From assembly GCF_009392895.1 (NCBI RefSeq), contig NZ_CP045488.1, positions 1 through 64,000 of the forward strand: a stretch of DNA of 64,000 nucleotides. Direction: 5' to 3'. This stretch comes from Natronorubrum aibiense. GTDB taxonomy: Archaea > Halobacteriota > Halobacteria > Halobacteriales > Natrialbaceae. The notes beneath the pieces are model-generated. The model saw only the letters and a program-made list of their open reading frames with translations, had not been told where the DNA came from and did no database searches. Below are positions 1 to 64,000 of the stretch, piece after piece (the stretch's first letter is position 1; each line of letters starts with the position of its first letter). Made by a program: the position numbers and the translations under genes.

Positions 1-104
1 AAGGCGGCCACCAGTACGAGATCGACCTTCCCGATGGCGTGGATGACGCACACACGTTTATGAAAAACGGCGTCCTGACTGTCGAGATGGAGGGCGATCT
101 ATGA
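1..104 (+). CDS. Hsp20/alpha-crystallin-like protein, C-terminal fragment
   Basis: The window opens inside a gene whose last 33 residues are readable from base 3. They contain the motif [11 protein letters not shown], which matches the final beta strand (NGVL-x-V/I-x-x) of small heat-shock proteins of the Hsp20 family, and the gene ends at the TGA at 102-104. That stop overlaps the ATG of cdc48 by four bases (ATGA), so the two are cotranscribed and probably translationally coupled. A small holdase next to an unfoldase makes sense for protein quality control. The N-terminal part lies outside the window, so the family call rests on one short motif. Confidence 0.55.
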
Positions 105-2365
105 AACTCACCGTCAAACCACTGAAACAGAAGGACGCAGGGCGTGGACTGGCCGCGATCGACCGCGTCTCGATGCGCGAACTCGACCTCGAAAACGGCG
201 ATTACATCGTTATCAAGGGGAAAGGTGACAACCAGTCCGTCGCCCGCGTCTGGCCGGGCTATCCCGAAGACGAAGGCCGCGGGATCGTCCGGATCGACGG
301 CCGCCTGCGACAGGAAGCCGACGTCGGGATCGACGACCGTGTCGAGATCGAAGCCGCGGACGTCAATCCCGCGAAATCGGTCACGGTCGCGCTCCCGCAG
401 AACCTGCGCATTCGTGGCGACATCGGGCCGCTCGTGCGCGACAAACTCAGCGGGCAGGCCGTCACCGAGGGCCAGACGGTACCGTTCTCGCTGTCGTTCG
501 GCCCGATGGCCAGCTCCGGCCAGTCGGTCCCGCTGAAGATCGCGAGCAGTTCGCCCTCGGGCACGGTCGTCATCACGGACTCGACGAACATCGAGATCTC
601 CGAGACGCCGGCCGAGCAGGTCAGCGCCGGACCGGGCGCGTCCCCGGAAGGCGTCCCGGACGTCACCTACGAGGACATCGGCGGCTTAGACGACGAACTC
701 GATCAGGTCCGCGAGATGATCGAGCTGCCGATGCGCCACCCCGAACTGTTCCAACAGCTCGGTATCGAACCGCCGAAGGGCGTCCTCCTGCACGGCCCAC
801 CGGGCACCGGGAAGACCCTCATGGCGAAAGCGGTTGCCAACGAGATCGACGCTCACTTCGAGACGATCTCCGGCCCGGAGATCATGTCGAAGTACTACGG
901 TGAAAGCGAGGAGAAACTCCGCGAGGTGTTCGAGGAGGCCGAAGAGAACGCCCCCTCGATCGTCTTCATCGACGAACTCGACTCCATCGCACCAAAGCGC
1001 GAAGAAGCCGGCGGTGACGTCGAACGGCGCGTCGTCGCCCAGCTGCTCAGCCTGATGGACGGCCTCGAGGAGCGCGGTCGTGTGACCGTCATCGCAGCGA
1101 CCAACCGGGTCGACGACATCGACCCCGCGCTCCGGCGTGGCGGTCGCTTCGACCGCGAGATCGAAATCGGCGTACCGGACAAGGAAGGGCGCAAGGAGAT
1201 CCTGCAGGTCCACACCCGCGGGATGCCCCTGACTGACTCGGTCGATCTGGAACACTACGCGTCCAACACCCACGGCTTCGTCGGTGCCGACCTCGAGTCG
1301 CTCGCTCGAGAGAGCGCGATGAACGCCTTGCGTCGCATCCGCCCGGAACTCGACCTCGAGTCCGAGGAGATCGACGCCGACGTGCTCGACCGCCTGCAGG
1401 TCAACAAGCAAGACTTCAAGGAAGCGCTCAAGGGAATCCAGCCCTCGGCGATGCGGGAAGTCTTCGTCGAAGTCCCCGACGTCACGTGGAACGACGTCGG
1501 CGGCCTTGGCGACACCAAAGAACGCCTGCGCGAGACCATCCAGTGGCCACTCGACTACCCCGAGGTGTTCGAGGCCATGGACATGGACGCCGCCAAAGGC
1601 GTCATGATGTACGGCCCGCCGGGCACCGGGAAGACGCTGCTCGCCAAAGCCGTCGCCAACGAGGCCGAATCGAACTTCATCTCGATCAAAGGCCCCGAAC
1701 TGCTGAACAAGTACGTCGGCGAGTCCGAGAAGGGCGTCCGTGAGATCTTCGAGAAGGCGCGGTCGAACGCACCGACCGTGATCTTCTTCGACGAGATCGA
1801 CTCGATCGCCGGCGAACGCGGCCAGCGACAGGGTGACTCCGGCGTCGGCGAACGCGTCGTCTCCCAGCTGCTGACCGAACTCGACGGGCTCGAGGAACTC
1901 GAGGACGTCGTCGTCATCGCGACCACGAACCGCCCCGACCTGATCGACTCGGCACTGCTCCGTCCCGGCCGGCTGGACCGTCACGTCCACGTTCCCGTCC
2001 CCGACGAGGAGGGCCGCAAGAAGATCTTCGAGGTCCACACCCGCAACAAGCCGCTGGCCGATACGGTCGACCTCGACGACCTCGCTGCCAGAACGGAGGG
2101 CTACGTCGGTGCCGACATCGAAGCCGTCACCCGCGAGGCCTCGATGGCCGCCAGCCGCGAGTTCATCACCTCGGTCGATCCCGAGGATATCGGAGACTCC
2201 GTCGGCAACGTCCGCATCAGTACGGAGCACTTCGACCACGCGCTCGAGGAAGTCGGGCCGAGCGTGACGCCCGAGACGCGCGAACGCTACGAGGAACTCG
2301 AAGAGGAGTTCCAGCAGGCCGAACCGACCCCGGAAGAAGACCAGCTCGGTCGCACCTTCCAGTAA
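101..2365 (+). CDS. cdc48: CDC48/VCP-type AAA+ ATPase
   Basis: A full-length (754 aa) archaeal CDC48/p97 homologue: a hexameric cytoplasmic unfoldase that extracts and threads proteins, often towards the proteasome. The N domain covers about residues 1-185. The D1 ring has Walker A GPPGTGKT near residue 232, Walker B VFIDELD near 288 and the AATNR sensor. D2 has a second GPPGTGKT near 505 and IFFDEID near 561. Both ATPase modules look intact, including arginine fingers in the RGGRFDR and RPGRLDR segments. The C-terminal tail is acidic (EELEEEF). It overlaps the stop of an upstream Hsp20-like gene and is followed by a T6 run. Confidence 0.97.
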
Positions 2366-2413
2366 GCAGCCACGACCGCCGGCGCGACGCTGCGCCCGCG
2401 GCAGTGAACGGTG

Positions 2414-2419
2414 TTTTTT
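2414..2419 (+). terminator. Oligo-T terminator after cdc48
   Basis: A T6 tract 50 bases after the cdc48 stop in GC-rich sequence, the usual form of an archaeal intrinsic terminator. No stem is needed. It lies between convergent genes. Confidence 0.4.
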
Positions 2420-2588
2420 GACGGCATCGAGTCGACCAGCGGCTGCACTGGTGCATGCGTTCGTCGGGCCACGTTGCGTCGCAGCCCTCGAAAGCGCCGA
2501 CTGTAAGCGCGTTATACGGACTACTGTCCGTCAGTTCCGCCGCACCCGGTCATGCGGGTGCGCCGGGAACCAGTTACAGCAGACCGGA

Positions 2589-3872
2589 TCAGTCGTCGGC
2601 CGTCGTCGCCGACGCCGCCGACTGCGCACGACGCGGGTCCGGCTTCGTCAGGAGCCGAACCGAGATTCCGGCACCGAGCAGCGCGATCACGGACAGCGTC
2701 GCGAAAAAGACGCCCATCGTCGTGTGATCCAGCAGATACCCGCCTAACGAGATGCTGAGCGCGCCCAGCCCGAACATCCCGAGGTACGTGTAGCCGTAGG
2801 AGAGCCCGCGCGTATCGGCGGGCGTGTAGACGGCGACAGCCTCCTGATAGAACGGTTCGATCGCGAACAGCGAGAACCCGAGGACGCCGCAGTAGAACAC
2901 GATCGCACCGAGTCCCATCGAGGAGATCGGGACGAACGCGAGGGCGAGGGCTGCGAGGCCGAGGAAGACGACGACCAGCCCGCGAGCGACGGCCACGCGG
3001 GCGGTCAACTTGCCGGCGACGTACTGGCCCGCCATGCCGGCGACGAGCAAGCCGACGTAGATGTAATCGCCGAGCGAGAGTTCCTCGAGCCCACCCGGCG
3101 ATTCGATGCCGGCCATCGCCGGCAGTCCGTGAAGCAACTCCGGCAGGTACGTGAGCACGCCGCGGTAGTAGAGGCCGACGAACGTGACGACGGCGAACAC
3201 GAGGAGAAACGAACTGGCGAACAATGATTTGGAGTTCGCGACGAACGCCGATCCTGCAGCCGAGTCCGTCGTTGCGTCAGCATCGGTCGTCCGTGACCGG
3301 CTGTCGAGTGCAGCGGTCGGATCGAACTCGAGTCGAAGCCCGTAGATCGTCGCTACCAGACCGGGCACGGCGAGCGCGACGGCGACGAGTTGCCACTCGA
3401 AGACGAGCAACAGCGTCGCGGTGGCGAACGGGCCGAGCGCGATGCCGACGTTGCCGGCGATGCCGTGCCAGGCGAAGACTGTGCCGCGGTTTTCGACACC
3501 GGTGCTGATGAGCGCCAGTCCCGCCGGATGGTAGATGCTGGCGATGATTCCCCAGCACAGCAGGTTGGCCGCGACGGCGTAGATCGAGGGCGCAGCCGCG
3601 AGCGTGACGAACGAGCCACTCATGCCGGCGAGACAGAGCAGTATGAGCCGCTTCGGACCGTATCTGTCAGCGAGCAATCCCGCCGGGAGTGCACCCAGTC
3701 CGAACGGAGCGTACCCAAGCGCGACAACGAGTCCGACGAGGGCGACGCTAACGTCGAACGCGTCGAGCCAGACGACCAGAAAGATGGGAATCGCGAGTTC
3801 GAACCAGTGAACGATCGCGTGGGCGAGCATCGTAAACGTCGCAATTGCCTTGTCGTTATTCCCGAGTGACAT
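2589..3872 (-). CDS. Major facilitator superfamily transporter
   Basis: A 427-aa polytopic membrane protein of normal MFS length with about 12 hydrophobic segments. The loop after helix 2 reads GLLADRYGPKRL, the conserved MFS motif A (G-x-x-x-D-R-x-G-R/K), and a long polar central loop (around residues 185-215) separates the two halves. No substrate can be read from the sequence. It stands alone, convergent with cdc48 and in the same direction as the peroxiredoxin upstream of it. The neighbours give no substrate clue. Confidence 0.88.
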   Translation of the reverse strand: MSLGNNDKAIATFTMLAHAIVHWFELAIPIFLVVWLDAFDVSVALVGLVVALGYAPFGLGALPAGLLADRYGPKRLILLCLAGMSGSFVTLAAAPSIYAVAANLLCWGIIASIYHPAGLALISTGVENRGTVFAWHGIAGNVGIALGPFATATLLLVFEWQLVAVALAVPGLVATIYGLRLEFDPTAALDSRSRTTDADATTDSAAGSAFVANSKSLFASSFLLVFAVVTFVGLYYRGVLTYLPELLHGLPAMAGIESPGGLEELSLGDYIYVGLLVAGMAGQYVAGKLTARVAVARGLVVVFLGLAALALAFVPISSMGLGAIVFYCGVLGFSLFAIEPFYQEAVAVYTPADTRGLSYGYTYLGMFGLGALSISLGGYLLDHTTMGVFFATLSVIALLGAGISVRLLTKPDPRRAQSAASATTADD

Positions 3873-3973
3873 TCAGTTTCGACCGTCGATACTGACAGAT
3901 TCCACGCCGGCTACTTATCAATACGGAAACGTTCGCTCTCGAAACGCAGTCTCCCGCGGTCATGACCGACCGA

Positions 3974-4453
3974 CTACAACGTGCGTTTGGCCGACTGCTC
4001 ACCGAGTCCCTCGAGGACTTCGTCGGCGTGTCCCTCTGGCGTGACGCCTTCGTAGACGGCCTCGATCAGACCATCGGGGCCGACGACGTACGTGTTGCGG
4101 AAGACGCCATCAAAGGTGTTCCCGAACATTTGTTTTTCGCCGTAGGAGTCATACAGCGTCGCGACCTCACCGAGTTCGTCGGAAAGCAGGTCGAACTCGA
4201 GGTCGTATGCCGCGGCGAACGACTCGAGGTCGTCGACCGGGTCGTCGCTGATCCCGACGATTCGGGCGTCTCGGTCGTGGAACTGCGGCCGGGCGTCGTT
4301 GAACGCACAGGCTTCGGTGGTACAGCCGTCGGTGTTCGCACGGGGATAGAAGTACACCACGAGCCGTTGGCCGTCGAAGTCGGATCGGCGAACCGTCTCG
4401 CCGTGTTGGTTCTGGAGCGCGAATTCGGGTGCCTCGTCGCCTACGTCGAGCAT
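3974..4453 (-). CDS. bcp: Peroxiredoxin, Bcp/PrxQ type
   Basis: This 159-aa protein reduces hydroperoxides in the cytoplasm with thiol donors. It has the thioredoxin-fold peroxiredoxin signature YFYPRANTDGCTTEACAF near residues 35-52. The peroxidatic cysteine (GC) and the second cysteine five residues later (EAC) match the BCP/PrxQ subgroup, where that second cysteine is the resolving residue. Length is normal for the group. It is a single gene, with MFS downstream and the GINS gene upstream on the same strand. Confidence 0.92.
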   Translation of the reverse strand: MLDVGDEAPEFALQNQHGETVRRSDFDGQRLVVYFYPRANTDGCTTEACAFNDARPQFHDRDARIVGISDDPVDDLESFAAAYDLEFDLLSDELGEVATLYDSYGEKQMFGNTFDGVFRNTYVVGPDGLIEAVYEGVTPEGHADEVLEGLGEQSAKRTL

Positions 4454-4517
4454 GGCCGTCTGTTAGCGACTGCTGTTGTATGTGTTGTGATTCGAGCCGG
4501 CTCGAGCCGCAAAGCGT

Positions 4518-5486
4518 CTACTCGAGCGGTTCGGCTGCGTCCCGCTCGACCAGCGGTGTGGCGTTCTGTGCCGGCAGCGTGACCACGTCGTCGGTCGAGA
4601 GGGTGTACTCGCGGTCGTCGACGCCGAGGATCGAGCCGATATCCTGAGTGATCTTGACCGTGACGCGGTCGACAGCGTCGGTGTCGTCATCGTCGGTCTT
4701 AGTATCCGTCTCCGACTCCGACTCGGAACTGGTGGGTGGACTGTCCGACGGCGGCTCCGGCGGCGTGTCGTCGACCGTCGGTCCGTCGCCACCCATGACG
4801 TCTGCAGGCGTGACGCCACTGGGGCCGGTCGATTCGCTCGCCGACCCATCGGCGCCGGCTGACGACGCGGCGTCCGCTGGTGGTTCCTGTGGTGGCACCG
4901 GCGGTGTGTCGTCGGTCGTGTCACTAGCCGGTGACGGTGGCTCGGCACCGATTTCGGGCTCGTCCGGCGGCACGTCATCGACGCCGTCGTCGGGCACAGG
5001 ACGAGTCGAGGCTGCCTCGCTGTCGTCGGGCATGTCGACATCATCGGGACCTGCCTCGGTCGCGGCACTGGCGTTGACTTCGGACGCTACGTCGGTTTCG
5101 ACACCCTCGAGCACGTCGAGCACGCGGGATTTGTTCGCGCCGATACGGTCGACGAGGTCGTCGAAGAGATCGGCCTCCTCGGCCGTCAGACCTTCGTCGT
5201 CCGCCGCCATCCCGGCCGCGGCGAGGCTGGCCTGTTTGACGAGTTTCCCCATCCGACGCTCGTAGATCGCCTCGACGACATCCTTGGCGGTCTCGATCTC
5301 GTCGGTGAGGTGGCCGATCTCCGGCGACGAAAACGGATCGTCGACCTGCTCGGCCACGTGCTCGCGTTCGTCCTCGAGGTCGGCGATGTACTCGCCGACC
5401 TCCTGGTAGAACGAGGGGCGAAGGTTCTGGAGGCTGTCTTTCTTTCGCTCCTTGCTCTGGACCGACCGCAACTCGTCTAAGTTCAT
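4518..5486 (-). CDS. ginS: GINS complex subunit (archaeal Gins51-type)
   Basis: A 322-aa replication protein, predicted to bind the MCM helicase as part of the CMG-like complex. The N-terminal roughly 135 residues are helical and GINS A-domain-like (MNLDELRSVQSKERK, FYQEVGEYIADLEDERE). The last 50 residues (VTVKITQDIGSILGVDDREYTL) match the small B domain. Between them lies a long linker rich in Asp, Pro, Ser and Thr, longer than in non-halophilic GINS. The ATG overlaps the priS stop by four bases (4-bp ATGA overlap at 5483-5486), and the priS-gins pairing is conserved in haloarchaea, which supports the call strongly. Confidence 0.88.
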   Translation of the reverse strand: MNLDELRSVQSKERKKDSLQNLRPSFYQEVGEYIADLEDEREHVAEQVDDPFSSPEIGHLTDEIETAKDVVEAIYERRMGKLVKQASLAAAGMAADDEGLTAEEADLFDDLVDRIGANKSRVLDVLEGVETDVASEVNASAATEAGPDDVDMPDDSEAASTRPVPDDGVDDVPPDEPEIGAEPPSPASDTTDDTPPVPPQEPPADAASSAGADGSASESTGPSGVTPADVMGGDGPTVDDTPPEPPSDSPPTSSESESETDTKTDDDDTDAVDRVTVKITQDIGSILGVDDREYTLSTDDVVTLPAQNATPLVERDAAEPLE

Positions 5487-6658
5487 TCTTTCTCCTTTTC
5501 AGCCCGGCCGCGCGCCATCAGGAACACGGCAACGTACTCTGGTAATGACTGGTCTCCCTCCGAGACCGTAAAGCTATGCCCACCGAGTTCGACCTCGCCG
5601 CCGTCGGTGACGTCGACCGTGATCTCGTGACCGCGGAACGTGTCCGGAACGGCGTCGTCGAGTGGGTCGAAGTCATCGATCTCGTCGCGCTCGAGGCGCA
5701 CCGTCTCGAGGCCGCTGCCGCCGTGAAGACTGCCCGGCAGGCGGATAAGCCGGTTCGTGTCGGTGGTGACCGGTTCGTCGATCGGCGCGTTGTCCCGCTC
5801 GACTGCCCGGTCTGCGAACCGTTCTGCCAGCTGGGCGATCGCCGTATGGACGGTGACGTTGCCCGCCTCGAGTTGCTCGCGGTTGTTGCGGGCGGCGTTG
5901 AGCGTCGCCGTCGCCTTCCCCTCGCCGATCCCGTCGAACTCCTGCAGGCGCTCGAGAGCGTCCTCGTCGTCGAGCGCGAGCAGGTCGTCGAGATATGCCA
6001 TCAGGTGGGCGTGTGTGCGCGCCCCCCATCCCCCTTCGGTCTGGAGCGTTCGGCGCTCCGTCGGCGTCTTCCGGCCCAATCCGGCCACGGTCTCGGTCTC
6101 GATCAGCGACTCGAAATCCAGTCCGATCCCCCGAACGTAGTCGACGATCTCCCGGCGGTGTTCCCGTTCGAGGTGGACGACGTTCTCGTCGCGGACGTGG
6201 ACGTGGTAGCCGCGGCCGCCCGAGAAAACGATCTCGAGGTCCTCGAAGCCGAAATCGTTCTCGAGAAAGTCGAGCAATCGGAAGAGCGCCTGCTTACACT
6301 TCGCGAGCATCTCGGCGTAGGAGTCCTCGCCCAGCGTGACACTCGGCAGGTGGTCGGCGTCTAAGTCGAAGACGAGATCCGCTGACTGCCAGTCTTTCTC
6401 GTGCATCGAACTCGCGCCGGGGTCTCGAAACCGTCCCGCCGAAAAGTAGACGTGTTGTGGTCGTTTCCGGACGAGAAACTCCGAGAGTTCACCTAACTCG
6501 AGCAGCGAACGGTGACGGACCATCGTCGTCTCCGGGCCCGCAGTCCACGGAATGTACCCCCACTCGCGTTCGTTGGCCCCGGGCGGTGGTGTGATCTCTG
6601 TCCGCCGGTAGTGATCACGAAATCGTCCCCGAAGATAGGCCCTCGTTCGCTCCTCCAT
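5483..6658 (-). CDS. priS: DNA primase small (catalytic) subunit PriS
   Basis: A 391-aa archaeo-eukaryotic primase catalytic subunit that makes primers for DNA replication with the large subunit PriL, which is not in this window. The metal-binding motif DLDAD is at about residues 98-102. Further on is SGGRGYHVHVRDE, the conserved SGxRGxH primase motif with its histidine, and RLPGSLHGGSGL lies near residue 305 (the R-x-P-x-S-x-H motif). Length is normal. It is the first gene of a two-gene minus-strand unit with ginS. Confidence 0.95.
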   Translation of the reverse strand: MEERTRAYLRGRFRDHYRRTEITPPPGANEREWGYIPWTAGPETTMVRHRSLLELGELSEFLVRKRPQHVYFSAGRFRDPGASSMHEKDWQSADLVFDLDADHLPSVTLGEDSYAEMLAKCKQALFRLLDFLENDFGFEDLEIVFSGGRGYHVHVRDENVVHLEREHRREIVDYVRGIGLDFESLIETETVAGLGRKTPTERRTLQTEGGWGARTHAHLMAYLDDLLALDDEDALERLQEFDGIGEGKATATLNAARNNREQLEAGNVTVHTAIAQLAERFADRAVERDNAPIDEPVTTDTNRLIRLPGSLHGGSGLETVRLERDEIDDFDPLDDAVPDTFRGHEITVDVTDGGEVELGGHSFTVSEGDQSLPEYVAVFLMARGRAEKEKE

Positions 6659-6754
6659 GCACCTCGCTTTCTCGTCGGTGTGGGACTATAGATGTGCCGA
6701 ACTACGGCCGCCAGCGACCGCTGTGACGGGATAGCAAACGACAGTTGGCGGCGC

Positions 6755-7237
6755 TCAGCGCCGCATCAGATCCGAGATTTTGTCGGCGATTCCGACGTCG
6801 GCACCGAGTTTCAGATAGTAGGCGTCGCCGCCGTCCTCGTAGTAGCCGTCGATGCGGCGTTTGATCTCGAAGCCGAGATGCTCGTAAAACTGGAGGGCGT
6901 TTTCGTTCGTCGTGCGGGCGTGGCACGTAACTGTATCGTGGTCTTCAGCGACGCGGGCGACGAGTTGTTTGCCGATTCCCTCGCCCCGAAGGTCTGGCGA
7001 GACTGCCAGAAAGAGAATGTAGCCGTCGCGGCGAACGGCGGCGAACCCCACCAACGAACCGTCTTGGACGTAACAGTGGACCGTGGAGCGACGATACGCG
7101 TCAGTAAAGAAGTCGTATCGCTGTTTGAGCACGCCTTCCTGGCGATTGATTTCCTCTTTGAGCTGCCAGGCTTCTTCAACGAGGTCGTCACTCCCCGGCG
7201 TGACGACCCGACTGTCGATGTTGACGCTCACTATCAT
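6755..7237 (-). CDS. GNAT-family N-acetyltransferase
   Basis: A 160-aa acetyl-CoA-dependent acetyltransferase. The motif A region reads LFLAVSPDLRGEGIGKQLV, with the R-G-x-G-I-G pyrophosphate-binding loop, followed by ENALQFYEHLGFE, the usual C-terminal GNAT strand-helix. I take the ATG at 7237 (MIVSVNIDSRVV) rather than the upstream in-frame one at 7273, because haloarchaeal relatives begin with a similar segment as I recall them. It could be a RimI-like protein acetylase; the substrate cannot be read. Divergent from the archease gene. Confidence 0.85.
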   Translation of the reverse strand: MIVSVNIDSRVVTPGSDDLVEEAWQLKEEINRQEGVLKQRYDFFTDAYRRSTVHCYVQDGSLVGFAAVRRDGYILFLAVSPDLRGEGIGKQLVARVAEDHDTVTCHARTTNENALQFYEHLGFEIKRRIDGYYEDGGDAYYLKLGADVGIADKISDLMRR

Positions 7238-7339
7238 AGCGTAGCATCGTGGCCAATATAATTCCACCGGCACCCCGTCGATTCACCCGCGGGGCCCGGT
7301 CTCGACCGACGAACATAGGTCGATCACCGGTGAACAGCT

Positions 7340-7798
7340 ATGCAGTTCGCTATGACACAGAAACGGGGCCAACGGTTCGAACTTCGAGAGCACACCGCCG
7401 ACATCGCCGTCGAAGCCGCCGGCGACTCGCTCGAGGATGTCTTCGCGGCGGTCGCCGACGGACTTGCAGCCGCCTCCTGTGAGGACGTCCCCGCCGAGAT
7501 CGGCGACCGATTCTCGCTTTCGGTGACCGCCGAAAGCCGCGAGGCCTTGCTGTTCGATTACCTCGACGAACTGATCTACCTGCGAGACGTCCGCGTCGAA
7601 CTTCCGGTCGACCATCGCGTGGACCGGATCGACGACAGCGAAAACGGTGATGCGGACAGGTGGACACTCGAGGCCAGCGCCCGCGGCGTCCCCCTCACGG
7701 AGATCGACGCTCGCGAGGTGAAAGCCGTGACCTACTCCGAGATGCGACTCGAGCGCGTCGACGACGAGTGGGAGGCGTACGTCGTCTTCGATGTCTGA
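7340..7798 (+). CDS. Archease, RtcB activator
   Basis: A 152-aa archease. The family activates the RNA ligase RtcB by promoting guanylylation, and so supports tRNA splicing. The opening FELREHTADIAVEA holds the conserved HTAD motif with the metal-binding aspartate; LLFDYLDELIYLRD is the second hallmark, and the C-terminal VKAVTYSEMRLERV matches the family end. A GGTGA sequence lies just upstream of the ATG at 7340; the alternative ATG at 7352 would also keep the whole domain. rtcB is 0.5 kb downstream in the same direction, with one opposite-strand gene between. Confidence 0.93.
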   Translation: MQFAMTQKRGQRFELREHTADIAVEAAGDSLEDVFAAVADGLAAASCEDVPAEIGDRFSLSVTAESREALLFDYLDELIYLRDVRVELPVDHRVDRIDDSENGDADRWTLEASARGVPLTEIDAREVKAVTYSEMRLERVDDEWEAYVVFDV

Positions 7799-7815
7799 GA
7801 CGGAGTCTCGTCGGC

Positions 7816-8145
7816 TCACTGCTCGAATCCGCTGAGGGTCGTCGAGTACGTGTCGCCGAAGACGTGGTGTTCGGTCACGGAAACACGCCGGAGCAGGCCG
7901 TCGACGGTCGCTTCGACGCGATAGCCGGCCTGGGCGAGATCGTCGGAGCAACTAGAGGGGATACTCGAGTCGTCCGCAGCGACGACGAGCAGATCCAGTC
8001 GCTCCTGTGAGCGCTCGTAGGCGGCGTGTGCCAACTCGACCGTCCCACACTCGCTCGAGTCGACGACGGGAAGCCAACCGAGACAGCCGGCGGTGAAGCC
8101 GAGGCCGCTTCCCGCGACGCTCGCAAGCAGCGCCCGTCTGTTCAT
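7816..8145 (-). CDS. Small Tat-exported lipoprotein
   Basis: A 109-aa predicted secreted lipoprotein of unknown function. It starts MNRRALLASVAGSGLGFTAGCLG: a twin-arginine-type N terminus, a hydrophobic stretch and a lipobox ending in Cys at residue 21. The mature part has three further cysteines and mixed polar sequence that I do not recognise. It lies on the minus strand between archease and rtcB, leaving 17 bases to the archease stop. The longer in-frame extension to 8514 reads antisense through the rtcB start and is not credible. Confidence 0.7.
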   Translation of the reverse strand: MNRRALLASVAGSGLGFTAGCLGWLPVVDSSECGTVELAHAAYERSQERLDLLVVAADDSSIPSSCSDDLAQAGYRVEATVDGLLRRVSVTEHHVFGDTYSTTLSGFEQ

Positions 8146-8323
8146 ATTTCCAATACGATAGGGGCGAACAAAGCCGTTCCGGTGGCTAACGTCGATCGGT
8201 CTCGAAGAGCCCCGTTCGATAGCGGCCATTCGTCTGGCAATGGGTGCGATGGCCAGCGAACGCGACTCGCGACGTCGCCGGCAGAGACGAACATCTTTGA
8301 TCGTTCGGAGTGGAGTCGTTCGT

Positions 8324-9790
8324 ATGAGCGATTCTACGTTCGACGCCGACGGCATCACGCTCGAGAAGGTGCGTGAGTACGTCTGGGAAATCCCACAGGA
8401 AGGCGAGATGAACACGCCGGCACGGGTACTGGCGAGCGAGGTGCTGCTCGAGGAGATCAAAGAGGACAAGACGCTCCAGCAACTCAAGAACACGACCCAC
8501 CTGCCGGGGATCACGAAACACGCGATCTGTATGCCCGACGGGCATCAGGGCTACGGCTTTCCGGTTGGCGGCGTCGGCGCACTCGACGCCGAGAACGGCT
8601 GTATTTCGCCGGGCGCGGTCGGGTACGACATCAACTGTGGGGTCCGAATGATGAAGACGAACCTCACCTACGACGACCTCAAAGGCCGCGAGACGGAACT
8701 CGTCGACTCGCTGTTCGCGAACGTCCCCTCGGGGCTTGGCGGAGGCGGCATCGTCGAATCCGGCATCGACACCGTCGACGAAATCTTAGCGCGGGGCGTC
8801 GACTGGGCACTCGAGAACGGCTACGCCGTCGAAGACGACCTGCGTCACTGTGAGGACGAGGGCCACCGGGCTGAGGCCGACTCGTCGAAAATCAGCCAGA
8901 AAGCCAAGGACCGGGGGAAAAACCAGATCGGCTCGCTGGGGTCGGGGAACCACTTCCTCGAGGTTCAGCGCGTGACCGACGTCTTCCACGACGAGGTGGG
9001 GTCGGCCTACGGCCTCGAGGAAGACCAGATCGTCGTCCTGATCCACTGCGGCTCGCGGGGGCTGGGCCATCAGACGTGTAACGACTACCTTCGAAAGATC
9101 GAAAAACAGCATCAGGGCCTGCTAAACACGCTCCCGGATAAGGAACTCGCGGCCGCGCCAGCGGGCTCACAGCTCGCCGAAGACTACTACGGCGCGATGA
9201 ACGCGGCGATCAACTTCGCGTGGGTCAACCGCCAGCTGATCATGCACCGCACGCGAGAAGTCTTCGAACGAGTCTTCGACCGCTCGTGGGAGGACATGGA
9301 GATGGACCTGCTGTACGACGTGGCCCACAACATCGCGAAAAAAGAGGTCCACGACGTTGATGGGGAAGAACGAGAACTCTACGTCCACCGCAAAGGAGCG
9401 ACACGGGCGTTCCCGGCCGGCCACCCAGAGGTGCCAAAGGCCTACCGCGACGTCGGCCAGCCGGTGATCATTCCCGGCAGCATGGGCACCGGCAGCTACG
9501 TCCTCCGTGGTGGCGAGAACTCGATGGAGTTGACGTTTGGCTCGACCGCACACGGCGCGGGGCGGCTGATGAGCCGCACCCAGGCCAAAAGCGAGTACTG
9601 GGGCGGCGACGTCCAACAGGAACTCGAGGAACAGGACCAGATCTACGTCAAGGCTCAGTCCGGCGCGACGGTCGCTGAGGAAGCACCCGGCGTCTACAAG
9701 GACGTCGACGAAGTCGTTCGGATCTCGGACGAACTCGGCATCGGCGATAAAGTCGCACGGACGTTCCCCGTCTGCAACATCAAAGGCTAA
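8324..9790 (+). CDS. rtcB: RNA-splicing ligase RtcB
   Basis: A 488-aa GTP- and Mn2+-dependent 3'-phosphate RNA ligase that joins tRNA exon halves after intron removal. Key motifs are MPDGHQGYGFPVGGV, YDINCGVRMM (metal-binding Cys), GSGNHFLEVQ (with His), HCGSRGLGHQ and, late in the protein, GSMGTGSYVL plus the GAGRLMSR segment that carries the guanylylated histidine (TAHGAGR). The start is the ATG at 8324, which gives the normal N terminus; an upstream in-frame ATG at 8240 would add an Arg-rich extension. The archease gene nearby supplies its activator. Confidence 0.97.
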   Translation: MSDSTFDADGITLEKVREYVWEIPQEGEMNTPARVLASEVLLEEIKEDKTLQQLKNTTHLPGITKHAICMPDGHQGYGFPVGGVGALDAENGCISPGAVGYDINCGVRMMKTNLTYDDLKGRETELVDSLFANVPSGLGGGGIVESGIDTVDEILARGVDWALENGYAVEDDLRHCEDEGHRAEADSSKISQKAKDRGKNQIGSLGSGNHFLEVQRVTDVFHDEVGSAYGLEEDQIVVLIHCGSRGLGHQTCNDYLRKIEKQHQGLLNTLPDKELAAAPAGSQLAEDYYGAMNAAINFAWVNRQLIMHRTREVFERVFDRSWEDMEMDLLYDVAHNIAKKEVHDVDGEERELYVHRKGATRAFPAGHPEVPKAYRDVGQPVIIPGSMGTGSYVLRGGENSMELTFGSTAHGAGRLMSRTQAKSEYWGGDVQQELEEQDQIYVKAQSGATVAEEAPGVYKDVDEVVRISDELGIGDKVARTFPVCNIKG

Positions 9791-10794
9791 GCGTCGGTGA
9801 GCGCCTCGAGGAGATGCTCCTCGAGGGGCTCTTTGGCCGCCTCGTTCTGGACGTTGAGCGCCGAACAGTCGACGAGTTCCTCGACGAGGTCGACGCCCGC
9901 GGTCGTGTTCGTCGTGATCCCCGCGACGAGGTCGGGCGAGTGGCCGAACGCCTCCTCGATCCCGACGACCGCGTAGGGATCGGACGCACAGAGCACGGTA
10001 AACGCGACGTGGTCCTCGAGCATGTCGACAACGGCTTCCCCGTTGTACGGCTCAAGCGGGCTGGCACCGACCTCGGCGACGATGACGTCCGCCTCCTGCA
10101 GTCGGGCGAAAACCGGTCGGACGGCCTCCCGGAAGGTGTCTTCGGGGACGACCGTCGTCGGCAGCCCCGCGTCGACGAAGTCGTAGATCGGGTCTGCGCC
10201 CGCGACCTCCATCGATAACACGTCGCCATAGGTTCCCGCACCCGTCAATTTGCAGGCGGCGACGTCGTACCCGTTTTCGACCAGTACGCGGGTGATCACC
10301 CGGCCGGTCATCGTCTTGCCGGCCGACATGCTCGTGCCGAGGACGAGGACGACCGGGGGTTCGGGCGTGGCCGATGTGGCCGTCAGACCGTAGTCGGACA
10401 TTCGGGCGACGTCGCCGTCGACGACGACGTGACCCTCGTATTCGACCTCGACCGGCGTCTGACTGAACGGTGAGGCCGAGGTAACTCGACCGAGAACGCC
10501 GCCCCCGGTCATAATATCCAGCAGTCCGGCGTCGTCGACGTCCTGCCAGCTGCCGACCAGTTCGCGGGTCGCGCGACGGGTTCCAAGCGCGCCGACGATC
10601 GTCTCACCCTCCATCAGTTCGACGCGTCTCCCCTGCGGGTTCTCGACTCTGACGCCAGGGTTGGGGCGTTGAGTCACCCGAGCGAACACGTAATCTCCCG
10701 TCCACCACTCCGACTTGGGCCGGGGTTCGACATCGTACGAGCGCTGCTCGAGATCGGCGATTCGCGTCACTGAGGTGTGAACGTCTGCGTGCAT
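9787..10794 (-). CDS. DUF1611-family P-loop protein (DgcN-like)
   Basis: A 335-aa protein of the DUF1611 family. An N-terminal beta-rich domain (about 1-135) is followed by a P-loop domain with LVLGTSMSAGKTMTGR near residue 152 and KLTGAGTYGDVLSMEVAGADPIYDFVDAGLPTTV after it. In marine proteobacteria and some haloarchaea a DUF1611 protein (DgcN) works with a dipeptide-epimerase-like DgcA to turn D-glutamate into L-glutamate through an N-acylated intermediate; no dgcA is visible here. It ends four bases into the rtcB 3' end and starts 10 bases after an M20 peptidase gene, so the two are probably cotranscribed. Function is inferred from family only. Confidence 0.75.
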   Translation of the reverse strand: MHADVHTSVTRIADLEQRSYDVEPRPKSEWWTGDYVFARVTQRPNPGVRVENPQGRRVELMEGETIVGALGTRRATRELVGSWQDVDDAGLLDIMTGGGVLGRVTSASPFSQTPVEVEYEGHVVVDGDVARMSDYGLTATSATPEPPVVLVLGTSMSAGKTMTGRVITRVLVENGYDVAACKLTGAGTYGDVLSMEVAGADPIYDFVDAGLPTTVVPEDTFREAVRPVFARLQEADVIVAEVGASPLEPYNGEAVVDMLEDHVAFTVLCASDPYAVVGIEEAFGHSPDLVAGITTNTTAGVDLVEELVDCSALNVQNEAAKEPLEEHLLEALTDA

Positions 10795-10803
10795 GAGTGA
10801 AAG

Positions 10804-11994
10804 CTAACGGTGTGGGTCGGTTGGAAGCGGTTCGTCGTACAGGCAGGCGGCGAGGAGCGCGACCCGCTCGGCGAGTGCATCGAGTTTCACGTACTCGTAG
10901 GTCTGGTGGGCTCCGTCGCCGACCGCACCGAACCCGTCGATCGTGGGGGCATGCTGGCTGGCGTCGTTCCCGTCGCTTGCACCACCCGAGCGCGTCCCTT
11001 CGAGCGTGAGTCCAAGTCGGTCCCCGAGCGTCTGGATCCGCTCCCAGAGCAGGCGATTCCCTGCCGTGGGTTCCATCGGCGGCCGTCCGAATCCGCCGTC
11101 GATCGTCAGTTTGGTTCCCGGCGTCGTCGCTTCGAGCGAGCGGATCTCCGCCGCGACGGCCTCGGCTGCGTCGTCGGTGGGGGCGCGGACGTCGACTTCG
11201 GCCCGTGCGTTCGGCGCGACGACGTTGGACCGAAGCCCCGCTTCCACCTGCCCGACGTTGACGGTGACGCCCGAATCGATGTCGGTGAGTTCGTGGAGTC
11301 GGTGAATGACAGTACCGAGTTCCTCCGTCGCACTGGCGCCTTCTTCGGGCTCGAGGCCGGCGTGGGCAGCCTTGCCCTCGATCGTGACTGTGAAGTGGCC
11401 GACAGCTTTCCGTGCAGTCTTGATCTTTCCCTCCGGGCCGCTGGCGGGCTCGAGCACGAATACCCGGTTCGCTTGCTTGGCGAGTTCGATGATCCGCGGT
11501 TTGGATTCGGGGCTGCCGATCTCTTCGTCGCTCGAGACGAGAACGTGAACCGGCAGCGACGACTCGAGCGAGAGGTCCTCGAGGGCCCGAAGCGCGAAGA
11601 CGGCCTGTGTCAGGCCGCCTTTCATATCGAGCGCGCCCGGCCCCTCGAGGACATCGTCCCGAATCTCGGGTGGGTCCTCCTCGACGGTCCCGAGCGGCCA
11701 GACGGTATCCGCGTGCCCGATCACGAGCTGGATCTCGTCGGCGTTATTGCGACCGGGTGACCAGGCCTCGAGCCGGCCGCCGGTTTCGTCACCCGGGATG
11801 CGCTCAGTCTCGAGCCCGAGCTCGTGGAAATCGCCCGCCAACCGATCGAAGAAGGCGTCGAACGTTTCTGGATTCTCCGTGGGCGTCTCCAGCTCGACAA
11901 GCTCGAGAAGAGACCGCTCTAGGTCCTCGCGATGGGCGTGGGCCCAGTCCAACAGTTGCTGTTCGACGGCGGATTCGTTTTCGGAAGCGGTCAT
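10804..11994 (-). CDS. M20-family metallopeptidase, carboxypeptidase G2-like
   Basis: A 396-aa zinc aminoacylase/carboxypeptidase. Motifs fit the CPG2 branch of M20: VIGHADTVWPLG (zinc His), GPGALDMKGG (bridging Asp), SSDEEIGSPES (catalytic and zinc Glu) and a late GDGAHQTYEY with the last zinc His. A dimerisation insert with VGHFTVTIEGKAAHAGLEPEEG lies near the middle. Relatives release C-terminal glutamate or cleave N-acyl amino acids. The flavin reductase upstream overlaps it by four bases and a DUF1611 gene follows closely, giving a three-gene unit. Substrate is not determined. Confidence 0.88.
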   Translation of the reverse strand: MTASENESAVEQQLLDWAHAHREDLERSLLELVELETPTENPETFDAFFDRLAGDFHELGLETERIPGDETGGRLEAWSPGRNNADEIQLVIGHADTVWPLGTVEEDPPEIRDDVLEGPGALDMKGGLTQAVFALRALEDLSLESSLPVHVLVSSDEEIGSPESKPRIIELAKQANRVFVLEPASGPEGKIKTARKAVGHFTVTIEGKAAHAGLEPEEGASATEELGTVIHRLHELTDIDSGVTVNVGQVEAGLRSNVVAPNARAEVDVRAPTDDAAEAVAAEIRSLEATTPGTKLTIDGGFGRPPMEPTAGNRLLWERIQTLGDRLGLTLEGTRSGGASDGNDASQHAPTIDGFGAVGDGAHQTYEYVKLDALAERVALLAACLYDEPLPTDPHR

Positions 11995-12596
11995 CGCTCG
12001 AACCCCTCCGGGAACGGGAACGCCTGACTCTCACTGATCGCAGCGAACCGGTCGGGATAGAGGTGCGCTAGCACCGGTGCCCGCTCGAGCAGCGTCTCGG
12101 GTTCGGCGTCGTCGCTGCGGTAGGCATCAGTGTGAACGTATTTGGCGACAACGGTGCCGGCGACGAGTTCGCCGTCGTCGAACTCGACGAATCGCTCGAG
12201 TTCGCATTCCAACACTCCGTACGCTCCAGCGACAGCAGGCGCGTCGACGGCGTCGGCATCGACCGTTTCGATTTCCGTAAGCGATGGTTTCGCCCCGTCT
12301 GAATCCCGGGGCGCTGCGGCGAGGCTGGCGTCGAGTATGTCATCGGGCCGAGGATAGCTGACGGTAAACACCCCCGTCCGTTCGACGTTCCCGTACGTCC
12401 CGTGTTCGGGCGTACAGACGAACCCGAACTGGTCCGACCAGCCCAGCGGCATCGCCATATGCTTCGGCGCCAGGTTCTCCGAGCCGTCTTCGTTACGTGT
12501 CCCGACAATCACCAGCGGAGCCGCCGTATACAGCGTCTCGAAAAACGACTGCTCCGGCTGCAGCGTGATGAGATCGGGATCAGTTGAGAGGGGCAT
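11991..12596 (-). CDS. Flavin reductase-like FMN-binding protein
   Basis: A 201-aa split-barrel protein of the flavin reductase-like family. The N-terminal LYTAAPLVIVGTRNEDGSENLAPKH and MPLGWSDQFGFVCTPEHGTYGNVERTG segments form the FMN-binding barrel in this family, and VAGTVVAKYVHTDAY is the last strand pair. It is the first gene of a minus-strand group with an M20 peptidase and a DUF1611 protein. Such proteins either reduce flavin with NAD(P)H or only bind FMN; the sequence does not settle which. Confidence 0.82.
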   Translation of the reverse strand: MPLSTDPDLITLQPEQSFFETLYTAAPLVIVGTRNEDGSENLAPKHMAMPLGWSDQFGFVCTPEHGTYGNVERTGVFTVSYPRPDDILDASLAAAPRDSDGAKPSLTEIETVDADAVDAPAVAGAYGVLECELERFVEFDDGELVAGTVVAKYVHTDAYRSDDAEPETLLERAPVLAHLYPDRFAAISESQAFPFPEGFER

Positions 12597-12611
12597 TTCG
12601 CTGTTCTATAT

Positions 12612-12627
12612 TGTTGCTCACACAACA
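12612..12627. promoter_or_regulatory. Inverted repeat upstream of the flavin reductase gene
   Basis: TGTTGctcacaCAACA, a 5-bp inverted repeat with a 6-base spacer, lies 16 bases before the flavin reductase ATG in AT-rich sequence where its promoter should be. Position fits an operator; no regulator is known, and short repeats like this occur by chance. Confidence 0.25.
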
Positions 12628-12750
12628 TACCGGTTTTGTCAGTTACAGACGAACGGGCAGTCACTCCGTTCGACGCCCGGTCGATGGTTCGAGTACCATC
12701 GGTCTCGATTTCGCTCGAAACTGCCGTCCAGCGGCATCGACCGCTCGCAG

Positions 12751-12969
12751 TCACTTCAGTCGGAACGGATTCTCGTCGTCTTCACCATCGCTGTCTTCGT
12801 CCTCGATTCCGTACGGTTTTCGTGCCGTGATCGTCACCGTCGCCTCAGGGGTATCCTCGTCGGCCCACGGGCTGTCGTAGGCCGAAATCTCGAGATCGGT
12901 GACGTCCCATCCCTCCGCTTCGATGAGTTCTACGAGGCGACGCTGGTCCTCGAGCATATCCTCGTCCAT
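12751..12969 (-). CDS. Small acidic conserved-looking protein
   Basis: A 72-aa protein of unknown function that starts MDEDMLEDQRRLVELIEAEGWDVTDLEIS and ends in an acidic tail (EDEDSDGEDDENPFRLK). The pattern of helix-strand-strand with halophilic composition supports a real gene. I choose the ATG at 12969; an in-frame start at 13086 would add 39 residues of basic, less halophile-like sequence and run into the moaA promoter. It lies between the flavin reductase promoter and moaA, divergent from the latter. Confidence 0.6.
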   Translation of the reverse strand: MDEDMLEDQRRLVELIEAEGWDVTDLEISAYDSPWADEDTPEATVTITARKPYGIEDEDSDGEDDENPFRLK

Positions 12970-13130
12970 ACACTCCCGTTCGTGGTAATTCCGGGTAGGT
13001 CTTCCGCTGTGCTTGAGGGTGATCAGCTCGTGACGGATCGCCAGAGCGTGTCGGGTCGGAAACCGAAATCGGTTACGAATGCCCAAAATTACCCGGGGTG
13101 TTTAAGCGGATCCGACTGCTACTGGGTGGC

Positions 13131-14120
13131 ATGCTCGCCGACGATTTCGGGCGCGAGGTAACCGGGGTCAGGGTTTCACTTACCGACCGGTGCAATTTCG
13201 ACTGCGTCTACTGTCACAACGAGGGGTTAGGGGATACTCGCGGACCGATGGATCCACAGGACGACGAGATGTCGACCGACGACGTCGTTCGGTTTCTCGA
13301 GGTCGCAGCCGAGTTCGACGTCGACTCGGTCAAGTTCACCGGCGGCGAGCCGATGCTGCGCCAGGACTTAGAGGAGATCATCGAGCGAACGCCCGACCAG
13401 ATGGAAGTCTCGTTGACGACCAACGGCACGTTCCTGCCCGGCCGGGCCGAGGCACTCGTAGATGCTGGCCTCGAACGGGTCAACGTCTCGCAGGACGCCC
13501 TCGATCCGAAAGACTTCGCCGAAATTACGAAAAGCGGCGCGTACGAGAAAGTCATCGAGGGCGTCGAGGCGGCGCTCGAGGCCGGACTCGATCCGGTCAA
13601 ACTCAACATGGTCGTCTTCGAGCACACGGCAGGCTACGTCCCGCAGATGGTCGACCACGTCGCCGAAAACGAAGGGATGCAGTTACAGCTGATCGAGTAC
13701 ATGCCAGAGCTGACGGGCAAGCCCGAATGGAACGTCGACATCGGGCGCGTTCACGACTGGCTGGCCGAGCAGGCCGACGAGATCGAACACCGCGAGATGC
13801 ACGACCGAAAACGGTACTGGGTCAGCAGCGACAACGGCGACGGACGGGGCATGGTCGAAATCGTCGACCCCGTCGAAAATCCGACGTTCTGTGCGAACTG
13901 TCACCGCGTTCGGGTGACCCATCAGGGGTATCTAAAGGGCTGTCTCAACCGCAACGACGACCTCAAACCGATGGGCGAGATGACCAAACCCGAGATCCGC
14001 GAGGCGTTTCGGGAAGTCGTCGCCAACCGCGTCCCCTACTACGGCGAGTACATGATCCGAAACGGCGACGGCGAGTGGGAGATCAACGACGAGTACATCG
14101 AGACCTACGCCGAGATCTGA
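13131..14120 (+). CDS. moaA: GTP 3',8-cyclase MoaA
   Basis: A 329-aa radical SAM enzyme that converts GTP to 3',8-cyclo-GTP, the first step of molybdopterin synthesis. The N-terminal cluster motif is CNFDCVYC at residues 21-28, followed by FTGGEP. The second [4Fe-4S] site, specific to MoaA, is visible near the C terminus as FCANC then CLNRNDD. The ATG at 13131 gives the normal N terminus; a TTTAAG box at 13110-13115 suggests a transcript start close to this ATG. The usual C-terminal double glycine of bacterial MoaA is absent. No other moa gene is in the window. Confidence 0.95.
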
Positions 14121-14214
14121 ATTTTTCGGCCAGTTGGTGCACTCGAGACTCAGTAAGCGACGGCCGAACGTACTCGAGTGTGAACCGGTGCCGTCGCGAC
14201 GGTCATTCGTTGCG

Positions 14215-14220
14215 CTTAAG
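14215..14220 (+). promoter_or_regulatory. TATA box upstream of tRNA-Ser
   Basis: CTTAAG in a GCGCTTAAGTACC context, about 85 bases before tRNA-Ser(GCT). It is the likely TATA box for the tRNA and possibly the S13 operon behind it. Confidence 0.4.
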
Positions 14221-14301
14221 TACCCGTCGCGGGTAGGTTCGGGTGCAATACGTGCAGGGGAGCGATCCCCGAGTCCGAGAGGGCGATGATAGAGACACGG
14301 T

Positions 14302-14384
14302 GTTGTGGTAGCCAAGCGGCCCAAGGCGCATGGTTGCTAACCATGTGGCGTCAAGCCTCCGGGGTTCGAATCCCCGCCACAACG
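14302..14384 (+). tRNA. tRNA-Ser(GCT)
   Basis: An 83-base class II tRNA. The 7-bp acceptor GTTGTGG pairs with CCACAAC, the anticodon arm is CATGG-TTGCTAA-CCATG with anticodon GCT (reads AGC/AGU), a long variable arm follows, and the T loop is GGTTCGAATCC. No CCA is encoded. It sits 74 bases before rps13. Confidence 0.96.
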
Positions 14385-14457
14385 TCGGATTCACTTGGCT
14401 GACTTTTCCGTCAGTCCAATTTGCAACGCGCGCACACCAGACACAGATACACGACAC

Positions 14458-14976
14458 ATGAGCGAGGAAGAACCTCAAGATCAACAAGACGACGAAGACC
14501 TTCAGTACTTCGTCCGCATCGGGCAAACCGACCTCGATGGGACGAAGACTGTCGAGCGCTCGCTCTCGGAGATGAACGGGATCGGTCGACGAACCGCCCG
14601 ACTCATCGCCGACGAAGCGGGTGTCGACCGAACAGCGACGTTCGGTCGACTCGACGACGACGTCATCGACAACGTCGTCGACATCGTAGAGAACTACGCT
14701 GGGAACGTTCCTGACTGGCTCAACAACCGTCAGTCGGACTTTTACTCCGGGGAGACGACCCACGAGATCGGTAACGATCTCCAGCTCACCCGCCAGCACG
14801 ACATCAACCGGATGAAGATGATCGACTCCTACAAAGGCGTCCGCCACAAGCGCGGCCAGAAGGTTCGCGGCCAGCGAACCAAGTCCACCGGTCGTACGGA
14901 GGGCACCATCGGAGTCAACGTCGAAGAAATCCGCGAAGAACAGGCCGAAGGCGGCGAAGAGGGTGAGGGCGAATAA
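14458..14976 (+). CDS. rps13: 30S ribosomal protein S13
   Basis: A 172-aa small-subunit head protein, longer than bacterial S13 as in other archaea. [33 protein letters not shown] is the start of the conserved helix-two-turn-helix core, and [22 protein letters not shown] is the basic C-terminal rRNA-binding tail followed by an acidic halophilic end. I use the ATG at 14458; earlier in-frame codons read into the leader behind tRNA-Ser. It is the first gene of S13-S4-S11-RpoD; its stop overlaps the S4 ATG by one base. Confidence 0.97.
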
Positions 14977-15497
14977 TGCCACTCGGCACCGACACCAAAC
15001 AGTACGAGACGCCGAATCACCCGTATCAGGGTGAGCGCATCGCCTCCGAACACTCCCTGCTCGACCGCTACGGGCTGTCGAACAAAGAAGAACTCTGGCG
15101 AGCGCAGTCCGAGCTTCGCTCCTACCGGCGCGAGGCTCGTGACCTGCTCGGTCAGGCCCAAGACGACGAGGCCGTCATCCGCCGCTCCGAGGAGTTCCTC
15201 GGTCGGCTCAAGCGCGTCGGCATCCTGAACGAAAGCGACGAACTCGGCGACGTGCTGAGCCTCGAGATCGAAGACGTTCTCGAGCGTCGTCTCCAGACGG
15301 TCGCCTACCGCAAGGGGCTTGCGAACACACCCCAGCAGGCTCGACAGTTCATCATCCACGGGCACGTCGTGGTCGGCGAACAGCGCCACTGCATCCCATC
15401 GTACGTCGTCGACGTCGACGAGGAGGACCTCGTCGCGTTCGACGAGAACAGCCCACTCGCAGACGAACTCCACCCGGAACGAGCGGAGGGTCAATAA
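14976..15497 (+). CDS. rps4: 30S ribosomal protein S4
   Basis: A 173-aa primary 16S rRNA-binding protein of the archaeal S4 type. The N terminus ([28 protein letters not shown]) and the S4 RNA-binding domain ([33 protein letters not shown]) are both complete. Translationally coupled to S13 by the TAATG junction and followed within two bases by rps11. Confidence 0.97.
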
Positions 15498-15498
15498 C

Positions 15499-15888
15499 AT
15501 GAGTCAAGACGACGAGAAATGGGGCGTTGCCCACGTACACGCATCGTTCAACAACACCGTCATGACCGTGACTGACCTCACGGGCGCGGAGACGATCGCC
15601 AAATCCTCCGGTGGGACGGCGGTCAAACAGAACCGCGACGAGGCATCGCCGTACGCGGCCATGCAGATGGCCGAGTCCATCGCCGAAGAGGTCAAAGCAG
15701 CCGGTATCACGGGCCTGCACGTTCGCGTCCGCGGCCCAGGTGGCAACCTTCAGAAGTCCCCTGGCCCAGGCGCACAGGCAACGATCCGCGCACTCGCCCG
15801 CTCGGGCATCGAGATCGGGCGCATCGAAGACGTGACGCCGATCCCGCACGACGGATCGCGCGCACCGAAAGGCAAGGGCGGCTACTAG
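15499..15888 (+). CDS. rps11: 30S ribosomal protein S11
   Basis: A 129-aa platform protein. [20 protein letters not shown] and the glycine-rich [28 protein letters not shown] segment are diagnostic, and the C terminus [16 protein letters not shown] is intact. The ATG at 15499 follows the S4 stop by one base; the longer upstream in-frame reading overlaps rps4 and is rejected. Confidence 0.98.
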
Positions 15889-15892
15889 ATCC

Positions 15893-16642
15893 ATGACACA
15901 AGACTACGACGTCGAGTTCGTCGAACACGGGGAACGGAACGCACAGTTCCTCGTCCGCGGTGTCACACCCGCGTTCGCCAACGGGCTTCGTCGCGCGATG
16001 CTCGCCGACGTCCCGACGTTGGCCATCGATACCGTCCGGTTCATCGAGAACTCGTCGGTCATGTTCGACGAGCAACTCGCACTCCGGCTCGGGCTCGTCC
16101 CGCTGACGACCCCACCCGAAGCCGAGTTCGCCGAGGACGACACCGTCACACTCTCGATCGACGTCGAAGGACCAGCCACCGCCTACTCGGGCGATCTCGT
16201 CTCGAGCGACGACCTCGTGCAACCCGCAGACGAGAAGATTCCGATCATCGACCTCAAGGACAACCAGCGCCTCGAGGCCGAGGCTGACGCCGTCTTCAAC
16301 CGCGGCAAGAATCACGCGAAACATCAGGGAGCCGTCTCCGCCGGGTATCGACACCTCCAGCGCGTGAAGGTCGTCGACGACCTGCCGGAGTTCGAAGAGC
16401 AGGAGTCCCAGATCGTCCGCGGTGTCATCGAAGTAGACGGTGAACTGATCCAGACGAGCGAGTTCGACCACGATCTGTCGAACCGCTACCCTGGAAAGCA
16501 AGTCGAGGTCGAAGACGTGCCGAACGCGTTCGTCTTCAACATCGAAACGGACGGCTCGTTCCCGGTCGACGAACTGGTCACGCGAGCCGCCGACTCGATC
16601 GAAGCACGCGCGGCCGAGCTCGAAAACGCAGTACAGCTATAG
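15893..16642 (+). CDS. rpoD: RNA polymerase subunit D (Rpo3)
   Basis: A 249-aa archaeal homologue of the alpha N-terminal domain/Rpb3, which pairs with subunit L to start polymerase assembly. [30 protein letters not shown] is the core dimerisation motif. The inserted domain (about 150-210) has no cysteine at all, so this D subunit cannot carry the iron-sulphur clusters seen in some archaeal D proteins. Last gene of the S13 operon, four bases after rps11. Confidence 0.96.
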
Positions 16643-16730
16643 ACAATGATCCGATGCCCCAACTCCCGACACTACGAGGCCGCTGCCGGCGCCGTGAGCG
16701 ACGAGACCGGCATGCGTTCGCGACTTGGAA

Positions 16731-16746
16731 TCGAAAGGGGTTTTAC
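16731..16746 (+). promoter_or_regulatory. BRE and TATA box for tRNA-Leu
   Basis: TCGAAA (16731-16736) followed by GGTTTTAC gives a BRE-TATA pair about 27 bases before the predicted 5' end of tRNA-Leu. It would also restart transcription for the L18e operon. Confidence 0.55.
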
Positions 16747-16772
16747 GGGGCAACGGATAGACAGAAGTGCGA

Positions 16773-16857
16773 GCAGGGATAGCCAAGTCAGGCCAACGGC
16801 GCAGCGTTCAGGGCGCTGTCTCGTAGGAGTCCGCAGGTTCAAATCCTGCTCCCTGCA
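16773..16857 (+). tRNA. tRNA-Leu(CAG)
   Basis: An 85-base class II tRNA. Acceptor GCAGGGA pairs with TCCCTGC, the anticodon arm is CAGCG-TTCAGGG-CGCTG with anticodon CAG (reads CUG), the T arm is GCAGGTTCAAATCCTGC, and the discriminator is A. No CCA is encoded. It lies between rpoD and rpl18e. Confidence 0.96.
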
Positions 16858-17004
16858 TCCACTTCTACACCGTCGATCGACGCTCAGTCGCGGTTCGGTC
16901 ACGACTGGCCGAGTGGCGACCCGACTCGTTCGACACACAACCGATTCCACGATCGGTGAGACGCTTCCTCGTCTCCCCGATACGACCGACTTTGGAGGAA
17001 ACCA

Positions 17005-17358
17005 ATGAGTAGCAAGACTAATCCGAGGCTCAACGATCTTATCGCCGAGCTCAAGTCGACGTCCCGCGAGACGGACGCCGACGTCTGGCGAGACGTTGCG
17101 GACCGACTCGAAAAGCCCCGGCGCACCCACGCAGAGGTGAACCTGGGCCGCATCGAGCGATACGCACGCGAAGAAGAGACTGTCGTCGTTCCCGGCAAAG
17201 TGCTGGGCTCCGGCGCCTTACAGAAAAACGTCACCGTCGCAGCCGTCGACTTCTCCTCGTCCGCCGAGACGAAGATCGACGCCGTCGGTGACACGGTACC
17301 GCTCGAGCAGGTGCTCGAAGAGAACCCACAGGGATCCAACGTACGGGTGATTCGATGA
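17005..17358 (+). CDS. rpl18e: 50S ribosomal protein L18e
   Basis: A 117-aa archaeal/eukaryotic large-subunit protein related to bacterial L15. [42 protein letters not shown] opens the family, and [24 protein letters not shown] is the conserved core. First protein gene of L18e-L13-S9-RpoN-RpoK-eno-S2; its stop overlaps the rpl13 ATG by four bases. Confidence 0.97.
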
Positions 17359-17804
17359 GTATCGCAGAGTTCGATGCGGACGTCGTCGTCGACGCCCGTG
17401 ACTGTATCCTTGGTCGCGTCGCCAGCGAAGTGTCCCAGCGCGCCCTCGACGGCGAGCGTGTCGCCATCGTCAACGCCGAAGACGCCGTCATCACCGGCGA
17501 TAAAGAGGACATCTTCGAGACCTACCGCACGCGCATCCAGCTCGGCTCCGACAGCGGGCCGTACTACCCACGCCGACCCGACACGATCTTCAAGCGCTCC
17601 GTCCGTGGGATGTTGCCCTACAAGAAGCCGCGTGGCCGCGAAGCGTTCTCGAACGTTCGTGTCTACCTTGGCAACCCGTACGAGGACGACGACGACCGCG
17701 AGGCCGAGATCCTCGAGGGAACGTCGCTGGATCGACTTTCGAACATCCGCTTCGTCCACCTGGGCGAAGTTTCCGAACAACTCGGTGCTAACGTCACATG
17801 GTAA
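17355..17804 (+). CDS. rpl13: 50S ribosomal protein L13
   Basis: A 149-aa protein that binds early to 23S r[41 protein letters not shown] is the diagnostic N-terminal half, and [20 protein letters not shown] the conserved middle. It overlaps rpl18e by four bases and rps9 by seven, typical of a tightly packed operon. Confidence 0.97.
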
Positions 17805-18196
17805 CGAATACGAGTGGAAAGAAAAAGACCGCCGTCGCTCGAGCGACCGTTCGCGAAGGCGAGGGTCGCGTTCGAATCAACTCCAAGCCAGTCGAACTGG
17901 TCGAACCGGAGATGTCCCGGCTCAAGATGCTCGAGCCGTTCCGCATCGCCGGTGAGGACCTCCGCAGCGACATGGACGTCGACGTTCGTGTCGAGGGTGG
18001 CGGAATCAGCGGTCAGGCAGACGCCGTCCGCACGGCCATCGCACGCGGGATCGTTCAGCACTCGAACGACGCCGAACTCCGTGACGCGTTCATGGAGTTC
18101 GACCGTTCGCTGCTGGTCAACGACGTTCGACAGTCCGAACCGAAGAAGTGGGGCGGCCCGGGCGCTCGGGCACGCTACCAGAAGTCCTACCGCTAA
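17798..18196 (+). CDS. rps9: 30S ribosomal protein S9
   Basis: A 132-aa protein that reaches the decoding centre. [28 protein letters not shown] opens the fold, [20 protein letters not shown] is the conserved glycine-rich segment, and it ends in the basic [11 protein letters not shown] tail that contacts P-site tRNA. Start ATG overlaps rpl13. Confidence 0.97.
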
Positions 18197-18208
18197 GGTG
18201 ATTCAATC

Positions 18209-18403
18209 ATGATGGTACCGGTCCGGTGTTTCAGCTGTGGGACTGTCGTCGGCGAGCACTGGGAGGAGTTCGACGAGCGCGCAAACGAAGGCGACGAGGA
18301 CCCGCAAAAAGTCCTCGACGAGCTCGGTGTCGACCGCTACTGCTGTCGGCGCATGCTCGTCAGTCACACTGACCTCGTCGACGTCGTCTCGCCATACCAG
18401 TAA
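18209..18403 (+). CDS. rpoN: RNA polymerase subunit N (Rpo10)
   Basis: A 64-aa zinc-binding polymerase subunit (Rpb10 homologue) that anchors the D-L platform. VRCFSCG near the N terminus and YCCRRM supply the CxxC and CC zinc ligands. The gene starts with two consecutive ATG codons; either works. Same operon as rps9, 12 bases after it. Confidence 0.97.
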
Positions 18404-18404
18404 T

Positions 18405-18584
18405 ATGCAACAGGAACGTCACAACCGCTACGAGAAAGCACGCATCCTCGGTGCGCGAGCGCTGCAGGTGTCGTACGGTGCGCCGGTGTTGGTCGAGACG
18501 GAGCAGACCGAACCGATCCTCATCGCCGCCGAAGAGTACGACGCCGGGGTGTTACCGTTCACCGTCAAACGAGGTAGCCAATGA
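18405..18584 (+). CDS. rpoK: RNA polymerase subunit K (Rpo6)
   Basis: A 59-aa Rpb6/omega homologue that stabilises the polymerase clamp. [24 protein letters not shown] is the conserved core and ITVKRG-like FTVKRGSQ the end. The ATG at 18405 follows the rpoN stop by one base, and the stop overlaps the enolase ATG by four. Confidence 0.96.
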
Positions 18585-19786
18585 CACTGATCACAGACAT
18601 TCGACTCCGACGGATCCTCGATTCGCGTGGCAACCCCACCGTCGAGGCAGACGTCATCACCGAAAGCGGTGGATTCGGCCGTGCAGCGGCACCAAGTGGC
18701 GCCAGCACGGGCGAGTACGAGGCCGTCGAGCGACCGCCCACCGAGGCGATCGCCGCGGCTCGAGAGCACGCCGTCTCCCGACTCGTCGGCGAAGCCTACG
18801 CGGGCAACCAGCGGGAAGTCGACTCGATCCTGCACGCTGCCGACGGCACCGACGATTTCTCCGAAATCGGCGCCAACAGCGCCGTCGCCATCTCGATGGC
18901 CGCGGCAAAAGCCGGTGCCGACGTGCTCGGTGCGCCGCTGTTTCAGCACTTAGGCGGTGCGTTCCGTGGCGAGAACTTCCCGGTTCCACTCGGTAACGTC
19001 GTTGGCGGTGGCGAACACGCCGCTGACGCGACGGACATTCAGGAGTTTTTGGTCGCCCCGGTCGGCGCACCGAGCGTCGAAGACGCCGTCTTCGCCAACG
19101 CCGCCGTCCACAGCACCGTCGCGGACCTCCTCGAGGACCGTGACGTCCCGTGTGGAAAAGGCGACGAAGGCGCGTGGGCGCCGTCGATCGACGACAGCGA
19201 GGCCTTCGAGATTGTCGACGAAGCGGTCTCGATCGTCGAAGACGACGTTGGCTTCTCTATCGGCTTCGGACTTGACGTCGCTGGTGCGGAGCTGTACGAT
19301 GCTGACTCGGAGACCTACGAGTACAGCGACACGAGTCGCGACACCGACGAACAGATCGCCTACATCGCGGATCTGGTCCGCGAGTACGATCTCGTCTACG
19401 TCGAGGACCCACTCGACGAGAACGATTACGACGCGTTCGCCGAACTCACCGACGAGGTCGGCGATCAGACGCTGATCTGTGGTGACGACCTGTTCGTCAC
19501 GAACACCGACCGTCTCGTCGACGGGATCGACCGCGGCGCAGCCAACAGCATCCTGATCAAGCCAAACCAGATCGGGACGCTGACCGACGCCTTCGACGCG
19601 ATCGAACTCGCGACGCAGAACGGCTACGACTCCGTTATCTCCCACCGCTCGGGCGAGACCGAGGACACGACGATCGCACACCTTGCCGTCGCAACCGATG
19701 CACCCTTCATCAAGACGGGTGCCGTCGGCGGCGAGCGAACCGCCAAGCTAAACGAGCTCATCAGAATCGCAGACGACGCGACATGA
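18581..19786 (+). CDS. eno: Enolase
   Basis: A 401-aa glycolytic/gluconeogenic enzyme interconverting 2-phosphoglycerate and phosphoenolpyruvate. [15 protein letters not shown] and [14 protein letters not shown] open the protein; metal ligands lie in [23 protein letters not shown] and [11 protein letters not shown], the catalytic lysine in [11 protein letters not shown], and the signature [19 protein letters not shown] follows. Its position inside the ribosomal/RNA polymerase operon is conserved in archaea. It overlaps both neighbours by four bases. Confidence 0.98.
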
Positions 19787-20592
19787 CAGACAACGACGCA
19801 ACCCAGGAAGGGCTCGACGCTGCCGAAGACGAGATCGACGAGGAGCCAGCCGAAGGGGCTGGTCCCGCCGCCGATCCCGCGGACGACGTCGAGCCAGTTG
19901 ACGAACAGCCCGCCGACGCCACCGAGGCCGACGCCGACGCAGAACCAGCCGACGAGACGGAAGCCGACGATGCCGGTCCGACCCTCGACGACGACGTGAT
20001 GTCCGACGAGGAGGCCGACCTGCTCATCCCCGTCGAGGACTACCTCGGCGCTGGTGTCCACATCGGGACCCAGCAGAAGACCAACGACATGGAGCGGTTC
20101 ATCCACCGCGTCCGGACCGACGGTCTCTACGTCCTCGACGTCTCGAAGACCGACGGCCGTATCCGCACGGCTGCGGACTTCCTCTCGAACTACAACCCAG
20201 AGCAGATTCTGGTCACCTCGAGTCGCCAGTACGGTCGGTTCCCGGCGGAGAAGTTCGCCGAAGCCGTCGGCGCTCGCGCCCGCACCGGTCGATTCATCCC
20301 GGGCACGCTGACCAACCCTAAATACGACGGCTACATTGAGCCCGATGTGCTCGTCGTTACGGACCCGATCGGCGACGCCCAGGCCGTCAAAGAGGCGATC
20401 ACGGTCGGTATCCCGGTCATCGCAATGTGTGACTCGAACAACCAGGTCAGCAACGTCGACCTCGTCGTCCCGACGAACAACAAGGGTCGTAAGGCCCTTT
20501 CGGTCGTCTACTGGCTGCTCGCCAACGAAGTCCTCGACCGCCGCGGTGCCGAGCCATCGTACTCGCTCGAGGACTTCGAGAGCATGGTCTAG
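19783..20592 (+). CDS. rps2: 30S ribosomal protein S2
   Basis: A 269-aa protein. An unusually long acidic, Ala/Asp/Glu-rich N-terminal extension (about residues 1-72) precedes the S2 domain, which starts at [32 protein letters not shown]. The conserved [13 protein letters not shown] and [24 protein letters not shown] segments are intact. The extension is a halophile feature rather than a fusion. Last gene of the operon. Confidence 0.96.
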
Positions 20593-20691
20593 ACCGGTTT
20601 ACTGACGCTGTTCGTTTTTCTCGACGCGACTGATACTGGACCGGAGAGCAGCGAGCAAAGAAGTTACGTACGGACCACACGAACGATCCGT

Positions 20692-20817
20692 ATGCTCGAT
20701 GCACTTTTCGACTTCGAAGAAGAAAAGATGCCGCTGCCAGTGATCGCCGCGACAACGGCACTGATCGCGATTTTCGCCGTCGGAATCCCGTACCGCGTTC
20801 TCGTGAGTATTTTGTAG
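20692..20817 (+). CDS. 41-aa single-span membrane protein
   Basis: A short open frame, MLDALFDFEEEKMPLPVI, then one hydrophobic helix (IAATTALIAIFAVGI), ending YRVLVSIL. The layout of an acidic N terminus, one membrane span and a short tail looks like a genuine microprotein rather than noise. It follows rps2 by 100 bases on the same strand. Function unknown; too small for normal gene callers. Confidence 0.5.
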   Translation: MLDALFDFEEEKMPLPVIAATTALIAIFAVGIPYRVLVSIL

Positions 20818-21106
20818 GACATAGAGCGCGTATAGCGCTGTCCACACCAACGGACGTGCAGCCCCCGGTTCGAATTTAAATACGAAGGCGAGCCCAACCC
20901 GGGCATGACTCCGATGGTCTCGCTCGAGGCGTGGCACAGGTCTCGGCACACGTCGCGTTCCGTCTCGTCCCTCGGTATCGTCCCAGCAGGAAACACACGG
21001 GATTCGGTGTCGAGGCCGTCCCCAGTGGCCATCCAGACACCGCAGTCGATCGCTCTCGGCAGCACCGGAGCGTCTGTCGACTGCGAGGCCGATTCTACGG
21101 AGGACC
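20818..21106. other. Gap with a strong promoter, no convincing gene
   Basis: A very good TATA box, ATTTAAATA (20874-20882), points rightwards. The predicted transcript start (about 20905) coincides with an ATG that opens a 72-codon frame (20905-21123), but its residues are not halophile-like and it overlaps the next gene. I read this as the promoter and leader, possibly with decayed coding sequence, for the three-gene secreted module. Confidence 0.4.
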
Positions 21107-21604
21107 ATGTCACGGGCAGCTAGAGCCCAGACCGAACCGCTGGCCGTGATGGCGCTTCTGACCGGCATCGCGCTGTACACCGTCTATCTCGGCAGTGTGC
21201 TCCCCGGTATAAGCGACCGCACGATCGAAGAGACGGCGATCGAGCGCATCAGAGACGCACTCCGAGGCGACGGCCGTGGCTCCGTTCCCGTCTACAGGTA
21301 CACCGCCGATCCGGACAAACCGTTGCGCGAGGCGCTCGATCAAGAGTCACTCCCGAACGGCAAGAACACCTACATAGCGATCAAAGGCTACGAAAACGGT
21401 GAACCGATCGTTTTCGTGTCGGCACACTTCGATTCCGACGGCGACGATCTGAAGGAACGACAGGTCGAATCGACACATCCCGACTACGGTCCGCCTCGAG
21501 AGGCTGGCAAGTCGATAAGGACCGGGATCGCAACCCGGCCGATCTCGATCGAAGTGGCGAAGGCCGACGTTCGCGGCGGTACGCTGCACGTGGAGGTCTG
21601 GTGA
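21107..21604 (+). CDS. Pilin-like secreted protein (DUF7285-like)
   Basis: A 165-aa protein. It starts SRAARAQTEPLAVMALLTGIALYTVYLGSVLPG: a short basic lead, a QTEP motif and a single hydrophobic helix, the layout of type IV pilin-like and pseudopilin proteins. The end, RGGTLHVEVW, fits haloarchaeal proteins I recall as DUF7285, which occur in clusters with pilus-type secretion genes; I could not verify this by search. It overlaps the next gene by four bases. Likely exported and anchored with the C-terminal part outside the cell. Confidence 0.6.
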   Translation: MSRAARAQTEPLAVMALLTGIALYTVYLGSVLPGISDRTIEETAIERIRDALRGDGRGSVPVYRYTADPDKPLREALDQESLPNGKNTYIAIKGYENGEPIVFVSAHFDSDGDDLKERQVESTHPDYGPPREAGKSIRTGIATRPISIEVAKADVRGGTLHVEVW

Positions 21605-22788
21605 CCGTGAACCGCCGTCGATTCGATGCCGAACGTGGTGTCAGTACCGTTGTCGACGTCACGCTGGCACTGTTACTTATCAGTGCAAGCGTAGCCGTCG
21701 TCGGCACGTATCTGGCCACCGCTTCTGACGAGCAGACGAGCAGTGCCACCGGGCCGGATCAAACTGTAGCTGCCCGTTCTCATGGGGACATCGACGGCCG
21801 GTCAGCGGCCCGAACGACCGAGGTCCTGAGCACGTCGACCATCACTGTCACGTACAGTCTCGAGGACGTCCGTGATGAAGACACGTTCTCCGAACCGATC
21901 ATCACGAACGCGCACACGTACACGCGAACCGACCACGGCTCGGCGCTCGGACTGGTCGCCGACGCCGCAGTCACGAACCACCAGCTCGGTGGTGAGCCCG
22001 TGCTGGCCTACGGCGACGAGTACGAGGACGCCGTCGACTGGGCGATTCGACACGCCCTGCTCGGTGCCGACCGAGAGTTCTACATCGTCGCCGAGTGGGA
22101 GCCCTACGACGGTGCTGGTATCAATGGCACGGCGACAGCCGGCGAACGACCACCTCCCACTGCGGACGTCTCGAGTACGACAACGACGGTTGCAAGCGGG
22201 TTTTCAGCAGTCGACGAGAGTAAAATCGAGGCAAACTGGCTGGAAGCTGACGACTGGTGGGACGGCTGGATCGACGAGATGGCCGACGAACACCCGAAGA
22301 TCAACGATTCGTCGGACGTTCCTGGATTGGAAGGATCGGACAACAAGTCGTACGCGGCATCTGGCACCGTTATTGGCGACGAAATCGTCCATGGTCTTTT
22401 CCCGCCCGAATCGTCCCAGTACGCACTGGAAGATCAGGGAATCCGACGATCGCTCAAAGTCTATCACTACCAGTCGATCGTCGAGACTATCGGCGATTTT
22501 TCGTTCCGAAGTGCGGACACACATCGCCCGTTGGCTCGCTCGCAAGCACGGGCCGACGAAGCGAACCGCAAGGTGCTCGTCGGACAGGAAGGCGGTTACG
22601 ACGTGACCGATGCGGACGCACTCGCCGCATGGATTGCGGCGAACATTCCGCGCGCCTTTGCCGACGAATTCGACGAGATCGACGCCCACTACGACGGCGA
22701 CGAGCGTGACGAACGGAAAGCCGAGCTCGTCGCCGGTGCAGTGGCGACCGAAGACGTGACGATCACCATCCAGACCTGGGACGAATGA
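21601..22788 (+). CDS. Pilin-like secreted protein (DUF7284-like)
   Basis: A 395-aa protein with GTG start. Near its N terminus RGVSTVVDVTLALLLISASVAVVGTYL is a type III/IV pilin-like hydrophobic segment, followed by a long acidic extracellular part rich in Thr, Asp and Glu. It resembles the haloarchaeal family I remember as DUF7284 (not verified). Overlaps of four bases on both sides show that the three genes form one operon. No ATPase, platform protein or prepilin peptidase is present in the window, so the module would need one elsewhere. Confidence 0.6.
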   Translation: MTVNRRRFDAERGVSTVVDVTLALLLISASVAVVGTYLATASDEQTSSATGPDQTVAARSHGDIDGRSAARTTEVLSTSTITVTYSLEDVRDEDTFSEPIITNAHTYTRTDHGSALGLVADAAVTNHQLGGEPVLAYGDEYEDAVDWAIRHALLGADREFYIVAEWEPYDGAGINGTATAGERPPPTADVSSTTTTVASGFSAVDESKIEANWLEADDWWDGWIDEMADEHPKINDSSDVPGLEGSDNKSYAASGTVIGDEIVHGLFPPESSQYALEDQGIRRSLKVYHYQSIVETIGDFSFRSADTHRPLARSQARADEANRKVLVGQEGGYDVTDADALAAWIAANIPRAFADEFDEIDAHYDGDERDERKAELVAGAVATEDVTITIQTWDE

Positions 22789-25700
22789 GACGAACCCGAC
22801 TACACACGATTTCGATCGCGGACGACGACAGAGCACGGGTCCCCTTCGCCGTTATCGGTGTCTTGCTCCTCGTGAGTTCCGTGCTGATCGTCGCGACACT
22901 CCAGACGAGACACGAGCCCGAGATCGACCGCGGCACGGAGCTGGCGATCGACCGCGCCGAAGCGTATGCGATCAGCGAACTCCGTCACGCGACCGTCCGT
23001 GCTACCGACGAGGTCGTCCGCTCACCGGTGACGACCGTCGATTCCGGGATGGACGGCGTTCTCGACGAGAAAACCGCCTTCGAAGATCAGACTCGCCTGA
23101 CGATTCTCACGAAAGCCACTGCAACACTCGACGGTCGGACACAGGCCGTTGGGCAGGGTCGATCCGTCGAGGTGTCACTTCCTGAGGTCGACGACTGGAC
23201 TGATCCGGACGACCTCGAGAGAGGGCTCGAGTCCGTCACGCTCGCGGAAGGCGACGGGATCATGGACGTGACGATCGAAGGCGTCGAATTCATCGTCAAA
23301 GACGGCAACGGCGACGTCGAGACGGTCGTCTCACGCGACCTCACCGTTTCGGTAGGGATGACCATGATGGCCCTCCACGAGCGTGTGGAGGCATACGAAG
23401 CGCATCTGAACACGGGCATGCTCGAGGGCGTCGACCAGCGGGAAGGATACGGGTACGATCTCGCAAAACGCCTGTGGCCGCTCGTCTGGGGTAAGGCCTA
23501 CTACGATCGACTACTCGGCGACCCGGAAGATCGTGCGTTCGAGAACGTCACCCCGAACGAGCACACCGAGGTGATGGCTAACGACGCACGATTGACCGCC
23601 CAACAGGAGGTCTTCGGTACGCAAGACGAGTACGGTAACCGCGTGATGTCGGGGCCGTTGCTATGTATGTCGTACGACCTCTCGGATAGCGCACTCGATC
23701 TCGGCGAGAAGTATGATTTCGATGCTATTGCCGACGATCTCCATCCCGATGAGAACGTCAGTACCGTCGAGGAACTCTGTGCAGACGGCGTCATCACTCC
23801 GGACGGCGAGTTACCGGATATGCCGACTGTCGAGGAGGTCGTGCTGGGGATGCTCGAGAACGTCGATAAGGACGGTACGATCCAGGGCCATCCGTTCGCC
23901 GATATGTCGATGTACGAGATGGAAACCGGGCTTGGACAAGACGACCTCGAAGGCGAGATGCGAACAGCGCTCAACGAGACAGGTCGGTTCAATGAGGCGT
24001 ATCTCGAGGATTATTATGGTGATAGTGAGAGGTCAGATGTTGATGATAAGAATCACAATGAAAACGCATTAGCAGAAACCCAAGATATCCAAGATAATCT
24101 TAACAATCTCAGGAGTGGTGCAGTTCAAGATTTGGATAATACAGATAGTGTTATCAATGATGCCTATACAGTGCATGGAAAGCTCGGAACCGTCAGCAGT
24201 TCCCCATCGATGGATGGTCTTGGGCATCCACTTCCTCCTCTGCCAGATGAATACGACGCCAGCAATCATACGGAAGTTGATCGCGTGTACGTGACGACCA
24301 ATACCGATGTAGAGGGAAGTATCGACAAAGTCACCGAAGACAGCAGTCGTTCTGGTCTCAAGCAATCACTCGTCTCGATCGATGTCAAAGTCGAGACGAG
24401 ATACGAGACCTATCGAGCGTGGAACAACACAACGACCAACTCTTCGGTCGATGTCTGGGAACACGACAACCGATATACGGATTTTACTGCCTCGTTCGAA
24501 CTCGATGGTGAGTTTGCACCCGGTTTAGAGACCGATCCGAACAGTATCGAGCACGTGCTCGATCAGGGTGGTTCTCCAGATCCATACCTCGGCGGACCAA
24601 CCAACTGGGGAGACGCCGCTGATGAAGTGACGAGGGCGTTCTTTGGACAGGACTTCGACAGCGACTCCGAGTTCGAGCGTTGGCTGAGTGAAAGGGTCAA
24701 TAATATTGAGTCGCGAAACGACTTCAGGGATGCTATTAACTACGACAGCAGCTTCGACGAGGATATTCAACTCTCACCGCGTAACGAGGGGACACTACAT
24801 ACTTACATTGTCTGGGAGGACCTGTTCGAGGTGCATAACGAGACGGTAACCGAAATTGAACCGGTTGAGGCGGAGGTCATGGAGATGCTGACGGCTGACG
24901 AGAGCCCGATACGGGAGATGGACGAGAGTATCGCGGAAATGGAAGCGAAGCACGTGGATGACCGTGATAATTTCGAGAACGCACCGGATGTCGCTAGGAT
25001 GGAGGCTCGGAAGGTGTACTTCGACAATATGTGTAAGTATGTTGATGGACTCGCCAGTGGACACGAGAGAGTGACGACTGGCGGCAGGAATCTCATAGAC
25101 AGCCTCCTTGGCGGATTTCTAGATTCCGTCAATGAGATCATCAATGGCCCAATGAACCTCGTTGACGAAATGTTGGGCACCGGTGAAGAACTGCTTCAGG
25201 ACGAAGATGATGCCAAAATCGACACTCCGGACGTACTGAACGATGTTCATGTCACTGTCGACGGCTCGCCGACGTATCACTCCTCACAGGTGGCGGTCAA
25301 CCAGACCGAAGTGCCGGCCGTACGAGCGGCAGGCGATGGCCCGCTCGAGATCGACGATGAGATGAATTTCGCACCGATGGGTTCCGGGTATGAAAACGAG
25401 ATCGGTCACCCGGGCTTCCCATTGATTCCATGGCCACCGCTGTTCTATCTACAGGTGGACGCGTGGCAAATCGAACTCGAAGGGGAGTACGCTCGCTTCG
25501 AAGTAGAGGCGACTAGCGGCGATCCATCGGTGACCGATGCGACGACCTATATCCGCGAGGACAAGCACGTTACACTCGAGACACCCGACGGTAACAAACT
25601 TGAGTTGGGATCAACCGATCCAATCAGCTACGAGAACAGCCAGACGATCCTCGTCGTCGTACCTGCACCGCAGTTCTTACCACAGGGCGCACCCGGTGTC

Positions 25701-25844
25701 GGTGATAATCAACAGGGTGGTGATGCACCAGGTCAGTTGTGTCATCACTTTGGGGCGATACTGGTCCAAATTTCGGTTCAATTGATAACGGATCAGAAAA
25801 TGGGGACTGCTTGTGACGCTAACCTATCCATGAGAATTAAATAG
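22785..25844 (+). CDS. Large secreted, membrane-anchored protein (DUF7286-like), 3' frameshift likely
   Basis: An open frame of 1019 codons. DDDRARVPFAVIGVLLLVSSVLIVATLQTR gives one N-terminal membrane anchor, followed by an acidic, helix-rich extracellular region; the family resembles what I recall as DUF7286. Bases from about 23990 to 24190 are strikingly AT-rich with codons unlike the flanks (GAT, AAT, TTA). At the 3' end the annotated frame finishes with hydrophobic, basic residues (MRIK), whereas another frame from 25745 reads SLWGDTGPNFGSIDNGSENG and stops at 25816. That acidic ending is far more halophile-like, so a one-base deletion near 25740 is probable. Confidence 0.6.
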   Translation: MRRTRLHTISIADDDRARVPFAVIGVLLLVSSVLIVATLQTRHEPEIDRGTELAIDRAEAYAISELRHATVRATDEVVRSPVTTVDSGMDGVLDEKTAFEDQTRLTILTKATATLDGRTQAVGQGRSVEVSLPEVDDWTDPDDLERGLESVTLAEGDGIMDVTIEGVEFIVKDGNGDVETVVSRDLTVSVGMTMMALHERVEAYEAHLNTGMLEGVDQREGYGYDLAKRLWPLVWGKAYYDRLLGDPEDRAFENVTPNEHTEVMANDARLTAQQEVFGTQDEYGNRVMSGPLLCMSYDLSDSALDLGEKYDFDAIADDLHPDENVSTVEELCADGVITPDGELPDMPTVEEVVLGMLENVDKDGTIQGHPFADMSMYEMETGLGQDDLEGEMRTALNETGRFNEAYLEDYYGDSERSDVDDKNHNENALAETQDIQDNLNNLRSGAVQDLDNTDSVINDAYTVHGKLGTVSSSPSMDGLGHPLPPLPDEYDASNHTEVDRVYVTTNTDVEGSIDKVTEDSSRSGLKQSLVSIDVKVETRYETYRAWNNTTTNSSVDVWEHDNRYTDFTASFELDGEFAPGLETDPNSIEHVLDQGGSPDPYLGGPTNWGDAADEVTRAFFGQDFDSDSEFERWLSERVNNIESRNDFRDAINYDSSFDEDIQLSPRNEGTLHTYIVWEDLFEVHNETVTEIEPVEAEVMEMLTADESPIREMDESIAEMEAKHVDDRDNFENAPDVARMEARKVYFDNMCKYVDGLASGHERVTTGGRNLIDSLLGGFLDSVNEIINGPMNLVDEMLGTGEELLQDEDDAKIDTPDVLNDVHVTVDGSPTYHSSQVAVNQTEVPAVRAAGDGPLEIDDEMNFAPMGSGYENEIGHPGFPLIPWPPLFYLQVDAWQIELEGEYARFEVEATSGDPSVTDATTYIREDKHVTLETPDGNKLELGSTDPISYENSQTILVVVPAPQFLPQGAPGVGDNQQGGDAPGQLCHHFGAILVQISVQLITDQKMGTACDANLSMRIK

Positions 25845-25903
25845 CTATTACACACTATCTGAACGATAAATGCGTGTATGCGAATGTTGATTAATCTGCC
25901 AAT

Positions 25904-26002
25904 TCAGGCGTCTTCAACCGCATACAAGGTTCCATCAGTAGATGGAAGATAAATTGAATGATCATAAACTGTTGGTGGAGCAATAAACCCAGCGTCACTC
26001 GA
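25904..26002 (-). pseudogene. C-terminal scrap of a PQQ-type beta-propeller gene
   Basis: Thirty-two codons on the minus strand read as one propeller blade: SDAGFIAPPTVYDHSIYLPS, then TDGTLYAVEDA and a stop. The pattern (P-x-V-x-D-x-x-I/V-Y-x-x-S/T-x-D-G-x-L-Y-A) is the classic PQQ/BamB-like repeat. Upstream the frame continues only through the mvk promoter and antisense to mvk, so the rest of the gene is missing. The stretch is AT-rich against its surroundings. Confidence 0.55.
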
Positions 26003-26010
26003 GAAGATAG

Positions 26011-26018
26011 TTATTAAC
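26011..26018 (+). promoter_or_regulatory. TATA box of mvk
   Basis: TTATTAAC, 24 bases before the mvk ATG, predicts a transcript starting at or within a base or two of the ATG (leaderless). Confidence 0.55.
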
Positions 26019-26041
26019 CGTCCTCGTACGAACGCCAAGAT

Positions 26042-27028
26042 ATGGCAGTCTCGAGCGCTCCCGGGAAGGTGTATCTGTTTGGGGAGCACGCGGTAGTCTA
26101 CGGCGAGCCCGCGGTTCCGTGCGCCATCGAGGTACGGGCGCGGGTTGGCGTCGAGAAACGGGCAGACAGCAAACTGCGGATTCATGCCGAAGATCTCAGT
26201 CTGGATGGGTTCACGGTGGAGTACGGTGGGACGGCCGATGGGCCGCCCGACGTCGACGTTTCGGAGTCGCTGCTGACTGCGGCGATGGGATACGTCGACG
26301 AAGCGATCGAGCAGGTTCGAGACGTCACTGGTGAGGAAGACGTTGGCTTCGATGTAACAATCGAAAGTGAGATCCCGCTCGGAGCAGGCCTCGGTTCGTC
26401 CGCGGCCGTCGTCGTTGCCGCGATCGACGCCGGAACCCGCGAATTCGGCACGACGCTCGAGATCGACGAACTCGCCGAGCGAGCCTATCAGACCGAGTAC
26501 GAGGTACAAGGTGGACAGGCCTCCCGAGCCGACACGTTCTGTTCGGCGACGGGCGGTGCCGTCCGAGTCGAAGGCGACGACTGCCGGTCGATCGAGGCCC
26601 CTGACCTGCCGATCGTCATCGGATTCGACGGTGGGGCCGGCGACACCGGTGAACTCGTGGCGGGCGTGCGGCAGTTGCGCGAGCAGTACGACTTTGCAGC
26701 GGATACCGTCGATGCGATCGGAGACATCGTTCGAAACGGTGAAGAGGCCCTCGAGGAAGGTGATCTCGAGGAACTCGGTCGGCTAATGGACTTCAATCAC
26801 GGACTCCTGTCGGCGCTCGGCGTCTCCTCGCGCTCGCTCGATTCGATGGTCTGGGCGGCCCGCGACGCCGGTGCTGACGGCGCAAAGTTGACAGGTGCCG
26901 GCGGCGGCGGCTGTATCGTCGCACTCGACCCGACCGACGAGACCGAGACGGCCCTGTCGTACACGCCGGGCTGTGCGGACGCTTTCCGCGCTGAACTCGC
27001 CGAAACCGGGGTGAAGCGCCTCGAATGA
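26042..27028 (+). CDS. mvk: Mevalonate kinase
   Basis: A 328-aa GHMP kinase phosphorylating mevalonate in the isoprenoid pathway that feeds archaeal ether lipids. APGKVYLFGEHAVVYGEPAVPCAI is the substrate-binding N terminus, IPLGAGLGSSAAVVVAA the ATP-binding GHMP loop, and KLTGAGGGGCIVAL the C-terminal motif 3. It overlaps the isopentenyl phosphate kinase gene by four bases, and RNase J and GGPP synthase follow: a conserved haloarchaeal group. Confidence 0.97.
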   Translation: MAVSSAPGKVYLFGEHAVVYGEPAVPCAIEVRARVGVEKRADSKLRIHAEDLSLDGFTVEYGGTADGPPDVDVSESLLTAAMGYVDEAIEQVRDVTGEEDVGFDVTIESEIPLGAGLGSSAAVVVAAIDAGTREFGTTLEIDELAERAYQTEYEVQGGQASRADTFCSATGGAVRVEGDDCRSIEAPDLPIVIGFDGGAGDTGELVAGVRQLREQYDFAADTVDAIGDIVRNGEEALEEGDLEELGRLMDFNHGLLSALGVSSRSLDSMVWAARDAGADGAKLTGAGGGGCIVALDPTDETETALSYTPGCADAFRAELAETGVKRLE

Positions 27029-27759
27029 TCGTCCTGAAACTCGGCGGCAGCGTCATCACGGACAAAGAGCGGCCGGAAACGCTCGATGGAGACTCACTCA
27101 AGCAGGCGACCGATGCCGTCGCGAGCGCACTCGCCGGTGAGAAGCTCGTGATCGTTCACGGTGGCGGCAGCTTCGGGCATCACAACGCCAGCGAACACGG
27201 TGTAAGCACGACCGAGGGAACGCACGACGCTGCGGCGCTCCTCGATATCCATGGGGCGATGAAAACCCTGAACCAGTTCGTATTGAGCCGACTGCTTGAG
27301 CGCGACGTGCAAGCAGTCCCGGTCCATCCGCTCTCGACGGCGCATCGCGATGACAGCGGCGACCTCGAGTTACCGACCGGTCAGATCGAAACGATGCTGG
27401 AAGAGGGGTTCGTGCCCGTCCTCCACGGCGACGTGATCGCCCACGCTGGTGCAGGTGCGACCATCGTCAGCGGCGACGAACTGGTGGTCGAACTGGCTCG
27501 AGCGCTCGAGGCCGATCGAATCGGTCTCTGTTCGACAGTACCCGGGGTGTTGGACGCAGACGATGCAGTTATCAATCGGATCTCGGCCTACGGGGACGTC
27601 GAGTCGGTTCTCGGTGCCAGCGACACGACTGACGTCACCGGCGGGATGGCAGCGAAGGTACGGGCATTGCTCGCGCTCGAGGCCGAAGCCTCGATTTTCG
27701 GCCTCGAGGGGCTGAAATCGTTCCTCCACGGCGAGAACGCCGGGACAACGATCGAGTAA
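27025..27759 (+). CDS. ipk: Isopentenyl phosphate kinase
   Basis: A 244-aa amino-acid-kinase-fold enzyme that makes isopentenyl diphosphate in the modified archaeal mevalonate pathway. MIVLKLGGSVITDK binds ATP phosphates, IVHGGGSFGHHNAS contains the catalytic histidine that distinguishes this family from other amino-acid kinases, and GDVIAH and DVTGGMAAKVRALL are the later conserved segments. Cotranscribed with mvk. Confidence 0.96.
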   Translation: MIVLKLGGSVITDKERPETLDGDSLKQATDAVASALAGEKLVIVHGGGSFGHHNASEHGVSTTEGTHDAAALLDIHGAMKTLNQFVLSRLLERDVQAVPVHPLSTAHRDDSGDLELPTGQIETMLEEGFVPVLHGDVIAHAGAGATIVSGDELVVELARALEADRIGLCSTVPGVLDADDAVINRISAYGDVESVLGASDTTDVTGGMAAKVRALLALEAEASIFGLEGLKSFLHGENAGTTIE

Positions 27760-27907
27760 CTGCGTTCGTTCGCGACGCTCGGAGACAACGGTGGTCGGAC
27801 GAAACGCGACGTCTGCTGTCCGGTAGCGACCGCCTCGAGCACACAATCGACCAGCCACGTGACGGACTCGTACCCGTTCCTCGAGCGTGGACGCCCAACC
27901 CACTGCG

Positions 27908-27915
27908 TTTTTAAC
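27908..27915 (+). promoter_or_regulatory. TATA box upstream of the ipk-rnj RNA
   Basis: TTTTTAAC in GC-rich sequence 150 bases after the ipk stop. A start about 25 bases on (27932-27940) coincides with the first base-paired segment of the RNA described next. Confidence 0.55.
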
Positions 27916-27930
27916 ACCCGGGCGTGTATG

Positions 27931-28117
27931 GGCCACTAGCGAAACCCGCGGGCAAGTGCGTACGGGGCTTACGAGTGTCGTGAGCCGGCTGGAGGACCCA
28001 CCTCTTCGTGCGCATAGCGGGATGGCCGACGTGCTGTAAGACGCCGGGGCCGCACAACCGGGAGTCCGCGGACCGTTTCGATGAGAGTCCACGACGCGGC
28101 TTTCAGTACAACGAACC
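27931..28117 (+). ncRNA. Candidate structured RNA or rnj leader
   Basis: No frame codes here, but pairing is extensive. GGCCA (27931-27935) pairs with TGGCC (28023-28027); CCCGC (27945-27949) with GCGGG (28017-28021); GTGCGTACG (27956-27964) with CGTGCGCAT (28007-28015), all nine pairs forming with three G-U. Inside this nested helix are two hairpins: GGCTTACGA-gtg-TCGTGAGCC (27966-27986) and GAGG-accca-CCTC (27992-28004). A further stem, CCGCG/CGCGG, lies near 28067-28100. With its own TATA box this could be a free RNA of 100-180 bases or a long rnj 5' leader. It is too short for RNase P or SRP RNA, and I see no clear H/ACA ending. Class unknown. Confidence 0.5.
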
Positions 28118-29470
28118 ATGGAAATCGAAATCGCAACAATCGGCGGCTACGAAGAAGTCGGGCGGCAGATGACTGCTGTCCGCGCCGGTGACGACGTCGT
28201 CATCTTTGACATGGGCCTGAACCTCTCGCAGGTTCTGATCCACGACAACGTCGAAACCGAACGGATGCACAGCTTGGACCTGATCGATATGGGCGCGATC
28301 CCGGACGACCGGGTCATGTCGGACCTCGAGGGCGACGTGCAGGCGATCGTCCCGACCCACGGCCACTTAGATCACATCGGCGCGATCAGCAAACTCGCGC
28401 ATCGGTACAACGCGCCGGTCGTCGCGACGCCGTTCACGATCGAACTGGTCAAACAGCAAATCGAAGGCGAACAGAAATTCGGCGTCGAGAACGACCTGAT
28501 CAAGATGGACGCCGGCGAGACGATGTCGATCGGCGACAGCGGAAAGGTCGAACTTGAGTTCGTCAACGTCACCCACTCGATCATCGACGCGATCAACCCC
28601 GTCCTCCACACGCCCGAGGGGGCGATCGTCTACGGACTGGACAAACGAATGGACCACACGCCGGTCATCGGCGACCCGATCGACATGAAGCGGTTCCGGG
28701 AGATCGGTCGTGAGGGTGAAGGCGTGCTCTGTTACATCGAGGACTGTACCAACGCGAACAAGAAGGGCCGAACGCCCTCCGAAAACGTCGCCCGCGAACA
28801 CCTCCGGGACGTCCTCTACAGCATGGAGGATTACGACGGCGGGATCGTCGCCACGACGTTCTCGAGTCACATCTCGCGTGTGACGAGCCTCGTCGAGTTC
28901 GCCAAGGACATCGGCCGCCAGCCCGTGTTGCTCGGCCGATCGATGGAGAAGTACTCGGGAACCGCCGAGCGACTCGACTTCGTCGACTTCCCTGACGATC
29001 TCGGGATGTTCGGCCACCGCAAATCCGTCGACCGCACGTTCAAGCGGATCATGAACGAGGGCAAAGAGGACTACTTGCCCGTCGTCACCGGCCACCAGGG
29101 AGAGCCACGAGCGATGCTCACCCGGATGGCCCGCGGTGAGACGCCGTACCAACTGGACGACGGCGACAAGGTCGTCTTCTCTGCGCGTGTCATTCCGGAG
29201 CCGACCAACGAAGGCCAGCGCTATCAGGCGGAAAAGCTGCTCGGCATGCAGGGCGCTCGCATCTACGACGACATCCACGTCTCGGGCCACCTCTGTCAGG
29301 AGGGCCACTACGAGATGTTAGACGCACTCCAGCCCCAGCACATTATTCCCGCCCACCAGGATCTCAAAGGGTTCTCCGGCTACGTGAGCCTCTGTGAGAA
29401 CGAGGGCTATCAGCTCGGACGGGACGTCCACGTCACGCGCAACGGGAACCTCATCCAGATTGTCGACTGA
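28118..29470 (+). CDS. rnj: RNase J-type beta-CASP ribonuclease
   Basis: A 450-aa metallo-beta-lactamase/beta-CASP nuclease, expected to be a 5'-3' exoribonuclease in RNA turnover. The zinc motif HGHLDH is at residues 81-86, with VNVTHSI supplying a further histidine and [13 protein letters not shown] plus [11 protein letters not shown] the C-terminal motifs. It lacks the KH domains of archaeal CPSF-like aCPSF1, which separates the two families. It sits between isoprenoid genes, an arrangement conserved in haloarchaea, and follows a structured RNA stretch. Confidence 0.95.
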
Positions 29471-29471
29471 C

Positions 29472-30551
29472 ATGACAACCCCAGAGGCACGAGAAAAGGC
29501 GGTGCTCGAGGCGGTTCGCAAGCGCCGCGAGCGAGTTAACGAGGCCATCCCCGAGGAACTGCCGATCCAGCGACCGGAACGACTCTACGAAGCATCCCGG
29601 TACCTGCTGGATGCTGGTGGCAAACGCCTCCGACCGAGCGTCTTACTCACGACGGCGGAATCGCTCGCGGATGTCGAACCGCTTTCGACTGACTATCGAG
29701 AGTTCCCTACGCTCGACTCGAGTGCAGACGACTCGAGTGGTCAGCCAGTTGAAACGATCGACATCATGGACGCTGCCGTCAGCGTCGAGGTCATTCAGTC
29801 GTTTACGCTCATCCACGACGATATCATGGACGACGACGACCTCCGGCGTGGCGTCCCCGCCGTCCACAAGGAGTACGACCTCGAGACGGCGATTCTCGCC
29901 GGCGATACGCTCTACTCGAAGGCGTTCGAGATCATGCTCGAGACGGGCGCGAGACCCGAGCGCGCAGTCGAAGCGCTCGAAATCCTCGCGACGACGTGTA
30001 CGAAGATTTGCGAGGGTCAATCGCTCGACGTCACCTTCGAGAACCGCGCAGAAGTCTCCCCCGACGAGTACCTCGAGATGGTCGAGCAGAAGACGGCCGT
30101 CCTGTACGCTGCCTCGGCCAGTCTCCCCGCGATCTTGCTCGGAGCCGACGACGAAACGATCGAGGCGCTGTACGGCTACGGACTCGACATCGGCCGTGCG
30201 TTCCAGATCCAAGATGACGTACTCGATCTGACCGTCCCGAGCGAGAAACTCGGCAAACAGCGTGGCAGCGATCTCGTCGAGAACAAACAGACGCTGATCA
30301 CCGTCCACGCCCGCGATCAGGGCGTCGACATCGAGGGACTGGTCGATACGAACGACGTCGACGCCGTCACCGAGGCCGAAATCGACGACGCCGTCGCCGA
30401 ACTCGAGGCCGCCGGCTCGATCAGCTACGCGAACGAGACAGCCCAAGAGCTGGTCGAACAGGGCAAAGCGCGACTCGAGGTCCTGCCGGAAAACGAGGCC
30501 CGCGACCTGCTCTGTGAGATCGCGGACTACCTGATCGAACGCGGCTACTAA
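29472..30551 (+). CDS. idsA: Geranylgeranyl/farnesyl diphosphate synthase
   Basis: A 359-aa trans-prenyltransferase that lengthens the chains used for archaeol lipids. The first aspartate-rich motif is in LIHDDIMDDDDLRRG and the second in FQIQDDVLDLT, with GGKRLRPSVLL near the N terminus. An insert of about 25 residues rich in Ser/Asp (around 65-85) lies before helix D. The ATG at 29472 comes one base after the rnj stop; upstream in-frame codons belong to rnj in another frame. Which chain length it makes cannot be told reliably. Confidence 0.94.
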   Translation: MTTPEAREKAVLEAVRKRRERVNEAIPEELPIQRPERLYEASRYLLDAGGKRLRPSVLLTTAESLADVEPLSTDYREFPTLDSSADDSSGQPVETIDIMDAAVSVEVIQSFTLIHDDIMDDDDLRRGVPAVHKEYDLETAILAGDTLYSKAFEIMLETGARPERAVEALEILATTCTKICEGQSLDVTFENRAEVSPDEYLEMVEQKTAVLYAASASLPAILLGADDETIEALYGYGLDIGRAFQIQDDVLDLTVPSEKLGKQRGSDLVENKQTLITVHARDQGVDIEGLVDTNDVDAVTEAEIDDAVAELEAAGSISYANETAQELVEQGKARLEVLPENEARDLLCEIADYLIERGY

Positions 30552-30618
30552 CCGCGGTTCGGTTCGCGTTCACGCGGCTCGAGGACATTCTTTTGTATTG
30601 TCACCAGGCATATCGAGT

Positions 30619-30840
30619 ATGTTCGCTGCAGATCCGACTCGAGCGTTCGACGATATCCGACTCGTTTTCGGGGGCGTCGTGTTGTGTTCGCTGCTCGGAA
30701 CGACCGGACTCTATTTCATCGAGCTCCCGATTCAGGTGAGCGGTGTCGCGTTCGTCGTGCTGCTTTTGGGGTTGATGGGCTGTGCGTGGCCCTTGTTCAG
30801 AAACGCACAACCGCGCCACAACCGGACAGAGCGGAACTGA
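30619..30840 (+). CDS. 73-aa two-span membrane protein
   Basis: A small protein with two hydrophobic helices (LVFGGVVLCSLLGTTGLYFI and VSGVAFVVLLLGLMGCAWPL) and a polar, basic tail. The ATG at 30619 follows a TCGAGT context with no obvious ribosome site. Function unknown; it lies between idsA and the convergent orc1 gene. Confidence 0.55.
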   Translation: MFAADPTRAFDDIRLVFGGVVLCSLLGTTGLYFIELPIQVSGVAFVVLLLGLMGCAWPLFRNAQPRHNRTERN

Positions 30841-30852
30841 ATTCGAGCGTCG

Positions 30853-32049
30853 CTAAATCGACTTGCAGGCTTTGAGTACCAGTTCCGGGTTGTCGACGAG
30901 TTCGTGGATCGTGTGTGCGCCCTTCCCGTGGCCGCGTCCTTTTCGGGTCTGCTCGATGATCGAGAGAAACGCCAATTCGCTGAGCAACTCGCGGACCCGT
31001 CGGATTCGAAGCGGGTCCGACCCCTCCTGTTCGCAGAGCACTTCGTACGTCGAGTAGATATCCGCCGTCGGAATCGCCGGGTCGTCGTCGGGTGCCTGCT
31101 GAGTCCGGAACGCGAGGGCCTGTAAGAGGAGTTTCGAGTGCGGTGGCTGTTTCGAGATAAGTTCAGCCAGCCGATTTTGCTCCTCGCGAGTATGTGCCTG
31201 GTTAACGTGTTCTTCGGTGACAGTTTCTGCACCGTTCTCGTCGGCGATCTCGCCAGCGTAGCGGAGAATGTCGATCGCCTTGCGGGCGTCGCCGTGTTCT
31301 TTCGCGGCCAGCGCCGCCACACGCGGGATGACCGAATCCTCGAGAACACCGTCCTGAAACGCGTCTTTGCGTGACTCGAGGATCGCCCGGAGTTGGTTCG
31401 CGTCGTACGGTGGGAAAACGTAGTCGCGCTCGCTCAGACTGGATTTGACGCGCTCGTTGAGTTCCTCTTTGTATCGAATCTTGTTACTGATTCCGATGAT
31501 CCCGAGCGTGCTCTCTTCGAGTTTCCCGGATTCGACGGCTCGAGAGAGTTGCATCAGGATGTTGTCATCGCCGATTTTGTCGACTTCGTCCAAAATAATG
31601 ATGCCGACATCGAACCGACCGTCGAGGACGTTCCAGAGCCGCCGGTAGTACTCGCCCGTGCTCAGTCCGGAGGCGGGAATCGTGATCCCCGTCTCCGCTT
31701 CGTCGTTGAGTTCGCGGGCGATCGTTCGTACTGCCTGTGTTTCCGTTGCGTGCTGCAGACAGTCGATGTAGGCGACGCCGATCGAGACGTCGTTTTTCGC
31801 GGCACTCGAGCGGAGATCCTTCGTAATATACTTCGAGCAGAGCGATTTCCCCGTTCCCGTTTTGCCGTAGATCAGGACGTGATTCGGCGTCTGTCCTTGA
31901 ACGGCGTCTTTGAGTGCCTGTGCGAGGCTGTTGAGTTCGTCTTGTCGGCCGATGATCCGATCGCCTTCGACGAGATGAGAGATGCGAAGCAGATCCTTGT
32001 TCGCGAAGATGTAGTTTTGGTTGTCGAAAAACGACTCTGAGCCGGACAT
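30853..32049 (-). CDS. orc1: Orc1/Cdc6 replication initiator
   Basis: A 398-aa AAA+ initiator that marks origins and loads MCM. Walker A is in IYGKTGTGKSLCSKYI near residue 64, Walker B in GIIILDEVDKIGDD near 150, sensor 1 in LGIIGISNKI, and the C-terminal 90 residues form the winged helix that contacts DNA. Start codon is followed upstream by an intergenic region full of one repeated 13-19-bp box, so this protein is the natural candidate to bind it. Haloarchaea carry several orc paralogues; which one this is cannot be decided without a tree. Confidence 0.96.
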   Translation of the reverse strand: MSGSESFFDNQNYIFANKDLLRISHLVEGDRIIGRQDELNSLAQALKDAVQGQTPNHVLIYGKTGTGKSLCSKYITKDLRSSAAKNDVSIGVAYIDCLQHATETQAVRTIARELNDEAETGITIPASGLSTGEYYRRLWNVLDGRFDVGIIILDEVDKIGDDNILMQLSRAVESGKLEESTLGIIGISNKIRYKEELNERVKSSLSERDYVFPPYDANQLRAILESRKDAFQDGVLEDSVIPRVAALAAKEHGDARKAIDILRYAGEIADENGAETVTEEHVNQAHTREEQNRLAELISKQPPHSKLLLQALAFRTQQAPDDDPAIPTADIYSTYEVLCEQEGSDPLRIRRVRELLSELAFLSIIEQTRKGRGHGKGAHTIHELVDNPELVLKACKSI

Positions 32050-32086
32050 ACGTCGGCAATGTCCGAGTGGCTACTTAACGCTAACT

Positions 32087-32103
32087 CCTCAGTGCCGGTG
32101 TAA
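32087..32103 (+). repeat. Origin box 1
   Basis: CCTCAGTGCCGGTGTAA. Nearest box to the orc1 start. Confidence 0.65.
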
Positions 32104-32110
32104 ACACACC

Positions 32111-32125
32111 GTGGTGCCGATGTAA
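32111..32125 (+). repeat. Origin box 2
   Basis: GTGGTGCCGATGTAA, the most divergent copy; it starts 24 bases after box 1 starts. Confidence 0.55.
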
Positions 32126-32172
32126 TTCTGTGAAATGCGCCCCTCATGCTCTGCAAAGGCATTTCATCCACC

Positions 32173-32189
32173 CCCCAGTGCCAGTGTAA
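32173..32189 (+). repeat. Origin box 3
   Basis: CCCCAGTGCCAGTGTAA. Confidence 0.65.
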
Positions 32190-32194
32190 GTGGA

Positions 32195-32211
32195 CCGGAG
32201 TGCCAGTGTAA
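32195..32211 (+). repeat. Origin box 4
   Basis: CCGGAGTGCCAGTGTAA, 22 bases from box 3, two helical turns, so both would face the same side of DNA. Confidence 0.65.
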
Positions 32212-32234
32212 CGCGGTAGGACGGAACACACCCA

Positions 32235-32253
32235 CCCCGGAGTGCCGATGTAA
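32235..32253 (+). repeat. Origin box 5
   Basis: CCCCGGAGTGCCGATGTAA, preceded by a C-rich ACACACCCA segment. Confidence 0.7.
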
Positions 32254-32509
32254 CTGTTCCGAACGTGTCCACGAGAAATGCTGGGATGCCGGATACAGCA
32301 ACGTGGAACCGAACGGAAAGCTGGAAGACGAGTCACACGCGTTTCGGCTGGACGCGTTGTGACCAACGTCACAACTCAATTGCTGTGACTCTCGTATGAC
32401 CGATATAGAAGGTCGGTTATTTATACGCTTTGGTATTGCTGTATGAAGAACGTCGAACGAGATACTTATTCAACCGGGAGAATCGCTGTTGGGTACACTC
32501 CCGGACGAT

Positions 32510-32528
32510 TTACATCGGCACTCCGGGG
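32510..32528 (-). repeat. Origin box 6, inverted
   Basis: On the minus strand this reads CCCCGGAGTGCCGATGTAA, identical over 19 bases to box 5, on the other side of the AT-rich stretch. Confidence 0.7.
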
Positions 32529-32678
32529 TGTGTCTGGGCCGTCTGGGTATGCAGTGATCTGTTCTCGAACGCTCTCGAATGGACCGTCGCTGTAGTTGTC
32601 AGTAACTCGGCTCTCATGTGCCGTTCGCCCGGGCAGACATCGCGGAGGTTTTGGTTCGGGGACGAATACGTCTCGGTA

Positions 32679-34409
32679 ATGGACGACGAGTTACGAGAGC
32701 GCGTCGAGCGCGAGGCAGAGAAGCACGCGCTGTTGAACGCCGTCAAACACGAGAGTGATGCCGCCGTCGGCGCGATCATGGGGCCACTGATGGGCGACAA
32801 CCCCGACTTCCGCGAGCACGGCGACGAGATTCCGGGGATCGCCGGCGGCGTCATCGGCCGGGTCAATGAGCTCACATACGAAGAAAAGCGAGCGCGACTC
32901 GAGGACCTCGCTCCCGAGGAACTCGCCGAAATCGAGGCCGAGAACGAGAACGACGAACACGACCTGCCGGAACTCCCGAACGCCGACGAGTACGACGAGA
33001 TCCGGATGCGGTGTGCGCCGAACCCGAACGGGCCGTGGCACGTCGGCCACGCGCGGATGCCCGCCGTCATCGGCACGTACCGCGAGCGCTACGACGGCTG
33101 GTTCTGCGTCCGCTTCGACGACACCGATCCCGAAACGAAACGTCCGGATCTGGAGGCCTACGACGCGATCCTCGAGGACCTCGACTACCTCGGCTTCGAG
33201 CCCGACGAGATCTACCGCGCAAGCGACCGACTCGAGACCTACTACGAGCACGCCCGCGAGCTGATCGAGATGGGCGGCGCGTACACGTGCTCCTGTAGCG
33301 GCGAGCAGTTTAGTGAACTGAAAAACGCCGGCGAGTCGTGTCCACACCGCGACAAAGACGTCGAGACCGTCCTCGAGGAGTTCGAGGACATGATCGACGG
33401 CGAGTACAGCAGTGGCGAGATGGTCCTCCGCGTGAAGACCGACATCGAGCACAAGAACCCCGCGCTGCGTGACTGGGTCGCCTTCCGGATGATCGACACG
33501 CCCCATCCCCGTGCGGAAGCCAGCGAGTACCGCTGCTGGCCGATGCTCGACTTCCAGTCGGGCGTCGACGACCACCTGCTCGGAATGACCCACATCATCC
33601 GCGGGATCGACCTTCAGGACTCCGCGAAACGCCAGCAGTTCGTCTACGACTACTTCGACTGGGAGTACCCCGAAGTCGTTCACTGGGGTCACGTCCAGCT
33701 CGACGACTACGACGTGAAGGTAAGTACCTCCACGATTTCGGCGCTGATCGAGGACGGCGAACTCGACGGCTGGGACGACCCACGTGCGCCGACGCTCAAG
33801 AGCCTCCGGCGACGTGGCATCCGCGGCGAGGCCATCGTTGACGCGATGGTCGGACTGGGTACCTCGACCAGCGACGTCGATCTCGCGATGAGTGCGATCT
33901 ACTCGAACAACCGCGACCTGATCGACGACGATACCGACCGCCGATTCCTCGTCCGCGAGGGCACCGAGCTCCCTCTCGACGGCAGCCCGCCGGCTGAAGC
34001 CAACCCACCGCTGCATCCCAACCACGAAGACCGCGGTGTCCGGGAGATCCCATCCGGTGACGCTGTCTTGCTCGAGTCCGGGGACATTCCCGAGGCCGAG
34101 GAACGTGTCTGGCTGAAAGGCCTCGGCTGCTTCGAGTACACCGGCGACTCGCTCGAGTACACCGGCGACGACATCGACGTGGTCCGTGAGGGCGACGTCG
34201 ACGTCATCCACTGGGTGCCTGCCGACGAGAGCGTCCCCGTCCGACTACGGACGATGGACGGCGACGTGAACGGGCGAGCCGAACCCGGTGTCGGTGCCCT
34301 CGAGGCCGACGAGATGGTCCAGTTCGAACGCGTCGGCTTCGCGAGAATCGACCGCCACGAGTCCGACGACGGCGGCGAGCTGACCGTCGCCTACTACGCA
34401 CACCCCTGA
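32679..34409 (+). CDS. gltX: Glutamyl-tRNA synthetase (archaeal type)
   Basis: A 576-aa class I synthetase of the archaeal/GlnRS-like branch, probably non-discriminating: it charges tRNA-Glu and tRNA-Gln with Glu. CAPNPNGPWHVGHARM carries the HIGH motif as HVGH; VKVSTSTISALI holds the degenerate KMSKS motif. The C-terminal beta-barrel domains follow from about residue 390. I start at the ATG at 32679; the open frame reaches back to 32430 but that part crosses the origin box and the AT-rich region and is not credible protein. Its substrate tRNA-Glu(CTC) is at 52.3 kb. Confidence 0.95.
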   Translation: MDDELRERVEREAEKHALLNAVKHESDAAVGAIMGPLMGDNPDFREHGDEIPGIAGGVIGRVNELTYEEKRARLEDLAPEELAEIEAENENDEHDLPELPNADEYDEIRMRCAPNPNGPWHVGHARMPAVIGTYRERYDGWFCVRFDDTDPETKRPDLEAYDAILEDLDYLGFEPDEIYRASDRLETYYEHARELIEMGGAYTCSCSGEQFSELKNAGESCPHRDKDVETVLEEFEDMIDGEYSSGEMVLRVKTDIEHKNPALRDWVAFRMIDTPHPRAEASEYRCWPMLDFQSGVDDHLLGMTHIIRGIDLQDSAKRQQFVYDYFDWEYPEVVHWGHVQLDDYDVKVSTSTISALIEDGELDGWDDPRAPTLKSLRRRGIRGEAIVDAMVGLGTSTSDVDLAMSAIYSNNRDLIDDDTDRRFLVREGTELPLDGSPPAEANPPLHPNHEDRGVREIPSGDAVLLESGDIPEAEERVWLKGLGCFEYTGDSLEYTGDDIDVVREGDVDVIHWVPADESVPVRLRTMDGDVNGRAEPGVGALEADEMVQFERVGFARIDRHESDDGGELTVAYYAHP

Positions 34410-34516
34410 TACCGTCGGAATCGTTTCCGGCGGCTCACTGAACTCCTTCGTTAAACGTCGTTAAATCGTTTCGAAGAGTCGCGAACAGCGGACTGATCGT
34501 ACCGTGAGGACGGCTG

Positions 34517-34690
34517 CTATTTCTCGAGCCGTTCGACCTCGGCACTTCCACAGTTGGGACACGATTCGTGCTCGCGGTAGAAGCCTTCGCTACACTCACG
34601 GCACCGATACTCGACGCTGTCCGCCCGGCCGGCTTCGGCTTCCTGTTTCAACCGCTCGACTTTCTCGCCGAGCCGTTCGAACATGCTCAT
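34517..34690 (-). CDS. Small zinc-ribbon protein
   Basis: A 57-aa protein. A charged N-terminal helix (FERLGEKVERLKQEAEAG) precedes a single zinc ribbon with YRCRECSEGF and CPNCGSAEVERLEK giving four cysteines (CxxC twice). Many haloarchaeal proteins of this size are uncharacterised regulators or RNA-binding proteins. ATG at 34690 or 34684. Unknown function. Confidence 0.7.
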   Translation of the reverse strand: MSMFERLGEKVERLKQEAEAGRADSVEYRCRECSEGFYREHESCPNCGSAEVERLEK

Positions 34691-34754
34691 AGGAGTACCA
34701 TCGTCCTGTACACCCATAAGTAACCGCCGTCAGGGTGCCGAGTGGATCACTGCG

Positions 34755-34928
34755 CTATCGTTCACTCTCGAGCAGTTCGTCGCCGTTGTCCACGATCGGA
34801 TCGGGGACAACCCCGTCTTGTTGGCCAAGCACGCGGGCGTGGGCGGCACAGACGTACCGGTTTTCGGCCCACGGGATGTGTAACTCGACGGCGACGGGCC
34901 GCTCACAGTCCGCTTCGGAACACTCCAT
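34755..34928 (-). CDS. 57-aa Cys/His zinc-finger-like protein
   Basis: Reading leftwards from the ATG at 34928: MECSEADCERPVAVELHIPW, then a segment with CAAHARVLG and an acidic tail. Two N-terminal cysteines plus the later C-x-x-H pair look like one zinc site of the treble-clef kind. Composition is halophilic and the frame is closed by a TAG at 34755. Too short for routine ORF calling. Function unknown. Confidence 0.6.
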   Translation of the reverse strand: MECSEADCERPVAVELHIPWAENRYVCAAHARVLGQQDGVVPDPIVDNGDELLESER

Positions 34929-34975
34929 AGACAGGCTACCGCGACACGGTGGTTGAGTGTTTCCCCGGACCGCGA

Positions 34976-35461
34976 TCAGAACAGGAAGACGGCCACGAGG
35001 AAGCCAACCAGGATCGAGCCCGTCAACAGAACCTGTGTCGCCGTCGAGGCGAGCACGCCGACGGTCGCGTAGAGCGCGGACCGCGTACTAGCCTCGAGTT
35101 CGCCGTCTCGAACGAACTCGAGGAGGAAGACGGTGCCGAACAGCCCCGCGAGCAGTCCGAGTGGGCCGGTGACGATCATCAGGACGATACCGACGGCGGC
35201 GGCGGCGGCAGTCGTGCCCCAGGATGCGCCGCCCGCTTTCGCGGCGATCGACCCGCCGAAGAACTCGATGAACAGCGCCGCTGCGCCGAGGAGTGCGAGC
35301 ACGGCGACGGTGACGATGCCGGGCTCGGTAAAGTCGGAGTGCCACCAGTAGAGACCGAGCCCCACAAGCGAAAGGAGCCCACTCGGAAGCAGCGGGACGA
35401 CCGCCCCGACGATGCCGCCGATCAACAGCGCGATGGTGATAACTGTGATCGCGTCGACCAT
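34976..35461 (-). CDS. DUF456 membrane protein
   Basis: A 161-aa protein with several membrane helices and the paired glycine-rich segments typical of DUF456 (GGIVGAVVPLLPSGLLSLVGLGLYWW and GPLGLLAGLFGTVFLLEFVRDG). The ATG at 35461 starts the first helix; an in-frame start at 35539 would add a polar Arg-rich extension. Family function is unknown. Confidence 0.75.
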   Translation of the reverse strand: MVDAITVITIALLIGGIVGAVVPLLPSGLLSLVGLGLYWWHSDFTEPGIVTVAVLALLGAAALFIEFFGGSIAAKAGGASWGTTAAAAAVGIVLMIVTGPLGLLAGLFGTVFLLEFVRDGELEASTRSALYATVGVLASTATQVLLTGSILVGFLVAVFLF

Positions 35462-35564
35462 TGTCTTCACGAAAGGGTGCCGGCACCAAAGCCGTGCTGC
35501 CGGCGTCCGGGCACCCATCCCTTCCCCGGAGTCCAACAAGCGGTACTCGAAGTCCGGTAAGCGG

Positions 35565-36330
35565 CTACACCCCCCAGAACACGACGATACCGACAGTCGT
35601 TACGATCGCGAGCAGGAGTTGGAGTGGCCCGCCCACGCGAAGGAAGTCCTGAAACTGGTACTTGCCCGGCCCGTAGACGAAGAGGTTGGTCTGGTAGCCG
35701 ACGGGCGTCATGAACGCGGTGCTGGCCGCGAACGTCACCGCGAGGACGAATGCGAAGGGGTTCGCATCCAACCTCGAGGCCACGTCGACGGCGACCGGGA
35801 CGAGCAACACGACGCTTGCTTGGTTGCTGACGACGTTCGTCATCAGCGCGGTCAGCAGGTAGAACAGCCCGAGGACGGCGACTGCGGGTAGCACGGCCGC
35901 ACTCGAGACGACGAGTGCACCGAGGGCATCAGCACCGCCGGTTTCGGCCATCGCGTACCCCAGCGGGATGACACCCGCGAGCAGGAAGATGACGTCCCAC
36001 TGGACCGCCTCGTACGCTTCGGCCGGTTTGACGACGCCGGTCGCAAGCATCACGACGACGCCGGCCAGCGCGGATACCATGATCGGCACCGCGCCAACGG
36101 CGGCCAGTGCCACCACGACGAGGACGACCCCGACCGCGATCGGCAGTTTCGAGCCGCGGAACTGCTGGAGGGCGAGGTCGCCGGCGACGATGACGTTCGG
36201 GTCGTCGGCGAGACGGTCGACCGTCTCTGCCTCCGATTCGATGAGGAGCGCGTCCCCTGGCCGGAACCGAAAGTCGGAAAGTCGCTCGTGGGAGATCTTG
36301 CCGCCGCGTCGAACAGCAAGTACTCGAGCC
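35565..36330 (-). pseudogene. SLC13-type transporter, C-terminal part (split by IS)
   Basis: The 3' part of a transporter gene. In frame it reads from ARVLAVRRGGKISHERLSDF through RPGDALLIESEAETVDRL, a TrkA-C regulatory domain, into the second set of membrane helices (LAGVIPLGYAMAETGGADALG, TNVVSNQASVVLLVPVAV) and the stop at 35565. The 5' part lies at 37264-38305 beyond an insertion sequence. Removing 933 bases of IS and one copy of the 8-bp duplication CTCGAGCC gives a 599-aa open frame with YRARVLAVRRGG across the join, exactly in phase. The family moves dicarboxylates, sulphate or similar anions with sodium; the substrate is unknown. The intact protein cannot be made in this strain. Confidence 0.88.
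36323..36330. repeat. Target site duplication, left
   Basis: CTCGAGCC directly before the left IS end; identical to 37264-37271. Confidence 0.85.
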
Positions 36331-36355
36331 GGCCGTGGTGAATCGCCATACTGCG
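36331..36355. repeat. IS left terminal inverted repeat
   Basis: Begins GGCCGTGGTGAATCGC and ends ACTGCG; 20 of 25 positions match the right end read in reverse (which begins GGCTCTGGTGAATCGC). Confidence 0.8.
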
Positions 36356-36365
36356 CTTGATTTCG

Positions 36366-37185
36366 CTAGTTGACGGCACGCTTGATGTTGTAGACGACAC
36401 ACATCAGAACGATTTCACGGAACTCACGGTACCAGCTTCGCGCACGCACGGCGTCGCCGAGCGTGCGCTTGATGACGGAGAAGACGGTCTCAGACAACGC
36501 TCTCTGGCCGTAGAGAGCCCCATCGATCCGCGCATTGTGCGCGTGATCGATGGGGCGGAACTCTCGATGTTTGATCAGCGGTCTTCCGTCCTCTTCCCGG
36601 AGTTTATCACGTAATCGTTGCCAGTCATAGCCTTTGTCGGCGGCGAGGCTGTGCAACTCGCCCGCGTTGCGTCGGGCGAGTTGCCAGCCGATCTGGGTGT
36701 CGTGACGTTTCTCGGTTGTACAGTGAACGTCGAGGATAGCTTGTGACGCTGTATCGACGAGAGCGGTTGTTTTGAGCGTTTGAACGCGGTAATTCGTTCG
36801 TCGGCAGTAGTGTTTGCTCGCGTTCTTGCGGTCGAAAAACGTTGCGTCCATCGCAACGTGACCAGATGGCTCGTGCAACTGCGCCGACAGGCGCAGCAGC
36901 ACTCGCCAGACTGCCATCTTGATCCTGTCAAACGCCTTTACTAGTGTCGAGTGATCAGGGAGATCGGCCTTCTCAAGGCCGGTCTCCGCCAGTATTTGTG
37001 GCATCTCGCTCAGGAGATCGAGCGCTTCGCGATAGGATTTCTCCAAGTAAATCCGGAGACAATGCAGCGAAACGACGGCGTAGTCGGCGAATCCGCCGCC
37101 ACCCTGCGGGGCGGCGGATTCGCCTCGGCCACCAACAGCACTTTTAGCCAACTACTTTCCCAGTGAAGCGGGAGATCTTTGACAT
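36366..37185 (-). pseudogene. IS5-family transposase, frameshifted near the N terminus
   Basis: A DDE transposase with MDATFFDR (first Asp), AADKGYDW (second Asp) and SETVFSVIKR (Glu), and the C-terminal RSWYREFREIVLMCVVYNIKRAVN. The natural ATG seems to be at 37185: MSKISRFTGKVVG then TAA. The remaining frame picks up as LAKSAVGGRGESAAPQGGGGF. A two-base loss (or one-base gain) near 37147-37152 therefore separates 13 codons from the rest. Translation from a TTG at 37151 would give 261 aa lacking the start. An 11-bp inverted repeat, TGAAGCGGGAG (37164-37174) with CTCCCGCTTCA (37200-37210), places the ATG in the loop of a hairpin. Confidence 0.85.
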
Positions 37186-37238
37186 GGAACATCAGGAGCC
37201 TCCCGCTTCAACTCCCTAGTTCTAACGGTCGAAGTCTA

Positions 37239-37263
37239 CGCAGTCATGCGATTCACCAGAGCC
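37239..37263. repeat. IS right terminal inverted repeat
   Basis: Contains CGCAGTCATGCGATTCACCA; the reverse complement matches the left end at 20 of 25 positions. Confidence 0.8.
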
Positions 37264-37271
37264 CTCGAGCC
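37264..37271. repeat. Target site duplication, right
   Basis: CTCGAGCC immediately outside the right IS end. Confidence 0.85.
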
Positions 37272-38305
37272 CGGTAGCCGTCGGAAAAACCGGCCGAATC
37301 GACCGTTTCGCCGATGATGTCCGACCCCGCCGTGAGGACGATCTCGACGAGCGTCTGTTCCGGACCGAGCGTTTCGAGCTCGGATTCGGCCGTGGTTCCG
37401 GGCACGAGGTCGATCCCGTCGACGTCGAGCAGCGTCTGGAGGGCGTCGTCAGTGAGCCGGACCGTGTAGACGTCGCCGCGCTGGACCGTCGTCGACAATG
37501 GCGGTGATGAGATGTATCGGTCGTCCCGGATGAGCTGGGTGACCTCGGCATCGAAGTCGACTTCCTCGAGGGCGTCCCGGATCGTCGCGCCGACGACCGG
37601 CGAGTGCTTGCGGACGACGAGTTCGGTGAGATACTCCTCTTTCGCCGTCGTCTCCCGTTCGCTTCGCGGCGTCACGTGCGAGGGGGTAAGCCAGTAGCCG
37701 ACCGTCAGCAGGTATATCGATCCGACGACGAACACGACGATGCCGAGGTGGGTAAACTCGAACATCGAGAAGGGACGATCGAGGTACTGCGCGGAGAGAC
37801 TGCTCGCGACGAGGTTGGTGGAGGTGCCGATGAGGGTGAGCATGCCACCGAACATGGACGCGTACGACAGCGGTAAGAGGAGTTTCGAGGGGGACGTTCC
37901 GTTCTCGTGGGCGAGGTCGTTCACCATCGGTACCAGCACGGCGACTGCCGCCGTGTTGTTGATCAGTCCCGATAGCGGTCCGACGATGCCGATCGTTGCC
38001 CCGAGTTGCTTGTGTTCGTCCTCGCCGGTGTACGAGGCGACCCGCTGCTGGAGGCGTTGAATGAGGCCGGTTCGGCGTACTCCCTCGCTCAGGATCATCA
38101 TCGCGAGGATCGTGATCGTCGCGGGGTTCGAAAAGCCGGCGACGCCGTCGCTCGGCGAGACCCCTGTCCACGGCCCGAGTATCATCAGCACCACCATGAT
38201 TCCGAGCGCCGTGACGTCTATCGGGACGGGTTCGGTGACAAACAACACGAGCGCGACGGCGATGATCAAAAAGACCAGCAACGCGCCGGTCGTCAACGGG
38301 GCCAT
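37264..38305 (-). pseudogene. SLC13-type transporter, N-terminal part (split by IS)
   Basis: The 5' part of the split transporter, from an ATG at 38305 (MAPLTTGALLVFLIIAVALV). It contains the first group of helices with FSNPATITILAMMILSEGV and the conserved NNTAAVAVLVP and SYASMFGGMLTLIGTSTNLV motifs that line the substrate site, then a first TrkA-C domain and the beginning of the second (SAGFSDGYRARG) before running into the IS and a stop at 37253-37255. Without the IS the gene would continue at 36322 on the minus strand. A truncated product is possible but would lack the second transport half. Confidence 0.88.
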
Positions 38306-38443
38306 CCGGTTGCGCGTACTTCCAGTTCGACTGTCAAATAAGCTCTCTCGGCTCCGGATGACAGACCTCGTTGCCAACAGATACGAGTCGGCGAGAACCT
38401 GTCGTTCCGGTACCATTATCTCGCATCGACGAAACGCATAGCC

Positions 38444-39163
38444 ATGACAGACGGTGCGATCGTCGTCGGTGCATCTTCGGGAATCGGCGAGGCATTGGCT
38501 CGAGAACTGGCAGCCGAGGGCTACGAAATCGGACTCACAGCCCGCCGGACGGAGCGCTTGACCGAAATCGGCGCAGCGCTCCCCACGAACGCGTACGTCG
38601 CGACGATGGACGTCACCGATGTCGACGACGCCCGCGAGGGCTTCGACGAACTCGTCGACGCGATGCCGTCGGTCGACCTCGTCGTGATCAGCGCCGGCAT
38701 CGGCCACCTGAATCGCGACCTCGAGTGGAGCCTCGAACGCGAGACGATCGACGTCAACGTCCGCGGCTTTACGGCGATCGCGACAGCAGCGATGGCCCAT
38801 TTCGACGACCGCGGCACGGGACACCTCGTCGGGATCTCCTCCGTCGCAGCCGTCTTCGGCAATGGCGGTGCACCCGCCTACAACGCATCGAAAGCGTTCG
38901 TCTCGACGTATCTCGAGGGACTGCGCTATCAGCAGGCCGGCCGTGAGAGCGACGTGGCGATCACGACGGTCGAACCCGGGTTCGTCGACACCGACATGGC
39001 GATGGGCGAGTTCTGGATGTGCTCGCCCGAGACGGCGGCGAGGCAGATCCGGCGCGCGATCGACCGCGAACGCGATCACGTCTACGTGACGCGCCGATGG
39101 CAACTCGTTGCTTGGGTCCTGAACGCGCTTCCCGAACGCATTCTGCAGCGACTGTTCACCTGA
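38444..39163 (+). CDS. Short-chain dehydrogenase/reductase
   Basis: A 239-aa NAD(P)-dependent oxidoreductase. GASSGIGEALARELA is the dinucleotide-binding loop, NVRGFTA and SSVAAVFG place the Asn and Ser of the active site, and YNASKAF gives the YxxxK catalytic pair. ARRTERL after the second strand suggests NADP. The C-terminal hydrophobic tail (LVAWVLNALPERILQRLF) hints at membrane attachment. Substrate unknown. Divergent from the split transporter and convergent with tmcA. Confidence 0.9.
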   Translation: MTDGAIVVGASSGIGEALARELAAEGYEIGLTARRTERLTEIGAALPTNAYVATMDVTDVDDAREGFDELVDAMPSVDLVVISAGIGHLNRDLEWSLERETIDVNVRGFTAIATAAMAHFDDRGTGHLVGISSVAAVFGNGGAPAYNASKAFVSTYLEGLRYQQAGRESDVAITTVEPGFVDTDMAMGEFWMCSPETAARQIRRAIDRERDHVYVTRRWQLVAWVLNALPERILQRLFT

Positions 39164-39171
39164 GTGGCACT

Positions 39172-41454
39172 CTACCGAAACCGGTCGCGAACCTCGAGCG
39201 CGGCCGCCGATCCGTAGTAGTCGACCAGCGGGCAGACGGCATCTCCGAGCGCGCGCATACACTGGCTCGTCGAGTGGTATTCGAGACGAGCCGCCACCCG
39301 CTCCCACTCGCGGGCCTGCAGGGCACGCATAACGAGCAGCCGCTCTTCGCGGGCCGTCAGCTCGATTTCGGCCGGGTCCTCGAGGAAGTAGCGGCTGACG
39401 AGCCGGCGGAACGGCCCGGGATCGACGTCGAACAGGCCGGGGCCGTAGGCGGCACCCGCGACGAGTCGCCACTCGTGGGCCGATAACTCGCCATCGTCGA
39501 CGTCGGTGTCGACGCTCCGGAGCACCGCGCGGACGACGTCAGGCTCGAGGTCGTCGAGGGCGTCCGTACAGAGTGCGCTAAAGCGACGGGCGAACCAGTC
39601 GGCGTGGCGGTCGTGCAGCGCCCGGCCTGCGTCACTCGTCGGCGCGAGCATGAGCGCGGAGTACTCGCCGCTAGCGTCGTTGCGCGTCGTCGAGACGTGG
39701 ACGGTTCGGTAGCCGTTCTCGCGCCAGAACGCGAGGAGGCCGGGGGTTGTGCCGAAACCGGTGCCGAGCCAATCGACCGAGGATTCAAACTCCTCGCGGA
39801 TGCACTCGAGCAGCCGCGAGCCGAGTCCCCGGGAGCGCGCCGCGTGGTGGGTCGCGATACGCACGATGCGGAGGCCAGCTGGTTCGCCGGCGGCTTCGTC
39901 ACGAAGCTGACTCGTGAGGACGTCGGGGAGCATGTTTCCCCGAACGCGGCCACCCTCGTACATCATCGCTCGCGTCTCGGGTTCGAGGTTGCCTTCACGA
40001 GCCAGCAGGGCGACGCTGACGACGCGGCCGTCGTGGACGAGCGCCCGCGCTTCGAGATTCGGCGCGTCGAGCAGCCGCGCGAGGTCGTTTGGTTCCGTGC
40101 GGTAGTGGGCGAGCACGAGCAGGCCGAACGCCTCCCGAAGCAGGTGTTCGTCGGCCAGCAGGGCGTCGGGATCGAGTCGTCGATACTGCATCGAGTCGGG
40201 CATGGCGCCTTCGACCAGTGAGTCGACGGGCGGCCGCGCATCGAGTAACAGCGCCCGAAACGCCCAGACTTCGATGGGGTCACCCGCCGCATACCGGATC
40301 GGCTCGAGGAGCGTCCGATCGATCACGTCGTGGTCGCTTTCGGTGAGTCGGTCCCGGAACCGGACCGAAAACCCGCGGCCGGCCCCCTCGTAGCCGTGGA
40401 TCGTCGTCGCGAACGCGACACGGTTGGCCGAAAGCAGCGATTCGAGCACCGAGACGGGCAGCGCCGCGGCCTCGTCGACGATGACGACGTCCGCGGCCTC
40501 GAGTCGCTCGACAGCGATGGCGGGCTCGAGAAAGCGGATTCGACCGCCAGCGGTCGTCTCGATTCGGCGGGTGTCGATGGTGGCCGCACAGTCGAGGTCC
40601 GCACAGAGTTCCGCGGCGCGGTCGAACAACTCCGCGGCGTTGCGCGACCGTGGAGCCGTGACGAGGACGTCCAGTCCGTCGGCGGCGAACGCCCCAGCGG
40701 CCAGCCCCGCAGCGCTTGATTTCCCTCGACCACGATCGGCCTCGAGGACGACGGCTCGAGATTGCTCGTCGTCACCGTCTCCATCCTCGAGAAGCGACTC
40801 GAGCGCAGCGACGGCGTCGACCTGATCGGCCGTGAGGCAGGCCTCGTACGTGGCAGGCGGAAACCGGCTGTCCACCGGGGGCTCGAGCGCTGGCGAATCC
40901 GAATCGTCGCTCCGCCGTGGTGCTGGATTCGTCAGTCCGCTGTCGACGATCGCTCTGTTCTCGACGTCGACGATGCCGACGCCACGATGTGCGCGAAGCG
41001 TCTCGACGAGTCGCCGTCTAAACCGCCCGGTGACGGCCGACAACGAGAACGGCGGAACGGCAAGCGACTCGTCGAATGCATCGCGATGGTCGGGCCAGGC
41101 CTCGAGCGATGACGTCAACAGGATCAGCAATCCACCGCCGTCGACCGTGCCGACGACTTTGCCGAGCGCGTTCGGCCGGAGTTCCGCGTGTGCGTCGAGA
41201 GCGACGATCGCTCGCGTCGTTCCGAGCAGTTCGCTCGCGTTCGCCTGCGGGAGCTGCTCACACCGCAGGCGGTCGTCGGGACCAACGAGCGTGGTTGCAG
41301 TGATCGCCACCGGTAGGGAATCGAGGATCGACTCGAGGGCGTCGTAGCCGCGGTCGCGGTCGCCGGCGAGTACGAGCAGCCGTCGTTCGTTCGTTCGTGT
41401 CGCTTCCTCGAGCAGCGACTCGGCGAGCGAAACGACGTCTTCGTTCATGTCCAC
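39172..41454 (-). CDS. tmcA: tRNA(Met) cytidine acetyltransferase TmcA
   Basis: A 760-aa NAT10/TmcA enzyme that makes N4-acetylcytidine in tRNA and probably rRNA. Domains in order: N-terminal DUF1726-type region (1-140), ATPase/helicase domain with LEADRGRGKSSAAGLAAGAF (Walker A) and VIVDEAAALPVSVLE (Walker B), the GNAT domain with RIATHHAARSRGLGSRLLE (acetyl-CoA loop), and a C-terminal tRNA-binding region. All motifs intact. Acetylcytidine is abundant in archaeal rRNA, which fits the ribosomal neighbours. Confidence 0.95.
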   Translation of the reverse strand: MDMNEDVVSLAESLLEEATRTNERRLLVLAGDRDRGYDALESILDSLPVAITATTLVGPDDRLRCEQLPQANASELLGTTRAIVALDAHAELRPNALGKVVGTVDGGGLLILLTSSLEAWPDHRDAFDESLAVPPFSLSAVTGRFRRRLVETLRAHRGVGIVDVENRAIVDSGLTNPAPRRSDDSDSPALEPPVDSRFPPATYEACLTADQVDAVAALESLLEDGDGDDEQSRAVVLEADRGRGKSSAAGLAAGAFAADGLDVLVTAPRSRNAAELFDRAAELCADLDCAATIDTRRIETTAGGRIRFLEPAIAVERLEAADVVIVDEAAALPVSVLESLLSANRVAFATTIHGYEGAGRGFSVRFRDRLTESDHDVIDRTLLEPIRYAAGDPIEVWAFRALLLDARPPVDSLVEGAMPDSMQYRRLDPDALLADEHLLREAFGLLVLAHYRTEPNDLARLLDAPNLEARALVHDGRVVSVALLAREGNLEPETRAMMYEGGRVRGNMLPDVLTSQLRDEAAGEPAGLRIVRIATHHAARSRGLGSRLLECIREEFESSVDWLGTGFGTTPGLLAFWRENGYRTVHVSTTRNDASGEYSALMLAPTSDAGRALHDRHADWFARRFSALCTDALDDLEPDVVRAVLRSVDTDVDDGELSAHEWRLVAGAAYGPGLFDVDPGPFRRLVSRYFLEDPAEIELTAREERLLVMRALQAREWERVAARLEYHSTSQCMRALGDAVCPLVDYYGSAAALEVRDRFR

Positions 41455-41662
41455 GTCTTAGGGGCTCGAGAGTAATAGGCACCGGAACCGCGCGTCTCAC
41501 GTTAAGAGACAGGGCCGGGCCACAGCAGCCAGTCTGTCGACGTAATACTCGAGTGTTCGAACTGGTTCGATCGTCTCTCGAGAGCTCCGTCCGTCTCATC
41601 AGCGATCCGACCGATTTTCGCCTGTGCGGGTCCATCGCACGGCCTCAATCGTTTGAACACGC

Positions 41663-41669
41663 TTTTAAG
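41663..41669 (+). promoter_or_regulatory. TATA box of the L7Ae operon
   Basis: TTTTAAG about 27 bases before the predicted transcript start near 41692. Confidence 0.6.
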
Positions 41670-41691
41670 GAGGGCACCGTTACAGCGTAGT

Positions 41692-41821
41692 ACACCCTAC
41701 GCGGGGTTGATGATGCTCCTAGCCTTACAGGACTTCCGCCGGAATCTGTTCCGGCACGGAGTACCCAGTGCTCCGGACGGCAGGGGAGCGCGAGCCCACG
41801 TGTAGGAGAGGTGAACAACCA
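41692..41821 (+). promoter_or_regulatory. Structured L7Ae leader with a K-turn-like element
   Basis: A leader of about 130 bases, long for a haloarchaeal gene. TTGATGA (41707-41713) matches box C (RUGAUGA) but for its first base; TGCTCC (41714-41719) pairs with GGAGCG (41785-41790); CGA (41791-41793) stands where box D (CUGA) would put its GA; GGG (41704-41706) can pair with CCC (41795-41797). Between them is a hairpin GCCGGAA-tctg-TTCCGGC (41738-41755). L7Ae binds K-turns, and leader-mediated L7Ae feedback is known in other archaea, so this is a plausible self-control element. Confidence 0.5.
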
Positions 41822-42184
41822 ATGTCAGTCTACGTAACCACCGACATCCCAGCCGACCTCGCAGAGGACGCCCTTGAGGCCCTCGAGGTCGCACGAGACA
41901 CCGGACGAGTAAAGAAAGGAACCAACGAAACGACGAAAGCGATCGAGCGTGGCAACGCCGATCTCGTGTACGTCGCCGAAGACGTCTCTCCTGAAGAGAT
42001 CGTCATGCACATCCCAGACCTCGCCGAGGAGAAGGGAATTTCCGTCATCTTCATCGAAACGCAGGACGACGTCGGCCACGCTGCCGGCCTCGAAGTCGGC
42101 TCGGCCGCCGCGGCGATCGTCGACGCCGGAGAGGCTGCTGACGACGTCGAAGACATCGCCGGCAAGGTCGAGGACCTCGACTGA
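41822..42184 (+). CDS. rpl7ae: 50S ribosomal protein L7Ae
   Basis: A 120-aa K-turn-binding protein shared by the ribosome, box C/D and H/ACA RNPs and RNase [36 protein letters not shown] is the RNA-binding core with the GTNE motif, and [17 protein letters not shown] the second half. The ATG at 41822 begins after a GGAGAGGTGA segment that can act as ribosome site. First gene of the archaeal L7Ae-S28e-L24e-Ndk operon. Confidence 0.97.
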
Positions 42185-42195
42185 GGTGATCAGAG

Positions 42196-42420
42196 ATGAG
42201 TGCTGAAGAGGAAGAAAGCGGCTCTACGCCCGCCGAGGTCATCGAGATCGTCGGCAAGACCGGCATGCACGGTGAAGCCATGCAGGTCAAGTGCCGGATC
42301 AAGGAGGGCGAGAACCAGGGACGAATCATTACCCGAAACTGCCTCGGGCCGGTTCGCGAGGGGGACGTTCTCCAACTTCGCGAGACCGCCCGTGAGGCGG
42401 ACTCCATCGGAGGTCAATAA
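42196..42420 (+). CDS. rps28e: 30S ribosomal protein S28e
   Basis: A 74-aa OB-fold ribosomal protein found only in archaea and eukaryotes. [37 protein letters not shown] and the terminal [11 protein letters not shown] are diagnostic. Eleven bases after rpl7ae and overlapping the rpl24e ATG by one base (TAATG). Confidence 0.97.
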
Positions 42421-42698
42421 TGGTCGAGAAACGAACCTGTGACTATACGGGCGAAGAGATCGAGCCCGGTACGGGCATCATGTACGTCAAAAACGACGGC
42501 TCTGTGCTCCACTTCGTCGACTCGAAGGCGGAGAAAAACTACAAGCTCGGTCGCGAACCACGCGACCTCGAGTGGACCGAAGAAGGTCGTCGCGACAAAG
42601 GTCCAGCACAGGAAGACGTCGAGCCAGCCGCTGACGAGGCGGCTGAAGCGGACTCCGTGGACGAGGACGCCGAATCCGACGAAGAGGACGAAGAATGA
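42420..42698 (+). CDS. rpl24e: 50S ribosomal protein L24e lacking most zinc cysteines
   Basis: A 92-aa protein. [27 protein letters not shown] is the family core. In most archaeal L24e proteins CxxC here and Cx3C after HF form a zinc site; in this one CDYT and [10 protein letters not shown] keep a single cysteine, so zinc cannot bind in the usual way. An acidic C-terminal extension (from about residue 63, ending SDEEDEE) is also present. It overlaps ndk by four bases. Confidence 0.94.
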
Positions 42699-43159
42699 GC
42701 GACCACGAGCGAACCTTCGTGATGGTCAAGCCCGACGCCTTCGCGCGTGGCCTCGTGGGCGAGGTCATTTCCCGACTCGAGGACCGTGGGCTCAAACTCG
42801 TGGGCATCAAGGTCATCAACATGCCCGAAGAACGTGCTCAGGAACACTACGCAGAACACACTGACAAGCCGTTCTTCGACGATCTGATCGACTTCATCAC
42901 GTCCGGCCCGGTCGTCCCGATGGTCTGGGAAGGACAGGATGCGACGCGACAGGTCCGACAGATGATCGGCGAGACAGACCCACTCGAGGCTCAGCCGGGA
43001 ACGATCCGTGGCGACTACGCGCTCGATCTGGGTCGCAACGTCGTTCACGCTGCCGACCACGAGGACGAGGGCGCAAACGAACGCGAAATCTCGATCCACT
43101 TCGACGACGACGAGCTGATCGACTACGATCAGCACGACGCCGAGTGGCTCTACGAGTAA
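42695..43159 (+). CDS. ndk: Nucleoside diphosphate kinase
   Basis: A 154-aa enzyme equalising nucleoside triphosphate pools. [23 protein letters not shown] opens the fold, and the region near residue 113-130 ([28 protein letters not shown]) holds the catalytic histidine in NVVHAAD. It ends the L7Ae operon as in most archaea. Confidence 0.97.
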
Positions 43160-43234
43160 CGTCGCTCGAATCGGCACCGAACTCTTCGTTTACGACACAC
43201 CATTCTCCCGAGAGTGGAGTCGCTATCTGGTTTG

Positions 43235-43344
43235 ATACTGTCGGACAACGGTCAATAAACGCCCGATCACGTCTCACGGCTCGTCGCCTCCGGTGACGAG
43301 CGTTCGCGTGCGATCGGTGCGTGAATCGTTTTGTCCGGCAGTAT
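43235..43344. repeat. Dispersed palindromic element, copy 1 (110 bp)
   Basis: The ends ATACTGTCGGACAA and TTGTCCGGCAGTAT are inverted repeats (13 of 14). Inside, GCCCGATCAC faces GTGCGATCGGTGCG, and GCTCGTC faces GACGAGC in the tip. The right arm GTGCGATCGGTGCGTGAATC is almost the same as that of the copy at 60902-60985, and GTCAAT is shared on the left. It occupies the gap between ndk and the next gene. Confidence 0.65.
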
Positions 43345-43558
43345 GAGTCTGATCTCGAGCAGTCGCAGTTGTCAGTGTCGGGACGCGACCGTCGTTCGTG
43401 ACGGACCTCCTCGAGAGACCTGCTGGCGACATCGTACACGACCAAGAATGGCAGATTGAATATATGTATTTGTCTAGGTAGACGTAACATCTAATGTGAC
43501 GGCTGCTGTAGATGCTGGCGGTGGTTTCGAATGGTAACATACGGTAGGTGGTTCGTGG

Positions 43559-43954
43559 ATGCGTGAAACCGAGGGTGAGTCAACAGCAGCCACAGCGCAG
43601 GTAACCCCGTCGCTGGACCTGATTTTTGACCTCCTCTCGAATCGTCGTCGCCGGTACGCACTGTACTATCTGTCCAATCAGCCCGATGGCGTCGCAACGC
43701 TCGAGGACGTCACGAACGGCGTTGTTGACCATCAGGAGCGGCTGTCCGAGTCGACTGGGGAGACTGCAACGACCGTCGAACCCGACTCGGAACAGCGAGG
43801 GCAGATTCAGATGGAACTCCAGCATACACACCTGCCCAAACTCGAGGACGCGGGCATCCTCGAGCACGACCAGCGCAGTGAGACGGTCAGGTACTGGACG
43901 CAACCGTCGCTCGAGGAGTGGCTCGAACACGCACATCACAAGGAGTCACACTGA
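43559..43954 (+). CDS. Winged-helix regulator-like protein (DUF7344)
   Basis: A 131-aa protein: LDLIFDLLSNRRRRYALYYLSNQPDGVATLEDV starts an ArsR-like winged helix, LQHTHLPKLEDAGILEHDQRSETVRYW ends it. The arrangement matches the haloarchaeal DUF7344 group. Probably a DNA-binding transcription factor; target unknown. Promoter sequence of about 110 bases upstream is AT-rich (TATATGTATTTG). Confidence 0.82.
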   Translation: MRETEGESTAATAQVTPSLDLIFDLLSNRRRRYALYYLSNQPDGVATLEDVTNGVVDHQERLSESTGETATTVEPDSEQRGQIQMELQHTHLPKLEDAGILEHDQRSETVRYWTQPSLEEWLEHAHHKESH

Positions 43955-44135
43955 CGGACCGCACCGGTATTGTCAGATAACGTGGGAGTGCTGAAAGGTT
44001 TAACACACGACGCGTGGTGTGTCGACTGGTCGGCGAATCGCGAGACGGGAGACAGACACGTCGTGCGGTGTGATAGCGTCTGTTTCCTCAAAACTTAACA
44101 CGATCGCTCCCGAGATACCAGACAGGTGAAATTCA

Positions 44136-44738
44136 ATGACTGACCACGAACTCCCACCACTTCCATACGATTACGACGCACTCGAGCCATCGGTTTCGGA
44201 ACAGGTCGTGACCTGGCATCACGACACCCATCATCAGGGCTACGTAAACGGCCTCAACGCCGCCGAAGAAACCCTCGCGGAGAACCGCGAGTCGGGCGAG
44301 TTCGGCTCGACGCCGGGTGCGCTCTCGAACGTCACTCACAACGGCTGTGGCCACTATCTTCACACGCTGTTCTGGGAGAACATGTCTCCCAACGGCGGTG
44401 GCGAGCCTGAGGGCGACCTCGCCGACCGCATCGAGGAGGACTTCGGCTCCTACGAGGGCTGGAAAGGTGAGTTCGAGGCCGCTGCCGGCGCTGCCGGTGG
44501 CTGGGCGCTGTTGGTCTACGACCCGGTTGCCAAACAGCTGCGAAACGTCGCGGTCGACAAGCACGACCAGGGCGCACTCTGGGGCTCGCACCCGATTCTC
44601 GCACTGGACGTCTGGGAGCACTCCTACTACTACGACTACGGTCCGGACCGTGGTAGCTTCATCGACGCCTTCTTCGACGTCGTCAACTGGGAGAAGGCCG
44701 CAGAAGAGTACCAGAAGTGCCTCGACCATTTCGAGTAA
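44136..44738 (+). CDS. sod: Superoxide dismutase (Mn/Fe type)
   Basis: A 200-aa enzyme that removes superoxide. Metal ligands appear in TWHHDTHHQGYVNGL (first His), NGCGHYLHTLFWENM (second His), and LDVWEHSYYYDYG (Asp and His). In haloarchaea the metal is usually Mn. A TATA-like ACTTAAC (44093-44099) and an AGGTGA ribosome site (44124-44129) precede the ATG. Confidence 0.97.
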   Translation: MTDHELPPLPYDYDALEPSVSEQVVTWHHDTHHQGYVNGLNAAEETLAENRESGEFGSTPGALSNVTHNGCGHYLHTLFWENMSPNGGGEPEGDLADRIEEDFGSYEGWKGEFEAAAGAAGGWALLVYDPVAKQLRNVAVDKHDQGALWGSHPILALDVWEHSYYYDYGPDRGSFIDAFFDVVNWEKAAEEYQKCLDHFE

Positions 44739-44778
44739 GACCGCCAGTAGCCGACGCGACGAGTTAGTCAACCCCGAC

Positions 44779-44784
44779 TTTTTT
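44779..44784 (+). terminator. Oligo-T terminator after sod
   Basis: A T6 tract 41 bases after the sod stop. Confidence 0.4.
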
Positions 44785-44948
44785 GGCGACTGCCCCACCG
44801 AGCCAGCGGCGTCTCTACGGACTTCACTCGAACGGGCGCGCTACGCACACCATAAGAAAGTTCGTGTCAGGACTGTGGGACACCAGCTCCAGCAGTCGCT
44901 GATTGTGAAACGAACGATTTAGGCGGCTGAGTGCGGTAGCACTGATGT

Positions 44949-45215
44949 ATGCCCGTTCCCAAATCCGAGTTCGATAGTCTCCCCCCCTGTGACTTCTATA
45001 CGCCGGACGAACTGTTCGACGACGACCAGATGTACACCGTCTACGAGATCGCCCGCCTTCTGCAGGGCCTCGAGCCGGACGCGGATATCGACCGTCAGAC
45101 CGAAGATATCCTGCTCGACTGGGCGATCCCGTGGGTGATGGTCAACGCCGACGATCTCGTGGTCGCCGAGCCACGAAGCGACGACGAGCCCGGCTACTAC
45201 GGCCTGAAAGAATGA
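44949..45215 (+). CDS. Conserved haloarchaeal 88-aa protein (DUF5827-like)
   Basis: An acidic 88-aa protein, MPVPKSEFDSLPPCDFYTPDELFDDD, with WAIPWVMVNADDLVVAEP in its second half. I recall a similar haloarchaeal family as DUF5827 but could not check. Its stop overlaps the ATG of the following P-loop gene by four bases, so they act in one operon. Function unknown. Confidence 0.65.
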   Translation: MPVPKSEFDSLPPCDFYTPDELFDDDQMYTVYEIARLLQGLEPDADIDRQTEDILLDWAIPWVMVNADDLVVAEPRSDDEPGYYGLKE

Positions 45216-46048
45216 TCCTCCTCGTGGTCGGTGCCGATCGTGTCGATGCCGGCAAGACCACGTTCTCGGTCGGCTTACTCGAGCGAACCGGCGCGGCCGG
45301 CTACAAACCCCGCGCTGGTAACGACTTCTGGTTCGACCACGACGACTGCCAGCGAGCGCTCGCTGACGGCCGCCTTTACGGCAAAGACGCCGCCCAACTC
45401 GCAAACGCCGAAGCAACCAGCAGGCTACCTGAAGCGCTCAACCCCGTCCACCGCCTGTGGCGGCCAGCACCTGACGGCGGCACTGGGTTGTTCGGCCGAT
45501 CGGATCGGGAGTTCCTGATCGATCGCGTGGGCTGCCCCGGCGATGGCGACGCTCCCACGTTCGTTCGTAACGCGACCGCCGACATTCCGGCTGCGGTCGC
45601 CGACGCGCTCCCGATCGAGGACGCGATTCCTGTCGAAACCGTCGACGAGTGGAACGACCTCGCCGAACGACGATACGTTCCTGCCTTCGAGGAACTGGCC
45701 GCGGAAATCGAGTCGGAGCCGGTCGCCATCGTCGAGTCTTACAGCGATATCGCCCGGCCATTGCAGTCACTCGATCCCGCAGCGATTAGCGCCGTCGCAG
45801 CCGTCGAGCCCGGCCGCGCGAGCATCTATCCGGGCGATCGGTACTGTCGGGCCGCTGAAATCGCCAGCTCGAGTCCGAGCGACGGGACCCTCGAGAAACG
45901 CGTACCCCACGTTCTGGACTACCTCGAGCCGCTCGAGCGCGTTCACCTGCCGGCACTCGGCAGTGACGACCGTGTCGACCCCGCACGGATCGCTCGTGCG
46001 TACGACGACGCCTACGACGCGGTGCTGGATGCCGCCGGCACGCTGTAA
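45212..46048 (+). CDS. Predicted P-loop ATPase
   Basis: A 278-aa protein. MILLVVGADRVDAGKTTFSVGLLERTG holds a Walker A with an inserted acidic loop (G-x4-DAGKTT), the style of the SIMIBI class (as in cobyrinate-synthase-like ATP-dependent proteins). IVESYSDIARPL may be the Walker B strand. Several Trp/Asp-rich segments (GNDFWFDHDDC) are unique to the group. Exact role unknown; cotranscribed with the 88-aa protein. Confidence 0.7.
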   Translation: MILLVVGADRVDAGKTTFSVGLLERTGAAGYKPRAGNDFWFDHDDCQRALADGRLYGKDAAQLANAEATSRLPEALNPVHRLWRPAPDGGTGLFGRSDREFLIDRVGCPGDGDAPTFVRNATADIPAAVADALPIEDAIPVETVDEWNDLAERRYVPAFEELAAEIESEPVAIVESYSDIARPLQSLDPAAISAVAAVEPGRASIYPGDRYCRAAEIASSSPSDGTLEKRVPHVLDYLEPLERVHLPALGSDDRVDPARIARAYDDAYDAVLDAAGTL

Positions 46049-46203
46049 CGACGGCTGATCGGCACCACTACGGCAATTACTCGGTTCTGCGTTCGATTCG
46101 CGTTCGAACTGAATCGAACTGTCTTGCTATCGACAGCGACAGGCATGACAACTGGGGTGCTTCGATCACAGTGGTTAAGACTACCCAGTGTAACAACCAG
46201 GTA

Positions 46204-47280
46204 ATGAAACGACGAACGTTCGTCGCCACGTTAGGTGGTGGGTCGGCACTCGGACTGGCCGGCTGTCTGACACAAGAAGGGGGAAGCGACGACGGGACGC
46301 TCACCGTCGTCACCTACGAGTCGATGCTCGACGGCGAGAACCCCGCCGGACCGTGGCTCAAGGACGCGTTCGAGGACGAGCATTCCGATGCCGAACTCGA
46401 GTGGGAGTTACTTCCCGACCAGGGAATCAACCACTACATCGAGCGAGCCGATCGAGACGTGGGGATCGACGCCGACGTCTATCTCGGGTTGAACATCGAT
46501 GACCTCGTCAGCGTCGACGACAACCTCGAAGACGGCGGCCTGTTCCAGTCGCTCGAGAGTGACCGGCTCGAGCGAGCCGACCGGGTTCGTGACGGACTCG
46601 AGATGGGCGACCCACACGACCGCGTACTGCCCTACGACACGGGGTACATCAGCCTCGTTTACGACGAAAGCGAGGTCGACGAACCGGAGACGTTCGAGGC
46701 CCTGACCGAACCAGAGTACGAGGACGCGCTGCTGGCCCAGAACGCCCAGAGCTCCGATCCCGGCCAGGCGTTCCTGCTGTGGACTATCGACGCCTTCGGT
46801 GAGGACGGCTATCTCGACTACTGGCGGGACCTCGACGACAACGGCGTCCGCATCCTCGAGGACTGGACCGAGTCCTACTACGGCGCGTACATGGAAGAAG
46901 AACGGCCCATGGTCGTCTCTTACTCGACGGATCAGGTGTTCGCGAGCGCGGAAGGCAACGATCTCACGCGCCACCAGATCGCGTTCCCGAACGGGCAGGG
47001 ATACGCGAACCCGGAGGGGATGGCCATCTTCGATGACGCGACGAGCATCGACCTCGCTTACGACTTCTTCGAGTTCGTCCTCTCGAACGACGCTCAGGCC
47101 GAAATCGCCCAGCGAAACGTCCAGTTCCCCGCGGTCGAAGACGAGTACGTCGACTTAGACGAGGAGTTCGACCAGTACGCACACGTCCCGCCGGAGGCAG
47201 TGACGGTCGGCTACGACGACCTCCGGGGCAACCTCGACGGGTGGGTCGACGACTGGGCGCGCGAGTTCGCAGGCCAGTAA
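46204..47280 (+). CDS. thiB: ABC importer substrate-binding lipoprotein, thiamine type
   Basis: A 358-aa binding protein. KRRTFVATLGGGSALGLAGCLTQ is a Tat signal with lipobox (Cys at residue 21), so it is anchored outside the membrane. LTVVTYESMLDGENPAGPWLKDAFE and the later YDTGYISLVYDESEVD resemble thiamine-binding ThiB proteins, and AEIAQRNVQFPAVEDEYVD is the typical late segment. Permease and ATPase genes follow directly. Iron- and sulphate-type binding proteins are the alternatives; thiamine is the best fit. Confidence 0.8.
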   Translation: MKRRTFVATLGGGSALGLAGCLTQEGGSDDGTLTVVTYESMLDGENPAGPWLKDAFEDEHSDAELEWELLPDQGINHYIERADRDVGIDADVYLGLNIDDLVSVDDNLEDGGLFQSLESDRLERADRVRDGLEMGDPHDRVLPYDTGYISLVYDESEVDEPETFEALTEPEYEDALLAQNAQSSDPGQAFLLWTIDAFGEDGYLDYWRDLDDNGVRILEDWTESYYGAYMEEERPMVVSYSTDQVFASAEGNDLTRHQIAFPNGQGYANPEGMAIFDDATSIDLAYDFFEFVLSNDAQAEIAQRNVQFPAVEDEYVDLDEEFDQYAHVPPEAVTVGYDDLRGNLDGWVDDWAREFAGQ

Positions 47281-47293
47281 CCCGGTCGTCTCC

Positions 47294-49189
47294 GTGTCAC
47301 TCCTCGATCGCGTTCCCGTCGACCGCACCCGCGTCGGCACCTGGCTCGAGCGCTACGCCCTCCAGGTGACCGCACTCGTCACGGCGGCCGTGCTCGTCGT
47401 GATGTTGTACGTCCCCGTCGGCGTCGTCTTCGTCAACGCCGTCGTTGAGGACGGCGTCCCGACGCTCGAGCACGTCGCCGCCGTACTGACCGATCCGTTT
47501 TATTTCGGTGCTCTCGCCGACGTCTTCGCCGACCCGCTGGTGATCCGAACCCACCTCGGCTCGCTTGCGGCGTGGCTTGGGGCCGTTTCGATCTCGGTGT
47601 CGCTCGAGTATCCGATCCCCGGCGTTTCCCTGCCGGTGCCGTGGCCCGGGGTCGAGATGCCCGACGTTCGAACGGGGCTGTTCGGCTTTACCGCCTATCA
47701 GGCTGCGCTCTCGACGGCCGCGAGCGTCGCACTCGGCTTGCCGGCCGCCTACGTCCTCGCAAACTACGAGTTCTACGGCCGCCGAACGCTGCGCTCGTTG
47801 ACGATCCTGCCGTTCGTCCTGCCGGGGATCATGGTCGCAGTCGGCTTCTACGCCATGTTCGGCCGCGCTGGCACCCTCAACACGCTGTTGGGACTCGTCG
47901 GAATCGGACCGTTTGCATTCATCGAGGCCGCACCGTTAGCAGTCGTAATCCTCGCACACGCGTTCTACAACGCGCCGCTAGTCGCTCGACTCACCGTCGC
48001 TGCCTGGGAGTCCGTCGACGTCAGAACCGTCGAAACCGCCCGGAGTCTCGGCGCCAGCAAGCGGCGTGCGTTCCGCGACGTCGTCGTTCCACAGCTCGTC
48101 CCGGCAGTGCTCACGGGTGCGCTGTTAACGTTCATTTTCACGTTCATGACGTTCCCGATCGTACTCGCACTCGGCGGCCTCCAGCTGGCGACTGTCGAAG
48201 TCTGGATCTACGACCGTATCCAGCGACTCGACGTCGTCGAAGCCGCGACGCTTGCGATCCTCGAGACGATCCTCTCACTGGGGCTGACGTACGCCTACCT
48301 TCGCTACGAGTCCGCACAGGCCGGCTTTTCGCAGGCAGCGTCGCGACCCGCTCGAGAAGCGCTCTTTCCGGACCTGCGGACGGCGTGCTCGCCGCGACGG
48401 CTCGCCATCGTCGGCTACGGACTCGTTGCCCTCGTCCTCTTCGTCGGACCGATGGCGAGTCTCGTCGTGGGGAGCGTCACCGACGGCTCCGGCTTGACGC
48501 TTCGCAACTACGCGTTCTTGCTCGAGCGCCAACTCGAGGGCGCGAGTTTCCAGACGCTGCCGTTGCCCGCCATCCGGAACTCGCTGTTGTTCGGCGTCGC
48601 GACGCTCGCGGTCGCGGTGCCGATGGGGGTCGTGCTCTCCGTGCTAACCGTTCGCGCCGGCCGTAGCGGCACGGTCATCGATACCCTCGCGATGTTGCCA
48701 CTGGCCGTCAGCGGCGTCGTCTTCGGAATCGGGCTCCTGCAGGGGCTAGTCTTCGGCGTCTCGCTTCCGGGCGGCTGGCGACTCCAGATCACGGGTGCCG
48801 TCGCGATCGTCGTCGCGCACGCGGTCGCCGCCTATCCGTTCGTGACCCGAAACGTCTCGCCGCTGCTCGCGAATCTCGATCCGGCGATGGTCGAATCTGC
48901 CCGGGCGCTCGGTGCCTCGCGGCTTCGAGCGCTGCTCGATATCGAACTCCCGCTCGTCGCACACGGGATCGTCGCCGGCGCGGCCTTCGCTTTTGCTATC
49001 TCGATCGGCGAGTTCTCTTCGACGGTGATTTTGGCCAGCGGCAGCGAGAGCTACACCATGCCGGTCGCCGTCGAACGCTATCTCGGTCGTCGTTCCGGTC
49101 CCGCGATCGCCATGGCAACCGTGCTGTTGGTCGTCACCGCGGCGAGTTTCGTCGTTATCGACCGCGTCGGCGGACGGGGGGACCCGTGA
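47294..49189 (+). CDS. thiP: ABC importer permease with two fused transmembrane domains (ThiP-like)
   Basis: A 631-aa protein with two consecutive importer permease domains. Each has the EAA loop that docks on the ATPase: ETARSLGASKRRAFRDVVVPQL and ESARALGASRLRALLDIELPLV. Fused permeases of this length are normal for thiamine and iron(III) importers. GTG start at 47294, 13 bases after thiB; overlaps thiQ by four bases. Compared with short ThiP proteins there is an extra periplasmic-side insert near residues 70-110. Confidence 0.85.
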   Translation: MSLLDRVPVDRTRVGTWLERYALQVTALVTAAVLVVMLYVPVGVVFVNAVVEDGVPTLEHVAAVLTDPFYFGALADVFADPLVIRTHLGSLAAWLGAVSISVSLEYPIPGVSLPVPWPGVEMPDVRTGLFGFTAYQAALSTAASVALGLPAAYVLANYEFYGRRTLRSLTILPFVLPGIMVAVGFYAMFGRAGTLNTLLGLVGIGPFAFIEAAPLAVVILAHAFYNAPLVARLTVAAWESVDVRTVETARSLGASKRRAFRDVVVPQLVPAVLTGALLTFIFTFMTFPIVLALGGLQLATVEVWIYDRIQRLDVVEAATLAILETILSLGLTYAYLRYESAQAGFSQAASRPAREALFPDLRTACSPRRLAIVGYGLVALVLFVGPMASLVVGSVTDGSGLTLRNYAFLLERQLEGASFQTLPLPAIRNSLLFGVATLAVAVPMGVVLSVLTVRAGRSGTVIDTLAMLPLAVSGVVFGIGLLQGLVFGVSLPGGWRLQITGAVAIVVAHAVAAYPFVTRNVSPLLANLDPAMVESARALGASRLRALLDIELPLVAHGIVAGAAFAFAISIGEFSSTVILASGSESYTMPVAVERYLGRRSGPAIAMATVLLVVTAASFVVIDRVGGRGDP

Positions 49190-50238
49190 CCGAACTTCGA
49201 CTCGAGGGCGTCTCGAAACGCTACGGAACGGACGCGGACGGGACGACCGCGCTACAGGACGTCGAGTTGACCGTCCGCGACGGCGAGTTTTTCACCCTCG
49301 TCGGCCCGTCGGGCTGTGGGAAGACCACCACGCTCCGGACGATCGCTGGCTTCGAGGAGCCGACCGAGGGCACCGTCGCCTTCGACGGCGAGCCGATGAC
49401 CAACGTCGCGCCCGAAGACCGCGACGTCGGCGTCGTCTTCCAGAGCTATGGGCTCTTTCCGCACATGAGCGTCGCCGAAAACGTCGGCTACGGGCTTCGG
49501 TTTCGCGATCCGCCCGAGGGGACGACGATCGACGAGCGAGTCGCCGACCTCCTCGACCTCGTCGACCTCGAGGGCATGGGCGAGCGCGACCCCGACCAGC
49601 TTTCCGGCGGCCAGCAACAGCGGGTGGCACTCGCCCGCGCGCTCGCTCCCGAACCTGACCTGCTCTTGCTCGACGAGCCGATGAGCGCCCTCGATGCCCG
49701 GCTCCGGGAGTCGCTGCGTCGACAGCTTACCCGAATCCAGTCGACGCTCGGGATCACGACGGTCTACATTACTCACGACCAGCGCGAGGCGCTAGCGATC
49801 TCGGACCGCGTCGCCGTCATGTCCGATGGCCGGATCGAGCAGGTCGCGACGCCACAGGCGATCTACCGCGAACCGAAAACCCGGTTCGTCGCCGAGTTCG
49901 TCGGGGAGAACAACCTCTTCGACGGCATCGTCCGTACTCGAGACGGCGACCGGGCGCACGTCGATGTCGGGGAAACCACGTTCGAACTCGCAGGCTCGAG
50001 GCTCCCTTCCGAGGGACAGCGAGTAAGTTTCTGCGTCCGGCCCGCCGCGCTCGCTCGAGCCGTCGAGACGAATCAGTTCCCAGTTACCATCGAGACCAGC
50101 GAGTTCCGCGGCGAACACGTCCGCGCATACGGGCGGTGGAACGAGATGTCTGTCGCCCTCCAGCTCGAGGCCGTCCCCGACGGAGACGTGACCGTCGGCT
50201 TCGAACCGGATGCCGCCCACGTGATCGAGAGCGGGTGA
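49186..50238 (+). CDS. thiQ: ABC importer ATPase, thiamine type
   Basis: A 350-aa ATPase: Walker A GPSGCGKTT near residue 44, signature LSGGQQQRVALARAL, Walker B LLLLDEPMSALDARL, and the H-loop in ITHDQ. Beyond about residue 240 is a TOBE-like regulatory domain (FCVRPAALARAV). It completes the binding protein-permease-ATPase set. Confidence 0.88.
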   Translation: MTELRLEGVSKRYGTDADGTTALQDVELTVRDGEFFTLVGPSGCGKTTTLRTIAGFEEPTEGTVAFDGEPMTNVAPEDRDVGVVFQSYGLFPHMSVAENVGYGLRFRDPPEGTTIDERVADLLDLVDLEGMGERDPDQLSGGQQQRVALARALAPEPDLLLLDEPMSALDARLRESLRRQLTRIQSTLGITTVYITHDQREALAISDRVAVMSDGRIEQVATPQAIYREPKTRFVAEFVGENNLFDGIVRTRDGDRAHVDVGETTFELAGSRLPSEGQRVSFCVRPAALARAVETNQFPVTIETSEFRGEHVRAYGRWNEMSVALQLEAVPDGDVTVGFEPDAAHVIESG

Positions 50239-50817
50239 TCAGGCCTGCCGAGCCATCTGCGCCGACAGTTCGACGTGGCCATAGGGCTGGTTCGTGACGC
50301 TGGGGCCGTGGCCTGTGTGCATCTCCGTTAAATCGTCGTCGATCACGCCGAGCACGCGGTCGATGCTCTCGATGAGCGCCGGTCGGTCTCCTTCCTCGAG
50401 ATCTGTCCGGCCGAAACTCCCGTTCTGGAAGACCAGATCGCCCGCAAAGAGCACGCCGGCGTCAGCTGAGTAGAAACAGAGATGGTCGTTTTTGTGGCCG
50501 GGCGTATGGAGCGCAACGTACTCGTAATCGCCGAGTTGGACCGTTGCCTCGTCGTCGATGGCGTGGTCGACACCGTCGACCGACGTGTCGTACCCCCACA
50601 CGTCGACGTCGAAGGCGTCTGTGACTGCCTCGAGGTTGCCGACGTGATCGCGGTGGGTGTGCGTGAGGACGACAGCGTCGATATCGTCGACGCGATCACG
50701 AACGGCCGCGACGACGTCGAAGTTCGCGCCTACGTCGACGAGGACGGTTCGTTCGCCGGTAACGAGATAGACGTTGCTCGTAAACGCCTGCACACCCTGT
50801 GCGAGATTAGCGATCAT
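50239..50817 (-). CDS. Metallo-beta-lactamase-fold hydrolase
   Basis: A 192-aa single-domain MBL protein, probably a glyoxalase II-like or general thioester hydrolase. VVLTHTHRDHVGNLEAV is the HxHxDH metal site, HTPGHKNDHLCFY and LLFAGDLVFQNGSFGRTDL give the remaining ligands. Its stop abuts that of thiQ (convergent). Confidence 0.88.
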   Translation of the reverse strand: MIANLAQGVQAFTSNVYLVTGERTVLVDVGANFDVVAAVRDRVDDIDAVVLTHTHRDHVGNLEAVTDAFDVDVWGYDTSVDGVDHAIDDEATVQLGDYEYVALHTPGHKNDHLCFYSADAGVLFAGDLVFQNGSFGRTDLEEGDRPALIESIDRVLGVIDDDLTEMHTGHGPSVTNQPYGHVELSAQMARQA

Positions 50818-50970
50818 GACTCACGATATGCCGGCAAGCGGTTTGTGCGTATCGACACGCCGGCACGAAGACGAGCAGCGATGCCGGCGTGAGCCGCCGC
50901 CGTCGCTGTGTTTTCGACCCCATCCTCGGATTCACAAGCATTTTTATCTGCGGCACGTAGGGGTAGACGA

Positions 50971-52227
50971 ATGAATCGGTCGGCAGCTGCCGTTCTCGTC
51001 GTTCTCGCCGTCGTGTCCATCGCGACGATCGGTGCGCCCATGACGGTCGCCGGGACTGGTGCTGGGGACAGCCGTGCGTCCCAGCTCACCCAGCCTGCGC
51101 TCGAGCCACAGCCTACGACCGACACCGCCGCGCAACTCCAGACGGATTCGGACTCGAGGATCGCCTTTGCGACTGCCAACGATACCCCCGATTTCGACCG
51201 GACGACGTTCGAGATCACCGTCCACGATGACGGGAGCGCGACGTGGACGTTCCGCTACGAACAACGCTTCGGGACCGGCGACGAGAACGAATCAGCCGAC
51301 CGCGAAGCCTTCGAGGAGTTCGCCGACGACTTCGAAGCGGAGGAAAGCGGGCTCTACGACCGGTTTGTCGAGCAAGCTCAGGCCATGACCGACAGCGGAT
51401 CCGAACTAACTGGCCGAGAGATGGACGCCACGGATTTCGAGCGCTCCGCAACGGTCGAAGACCAGTTCGGGTCTCGCGGGATCGTCGAAATGTCCTTTAC
51501 CTGGCATGGATTCGCCCACGTCGAGGACGGAACCGTCGAGGTCGGCGACGTCTTTCAAGATATGTACATCGGGCCCGATCAGTCGATCGAAATCACTGCC
51601 GGCGACGGGCTCACTTTCGACCGCGCTGAACCCGAAGACAGCGCCCAGTACTCCCGCACCGAACTCGAGGATGCGAATTCGGTTCGGTGGAGCGGCGAAC
51701 AGCAGTTCCTCGATGGACAGCCGTGGGTCGTCCTCGTTCAAGACGGGGCAACGGACAGTAGCGGGTTTCTCAGCCGTGGCGATCTATCGTGGTATCTCGC
51801 CGTCGCGGCTATCGTCGCACTGGGAATCGCTGGCGGCGGACTCTGGTACCGACGACGATCGGACGACACCGATACTGGAAACGGAACGAGCGCAGCCCAG
51901 ACTGACGGGCCAGACACGATGTCAGCACCAACAGCCCCTGCCGAAGACGACCACGGTGAGTCTCACACAGCAGCGCCTGAGCCACTGCCCGACGAGGAAC
52001 TGCTCACCGACGAAGACCGGGTCGTCAAACTCATCCGCGAAAACGGCGGTCGAATGAAGCAGGTCAACATCGTCGAGGAAACCGGCTGGTCAAAATCCAA
52101 AGTCAGCATGCTCCTCTCGGATATGGCCGACGAGGGAACTATCAGCAAACTCCGCGTCGGTCGCGAGAACATCATCAGCCTCGAGGGGTACGAACCCGAA
52201 GCGACGAAGTCGCCGTTCGACGAATAG
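50971..52227 (+). CDS. Membrane-anchored winged-helix regulator with extracellular sensor
   Basis: A 418-aa protein with a Sec-like signal (AAAVLVVLAVVSIATIGAPMTV), an extracellular region of about 240 residues (FEITVHDDGSATWTFRYEQRF), one membrane helix (WYLAVAAIVALGIAGGGLWY) and an intracellular winged helix at the end (EDRVVKLIRENGGRMKQVNIVEETGWSKSKVSMLLSDMADEGTI). It thus links an outside domain to DNA without a kinase. Haloarchaeal DUF7343/DUF7345-type proteins share this plan. Targets unknown. Confidence 0.8.
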   Translation: MNRSAAAVLVVLAVVSIATIGAPMTVAGTGAGDSRASQLTQPALEPQPTTDTAAQLQTDSDSRIAFATANDTPDFDRTTFEITVHDDGSATWTFRYEQRFGTGDENESADREAFEEFADDFEAEESGLYDRFVEQAQAMTDSGSELTGREMDATDFERSATVEDQFGSRGIVEMSFTWHGFAHVEDGTVEVGDVFQDMYIGPDQSIEITAGDGLTFDRAEPEDSAQYSRTELEDANSVRWSGEQQFLDGQPWVVLVQDGATDSSGFLSRGDLSWYLAVAAIVALGIAGGGLWYRRRSDDTDTGNGTSAAQTDGPDTMSAPTAPAEDDHGESHTAAPEPLPDEELLTDEDRVVKLIRENGGRMKQVNIVEETGWSKSKVSMLLSDMADEGTISKLRVGRENIISLEGYEPEATKSPFDE

Positions 52228-52287
52228 CACAGCGACTGGCCCCAACACCCATGAGATTCGAAGACACTGTCGAATTGAAACGGAACC

Positions 52288-52293
52288 CTTAAA
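52288..52293 (+). promoter_or_regulatory. TATA box of tRNA-Glu
   Basis: CTTAAA, 38 bases before the tRNA 5' end, in a GGAACCCTTAAACAG context. Confidence 0.45.
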
Positions 52294-52330
52294 CAGCAAA
52301 GCGCACAACGATTGATTGCAGACGAAGCCC

Positions 52331-52405
52331 GCTCCGATGGTGTAGTCCGGCCAATCATATTGCCCTCTCACGGCAATGACCAGGGTTCGAATCCCTGTCG
52401 GAGCA
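52331..52405 (+). tRNA. tRNA-Glu(CTC)
   Basis: A 75-base tRNA. Acceptor GCTCCGA pairs with TCGGAGC, the anticodon arm is TTGCC-CTCTCAC-GGCAA with anticodon CTC (reads GAG), the T arm is CAGGGTTCGAATCCCTG, and the discriminator is A. No CCA. A T5 run follows. Confidence 0.96.
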
Positions 52406-52408
52406 TCC

Positions 52409-52413
52409 TTTTT
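52409..52413 (+). terminator. Oligo-T terminator after tRNA-Glu
   Basis: T5 three bases behind the tRNA. Confidence 0.4.
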
Positions 52414-52459
52414 CGACGTCGCTTAACTTCGAACAGGACGCTGACCGCGTCGTCGTCTT

Positions 52460-53974
52460 TCAGTCCGACAACGGCGGTGTCGTGTCCGGGGGTTGGCGGT
52501 GATTCGTTGCCTGTTCGAACGCGTAGCCGAGTTCGATGAGCGACGGCTCGTCGAACGGACGTCCCAGAATCTCGAGGCCGACCGGCAACCCGTCGTCCGT
52601 GAACCCGGCGGGAAGCGAGACGGCGCTACACAGCGACTGGGAGGCGATGATCGTGTTCGTCGCGAACGTCATCGTGTCGTACTCGCCGTCTCGGATCTCG
52701 GCTTCCGTTGGCGGCACGACTTGCACGTCAGGGTAAACGATCGCATCGAGGTCGTGGCTCGCGAACACGTTCAGAATCGTCTCCTGGAAGGTGTGCTGGG
52801 CGGTTCGACATTTCCAGTACGCTAGGTTATCCGTCAGATCCTCGGGTCCGTCTTCGGCGAAGCCGATAAACAGATCCAGAATGTCGTGGTACTGGCCGTT
52901 TTCGTACAGTTCGGCGACGGAGTCGACGGGCGTCTCGCGGTCCTCGAGAAATGCGTTGAGATCACGTTTCGACTGGAGGATGTACAGCATCGTCTCCTCG
53001 AGCGACGACTCCAGATCGGGAATCTCCACGGGGTCGACGAGCGTCGCGCCGAGGTTCTCTATCGTCGTCAGTGCCCGTTCGATGACCGCATTGACCGGTG
53101 CAGCATCGGGGTTCTCGTCGTCACCGAAGCCGGACCGAAGCACGCCGATACGGGTCCCGTGCAAGCCATCGGCGAGGAGATGGTTGGTGTACGAGCCGCG
53201 GTCCCCAATCAACTCAGTCTTGCCGGTGAGGTCGTCGCGGGCGTCGTAGCCGACGAGGACGTCGAGCAGTTTCGCGGTATCGCGGACGGTTCGCGTCATC
53301 GGCCCAGCCGTATCCTGCTGTGAGACGAGCGGACTGACGCCGGTACGACTGATCAGTCCGGGCGTGACGCGGAGCCCGACGAGATTGCTAAACGACGCGG
53401 GGACGCGAATTGAGCCGCCACAGTCAGTCCCGATGCCGACAGCGCCCAGATTGGCGGCAACGGCCACGCCCGTCCCGCTGCTCGAGCCGCCCGGATCGCG
53501 ACTCAGTTCGTAGGGGTTTTTCGTCCGTCCGGCAACCGAGGAGAATCCGAACCACGAGGTGGCCCAGTCCGGCATATTCGTCTTCGCGAGCACGATTGCG
53601 CCAGCATCACGCAGTCGGCGTGTGACTTCCGACTCGGTCTCGGGGACGTAGCCGTCGAACGCTTCCGAGCCGTACGTCGTCACCACGTCGGTCGTCTCGA
53701 GGTGGTCTTTGACGAGTACCGGAATGCCATGCAGCGGGCCGACGAACGTTCCCGAGTCGGCGAACGACTGATCCAACTCGGCCGCCCGCGCCGTCGCCTC
53801 GTCGTTGACTGTGATGATCGAGTTGAGTTCGGGGCCGCTGCGGTCGTACGCGTCGATACGCTCGAGATACTGGTCGACGAGGGCCTCGCTCGTGAGCGTG
53901 CCGGCCTCGAACGCGCGGTGAATCCCGCCGATCGTCGCCTCCTCGAGCGTGAACTCTGCGCTTGTCATACTCAT
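52460..53974 (-). CDS. Amidase-signature hydrolase 1
   Basis: A 504-aa enzyme of the amidase signature family. PVLVKDHLET carries the catalytic Lys, DPGGSSSGTGVAVAANLGAVGIGTDCGGSIRVPA the cis-Ser and the nucleophile Ser. Substrate is unknown: this fold includes GatA, enantioselective amidases and nitrile-pathway amidases. The GatA-specific partner genes are absent here, so it is more likely a catabolic amidase. Start may be the second ATG (53968). It shares direction with a second amidase gene 54 bases upstream. Confidence 0.88.
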   Translation of the reverse strand: MSMTSAEFTLEEATIGGIHRAFEAGTLTSEALVDQYLERIDAYDRSGPELNSIITVNDEATARAAELDQSFADSGTFVGPLHGIPVLVKDHLETTDVVTTYGSEAFDGYVPETESEVTRRLRDAGAIVLAKTNMPDWATSWFGFSSVAGRTKNPYELSRDPGGSSSGTGVAVAANLGAVGIGTDCGGSIRVPASFSNLVGLRVTPGLISRTGVSPLVSQQDTAGPMTRTVRDTAKLLDVLVGYDARDDLTGKTELIGDRGSYTNHLLADGLHGTRIGVLRSGFGDDENPDAAPVNAVIERALTTIENLGATLVDPVEIPDLESSLEETMLYILQSKRDLNAFLEDRETPVDSVAELYENGQYHDILDLFIGFAEDGPEDLTDNLAYWKCRTAQHTFQETILNVFASHDLDAIVYPDVQVVPPTEAEIRDGEYDTMTFATNTIIASQSLCSAVSLPAGFTDDGLPVGLEILGRPFDEPSLIELGYAFEQATNHRQPPDTTPPLSD

Positions 53975-54028
53975 ACACGTTCGCGAGGCACGGGTATCAA
54001 TCGTTCCCCGCGCTGGCTACCCTGCGGG

Positions 54029-55555
54029 TTACGACGACGATTCGACGTGTTGTTCGAACGCGTGTGCACTCGAGAGCACCGTCGCGTCGTCGAACCGCTC
54101 GCCGATTAGCATCAGCCCGACCGGGAGGCCGTCCGCCCGGCCAGCGGGCACCGAGATCGCCGGATGGCCGGTGACGTCGAACGGAGCCGTGTTGTGGAGC
54201 ATGTTGAGCGCGCGCTCGATCGCCTCGAGCCGTGTGATCGACTCGTCGACTTCGTGTGCGGTTTGTGGCGTCGTCGGCATCGCGAGCACGTCGACGTCCG
54301 CGAGTGCATCGTCGTACTCGGCGGCCAGTTTCCGGCTGAGATTCTGTGCTTTGGCGTAGTAGCGACCGCGGTACTCGTCGGCCATGTACTGGCCCAGAAC
54401 GAGGGTGAATTTCAGCGTCGTCAGGTAATCGTCGGCCTGCGCACGTCGCGCTCGGCCGAACGCATCAGCCAGCTGGGTGTCGTAGAACCCTTTGCCGTAG
54501 TGGCCGACGCACTCGCCGTTGACCGTCGCGGCCGTCTCCTCTATGGCGATGGCGTTCCAGATCGTCAGCCCGTCGAGATGCATCGGGACCGAGAGCTCCG
54601 TGACGGTCGCGCCAGCGTCTTCGAACGCCGCGAGCCCGTCGCGAACGGTGTCGTCGACGCTCGACTCACTGGTCTCCCGCTCAAAACCTTCCGTGACGAC
54701 GCCAACGGTCACGTCCGAGGGATCGGCCGAGAGCGCCTCGTGATACTCGGCGGTGGGAACGGCCCCCTGCCGCGGATCGAGGCCGTCCGCACCGGCGATG
54801 ACGTCCAACACGCGCGCACAGTCCTCGACGGTGTCACAGATTGGGCCGGCGTGGTCGAACGAGCGGCCGAGGCCGGCGATCCCGGTGTACGGCACCAGCC
54901 CGTGGGTCGGCTTGTGACCGACGAGACCGCTCCAGGCGGCCGGGATGCGAATCGAGCCGCCCTGATCGCCGCCGATGGCGACGTCGACGTCGCCGTTCCC
55001 GACGGCCGCAGCCGATCCTGACGAGGAACCACCGGCGATGTAATCCGAGTCGACGGGGTTCAACACCGGCCCCGTCGCAGAGAGTTCGCCGCTTCCGGAG
55101 AACGCCATATCCTCCATGTTCAGCTTGCCGGTGATCGTCGCGCCGGCCTCGAGGAGCCGCGTCACGATGGTCGCATCGGTCAACGGCACGTAGCCCTCGA
55201 AGAGCTTCGAGCCCAGGGTTAACTCGACGCCGGCCACGTTGACGTTGTCCTTGAGGCCGACGTCGTAGTCTTCGAGTGGGCCGTCGTCTGCGCCCCGGAC
55301 CTCACATTTGGTGACAAAGGCGTTGAGCGGGTCCTCGTCTGGTCCCGGTTTGTAGCCCGGATCGCGGTCGGTGTACTCGATTCGAGGGCGATAATCCGGG
55401 AGTTCGTCTAACCGCTCATAGCCGGCGAGCGTTTCGGCGATGACGGCTGCGAAGTCTTCGACTTCCGATTCGGTCAGGTCGATGTGGTGGTGGGCCGCGT
55501 ACTCCCGGATTTCCTCCGGTGTGGGCGGTTGCACGTTCGGTGGTGATCCTGGCAT
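54029..55555 (-). CDS. Amidase-signature hydrolase 2
   Basis: A 508-aa paralogue with the same catalytic set: YDVGLKDNVNVAGVELTLG (Lys), GGSSSGSAAAVGNGDVDVAIGGDQGGSIRIPAAWSG (cis-Ser and Ser nucleophile). The N terminus carries a helical preface (PTPEEIREYAAHHHIDLTESEVEDF) seen in amidases of the GatA-like family. The two proteins are clearly divergent, so this is an old duplication. Probably cotranscribed with the first amidase. Confidence 0.9.
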   Translation of the reverse strand: MPGSPPNVQPPTPEEIREYAAHHHIDLTESEVEDFAAVIAETLAGYERLDELPDYRPRIEYTDRDPGYKPGPDEDPLNAFVTKCEVRGADDGPLEDYDVGLKDNVNVAGVELTLGSKLFEGYVPLTDATIVTRLLEAGATITGKLNMEDMAFSGSGELSATGPVLNPVDSDYIAGGSSSGSAAAVGNGDVDVAIGGDQGGSIRIPAAWSGLVGHKPTHGLVPYTGIAGLGRSFDHAGPICDTVEDCARVLDVIAGADGLDPRQGAVPTAEYHEALSADPSDVTVGVVTEGFERETSESSVDDTVRDGLAAFEDAGATVTELSVPMHLDGLTIWNAIAIEETAATVNGECVGHYGKGFYDTQLADAFGRARRAQADDYLTTLKFTLVLGQYMADEYRGRYYAKAQNLSRKLAAEYDDALADVDVLAMPTTPQTAHEVDESITRLEAIERALNMLHNTAPFDVTGHPAISVPAGRADGLPVGLMLIGERFDDATVLSSAHAFEQHVESSS

Positions 55556-55621
55556 CAGTTCTGGTGGTTGCTAACAATAGACAAAAGCGTTCGCCAATAG
55601 TTTCGAGGGGCTGCTGTTGAA

Positions 55622-55703
55622 TACTATCGTCACCACTGAACGTCAGTGCACACCCGGTCGAACGACAGCGGTGCGCTCGGTGTGTGACCCCCTCCAGTTG
55701 TCT
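55622..55703. repeat. Dispersed palindromic element, copy 2
   Basis: CCACTGAACGTCAGTGCACA on the left faces GTGCGCTCGGTGTGTGA and CCAGTTGT on the right, in the same order as in the copy at 60902-60985. Ends are degraded. It lies between the second amidase and a small gene. Confidence 0.6.
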
Positions 55704-55800
55704 CTCCATGAGTACAGGTCCTGTGTTTTGAGCGTAGAACCCACGGCCAGTATCGGAGTCCGTGTGAACGCTTATCAATAGTGGAGGTGTACTGACAGGT

Positions 55801-56007
55801 ATGGGCCGAAGTCTCTGGGACGTGTTTCTGTCGTCGTTCAGAACGAACGACGAAAACGCTGACGAAGGAGATGATCGCTTTGTCCCGTCTCCGCTGGATT
55901 TGTCGGTCCGATTTGCACACGGTGGACCCGACAACGACGTTCAACGGGAACTCCACAAAATCGACGAGCAAGCTCGAGAACTCGAAGAAAACCGGCGGGA
56001 TCACTAA
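55801..56007 (+). CDS. 68-aa hypothetical protein
   Basis: A small acidic protein, MGRSLWDVFLSSFRTNDENADEGDD, with a C-terminal charged helix (RELHKIDEQARELEENRRDH). A possible TATA (CTTATCAATA, about 30 bases upstream) and halophilic composition support it. Not recognised. Confidence 0.5.
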   Translation: MGRSLWDVFLSSFRTNDENADEGDDRFVPSPLDLSVRFAHGGPDNDVQRELHKIDEQARELEENRRDH

Positions 56008-56066
56008 AACGATTCAGTTCCAGCGATCATTTTGAACGCCAAAACCGTCATCTCGATGACGGCGAG

Positions 56067-56759
56067 TCAGTCCGTCACGGAGACGCCACCGAAGGCGGCG
56101 AAACCAGTGACGACGAGGTCGACGCCGTCGTGGTCCTGTTCCCGACGTGGCCGGTCGTCTGATGCCCCACCGAGGACGGGCAAGACGTCCAGTTGTACGT
56201 TCCACTCGCGAGGAACGATGATGTCGACGCCGCCGAACAACGCGACGGCGTTGACCTGTGCCGGCCGCTCCTCGAGTGAGGTGTCACGGAGGTCAAGTTC
56301 GGTGCCGCCGAAGATAGCGGTCAGATCCGCCCCGCTGAAGGCCGTCGACGTGTTGCGCTTCTCGACGCCACCGAACGCAGCGAACGCGGATGTGAATGCG
56401 TCGTCGGTGGCGCGAACGCGAGAGCGGAACTGGCCCAGGATGATCGAGAGTCCGAAGGCGATCACGAGCACTGGCCAGAAGACGACGACCTGGTCGACGG
56501 TCGCGTAGTCGAGCGCGACCAGTTGACCCGCACCGGCGACGCCGATGAGTACGACCGGGCCGACAATGTTTCGAAAGCGACTCTGGACGAGCGCCCAGAC
56601 GCCGACGAGCACGAACAGCGACGGGACGTACAGCAAGGCGTCCTGCGTCGAGAGGACGCCGGTCGTCTCGAGCAAGAGCAAGATGCCGACCAAGATTACG
56701 AGCGCACCGAGGAGGAGTTGGCTGGTTGGCAGCCGGCGTGCGGATATTGTCGTTGCCAT
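56067..56759 (-). CDS. Membrane protein with LiaF-like C-terminal domain
   Basis: A 230-aa protein with four N-terminal helices (LLGALVILVGILLLLETTGVL and three more) followed by a glycine-rich beta domain with the repeated AFGGVEKR, IFGGTELDLRD, LFGGVDIIVPREWNV, the pattern of the LiaF/DUF2154-type C-terminal domain. In Firmicutes such proteins sit in cell-envelope stress circuits. In archaea the role is unknown. Confidence 0.75.
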   Translation of the reverse strand: MATTISARRLPTSQLLLGALVILVGILLLLETTGVLSTQDALLYVPSLFVLVGVWALVQSRFRNIVGPVVLIGVAGAGQLVALDYATVDQVVVFWPVLVIAFGLSIILGQFRSRVRATDDAFTSAFAAFGGVEKRNTSTAFSGADLTAIFGGTELDLRDTSLEERPAQVNAVALFGGVDIIVPREWNVQLDVLPVLGGASDDRPRREQDHDGVDLVVTGFAAFGGVSVTD

Positions 56760-56877
56760 ACTGACAGCTACGACGACGATTCATATAGCTATGCTGTCCC
56801 CAGCGGTACACGACTGACAGGGCCGGCCGTGGATGTCGTTCGAATCGTTTTCCTTCCGCGCACGCGTTCGGTCGGAT

Positions 56878-57162
56878 ATGGCAGAGCTCAACCCGATCGG
56901 CAAGCGGATTCACAACATCTCACCCGATCCCGTTCGACTGACCCTCGAGGACGGCACCGAAGCGGTCTTTCATATCTCCGGCGCGGAGTTCTTCCAGCAG
57001 GAGTTTCAGGCCGAGGGCACGCACGACGACGAGGATGCCGCGTATCGATTCGTCTCGAGTGAAGACAACGACGCGATTCTCGTCGGCCGACAGGGTCCCG
57101 ACGAGGATGGGTGGTCGATGATCGGCGAGGTCGTGGCCGTGGAACCAGTCGACTCGAACTGA
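56878..57162 (+). CDS. 94-aa conserved-looking protein
   Basis: An acidic 94-aa protein: MAELNPIGKRIHNISPDPVRLTLEDGTEAVFHISGAEFFQQEFQAEG and a beta-rich second half (AILVGRQGPDEDGWSMIGEVVAVEPV). It has the look of a small all-beta (Sm- or SH3-like) domain. The start is the ATG at 56878. Not recognised further. Confidence 0.6.
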   Translation: MAELNPIGKRIHNISPDPVRLTLEDGTEAVFHISGAEFFQQEFQAEGTHDDEDAAYRFVSSEDNDAILVGRQGPDEDGWSMIGEVVAVEPVDSN

Positions 57163-57614
57163 CAGAGGCAACGACTAGCCCTGTCGCCTTCGTTCGGCTC
57201 CACGTAGTCTCGGGTCGGTTTCGACGTCGCTGCATCGGCCACCGCCTCGAGAGACGTGCGGCAAGTGTTGTTGGAGCGCGCGCGAGCAGATTCGGGGTGA
57301 TCGTTGGGGCGTGGTGGCCGTCGATCGCCGATCCAAAACCGATCAACAATACTGAAAGTAACTATCGCTCCAGCTGTCGGTCTCCAACGTGAGTCGAGTA
57401 CACAAGTTCACTCCGCCATTCCGACGGCCGTTCATTCGGGCTTCATGGTGTTACACAGCCGATTTTCGCATGTGGAGACGTGCGTTAGGAGAACCGATGC
57501 GAGCGCCATAGGCAAAAACTTACTCGAGCACCAGTAACTATCATAGACAAACATGCAGTACTGTGTGACTCATCGACACGGGGATTTTTAGTGTCGGACA
57601 CGTACCGCCGGCAA
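57163..57614. other. Intergenic stretch upstream of ppc
   Basis: Nothing in these 450 bases reads as a convincing gene or RNA. The final part carries a TATA-like GATTTTTAG (57582-57590), which would start transcription near 57612, at the ppc ATG. Confidence 0.4.
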
Positions 57615-60305
57615 ATGGCATTGCATAACAGGGACGTTCGACAGGACGTCCGTGAACTGGGTGCGCTGCTTGGAGACGTCCTCGAGGAACAGACTTCTCG
57701 CCGGGCGTTCAGGACCGTCGAGTCGTGTCGGCGCGACGCGATCGACTACCGCTCGGGCGAACTCGACTCTCGACAGCCGCTGATCTCCGATCTGCAGGGA
57801 CTCTCACCACACCAACAGCGGATCGTCGCCCGCGCGTTCACGACGTACTTCGAACTGATCAACCTCGCCGAGGAGCGCGAACGGGTCCGCACGATCCGGA
57901 CGGGCTCACAGGACGGCACCTTAGAGGACAGCCTCGAGACGGCTGCTGAAGAACTGGCGGACAGCGACGTCGACACCGTCGAGCAGGTACTCGACGACGT
58001 CCTGATCGAACCGACGTTCACCGCCCACCCGACCGAAGCGCGGCGCAAGACGGTCAAATCGAAGCTGCGAACGATCTCGACCCAACTCGAGACCCTAGAC
58101 GAGCGACTGCTGACGGACAAGGAAGAAGGACAGGTCTGGCGGGACATCGACGCCGAAGTGACGAGCCTCTGGCAGACGCCACAGGTCCGGAATCGCCAGC
58201 CTGAACCCGAAGACGAGGCCCGAAACGTCCAGTGGTACCTCGAGAACACGCTGTTCGACGTCGTCGGCGAGGTGTACGACGAACTCGCCGATGCAATCGA
58301 CGACGAAATCGAGGATTCCCTCGAGATCCCGAAACTCTTCGAGTTCCGCTCGTGGGCGGGCAGCGACCGGGACGGCAACCCCTACGTGACCCCCGAGGTG
58401 ACGGCCAACACGCTCGAACAACAGCGCGAGGTCGTCCTCGAGAAGTACCGCGACCAACTCAAGCGCCTGTCGGGCGTGTTGAGTCAGGACGGCAGTCGGA
58501 TCGACGCCGGCGGGGCGTTCGAGCGCTCGCTCGAGGACGACCGCGACCGACTGCCCGGCAGCGCGCGAACTGCCGAAGAACGGTACCCCGGCGAACCCTA
58601 CCGCCAGAAGCTCAAGCTCATGCGCGAACGCCTCGAGCGCGTCAGCGACGTCCGACCCGGCGGCTACGAGGACGTCGACGAACTGCTCGCCGACCTCGAG
58701 GTCATCGCAAAGAGCCTGCGGAACAACGGGGCCGAAAGCGTCGTCGAAGCCCACGTCGATCCGATTCGCCGACAGGTCGCCACCTTCGGCTTCTCGCTTG
58801 CGAGCCTCGACCTGCGTGAACACCAGGCGAAACACACCGACGCCATCGCGGCTGCACTCGAGCAGGAGGGTATCGACTACCACGACCTTTCGGAGGACGA
58901 GCGAACCGAGTTGCTCACCGACGCGATCTTGCAAGACGAGCCGATCATCGACTGTACCGACACCGAGGGGCTCTCCGAGGAGTCGACTCGCGTCCTCGAA
59001 CTGTTCGCCAGTCTCGGCGACTGGCAGGCGGAGTACGGCGTCGAAGCGATCGACACCTACTGCATCTCGATGACCGAGGAGCCGAGTCACGTCCTCGAGG
59101 TACTCTTTCTCGCCGATCAGGCCGGCGTCGTCTCGCTGCCCGAACACTGCGGAATCGACGTCGTCCCGCTGCTCGAGACCGAGTACGCCCTCTCGGGCGC
59201 TCGCCGAATCATGGGCACGCTGTTCGAGAACGAAGCGTACAGTCAGGCGCTCGAGGCCCGTGGGCAGACCCAGGAGATCATGCTCGGCTACTCGGACTCG
59301 AACAAGGAAAACGGCTTCCTCGCGGCGAACTGGTCGCTCTATAAAAACCAGCGGCGACTGGGTGAGATCTGTGCCGACTACGACGTGACGATGCGGCTGT
59401 TCCACGGCCGCGGCGGGTCGATCTCCCGCGGCGGCGGCCCGATGAACGAGGCGCTGCTGGCGCTGCCCAACAGCACGGTGACAGGGCAGGTCAAATTCAC
59501 TGAACAGGGCGAAGCGATCGCCGAGAAGTACGCCAACCCGCGGATCGCCGAGCGAAACATCGAGCAGATGCTGAACGCCCAGCTTCGGGCGCGCCTGCAC
59601 GCGATGGACCAGCCCGAAGAGGAGGTCCGCGAGGAGTGGGTCGACGCCATGGAGACCATGGCCGACGCCGCACGTCAGGAGTACCGCGACCTCTTGGAGA
59701 GTGACGGCTTCGTCCAGTACTTCGAGCAGGCGACGCCGATTACGGTCATCGAGGACCTCGATCTGGGTTCGCGGCCCGCCTCGAGAAGCGGTGAGCGAAC
59801 CGTCGAGGACCTGCGGGCGATCCCGTGGGTGTTCTCGTGGACCCAGTCGCGGTGTATCCTGCCCGGCTGGTACGCCCTCGCGACGGGGCTCGAGACCTAC
59901 TTGGACGACGGTGGCTCGATTGAGACGCTTCAGGAGATGTACGCCGAGTGGCCGTTCTTCCGGACGACGCTCGACAACGCCGCGCTCTCGCTGTCCCGAA
60001 CCGAACTCGAAATCGCCGAGCAGTACGCGAATCTGGCAGACGACGACCTCGAGGCGACTTTCTTCCCGCGGATAACCGACGAGTACCAGCAGGCAACCGA
60101 TCTGATTACCGAAATCGGCCAGCGCGACCAGCTACACACGCGTGACTGGCTCGGCGAGAACCTCGAGCGACGCAATCCCTATGTCGATCCGCTGAACCTG
60201 CTGCAGGTCTACCTGCTCGACCAAACCCATCGGACGGACATCGAAGAGCGAACGCTGCGGCTGACGGTCAAAGGTGTCGCTGCCGGGATGAAGAACACGG
60301 GATAA
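57615..60305 (+). CDS. ppc: Phosphoenolpyruvate carboxylase
   Basis: An 896-aa enzyme that makes oxaloacetate from PEP and bicarbonate to refill the TCA cycle. FTAHPTEARRKTVKSKL carries the catalytic His, SWAGSDRDGNPYVTPEV is the GxDRDGNP motif, LGYSDSNKENGFLAANWSLY the active-site loop, and FHGRGGSISRGGGPMNEALLALP the glycine-rich catalytic segment. The C terminus ends MKNTG as in all PEPC. I prefer the ATG at 57615, next to the predicted transcript start, over a GTG at 57591. Confidence 0.97.
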   Translation: MALHNRDVRQDVRELGALLGDVLEEQTSRRAFRTVESCRRDAIDYRSGELDSRQPLISDLQGLSPHQQRIVARAFTTYFELINLAEERERVRTIRTGSQDGTLEDSLETAAEELADSDVDTVEQVLDDVLIEPTFTAHPTEARRKTVKSKLRTISTQLETLDERLLTDKEEGQVWRDIDAEVTSLWQTPQVRNRQPEPEDEARNVQWYLENTLFDVVGEVYDELADAIDDEIEDSLEIPKLFEFRSWAGSDRDGNPYVTPEVTANTLEQQREVVLEKYRDQLKRLSGVLSQDGSRIDAGGAFERSLEDDRDRLPGSARTAEERYPGEPYRQKLKLMRERLERVSDVRPGGYEDVDELLADLEVIAKSLRNNGAESVVEAHVDPIRRQVATFGFSLASLDLREHQAKHTDAIAAALEQEGIDYHDLSEDERTELLTDAILQDEPIIDCTDTEGLSEESTRVLELFASLGDWQAEYGVEAIDTYCISMTEEPSHVLEVLFLADQAGVVSLPEHCGIDVVPLLETEYALSGARRIMGTLFENEAYSQALEARGQTQEIMLGYSDSNKENGFLAANWSLYKNQRRLGEICADYDVTMRLFHGRGGSISRGGGPMNEALLALPNSTVTGQVKFTEQGEAIAEKYANPRIAERNIEQMLNAQLRARLHAMDQPEEEVREEWVDAMETMADAARQEYRDLLESDGFVQYFEQATPITVIEDLDLGSRPASRSGERTVEDLRAIPWVFSWTQSRCILPGWYALATGLETYLDDGGSIETLQEMYAEWPFFRTTLDNAALSLSRTELEIAEQYANLADDDLEATFFPRITDEYQQATDLITEIGQRDQLHTRDWLGENLERRNPYVDPLNLLQVYLLDQTHRTDIEERTLRLTVKGVAAGMKNTG

Positions 60306-60839
60306 TCAGCTGTCGTCGTCAGTGTCGTATCGCTCCGCTGCCGACTCGAACCCCAGTTCCTCGTGTTCGCGCCCCCGGCGCTGTTCGAGGGCGGCGATCG
60401 CATCCGGATCGCGGGCCGCGTCGTCGGTGATCCGCGCCCACGAGGTGTGGACCTTCGAGTGACACCACCGACAGAGATAGACCGTAATCTCGTGGCTCAG
60501 TTGCTCCCCATCGCGAGCATAGGAGAGGTGATGTTCCTCGAGCAGCGGCCGCTCGTCGTCGTGGGCCAACCGTTTTTCCTCGAGACCACAGCGGACGCAC
60601 TCGCGGTCCCGGTTGCGCGAGCGGAAGTGCGGGCAATCGGCCCACGTCTTGTCCGTGTCGGGATCGACGACGGGACAGGCGTACTCCTCGCTGGCGCGTT
60701 CGCGGGCGAACTCGGGGTCGTGTGCGTAGTGCTTGAGGGCGTACCGACACTGGCCCTCACCGGTGAGATGGTCACAGAGGCCCGCGAACTCGTAGGGGTC
60801 GTCGACGCCGACTGAGGTTCCCCGTGGCGTTTTCTCCAT
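60306..60839 (-). CDS. HNH-like zinc protein
   Basis: A 177-aa protein with cysteine pairs: CVRCGLEEKRLAHDD, then LEEHHLSYARDGEQLSHEITVYLCRWCHSKVHTSW. The EHHxSY... CxxCHxxVH arrangement is the HNH nuclease (Zn-binding beta-beta-alpha) pattern. Upstream is a second cysteine group (CDHLTGEGQCRYAL). Whether it cuts DNA is unknown; ubiquitous small HNH proteins in haloarchaea are often of this type. Confidence 0.72.
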   Translation of the reverse strand: MEKTPRGTSVGVDDPYEFAGLCDHLTGEGQCRYALKHYAHDPEFARERASEEYACPVVDPDTDKTWADCPHFRSRNRDRECVRCGLEEKRLAHDDERPLLEEHHLSYARDGEQLSHEITVYLCRWCHSKVHTSWARITDDAARDPDAIAALEQRRGREHEELGFESAAERYDTDDDS

Positions 60840-60901
60840 GCGCAGTTGCTCGGTCTTTGGCCGGCGAGCAGTTGAATCTCACGGGGCTGCTCGCGACGAG
60901 G

Positions 60902-60985
60902 TATAGTAGCCACTGAAAGTCAATGTACACCTGATCGCACGACGGCTGTGCGATCAGTGTGTGAATCGTTTCAGTTGTTACTATA
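60902..60985. repeat. Dispersed palindromic element, copy 3 (84 bp)
   Basis: Best-preserved copy. TATAGTAGCCACTGAAA (60902-60918) and TTTCAGTTGTTACTATA (60969-60985) are inverted repeats (15 of 17). The centre CTGATCGCAC-gacggct-GTGCGATCAG is a perfect 10-bp hairpin. No coding capacity. It ends 36 bases before the DUF192 start. Confidence 0.75.
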
Positions 60986-61021
60986 GGAGGACTTTTGGGA
61001 CCGTCAATCCGACTCGAGAAC

Positions 61022-61414
61022 GTGCGGCTGGTCCACTATCCGACATCCGGACACAACGGGGACTCGAGGCCGGACGGCGAGGCGACCACCGAGCGGCGCG
61101 TGGTGGCGACGGACGTCGACCTCGCGGACTCGCTGTTGTGCCAGACGCGCGGGCTGATGTTTCGGCGTTCGATCCCCGACGACTACGCGCTCGCGTTCCG
61201 CTTTGGCTCCGTCAAAACCCGCGACGTCCACATGCTGTTCGTCTTTTTCCCCATCGACGCCGTCTGGATCGTCGACGACGTCGTCCAGCGCATCGAGCGC
61301 CTGCAGCCGTGGCGGAGTTTCGAACGCGAGCGGTGTGACCTGCTCGTCGAACTGCCTGCCGGCGCTGGAAGCGACATCGAACCGGGCGACCGGCTCGTTC
61401 TCGAGTCGGCCTGA
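61022..61414 (+). CDS. DUF192 family protein
   Basis: A 130-aa protein. ADSLLCQTRGLMFRRSIPDDYALAFRF and the VWIVDDVVQRIERLQPWR segment are typical of DUF192, a small beta-barrel family seen near proteins handling membranes and amino acids, function unknown. I use the GTG at 61022 (VRLVHYP); a TTG at 60995 is an alternative nine codons upstream, close to the palindromic element. Confidence 0.78.
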   Translation: MRLVHYPTSGHNGDSRPDGEATTERRVVATDVDLADSLLCQTRGLMFRRSIPDDYALAFRFGSVKTRDVHMLFVFFPIDAVWIVDDVVQRIERLQPWRSFERERCDLLVELPAGAGSDIEPGDRLVLESA

Positions 61415-61421
61415 TTCGGCC

Positions 61422-61982
61422 TCACTCGAGGACCTCGACCTGTCCATCCCGAACGCGAACGTCGAGCAGACTCGTCACGTCCCGAGAGACGTCTGCGTGG
61501 TCGACGTCGACTCGCCGGAGAACGACCACGATGTCGACGAGTTCGGCTTCGACGGCCTCGAGGGCGTCACAGACCGCTTCGATCGTGCCGCCCGAAGAGA
61601 GGACGTCGTCGACCAGCAGGACGCGGTCGCCAGCGTCGACGCCGTTCACGAAGAGTTCACCCTCGCTGTAGCTGGTCTCCTGATGGACCGCGACTTCCTC
61701 CGGGAAGCCGTACGACCGTTTCCGGACGACGACTAACGGCACGTCGGTCGCGACTGACAGCGCCGTCCCGTGATGAATCCCCATCGCTTCCGGCGCGACG
61801 ATCTTGTCGACGGTCTCGAGGTCGACGCGCTCGCTGATGCCGTCGGCGACCGCGCGCAACACCGCCGGCTCGATCGGCGGAATCCCGTCGGTGACGCCGT
61901 GAACGAAATACTCGTAGCCGTCTCGATCGACGACGGGGGCCTGTCGAAGCGATCGCGCCAGCGGCTCCAGCGTTGGGTCCAT
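61422..61982 (-). CDS. hpt: Hypoxanthine/guanine phosphoribosyltransferase-like
   Basis: A 186-aa type I phosphoribosyltransferase for purine salvage. RVLLVDDVLSSGGTIEAV is the PRPP-binding loop, and DKIVAPEAMGIHHGTALSVATDVPLVVVRKR the conserved N-terminal half found in archaeal HGPRTase; adenine PRT is the closest alternative. Convergent with the DUF192 gene. Confidence 0.85.
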   Translation of the reverse strand: MDPTLEPLARSLRQAPVVDRDGYEYFVHGVTDGIPPIEPAVLRAVADGISERVDLETVDKIVAPEAMGIHHGTALSVATDVPLVVVRKRSYGFPEEVAVHQETSYSEGELFVNGVDAGDRVLLVDDVLSSGGTIEAVCDALEAVEAELVDIVVVLRRVDVDHADVSRDVTSLLDVRVRDGQVEVLE

Positions 61983-62090
61983 ACTCGAGTCAGACTACGC
62001 GGAGGAGGCGAAAGGTTGTTCCGATGTGACACACTCGAGGGGACTCTCGAGTGCCCCACAGCGTCGGGGTGGCGCTTCTGGACCGGCGGA

Positions 62091-62096
62091 TTTAAG
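62091..62096 (+). promoter_or_regulatory. TATA box of the leuA/cimA leader
   Basis: TTTAAG in a GCGGATTTAAGTCAG context; start predicted near 62120, next to the ATG of the small leader frame. Confidence 0.5.
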
Positions 62097-62124
62097 TCAG
62101 CATGATTCATTAGGGTCTGATACC

Positions 62125-62214
62125 ATGGCACGAGATTCGTTCTCAACGCCGGAGTCCGAGGATAGAGGAAGTCGGGGCAACCCGGCTGGGCGTGAAATTC
62201 CGCGACGAAACTAA
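62125..62214 (+). CDS. Possible 29-aa leader peptide upstream of leuA
   Basis: A frame opening at the first ATG of the predicted transcript: MARDSFSTPESEDRGSRGNP, then AGREIPRRN and TAA. It overlaps the probable GTG start of leuA (62192) by 23 bases in another frame, a layout that can couple or block translation. There is no run of Leu, Ile or Val codons, so classical attenuation is not implied. Real expression is uncertain. Confidence 0.35.
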   Translation: MARDSFSTPESEDRGSRGNPAGREIPRRN

Positions 62215-63763
62215 TCGTAGTGTATCACTCTTGCCTGTAACTCACTCCGCCGAGCAGACGATTCCATCGGATCGCACAGTCCGCCTTCTCGATACGACGC
62301 TTCGCGACGGCGAACAAGCCCCGGGTGTCTCACTGTCACCCGACGAAAAAGTCGAGATCGCCCGCGCCTTAGAGCGCGCCGGCGTCTCCGTCATCGAGGC
62401 AGGCAGCGCCTGCACCGGGGCGGGTGAACGCCAGGCAATCTCCCGAGTCACCGACCTCGATCTCGACGCCCGCGTCACCAGTTTCTCTCGCGGGATTCGA
62501 AACGATATCGACCTCGCACTCGAGTGTGACGTCGACGGGATCCACCTCGTCGTCCCCTCGAGCGACCGCCACGTCGAAGAGAAGGTCGGAACCTCCCGCG
62601 AGGACAACCTCGAGAAAACCGCCGAACTCGTCGAGTACGCCACGGCCCACGACCTCTGGGTCGAAGTCATCGGCGAGGACGGCTCACGGGCCGACCTCGA
62701 CTATCTCGAGAAACTCATGGGGACCGCTCTCGACGCCGGGGCCGACCGGGTCTGTTTCGCCGACACCGTCGGCCACACCGGCCCCGAACGCACCGCCGAG
62801 GCCGTCTCCCGGCTCGCCGAACTCGGCCCGGTTAGCGCCCACACCCACGACGATCTCGGACTGGGTGTCGCGAACGCCCTGTCGGCCGTCTCCGCCGGGG
62901 CTGACCTCGTTCACTGTACCGTCAACGGACTTGGCGAACGCGCCGGCAACGTCGCCCTCGAGGAGGTCGCGATCGCGCTCTCGCACGTCTACGATGTCGA
63001 GACGCTCGAGCTCACGGAGCTGTACGATCTCGCGCAGATCGTCTCTCGAGCGACCGGCATTCAGCTGCCGCCGAACAAGGCCGTCATCGGCGAGAACGCC
63101 TTCACCCACGAAAGTGGCATCCACACCGACGGGACGCTCAAAGACGACAAGATGTACGAGCCCTACGCCCCCGAGACGGTCGGCCGCGAGCGCCGACTCG
63201 CCCTCGGCAAGCACACGGGCCGGGCTGGCGTCAAAGCGACGCTCGAGGAACACGGCGTCGAGGCCAGCAACGACGAGATTGCCGAAATCGCTACCCGCGT
63301 TACGGAACTCGGTGACCGCGGTCGCCGCGTGACCGACGCTGATCTGCTCGCGATCGCCGAAGACGTCACTGGCGACGACCGCGAACGTGTCGTCGAACTG
63401 CTCGATCTCACCGCTACGAGCGGCGGTGCCGTCCCGACCGCGAGCATCCGACTCGCCGTCGGCGGTGAGGAACGCGTCGCCAGCGGGACCGGCTCCGGTC
63501 CCGTCGACGCCGCCGTCTCCGCGGTCCGTGAGGCGCTTGGCTCGATGGCCGACGCCGAACTCGAGTCCTATCACGTCGATGCCGTCACGGGCGGCACCGA
63601 CGCCGTCGTCACCGTCGAGGTGACGATGGTTCGCAACGACCGCTCGGTTACGGTCGCTCGCAGCGAAGCCGACATCACGCGCGCGAGCGTCGAGGCGATG
63701 GTCGACGCGCTCGATCGACTGCTCGCGTCAGATCCGCAACCGCTCACGCCGGCGGACGACTAA
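62192..63763 (+). CDS. leuA: 2-isopropylmalate/(R)-citramalate synthase
   Basis: A 523-aa HMGL-like synthase. VRLLDTTLRDGEQAPGVSLSPDEK starts the TIM barrel with the catalytic Arg and metal Asp; SAHTHDDLGLGVAN holds the metal His-x-His; GLGERAGNVALEE and NAFTHESGIHTDG are further signatures. A C-terminal LeuA-type allosteric domain covers about residues 400-515. Whether it uses ketoisovalerate (LeuA) or pyruvate (CimA) cannot be decided from motifs. The start is GTG at 62192, or TTG at 62231; the first ATG comes much later. Confidence 0.88.
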   Translation: MKFRDETNRSVSLLPVTHSAEQTIPSDRTVRLLDTTLRDGEQAPGVSLSPDEKVEIARALERAGVSVIEAGSACTGAGERQAISRVTDLDLDARVTSFSRGIRNDIDLALECDVDGIHLVVPSSDRHVEEKVGTSREDNLEKTAELVEYATAHDLWVEVIGEDGSRADLDYLEKLMGTALDAGADRVCFADTVGHTGPERTAEAVSRLAELGPVSAHTHDDLGLGVANALSAVSAGADLVHCTVNGLGERAGNVALEEVAIALSHVYDVETLELTELYDLAQIVSRATGIQLPPNKAVIGENAFTHESGIHTDGTLKDDKMYEPYAPETVGRERRLALGKHTGRAGVKATLEEHGVEASNDEIAEIATRVTELGDRGRRVTDADLLAIAEDVTGDDRERVVELLDLTATSGGAVPTASIRLAVGGEERVASGTGSGPVDAAVSAVREALGSMADAELESYHVDAVTGGTDAVVTVEVTMVRNDRSVTVARSEADITRASVEAMVDALDRLLASDPQPLTPADD

Positions 63764-63798
63764 CCTCTCGATTACGTTCGCTTTCGACACTCGAGTCG

Positions 63799-63996
63799 CT
63801 AGTGGAACGGTTGTCGGCTGAGAATCCCCCACGGGTCGAACAGGTAGACGACGGCCAGAAACAGTGCGACGACGACGACGAACAGCCGTGCGAGTCCGCT
63901 GGTCGAGGAGAGCGCACCCGACTCGAGGGTGGTCGCCATCACCGCCGCGACTCCGATCCAGAGACTCCCGACGATCAGTCGTTGACGAGTGTCCAT
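63799..63996 (-). CDS. 65-aa two-span membrane protein
   Basis: A small protein with two hydrophobic helices (LIVGSLWIGVAAVMATTL and LARLFVVVVALFLAVVYLF) and a short DPWGILSRQPFH tail. Its ATG is four bases from the window end, so any upstream partner is not visible. Function unknown. Confidence 0.6.
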   Translation of the reverse strand: MDTRQRLIVGSLWIGVAAVMATTLESGALSSTSGLARLFVVVVALFLAVVYLFDPWGILSRQPFH

Positions 63997-64000
63997 ACCC

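Follow-up and report, generated by a model that had tools for sequence, protein, structure and literature searches.

The genome of Natronorubrum aibiense carries three overlapping genes for proteins with pilin-like N-termini, inserted between the genes for ribosomal protein S2 (rps2) and mevalonate kinase (mvk), and a motor of their own was not found in the same genome. The question raised by this locus is how such a set came to stand alone. The initial annotation of the window (the 64,000-nucleotide stretch of DNA analysed here, positions 1 to 64,000 of contig NZ_CP045488.1) had proposed an orphan pilus-type secretion substrate set acquired by transfer. We favour another explanation, at a probability of about 80%: the trio would make up the filament half of a type IV pilus of haloarchaea, of which the motor was lost from a plasmid and the remaining set is in early decay.

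The gene set between rps2 and mvk

The interval is bounded by two open frames, 19783..20592 (+) on the left and 26042..27028 (+) on the right, which we take, with the initial annotation, to be rps2 and mvk; S2 and Mvk were also located in the corresponding intervals of relatives. Three genes, all on the + strand and with successive overlaps of 4 bases, lie between them: 21107..21604 encodes a DUF7285 protein (165 aa), 21601..22788 a DUF7284 protein (395 aa) in which no lesion was seen, and 22785..25844 a DUF7286 protein (1019 aa). The Pfam matches were well above the cut-off of 27 (DUF7285, E 1.1e-21, 78 bits; DUF7284, E 8.7e-76, 255.9 bits; DUF7286, E 1.8e-108, 364.8 bits, in three stretches of which the best covers 1-373 of 1000 positions), and DUF7285 and DUF7286 were also aligned with relatives. 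Coordinates and families thus agree with the three overlapping genes first described between S2 and mevalonate kinase.

The N-termini (RAQTEPLA... in DUF7285, ERGVSTVVDV... in DUF7284 and DDRARVPFAVIG... in DUF7286) each comprise a short charged stretch, a motif kept across the aligned relatives (RAQTEP, ERGVSTV and RARVPF, respectively) and one hydrophobic helix, which was placed at 11-43 in the DUF7284 model and at 18-41 in the DUF7286 model. We likened them by eye to prepilins, following the rules for class III signal peptides, and the motif and single helix in all three proteins are consistent with the pilin-like character that the set had been given. Structure searches yielded no convincing pilin fold match for either model: DUF7284 (pLDDT 75.9) had no clear match, and the best match of residues 47-199 of DUF7286 (pLDDT 63.3) was a Thermus competence pilin with a Z of 5.3, below the reliable range. 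Rfam gave zero matches within the rps2-mvk interval at the gathering threshold.

The promoter first noted at the start of the block corresponds to a TATA-like box, TTTAAATAC, at 20875..20883 (+), 21 bases 5' of an ATG. This ATG begins an open frame of 72 codons (20905..21123, +), and the stretch previously described as a non-coding gap turned out to be a shrunken DUF7283 gene, which has kept its start and stop and lost its interior. By exact-pattern search, TTTAAATAC or TTTAAGTAC was found at the equivalent position in 6 of 8 sequences tested (missing from genomes G001 and G006), and the box and the ATG resemble those ahead of intact DUF7283 in a congener (G004) and in a member of another genus (G026). 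The corresponding frame has 63 and 68 codons in congeners G007 and G008, respectively; its stop overlaps the DUF7285 start in these two genomes and in the window, as does the stop of intact DUF7283 in G004. Because the box, the ATG and the overlapping stop match the layout of intact DUF7283, the gap is a gene shell and holds no non-coding insert. One guess is that its start and stop were perhaps kept for translational coupling; a functional small peptide expressed from the shell was unsupported (pN/pS 0.77 between two species). The DUF7283 family, found in 9/9 congeners, had zero matches in the window's genome, where the subunit set is thus incomplete.

Other genes of the module are also damaged. 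DUF7285 carries a 4-residue deletion in its N-terminal helix, and the missing residues are present in 15/15 aligned relatives. In DUF7286, a frame change within the last ~35 codons has removed the C-terminal tail seen in relatives, which has two cysteines in its last 45 residues in 15 of the 19 aligned; the altered tail also has two cysteines, one alone at a shared position. This frame change could be a sequencing error; intact copies occur in relatives. Finally, 25904..25996 (-) holds the last 30 codons and the stop of a PQQ/beta-propeller gene, which correspond to the C-terminal end of the PQQ protein in relatives and are joined to the DNA upstream of mvk, the rest of the gene (about 1.2 kb in G007) being missing. 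The PQQ-propeller scrap and the flanking debris mentioned in the initial annotation are therefore real, the debris consisting of the remains of lost module genes (the DUF7283 shell and the PQQ gene end).

The undivided cluster in relatives

Among 61 genomes, those of the window and of 60 relatives, DUF7284 was found in 37, and in relatives the subunit genes stand in a conserved order with other components. In G021 (locus L052) this order is HerA-like ATPase, DUF7310 coiled coil, DUF7311, secretion ATPase (T2SSE), TadC-like protein, DUF7283, DUF7285, DUF7284, DUF7286, a PQQ-propeller protein on the opposite strand and ParA/DUF7125. The same order was observed up to DUF7286 in G028 (L039), where tblastn did not report DUF7285 and its ORF was seen by eye. 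The ATPase and TadC-like genes lie directly upstream, in the same order, in 16 of 31 loci from GTDB genomes, several of which are the same contigs as other loci compared. Pfam matched the TadC-like protein weakly at best (the G007 copy was unmatched, the L039 copy scored below the cut-off). The ORFs of relatives were obtained with a simple script, and some of their start codons are wrong. A CetZ gene adjoins the cluster in L079 and L096 (tblastn) and, as judged by eye, in L043, which shares its contig with L095; in L045 a CetZ gene adjoins the trio. Pfam confirmed CetZ for L045 and L095.

From its gene order and CetZ neighbourhood, the cluster is apparently of the haloarchaeal pilB2/pilC2 type, corresponding to Halobacterium pil-2. 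In the published accounts, which concern the cetZ2-associated pilB2/pilC2 regulon of haloarchaea (PMC9856176) and the Halobacterium salinarum pil-2 locus (PMC4292770), pilB2-pilC2 next to cetZ2 resembles the present cluster in having an ATPase gene, a TadC-like gene and then genes for proteins with pilin-like N-termini, in one order and with CetZ alongside. The published pilB2 ATPase family is arCOG01818, to which the ATPase of the present cluster would belong by gene order and CetZ neighbourhood; the CetZ genes were identified at the family level. Unlike these systems, the Natronorubrum cluster is in two loci, and the window's genome is without the motor half and retains DUF7283 as a mere shell. 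Clade 4 of Makarova et al. 2016 (subclades 4C/4F) is similar in having an ATPase with a TadC-like partner and several pilin genes, and DUF7310 is similar by description to the intracellular coiled-coil component of haloarchaeal subclade 4F (PMC4858521). The Haloferax volcanii PilB1-C1 system likewise pairs a pilus ATPase with PilC and has a predicted pilin gene next to them (PMC6491452). In genome-level searches of control genomes, DUF7283, DUF7284 and DUF7286 were found in Haloferax volcanii, and DUF7284 and DUF7286 were also matched in Methanosarcina acetivorans.

In relatives that carry the motor, the DUF728x proteins would be prepilins, cut by prepilin peptidase and assembled into an adhesive pilus by a dedicated ATPase/TadC pair. 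The long DUF7286 (about 1000 residues) would probably be the tip protein, and the PQQ propeller may be a surface accessory of this pilus.

Split of the cluster and absence of the motor half

In 9/9 congeners the motor half lies away from rps2-mvk; it extends from the HerA-like gene to the genes for the ATPase and the TadC-like protein and includes ParA/DUF7125. The filament half is at rps2-mvk in 6/9. Five of these six have the full trio there (G001, G003, G006, G007 and G008); the sixth, G004, has DUF7283, DUF7285 and DUF7284 at rps2-mvk, and DUF7286 with the PQQ gene at another locus (L061). In G002, G005 and G009 the rps2-mvk interval is devoid of the set and DUF728x genes are at other loci, which in G002 and G005 consist of a DUF7283-7284-7286 set on plasmid-size contigs; an ATPase gene was absent from the 20 kb around the G002 set. 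The location of DUF7283 also varies (rps2-mvk in G001, G003, G004 and G006, next to the motor in G007 and G008). Outside the genus, DUF7283 and the trio are at rps2-mvk in G026, and the trio and the PQQ gene in Natronolimnohabitans sp. A-GB9 (L070), where DUF7283 was undetected.

As first reported, the rps2-mvk interval of the window holds no secretion ATPase, and the two T2SSE-family matches of the genome (E 1e-4), C1:2178134 and C1:1602159, are both far off on the chromosome. The latter is a weaker T2SSE match, of a kind that each of the ten Natronorubrum genomes has. The former, a secretion ATPase presumably of the PilB3 type, was alone matched by the congener ATPase protein, with 28% identity, and the congener TadC-like protein had zero matches in the window's genome. 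The cognate ATPase and TadC-like protein, which are present in the same genome in 9/9 congeners, were thus not found here, which upholds the orphan status given to the set.

Motor-locus DNA from G007 matches a plasmid contig of the window's genome, C4, on both flanks, and query positions 6440-18133 (about 11.7 kb) are missing in between. At the C4 junction, which falls at positions 3363-3379, the left side has 93% DNA identity; the right side starts inside gene g391, of which codons 122-390 were aligned and the first 121 are missing. Among the best 40 of 439 candidate matches, the missing stretch had two short chromosomal ones, of 212 and 118 bases, outside the ATPase and TadC-like genes. From these alignments, the junction is apparently a deletion scar, left when the motor locus was deleted from the plasmid. 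Insertion of the locus in sister plasmids, rather than deletion here, is disfavoured because the junction falls inside g391; since protein identity on the right flank is no more than 66%, a rearrangement is possible. The trio would then be orphaned because its motor locus was apparently lost from the plasmid, and not because substrates were captured alone. With its own motor gone, the genome could no longer build the pilus by that motor, and the remaining genes would be decaying.

The rarity of this situation was estimated in 243 genomes of the order, for which at least 90% completeness was requested. DUF7284 was found in 175/243 (E 1e-5) and the cognate ATPase in 172/243 (E 1e-60 or better, best 4 candidates per genome): 170 genomes had both, 5 DUF7284 only, 2 the ATPase only and 66 neither, so that the two occur together in 170 of the 177 genomes with either (Fisher p 9e-51, uncorrected for relatedness). 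Three of the five DUF7284-only genomes were not counted as true orphans: in G181, fragments of the ATPase in different frames adjoin the cluster, through breakage or misassembly, and in G242 and G256 DUF7284 is near a contig start, the clusters being seemingly cut by contig ends; G256 has an ATPase piece at the end of another contig. The orphans left after these exclusions are the window's genome and G013. In G013, at a site that differs from the window's, DUF7285, DUF7284, DUF7286 and a PQQ gene lie next to CetZ, each with a long frame still open; the ATPase, the TadC-like protein and DUF7283 were searched for in this genome and none was found. As G013 retains an open trio without the motor, the trio can persist lacking its cognate motor.

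Decay, continued function or capture

Loss of the motor followed by early decay is read, at the level of sequence, from the gene order, the split, the absence of the motor and of DUF7283, the deletion-like junction and the damage to four genes. The trio might instead still work, the remaining ATPase C1:2178134 and a membrane partner assembling its pilins, so that the module would be reduced but functional; we consider this unlikely. It agrees with dN/dS values of about 0.2 for both long genes on the window branch (about 0.17 for DUF7284 and 0.22 for DUF7286, compared with 0.18-0.20 and 0.10-0.15, respectively, on two sister branches): purifying selection is still visible on these two genes, which counts against decay. 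The short DUF7285 had a window-branch dN/dS of 0.82 from few changes, and a nonsynonymous excess when taken alone (Fisher p 0.045). Pooled unique changes amounted to 35 N and 59 S in the window vs 55 N and 142 S in the sisters (Fisher p 0.14), and relaxed selection on the window branch was therefore undemonstrated. The low dN/dS and the non-significant pooled excess indicate either a recent loss or proteins that are still of use. The open trio of G013 also favours a working set, as does the rescue in trans by PilB3-C3 of the adhesion defect of a Haloferax volcanii pilB1-C1 deletion; in the opposite direction, however, PilB1-C1 did not make up for a lack of PilB3-C3 (PMC6491452). Continued function is further opposed by the loss of DUF7283, of nearly the whole PQQ gene and of the end of DUF7286, by the helix deletion in DUF7285, and by the scarcity of genomes that have DUF7284 but not the cognate ATPase (5/243), given that 59/61 genomes had some ATPase of the T2SSE family.

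In a related and equally doubtful proposal, DUF7285-DUF7284-DUF7286 would be a separable unit able to outlive the motor, with DUF7283 belonging functionally with the motor. The window's genome and G013 both lack the ATPase, the TadC-like protein and DUF7283, and both have the trio, which suggests that DUF7283 goes with the motor and that the trio may function in its absence. Such a trio would either be built by the remaining ATPase or be a membrane-anchored surface complex.

The varied contents and spacing of the rps2-mvk interval designate it as a site of gene gain and loss. In the 18 of 20 fetched intervals with both genes, the S2-Mvk distance was shortest in G011 (about 0.26 kb) and longest in G026 (about 13.3 kb), which bears out the initial remark that S2 and Mvk are closer together in some haloarchaea; other contents were a ThiN-type regulator, an ABC transporter with a phosphonate-type binding protein and a glycosyltransferase/DUF354 pair. 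G026 stands beside congener G004 in the DUF7284 tree (support 0.93) despite belonging to another genus, so the module has moved between lineages. About 1.2 kb in the middle of DUF7286 is 90-99% identical to G007, compared with 71-91% for the remainder (tail excepted), which suggests recombination. The AT-rich patches noted at the outset are real (about 45-54% GC vs about 62%) but are not particular to the window: the GC dip, at approximately codons 400-800 of DUF7286, is common to the six orthologs compared, which rules out a recent foreign origin deduced from composition.

Capture of the substrate set alone, by horizontal transfer into rps2-mvk, is highly improbable: the variable interval, the crossing of genera by the module and the plasmid-size contigs of G002 and G005 (an ATPase being absent from the 20 kb retrieved for G002) would be compatible with it, but the same site is occupied in 6/9 congeners (one with part only), the AT-rich dip is shared, DUF7283 and the PQQ gene adjoin the trio in relatives, and 9/9 congeners have the motor half. 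New acquisition of the set by the window's genome is likewise unsupported, as five congeners have the full trio at this site, a sixth (G004) has two of its three genes there, and G026, of another genus, has it as well. The same trio in all relatives with normal composition, which the initial annotation had set against its own proposal, was found in part: three congeners are without the set here, and the placing of G026 beside G004 in the DUF7284 tree shows that the module has moved between lineages.

The pilus system is already known as a predicted regulon; within the literature compared, the division of the cluster into two loci, the deletion of the motor and the shell of DUF7283 were not encountered. 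A literature search on Natronorubrum pili gave nothing on the present system, and DUF7283, 7284, 7285, 7286, 7310 and 7311 were unnamed in the literature searched. The module is an ordinary one, yet it amounts to a clean motor knock-out made by nature, in which the filament genes have stayed, and thereby bears on the question of whether haloarchaeal motors and pilin sets are interchangeable. Such interchange was proposed in one study (PMC4858521) and shown in one direction in another (PMC6491452). Co-occurrence in 170/177 genomes and the damage to the orphan argue for dedicated pairing, whereas the still open orphan of G013 argues against it. The cluster described here also supplies a likely context for the Pfam families DUF7283-7286, DUF7310 and DUF7311.

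A probable recombination tract in the DUF7286 gene

In its middle part (window about 24285-25485), the DUF7286 gene is 90-99% identical at the DNA level to that of Natronorubrum sulfidifaciens, compared with 71-91% in the flanks of this segment. This contrast between a high-identity middle and less similar flanks, seen in the alignment, indicates that the segment is probably a recombination tract.

Other sequences in the window

Immediately 3' of rps2 lies a conserved 41-residue ORF (window 20692-20817) with one helix, which had no match in a Pfam search. Of the 18 intervals from relatives in which S2 was located, 16 contain this ORF. On the other side of the trio, between the gene 3' of mvk and the next gene, a GC-rich stretch (about 27930-28117) is devoid of a long plus-strand ORF and gave no match in an Rfam search at the gathering threshold. 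A leuA-Halobacteria cis-regulatory RNA was identified by Rfam at 62151-62203 (71 bits).

The rps2-mvk locus and trio genes in relatives

DUF7283 was undetected at the rps2-mvk locus of Natronolimnohabitans sp. A-GB9 (L070). A 234-codon frame (L070 about 9247-9986) starts there at an ATG after the same TATA-like promoter box as in the window and extends to the DUF7285 end; it is perhaps a further case of a shrunken or fused DUF7283. The genome G036 (locus L026), labelled as another genus, falls inside Natronorubrum beside the window's group in an Eno-S2-Mvk tree (support 0.93), and carries no trio at rps2-mvk.

Two Natronorubrum congeners, G002 and G005, carry DUF7283-7284-7286 sets, in which DUF7285 was undetected, on contigs of ~210 kb (L034 and L037, respectively), and each holds further sets. 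A second motor-less trio besides that of the window is found in G013 (L045, 1083-15796): DUF7285-7284-7286 with PQQ, lacking the secretion ATPase and TadC-like protein, adjoins a CetZ gene; this locus looks like a cetZ-adjacent pilus site from which the motor was removed.
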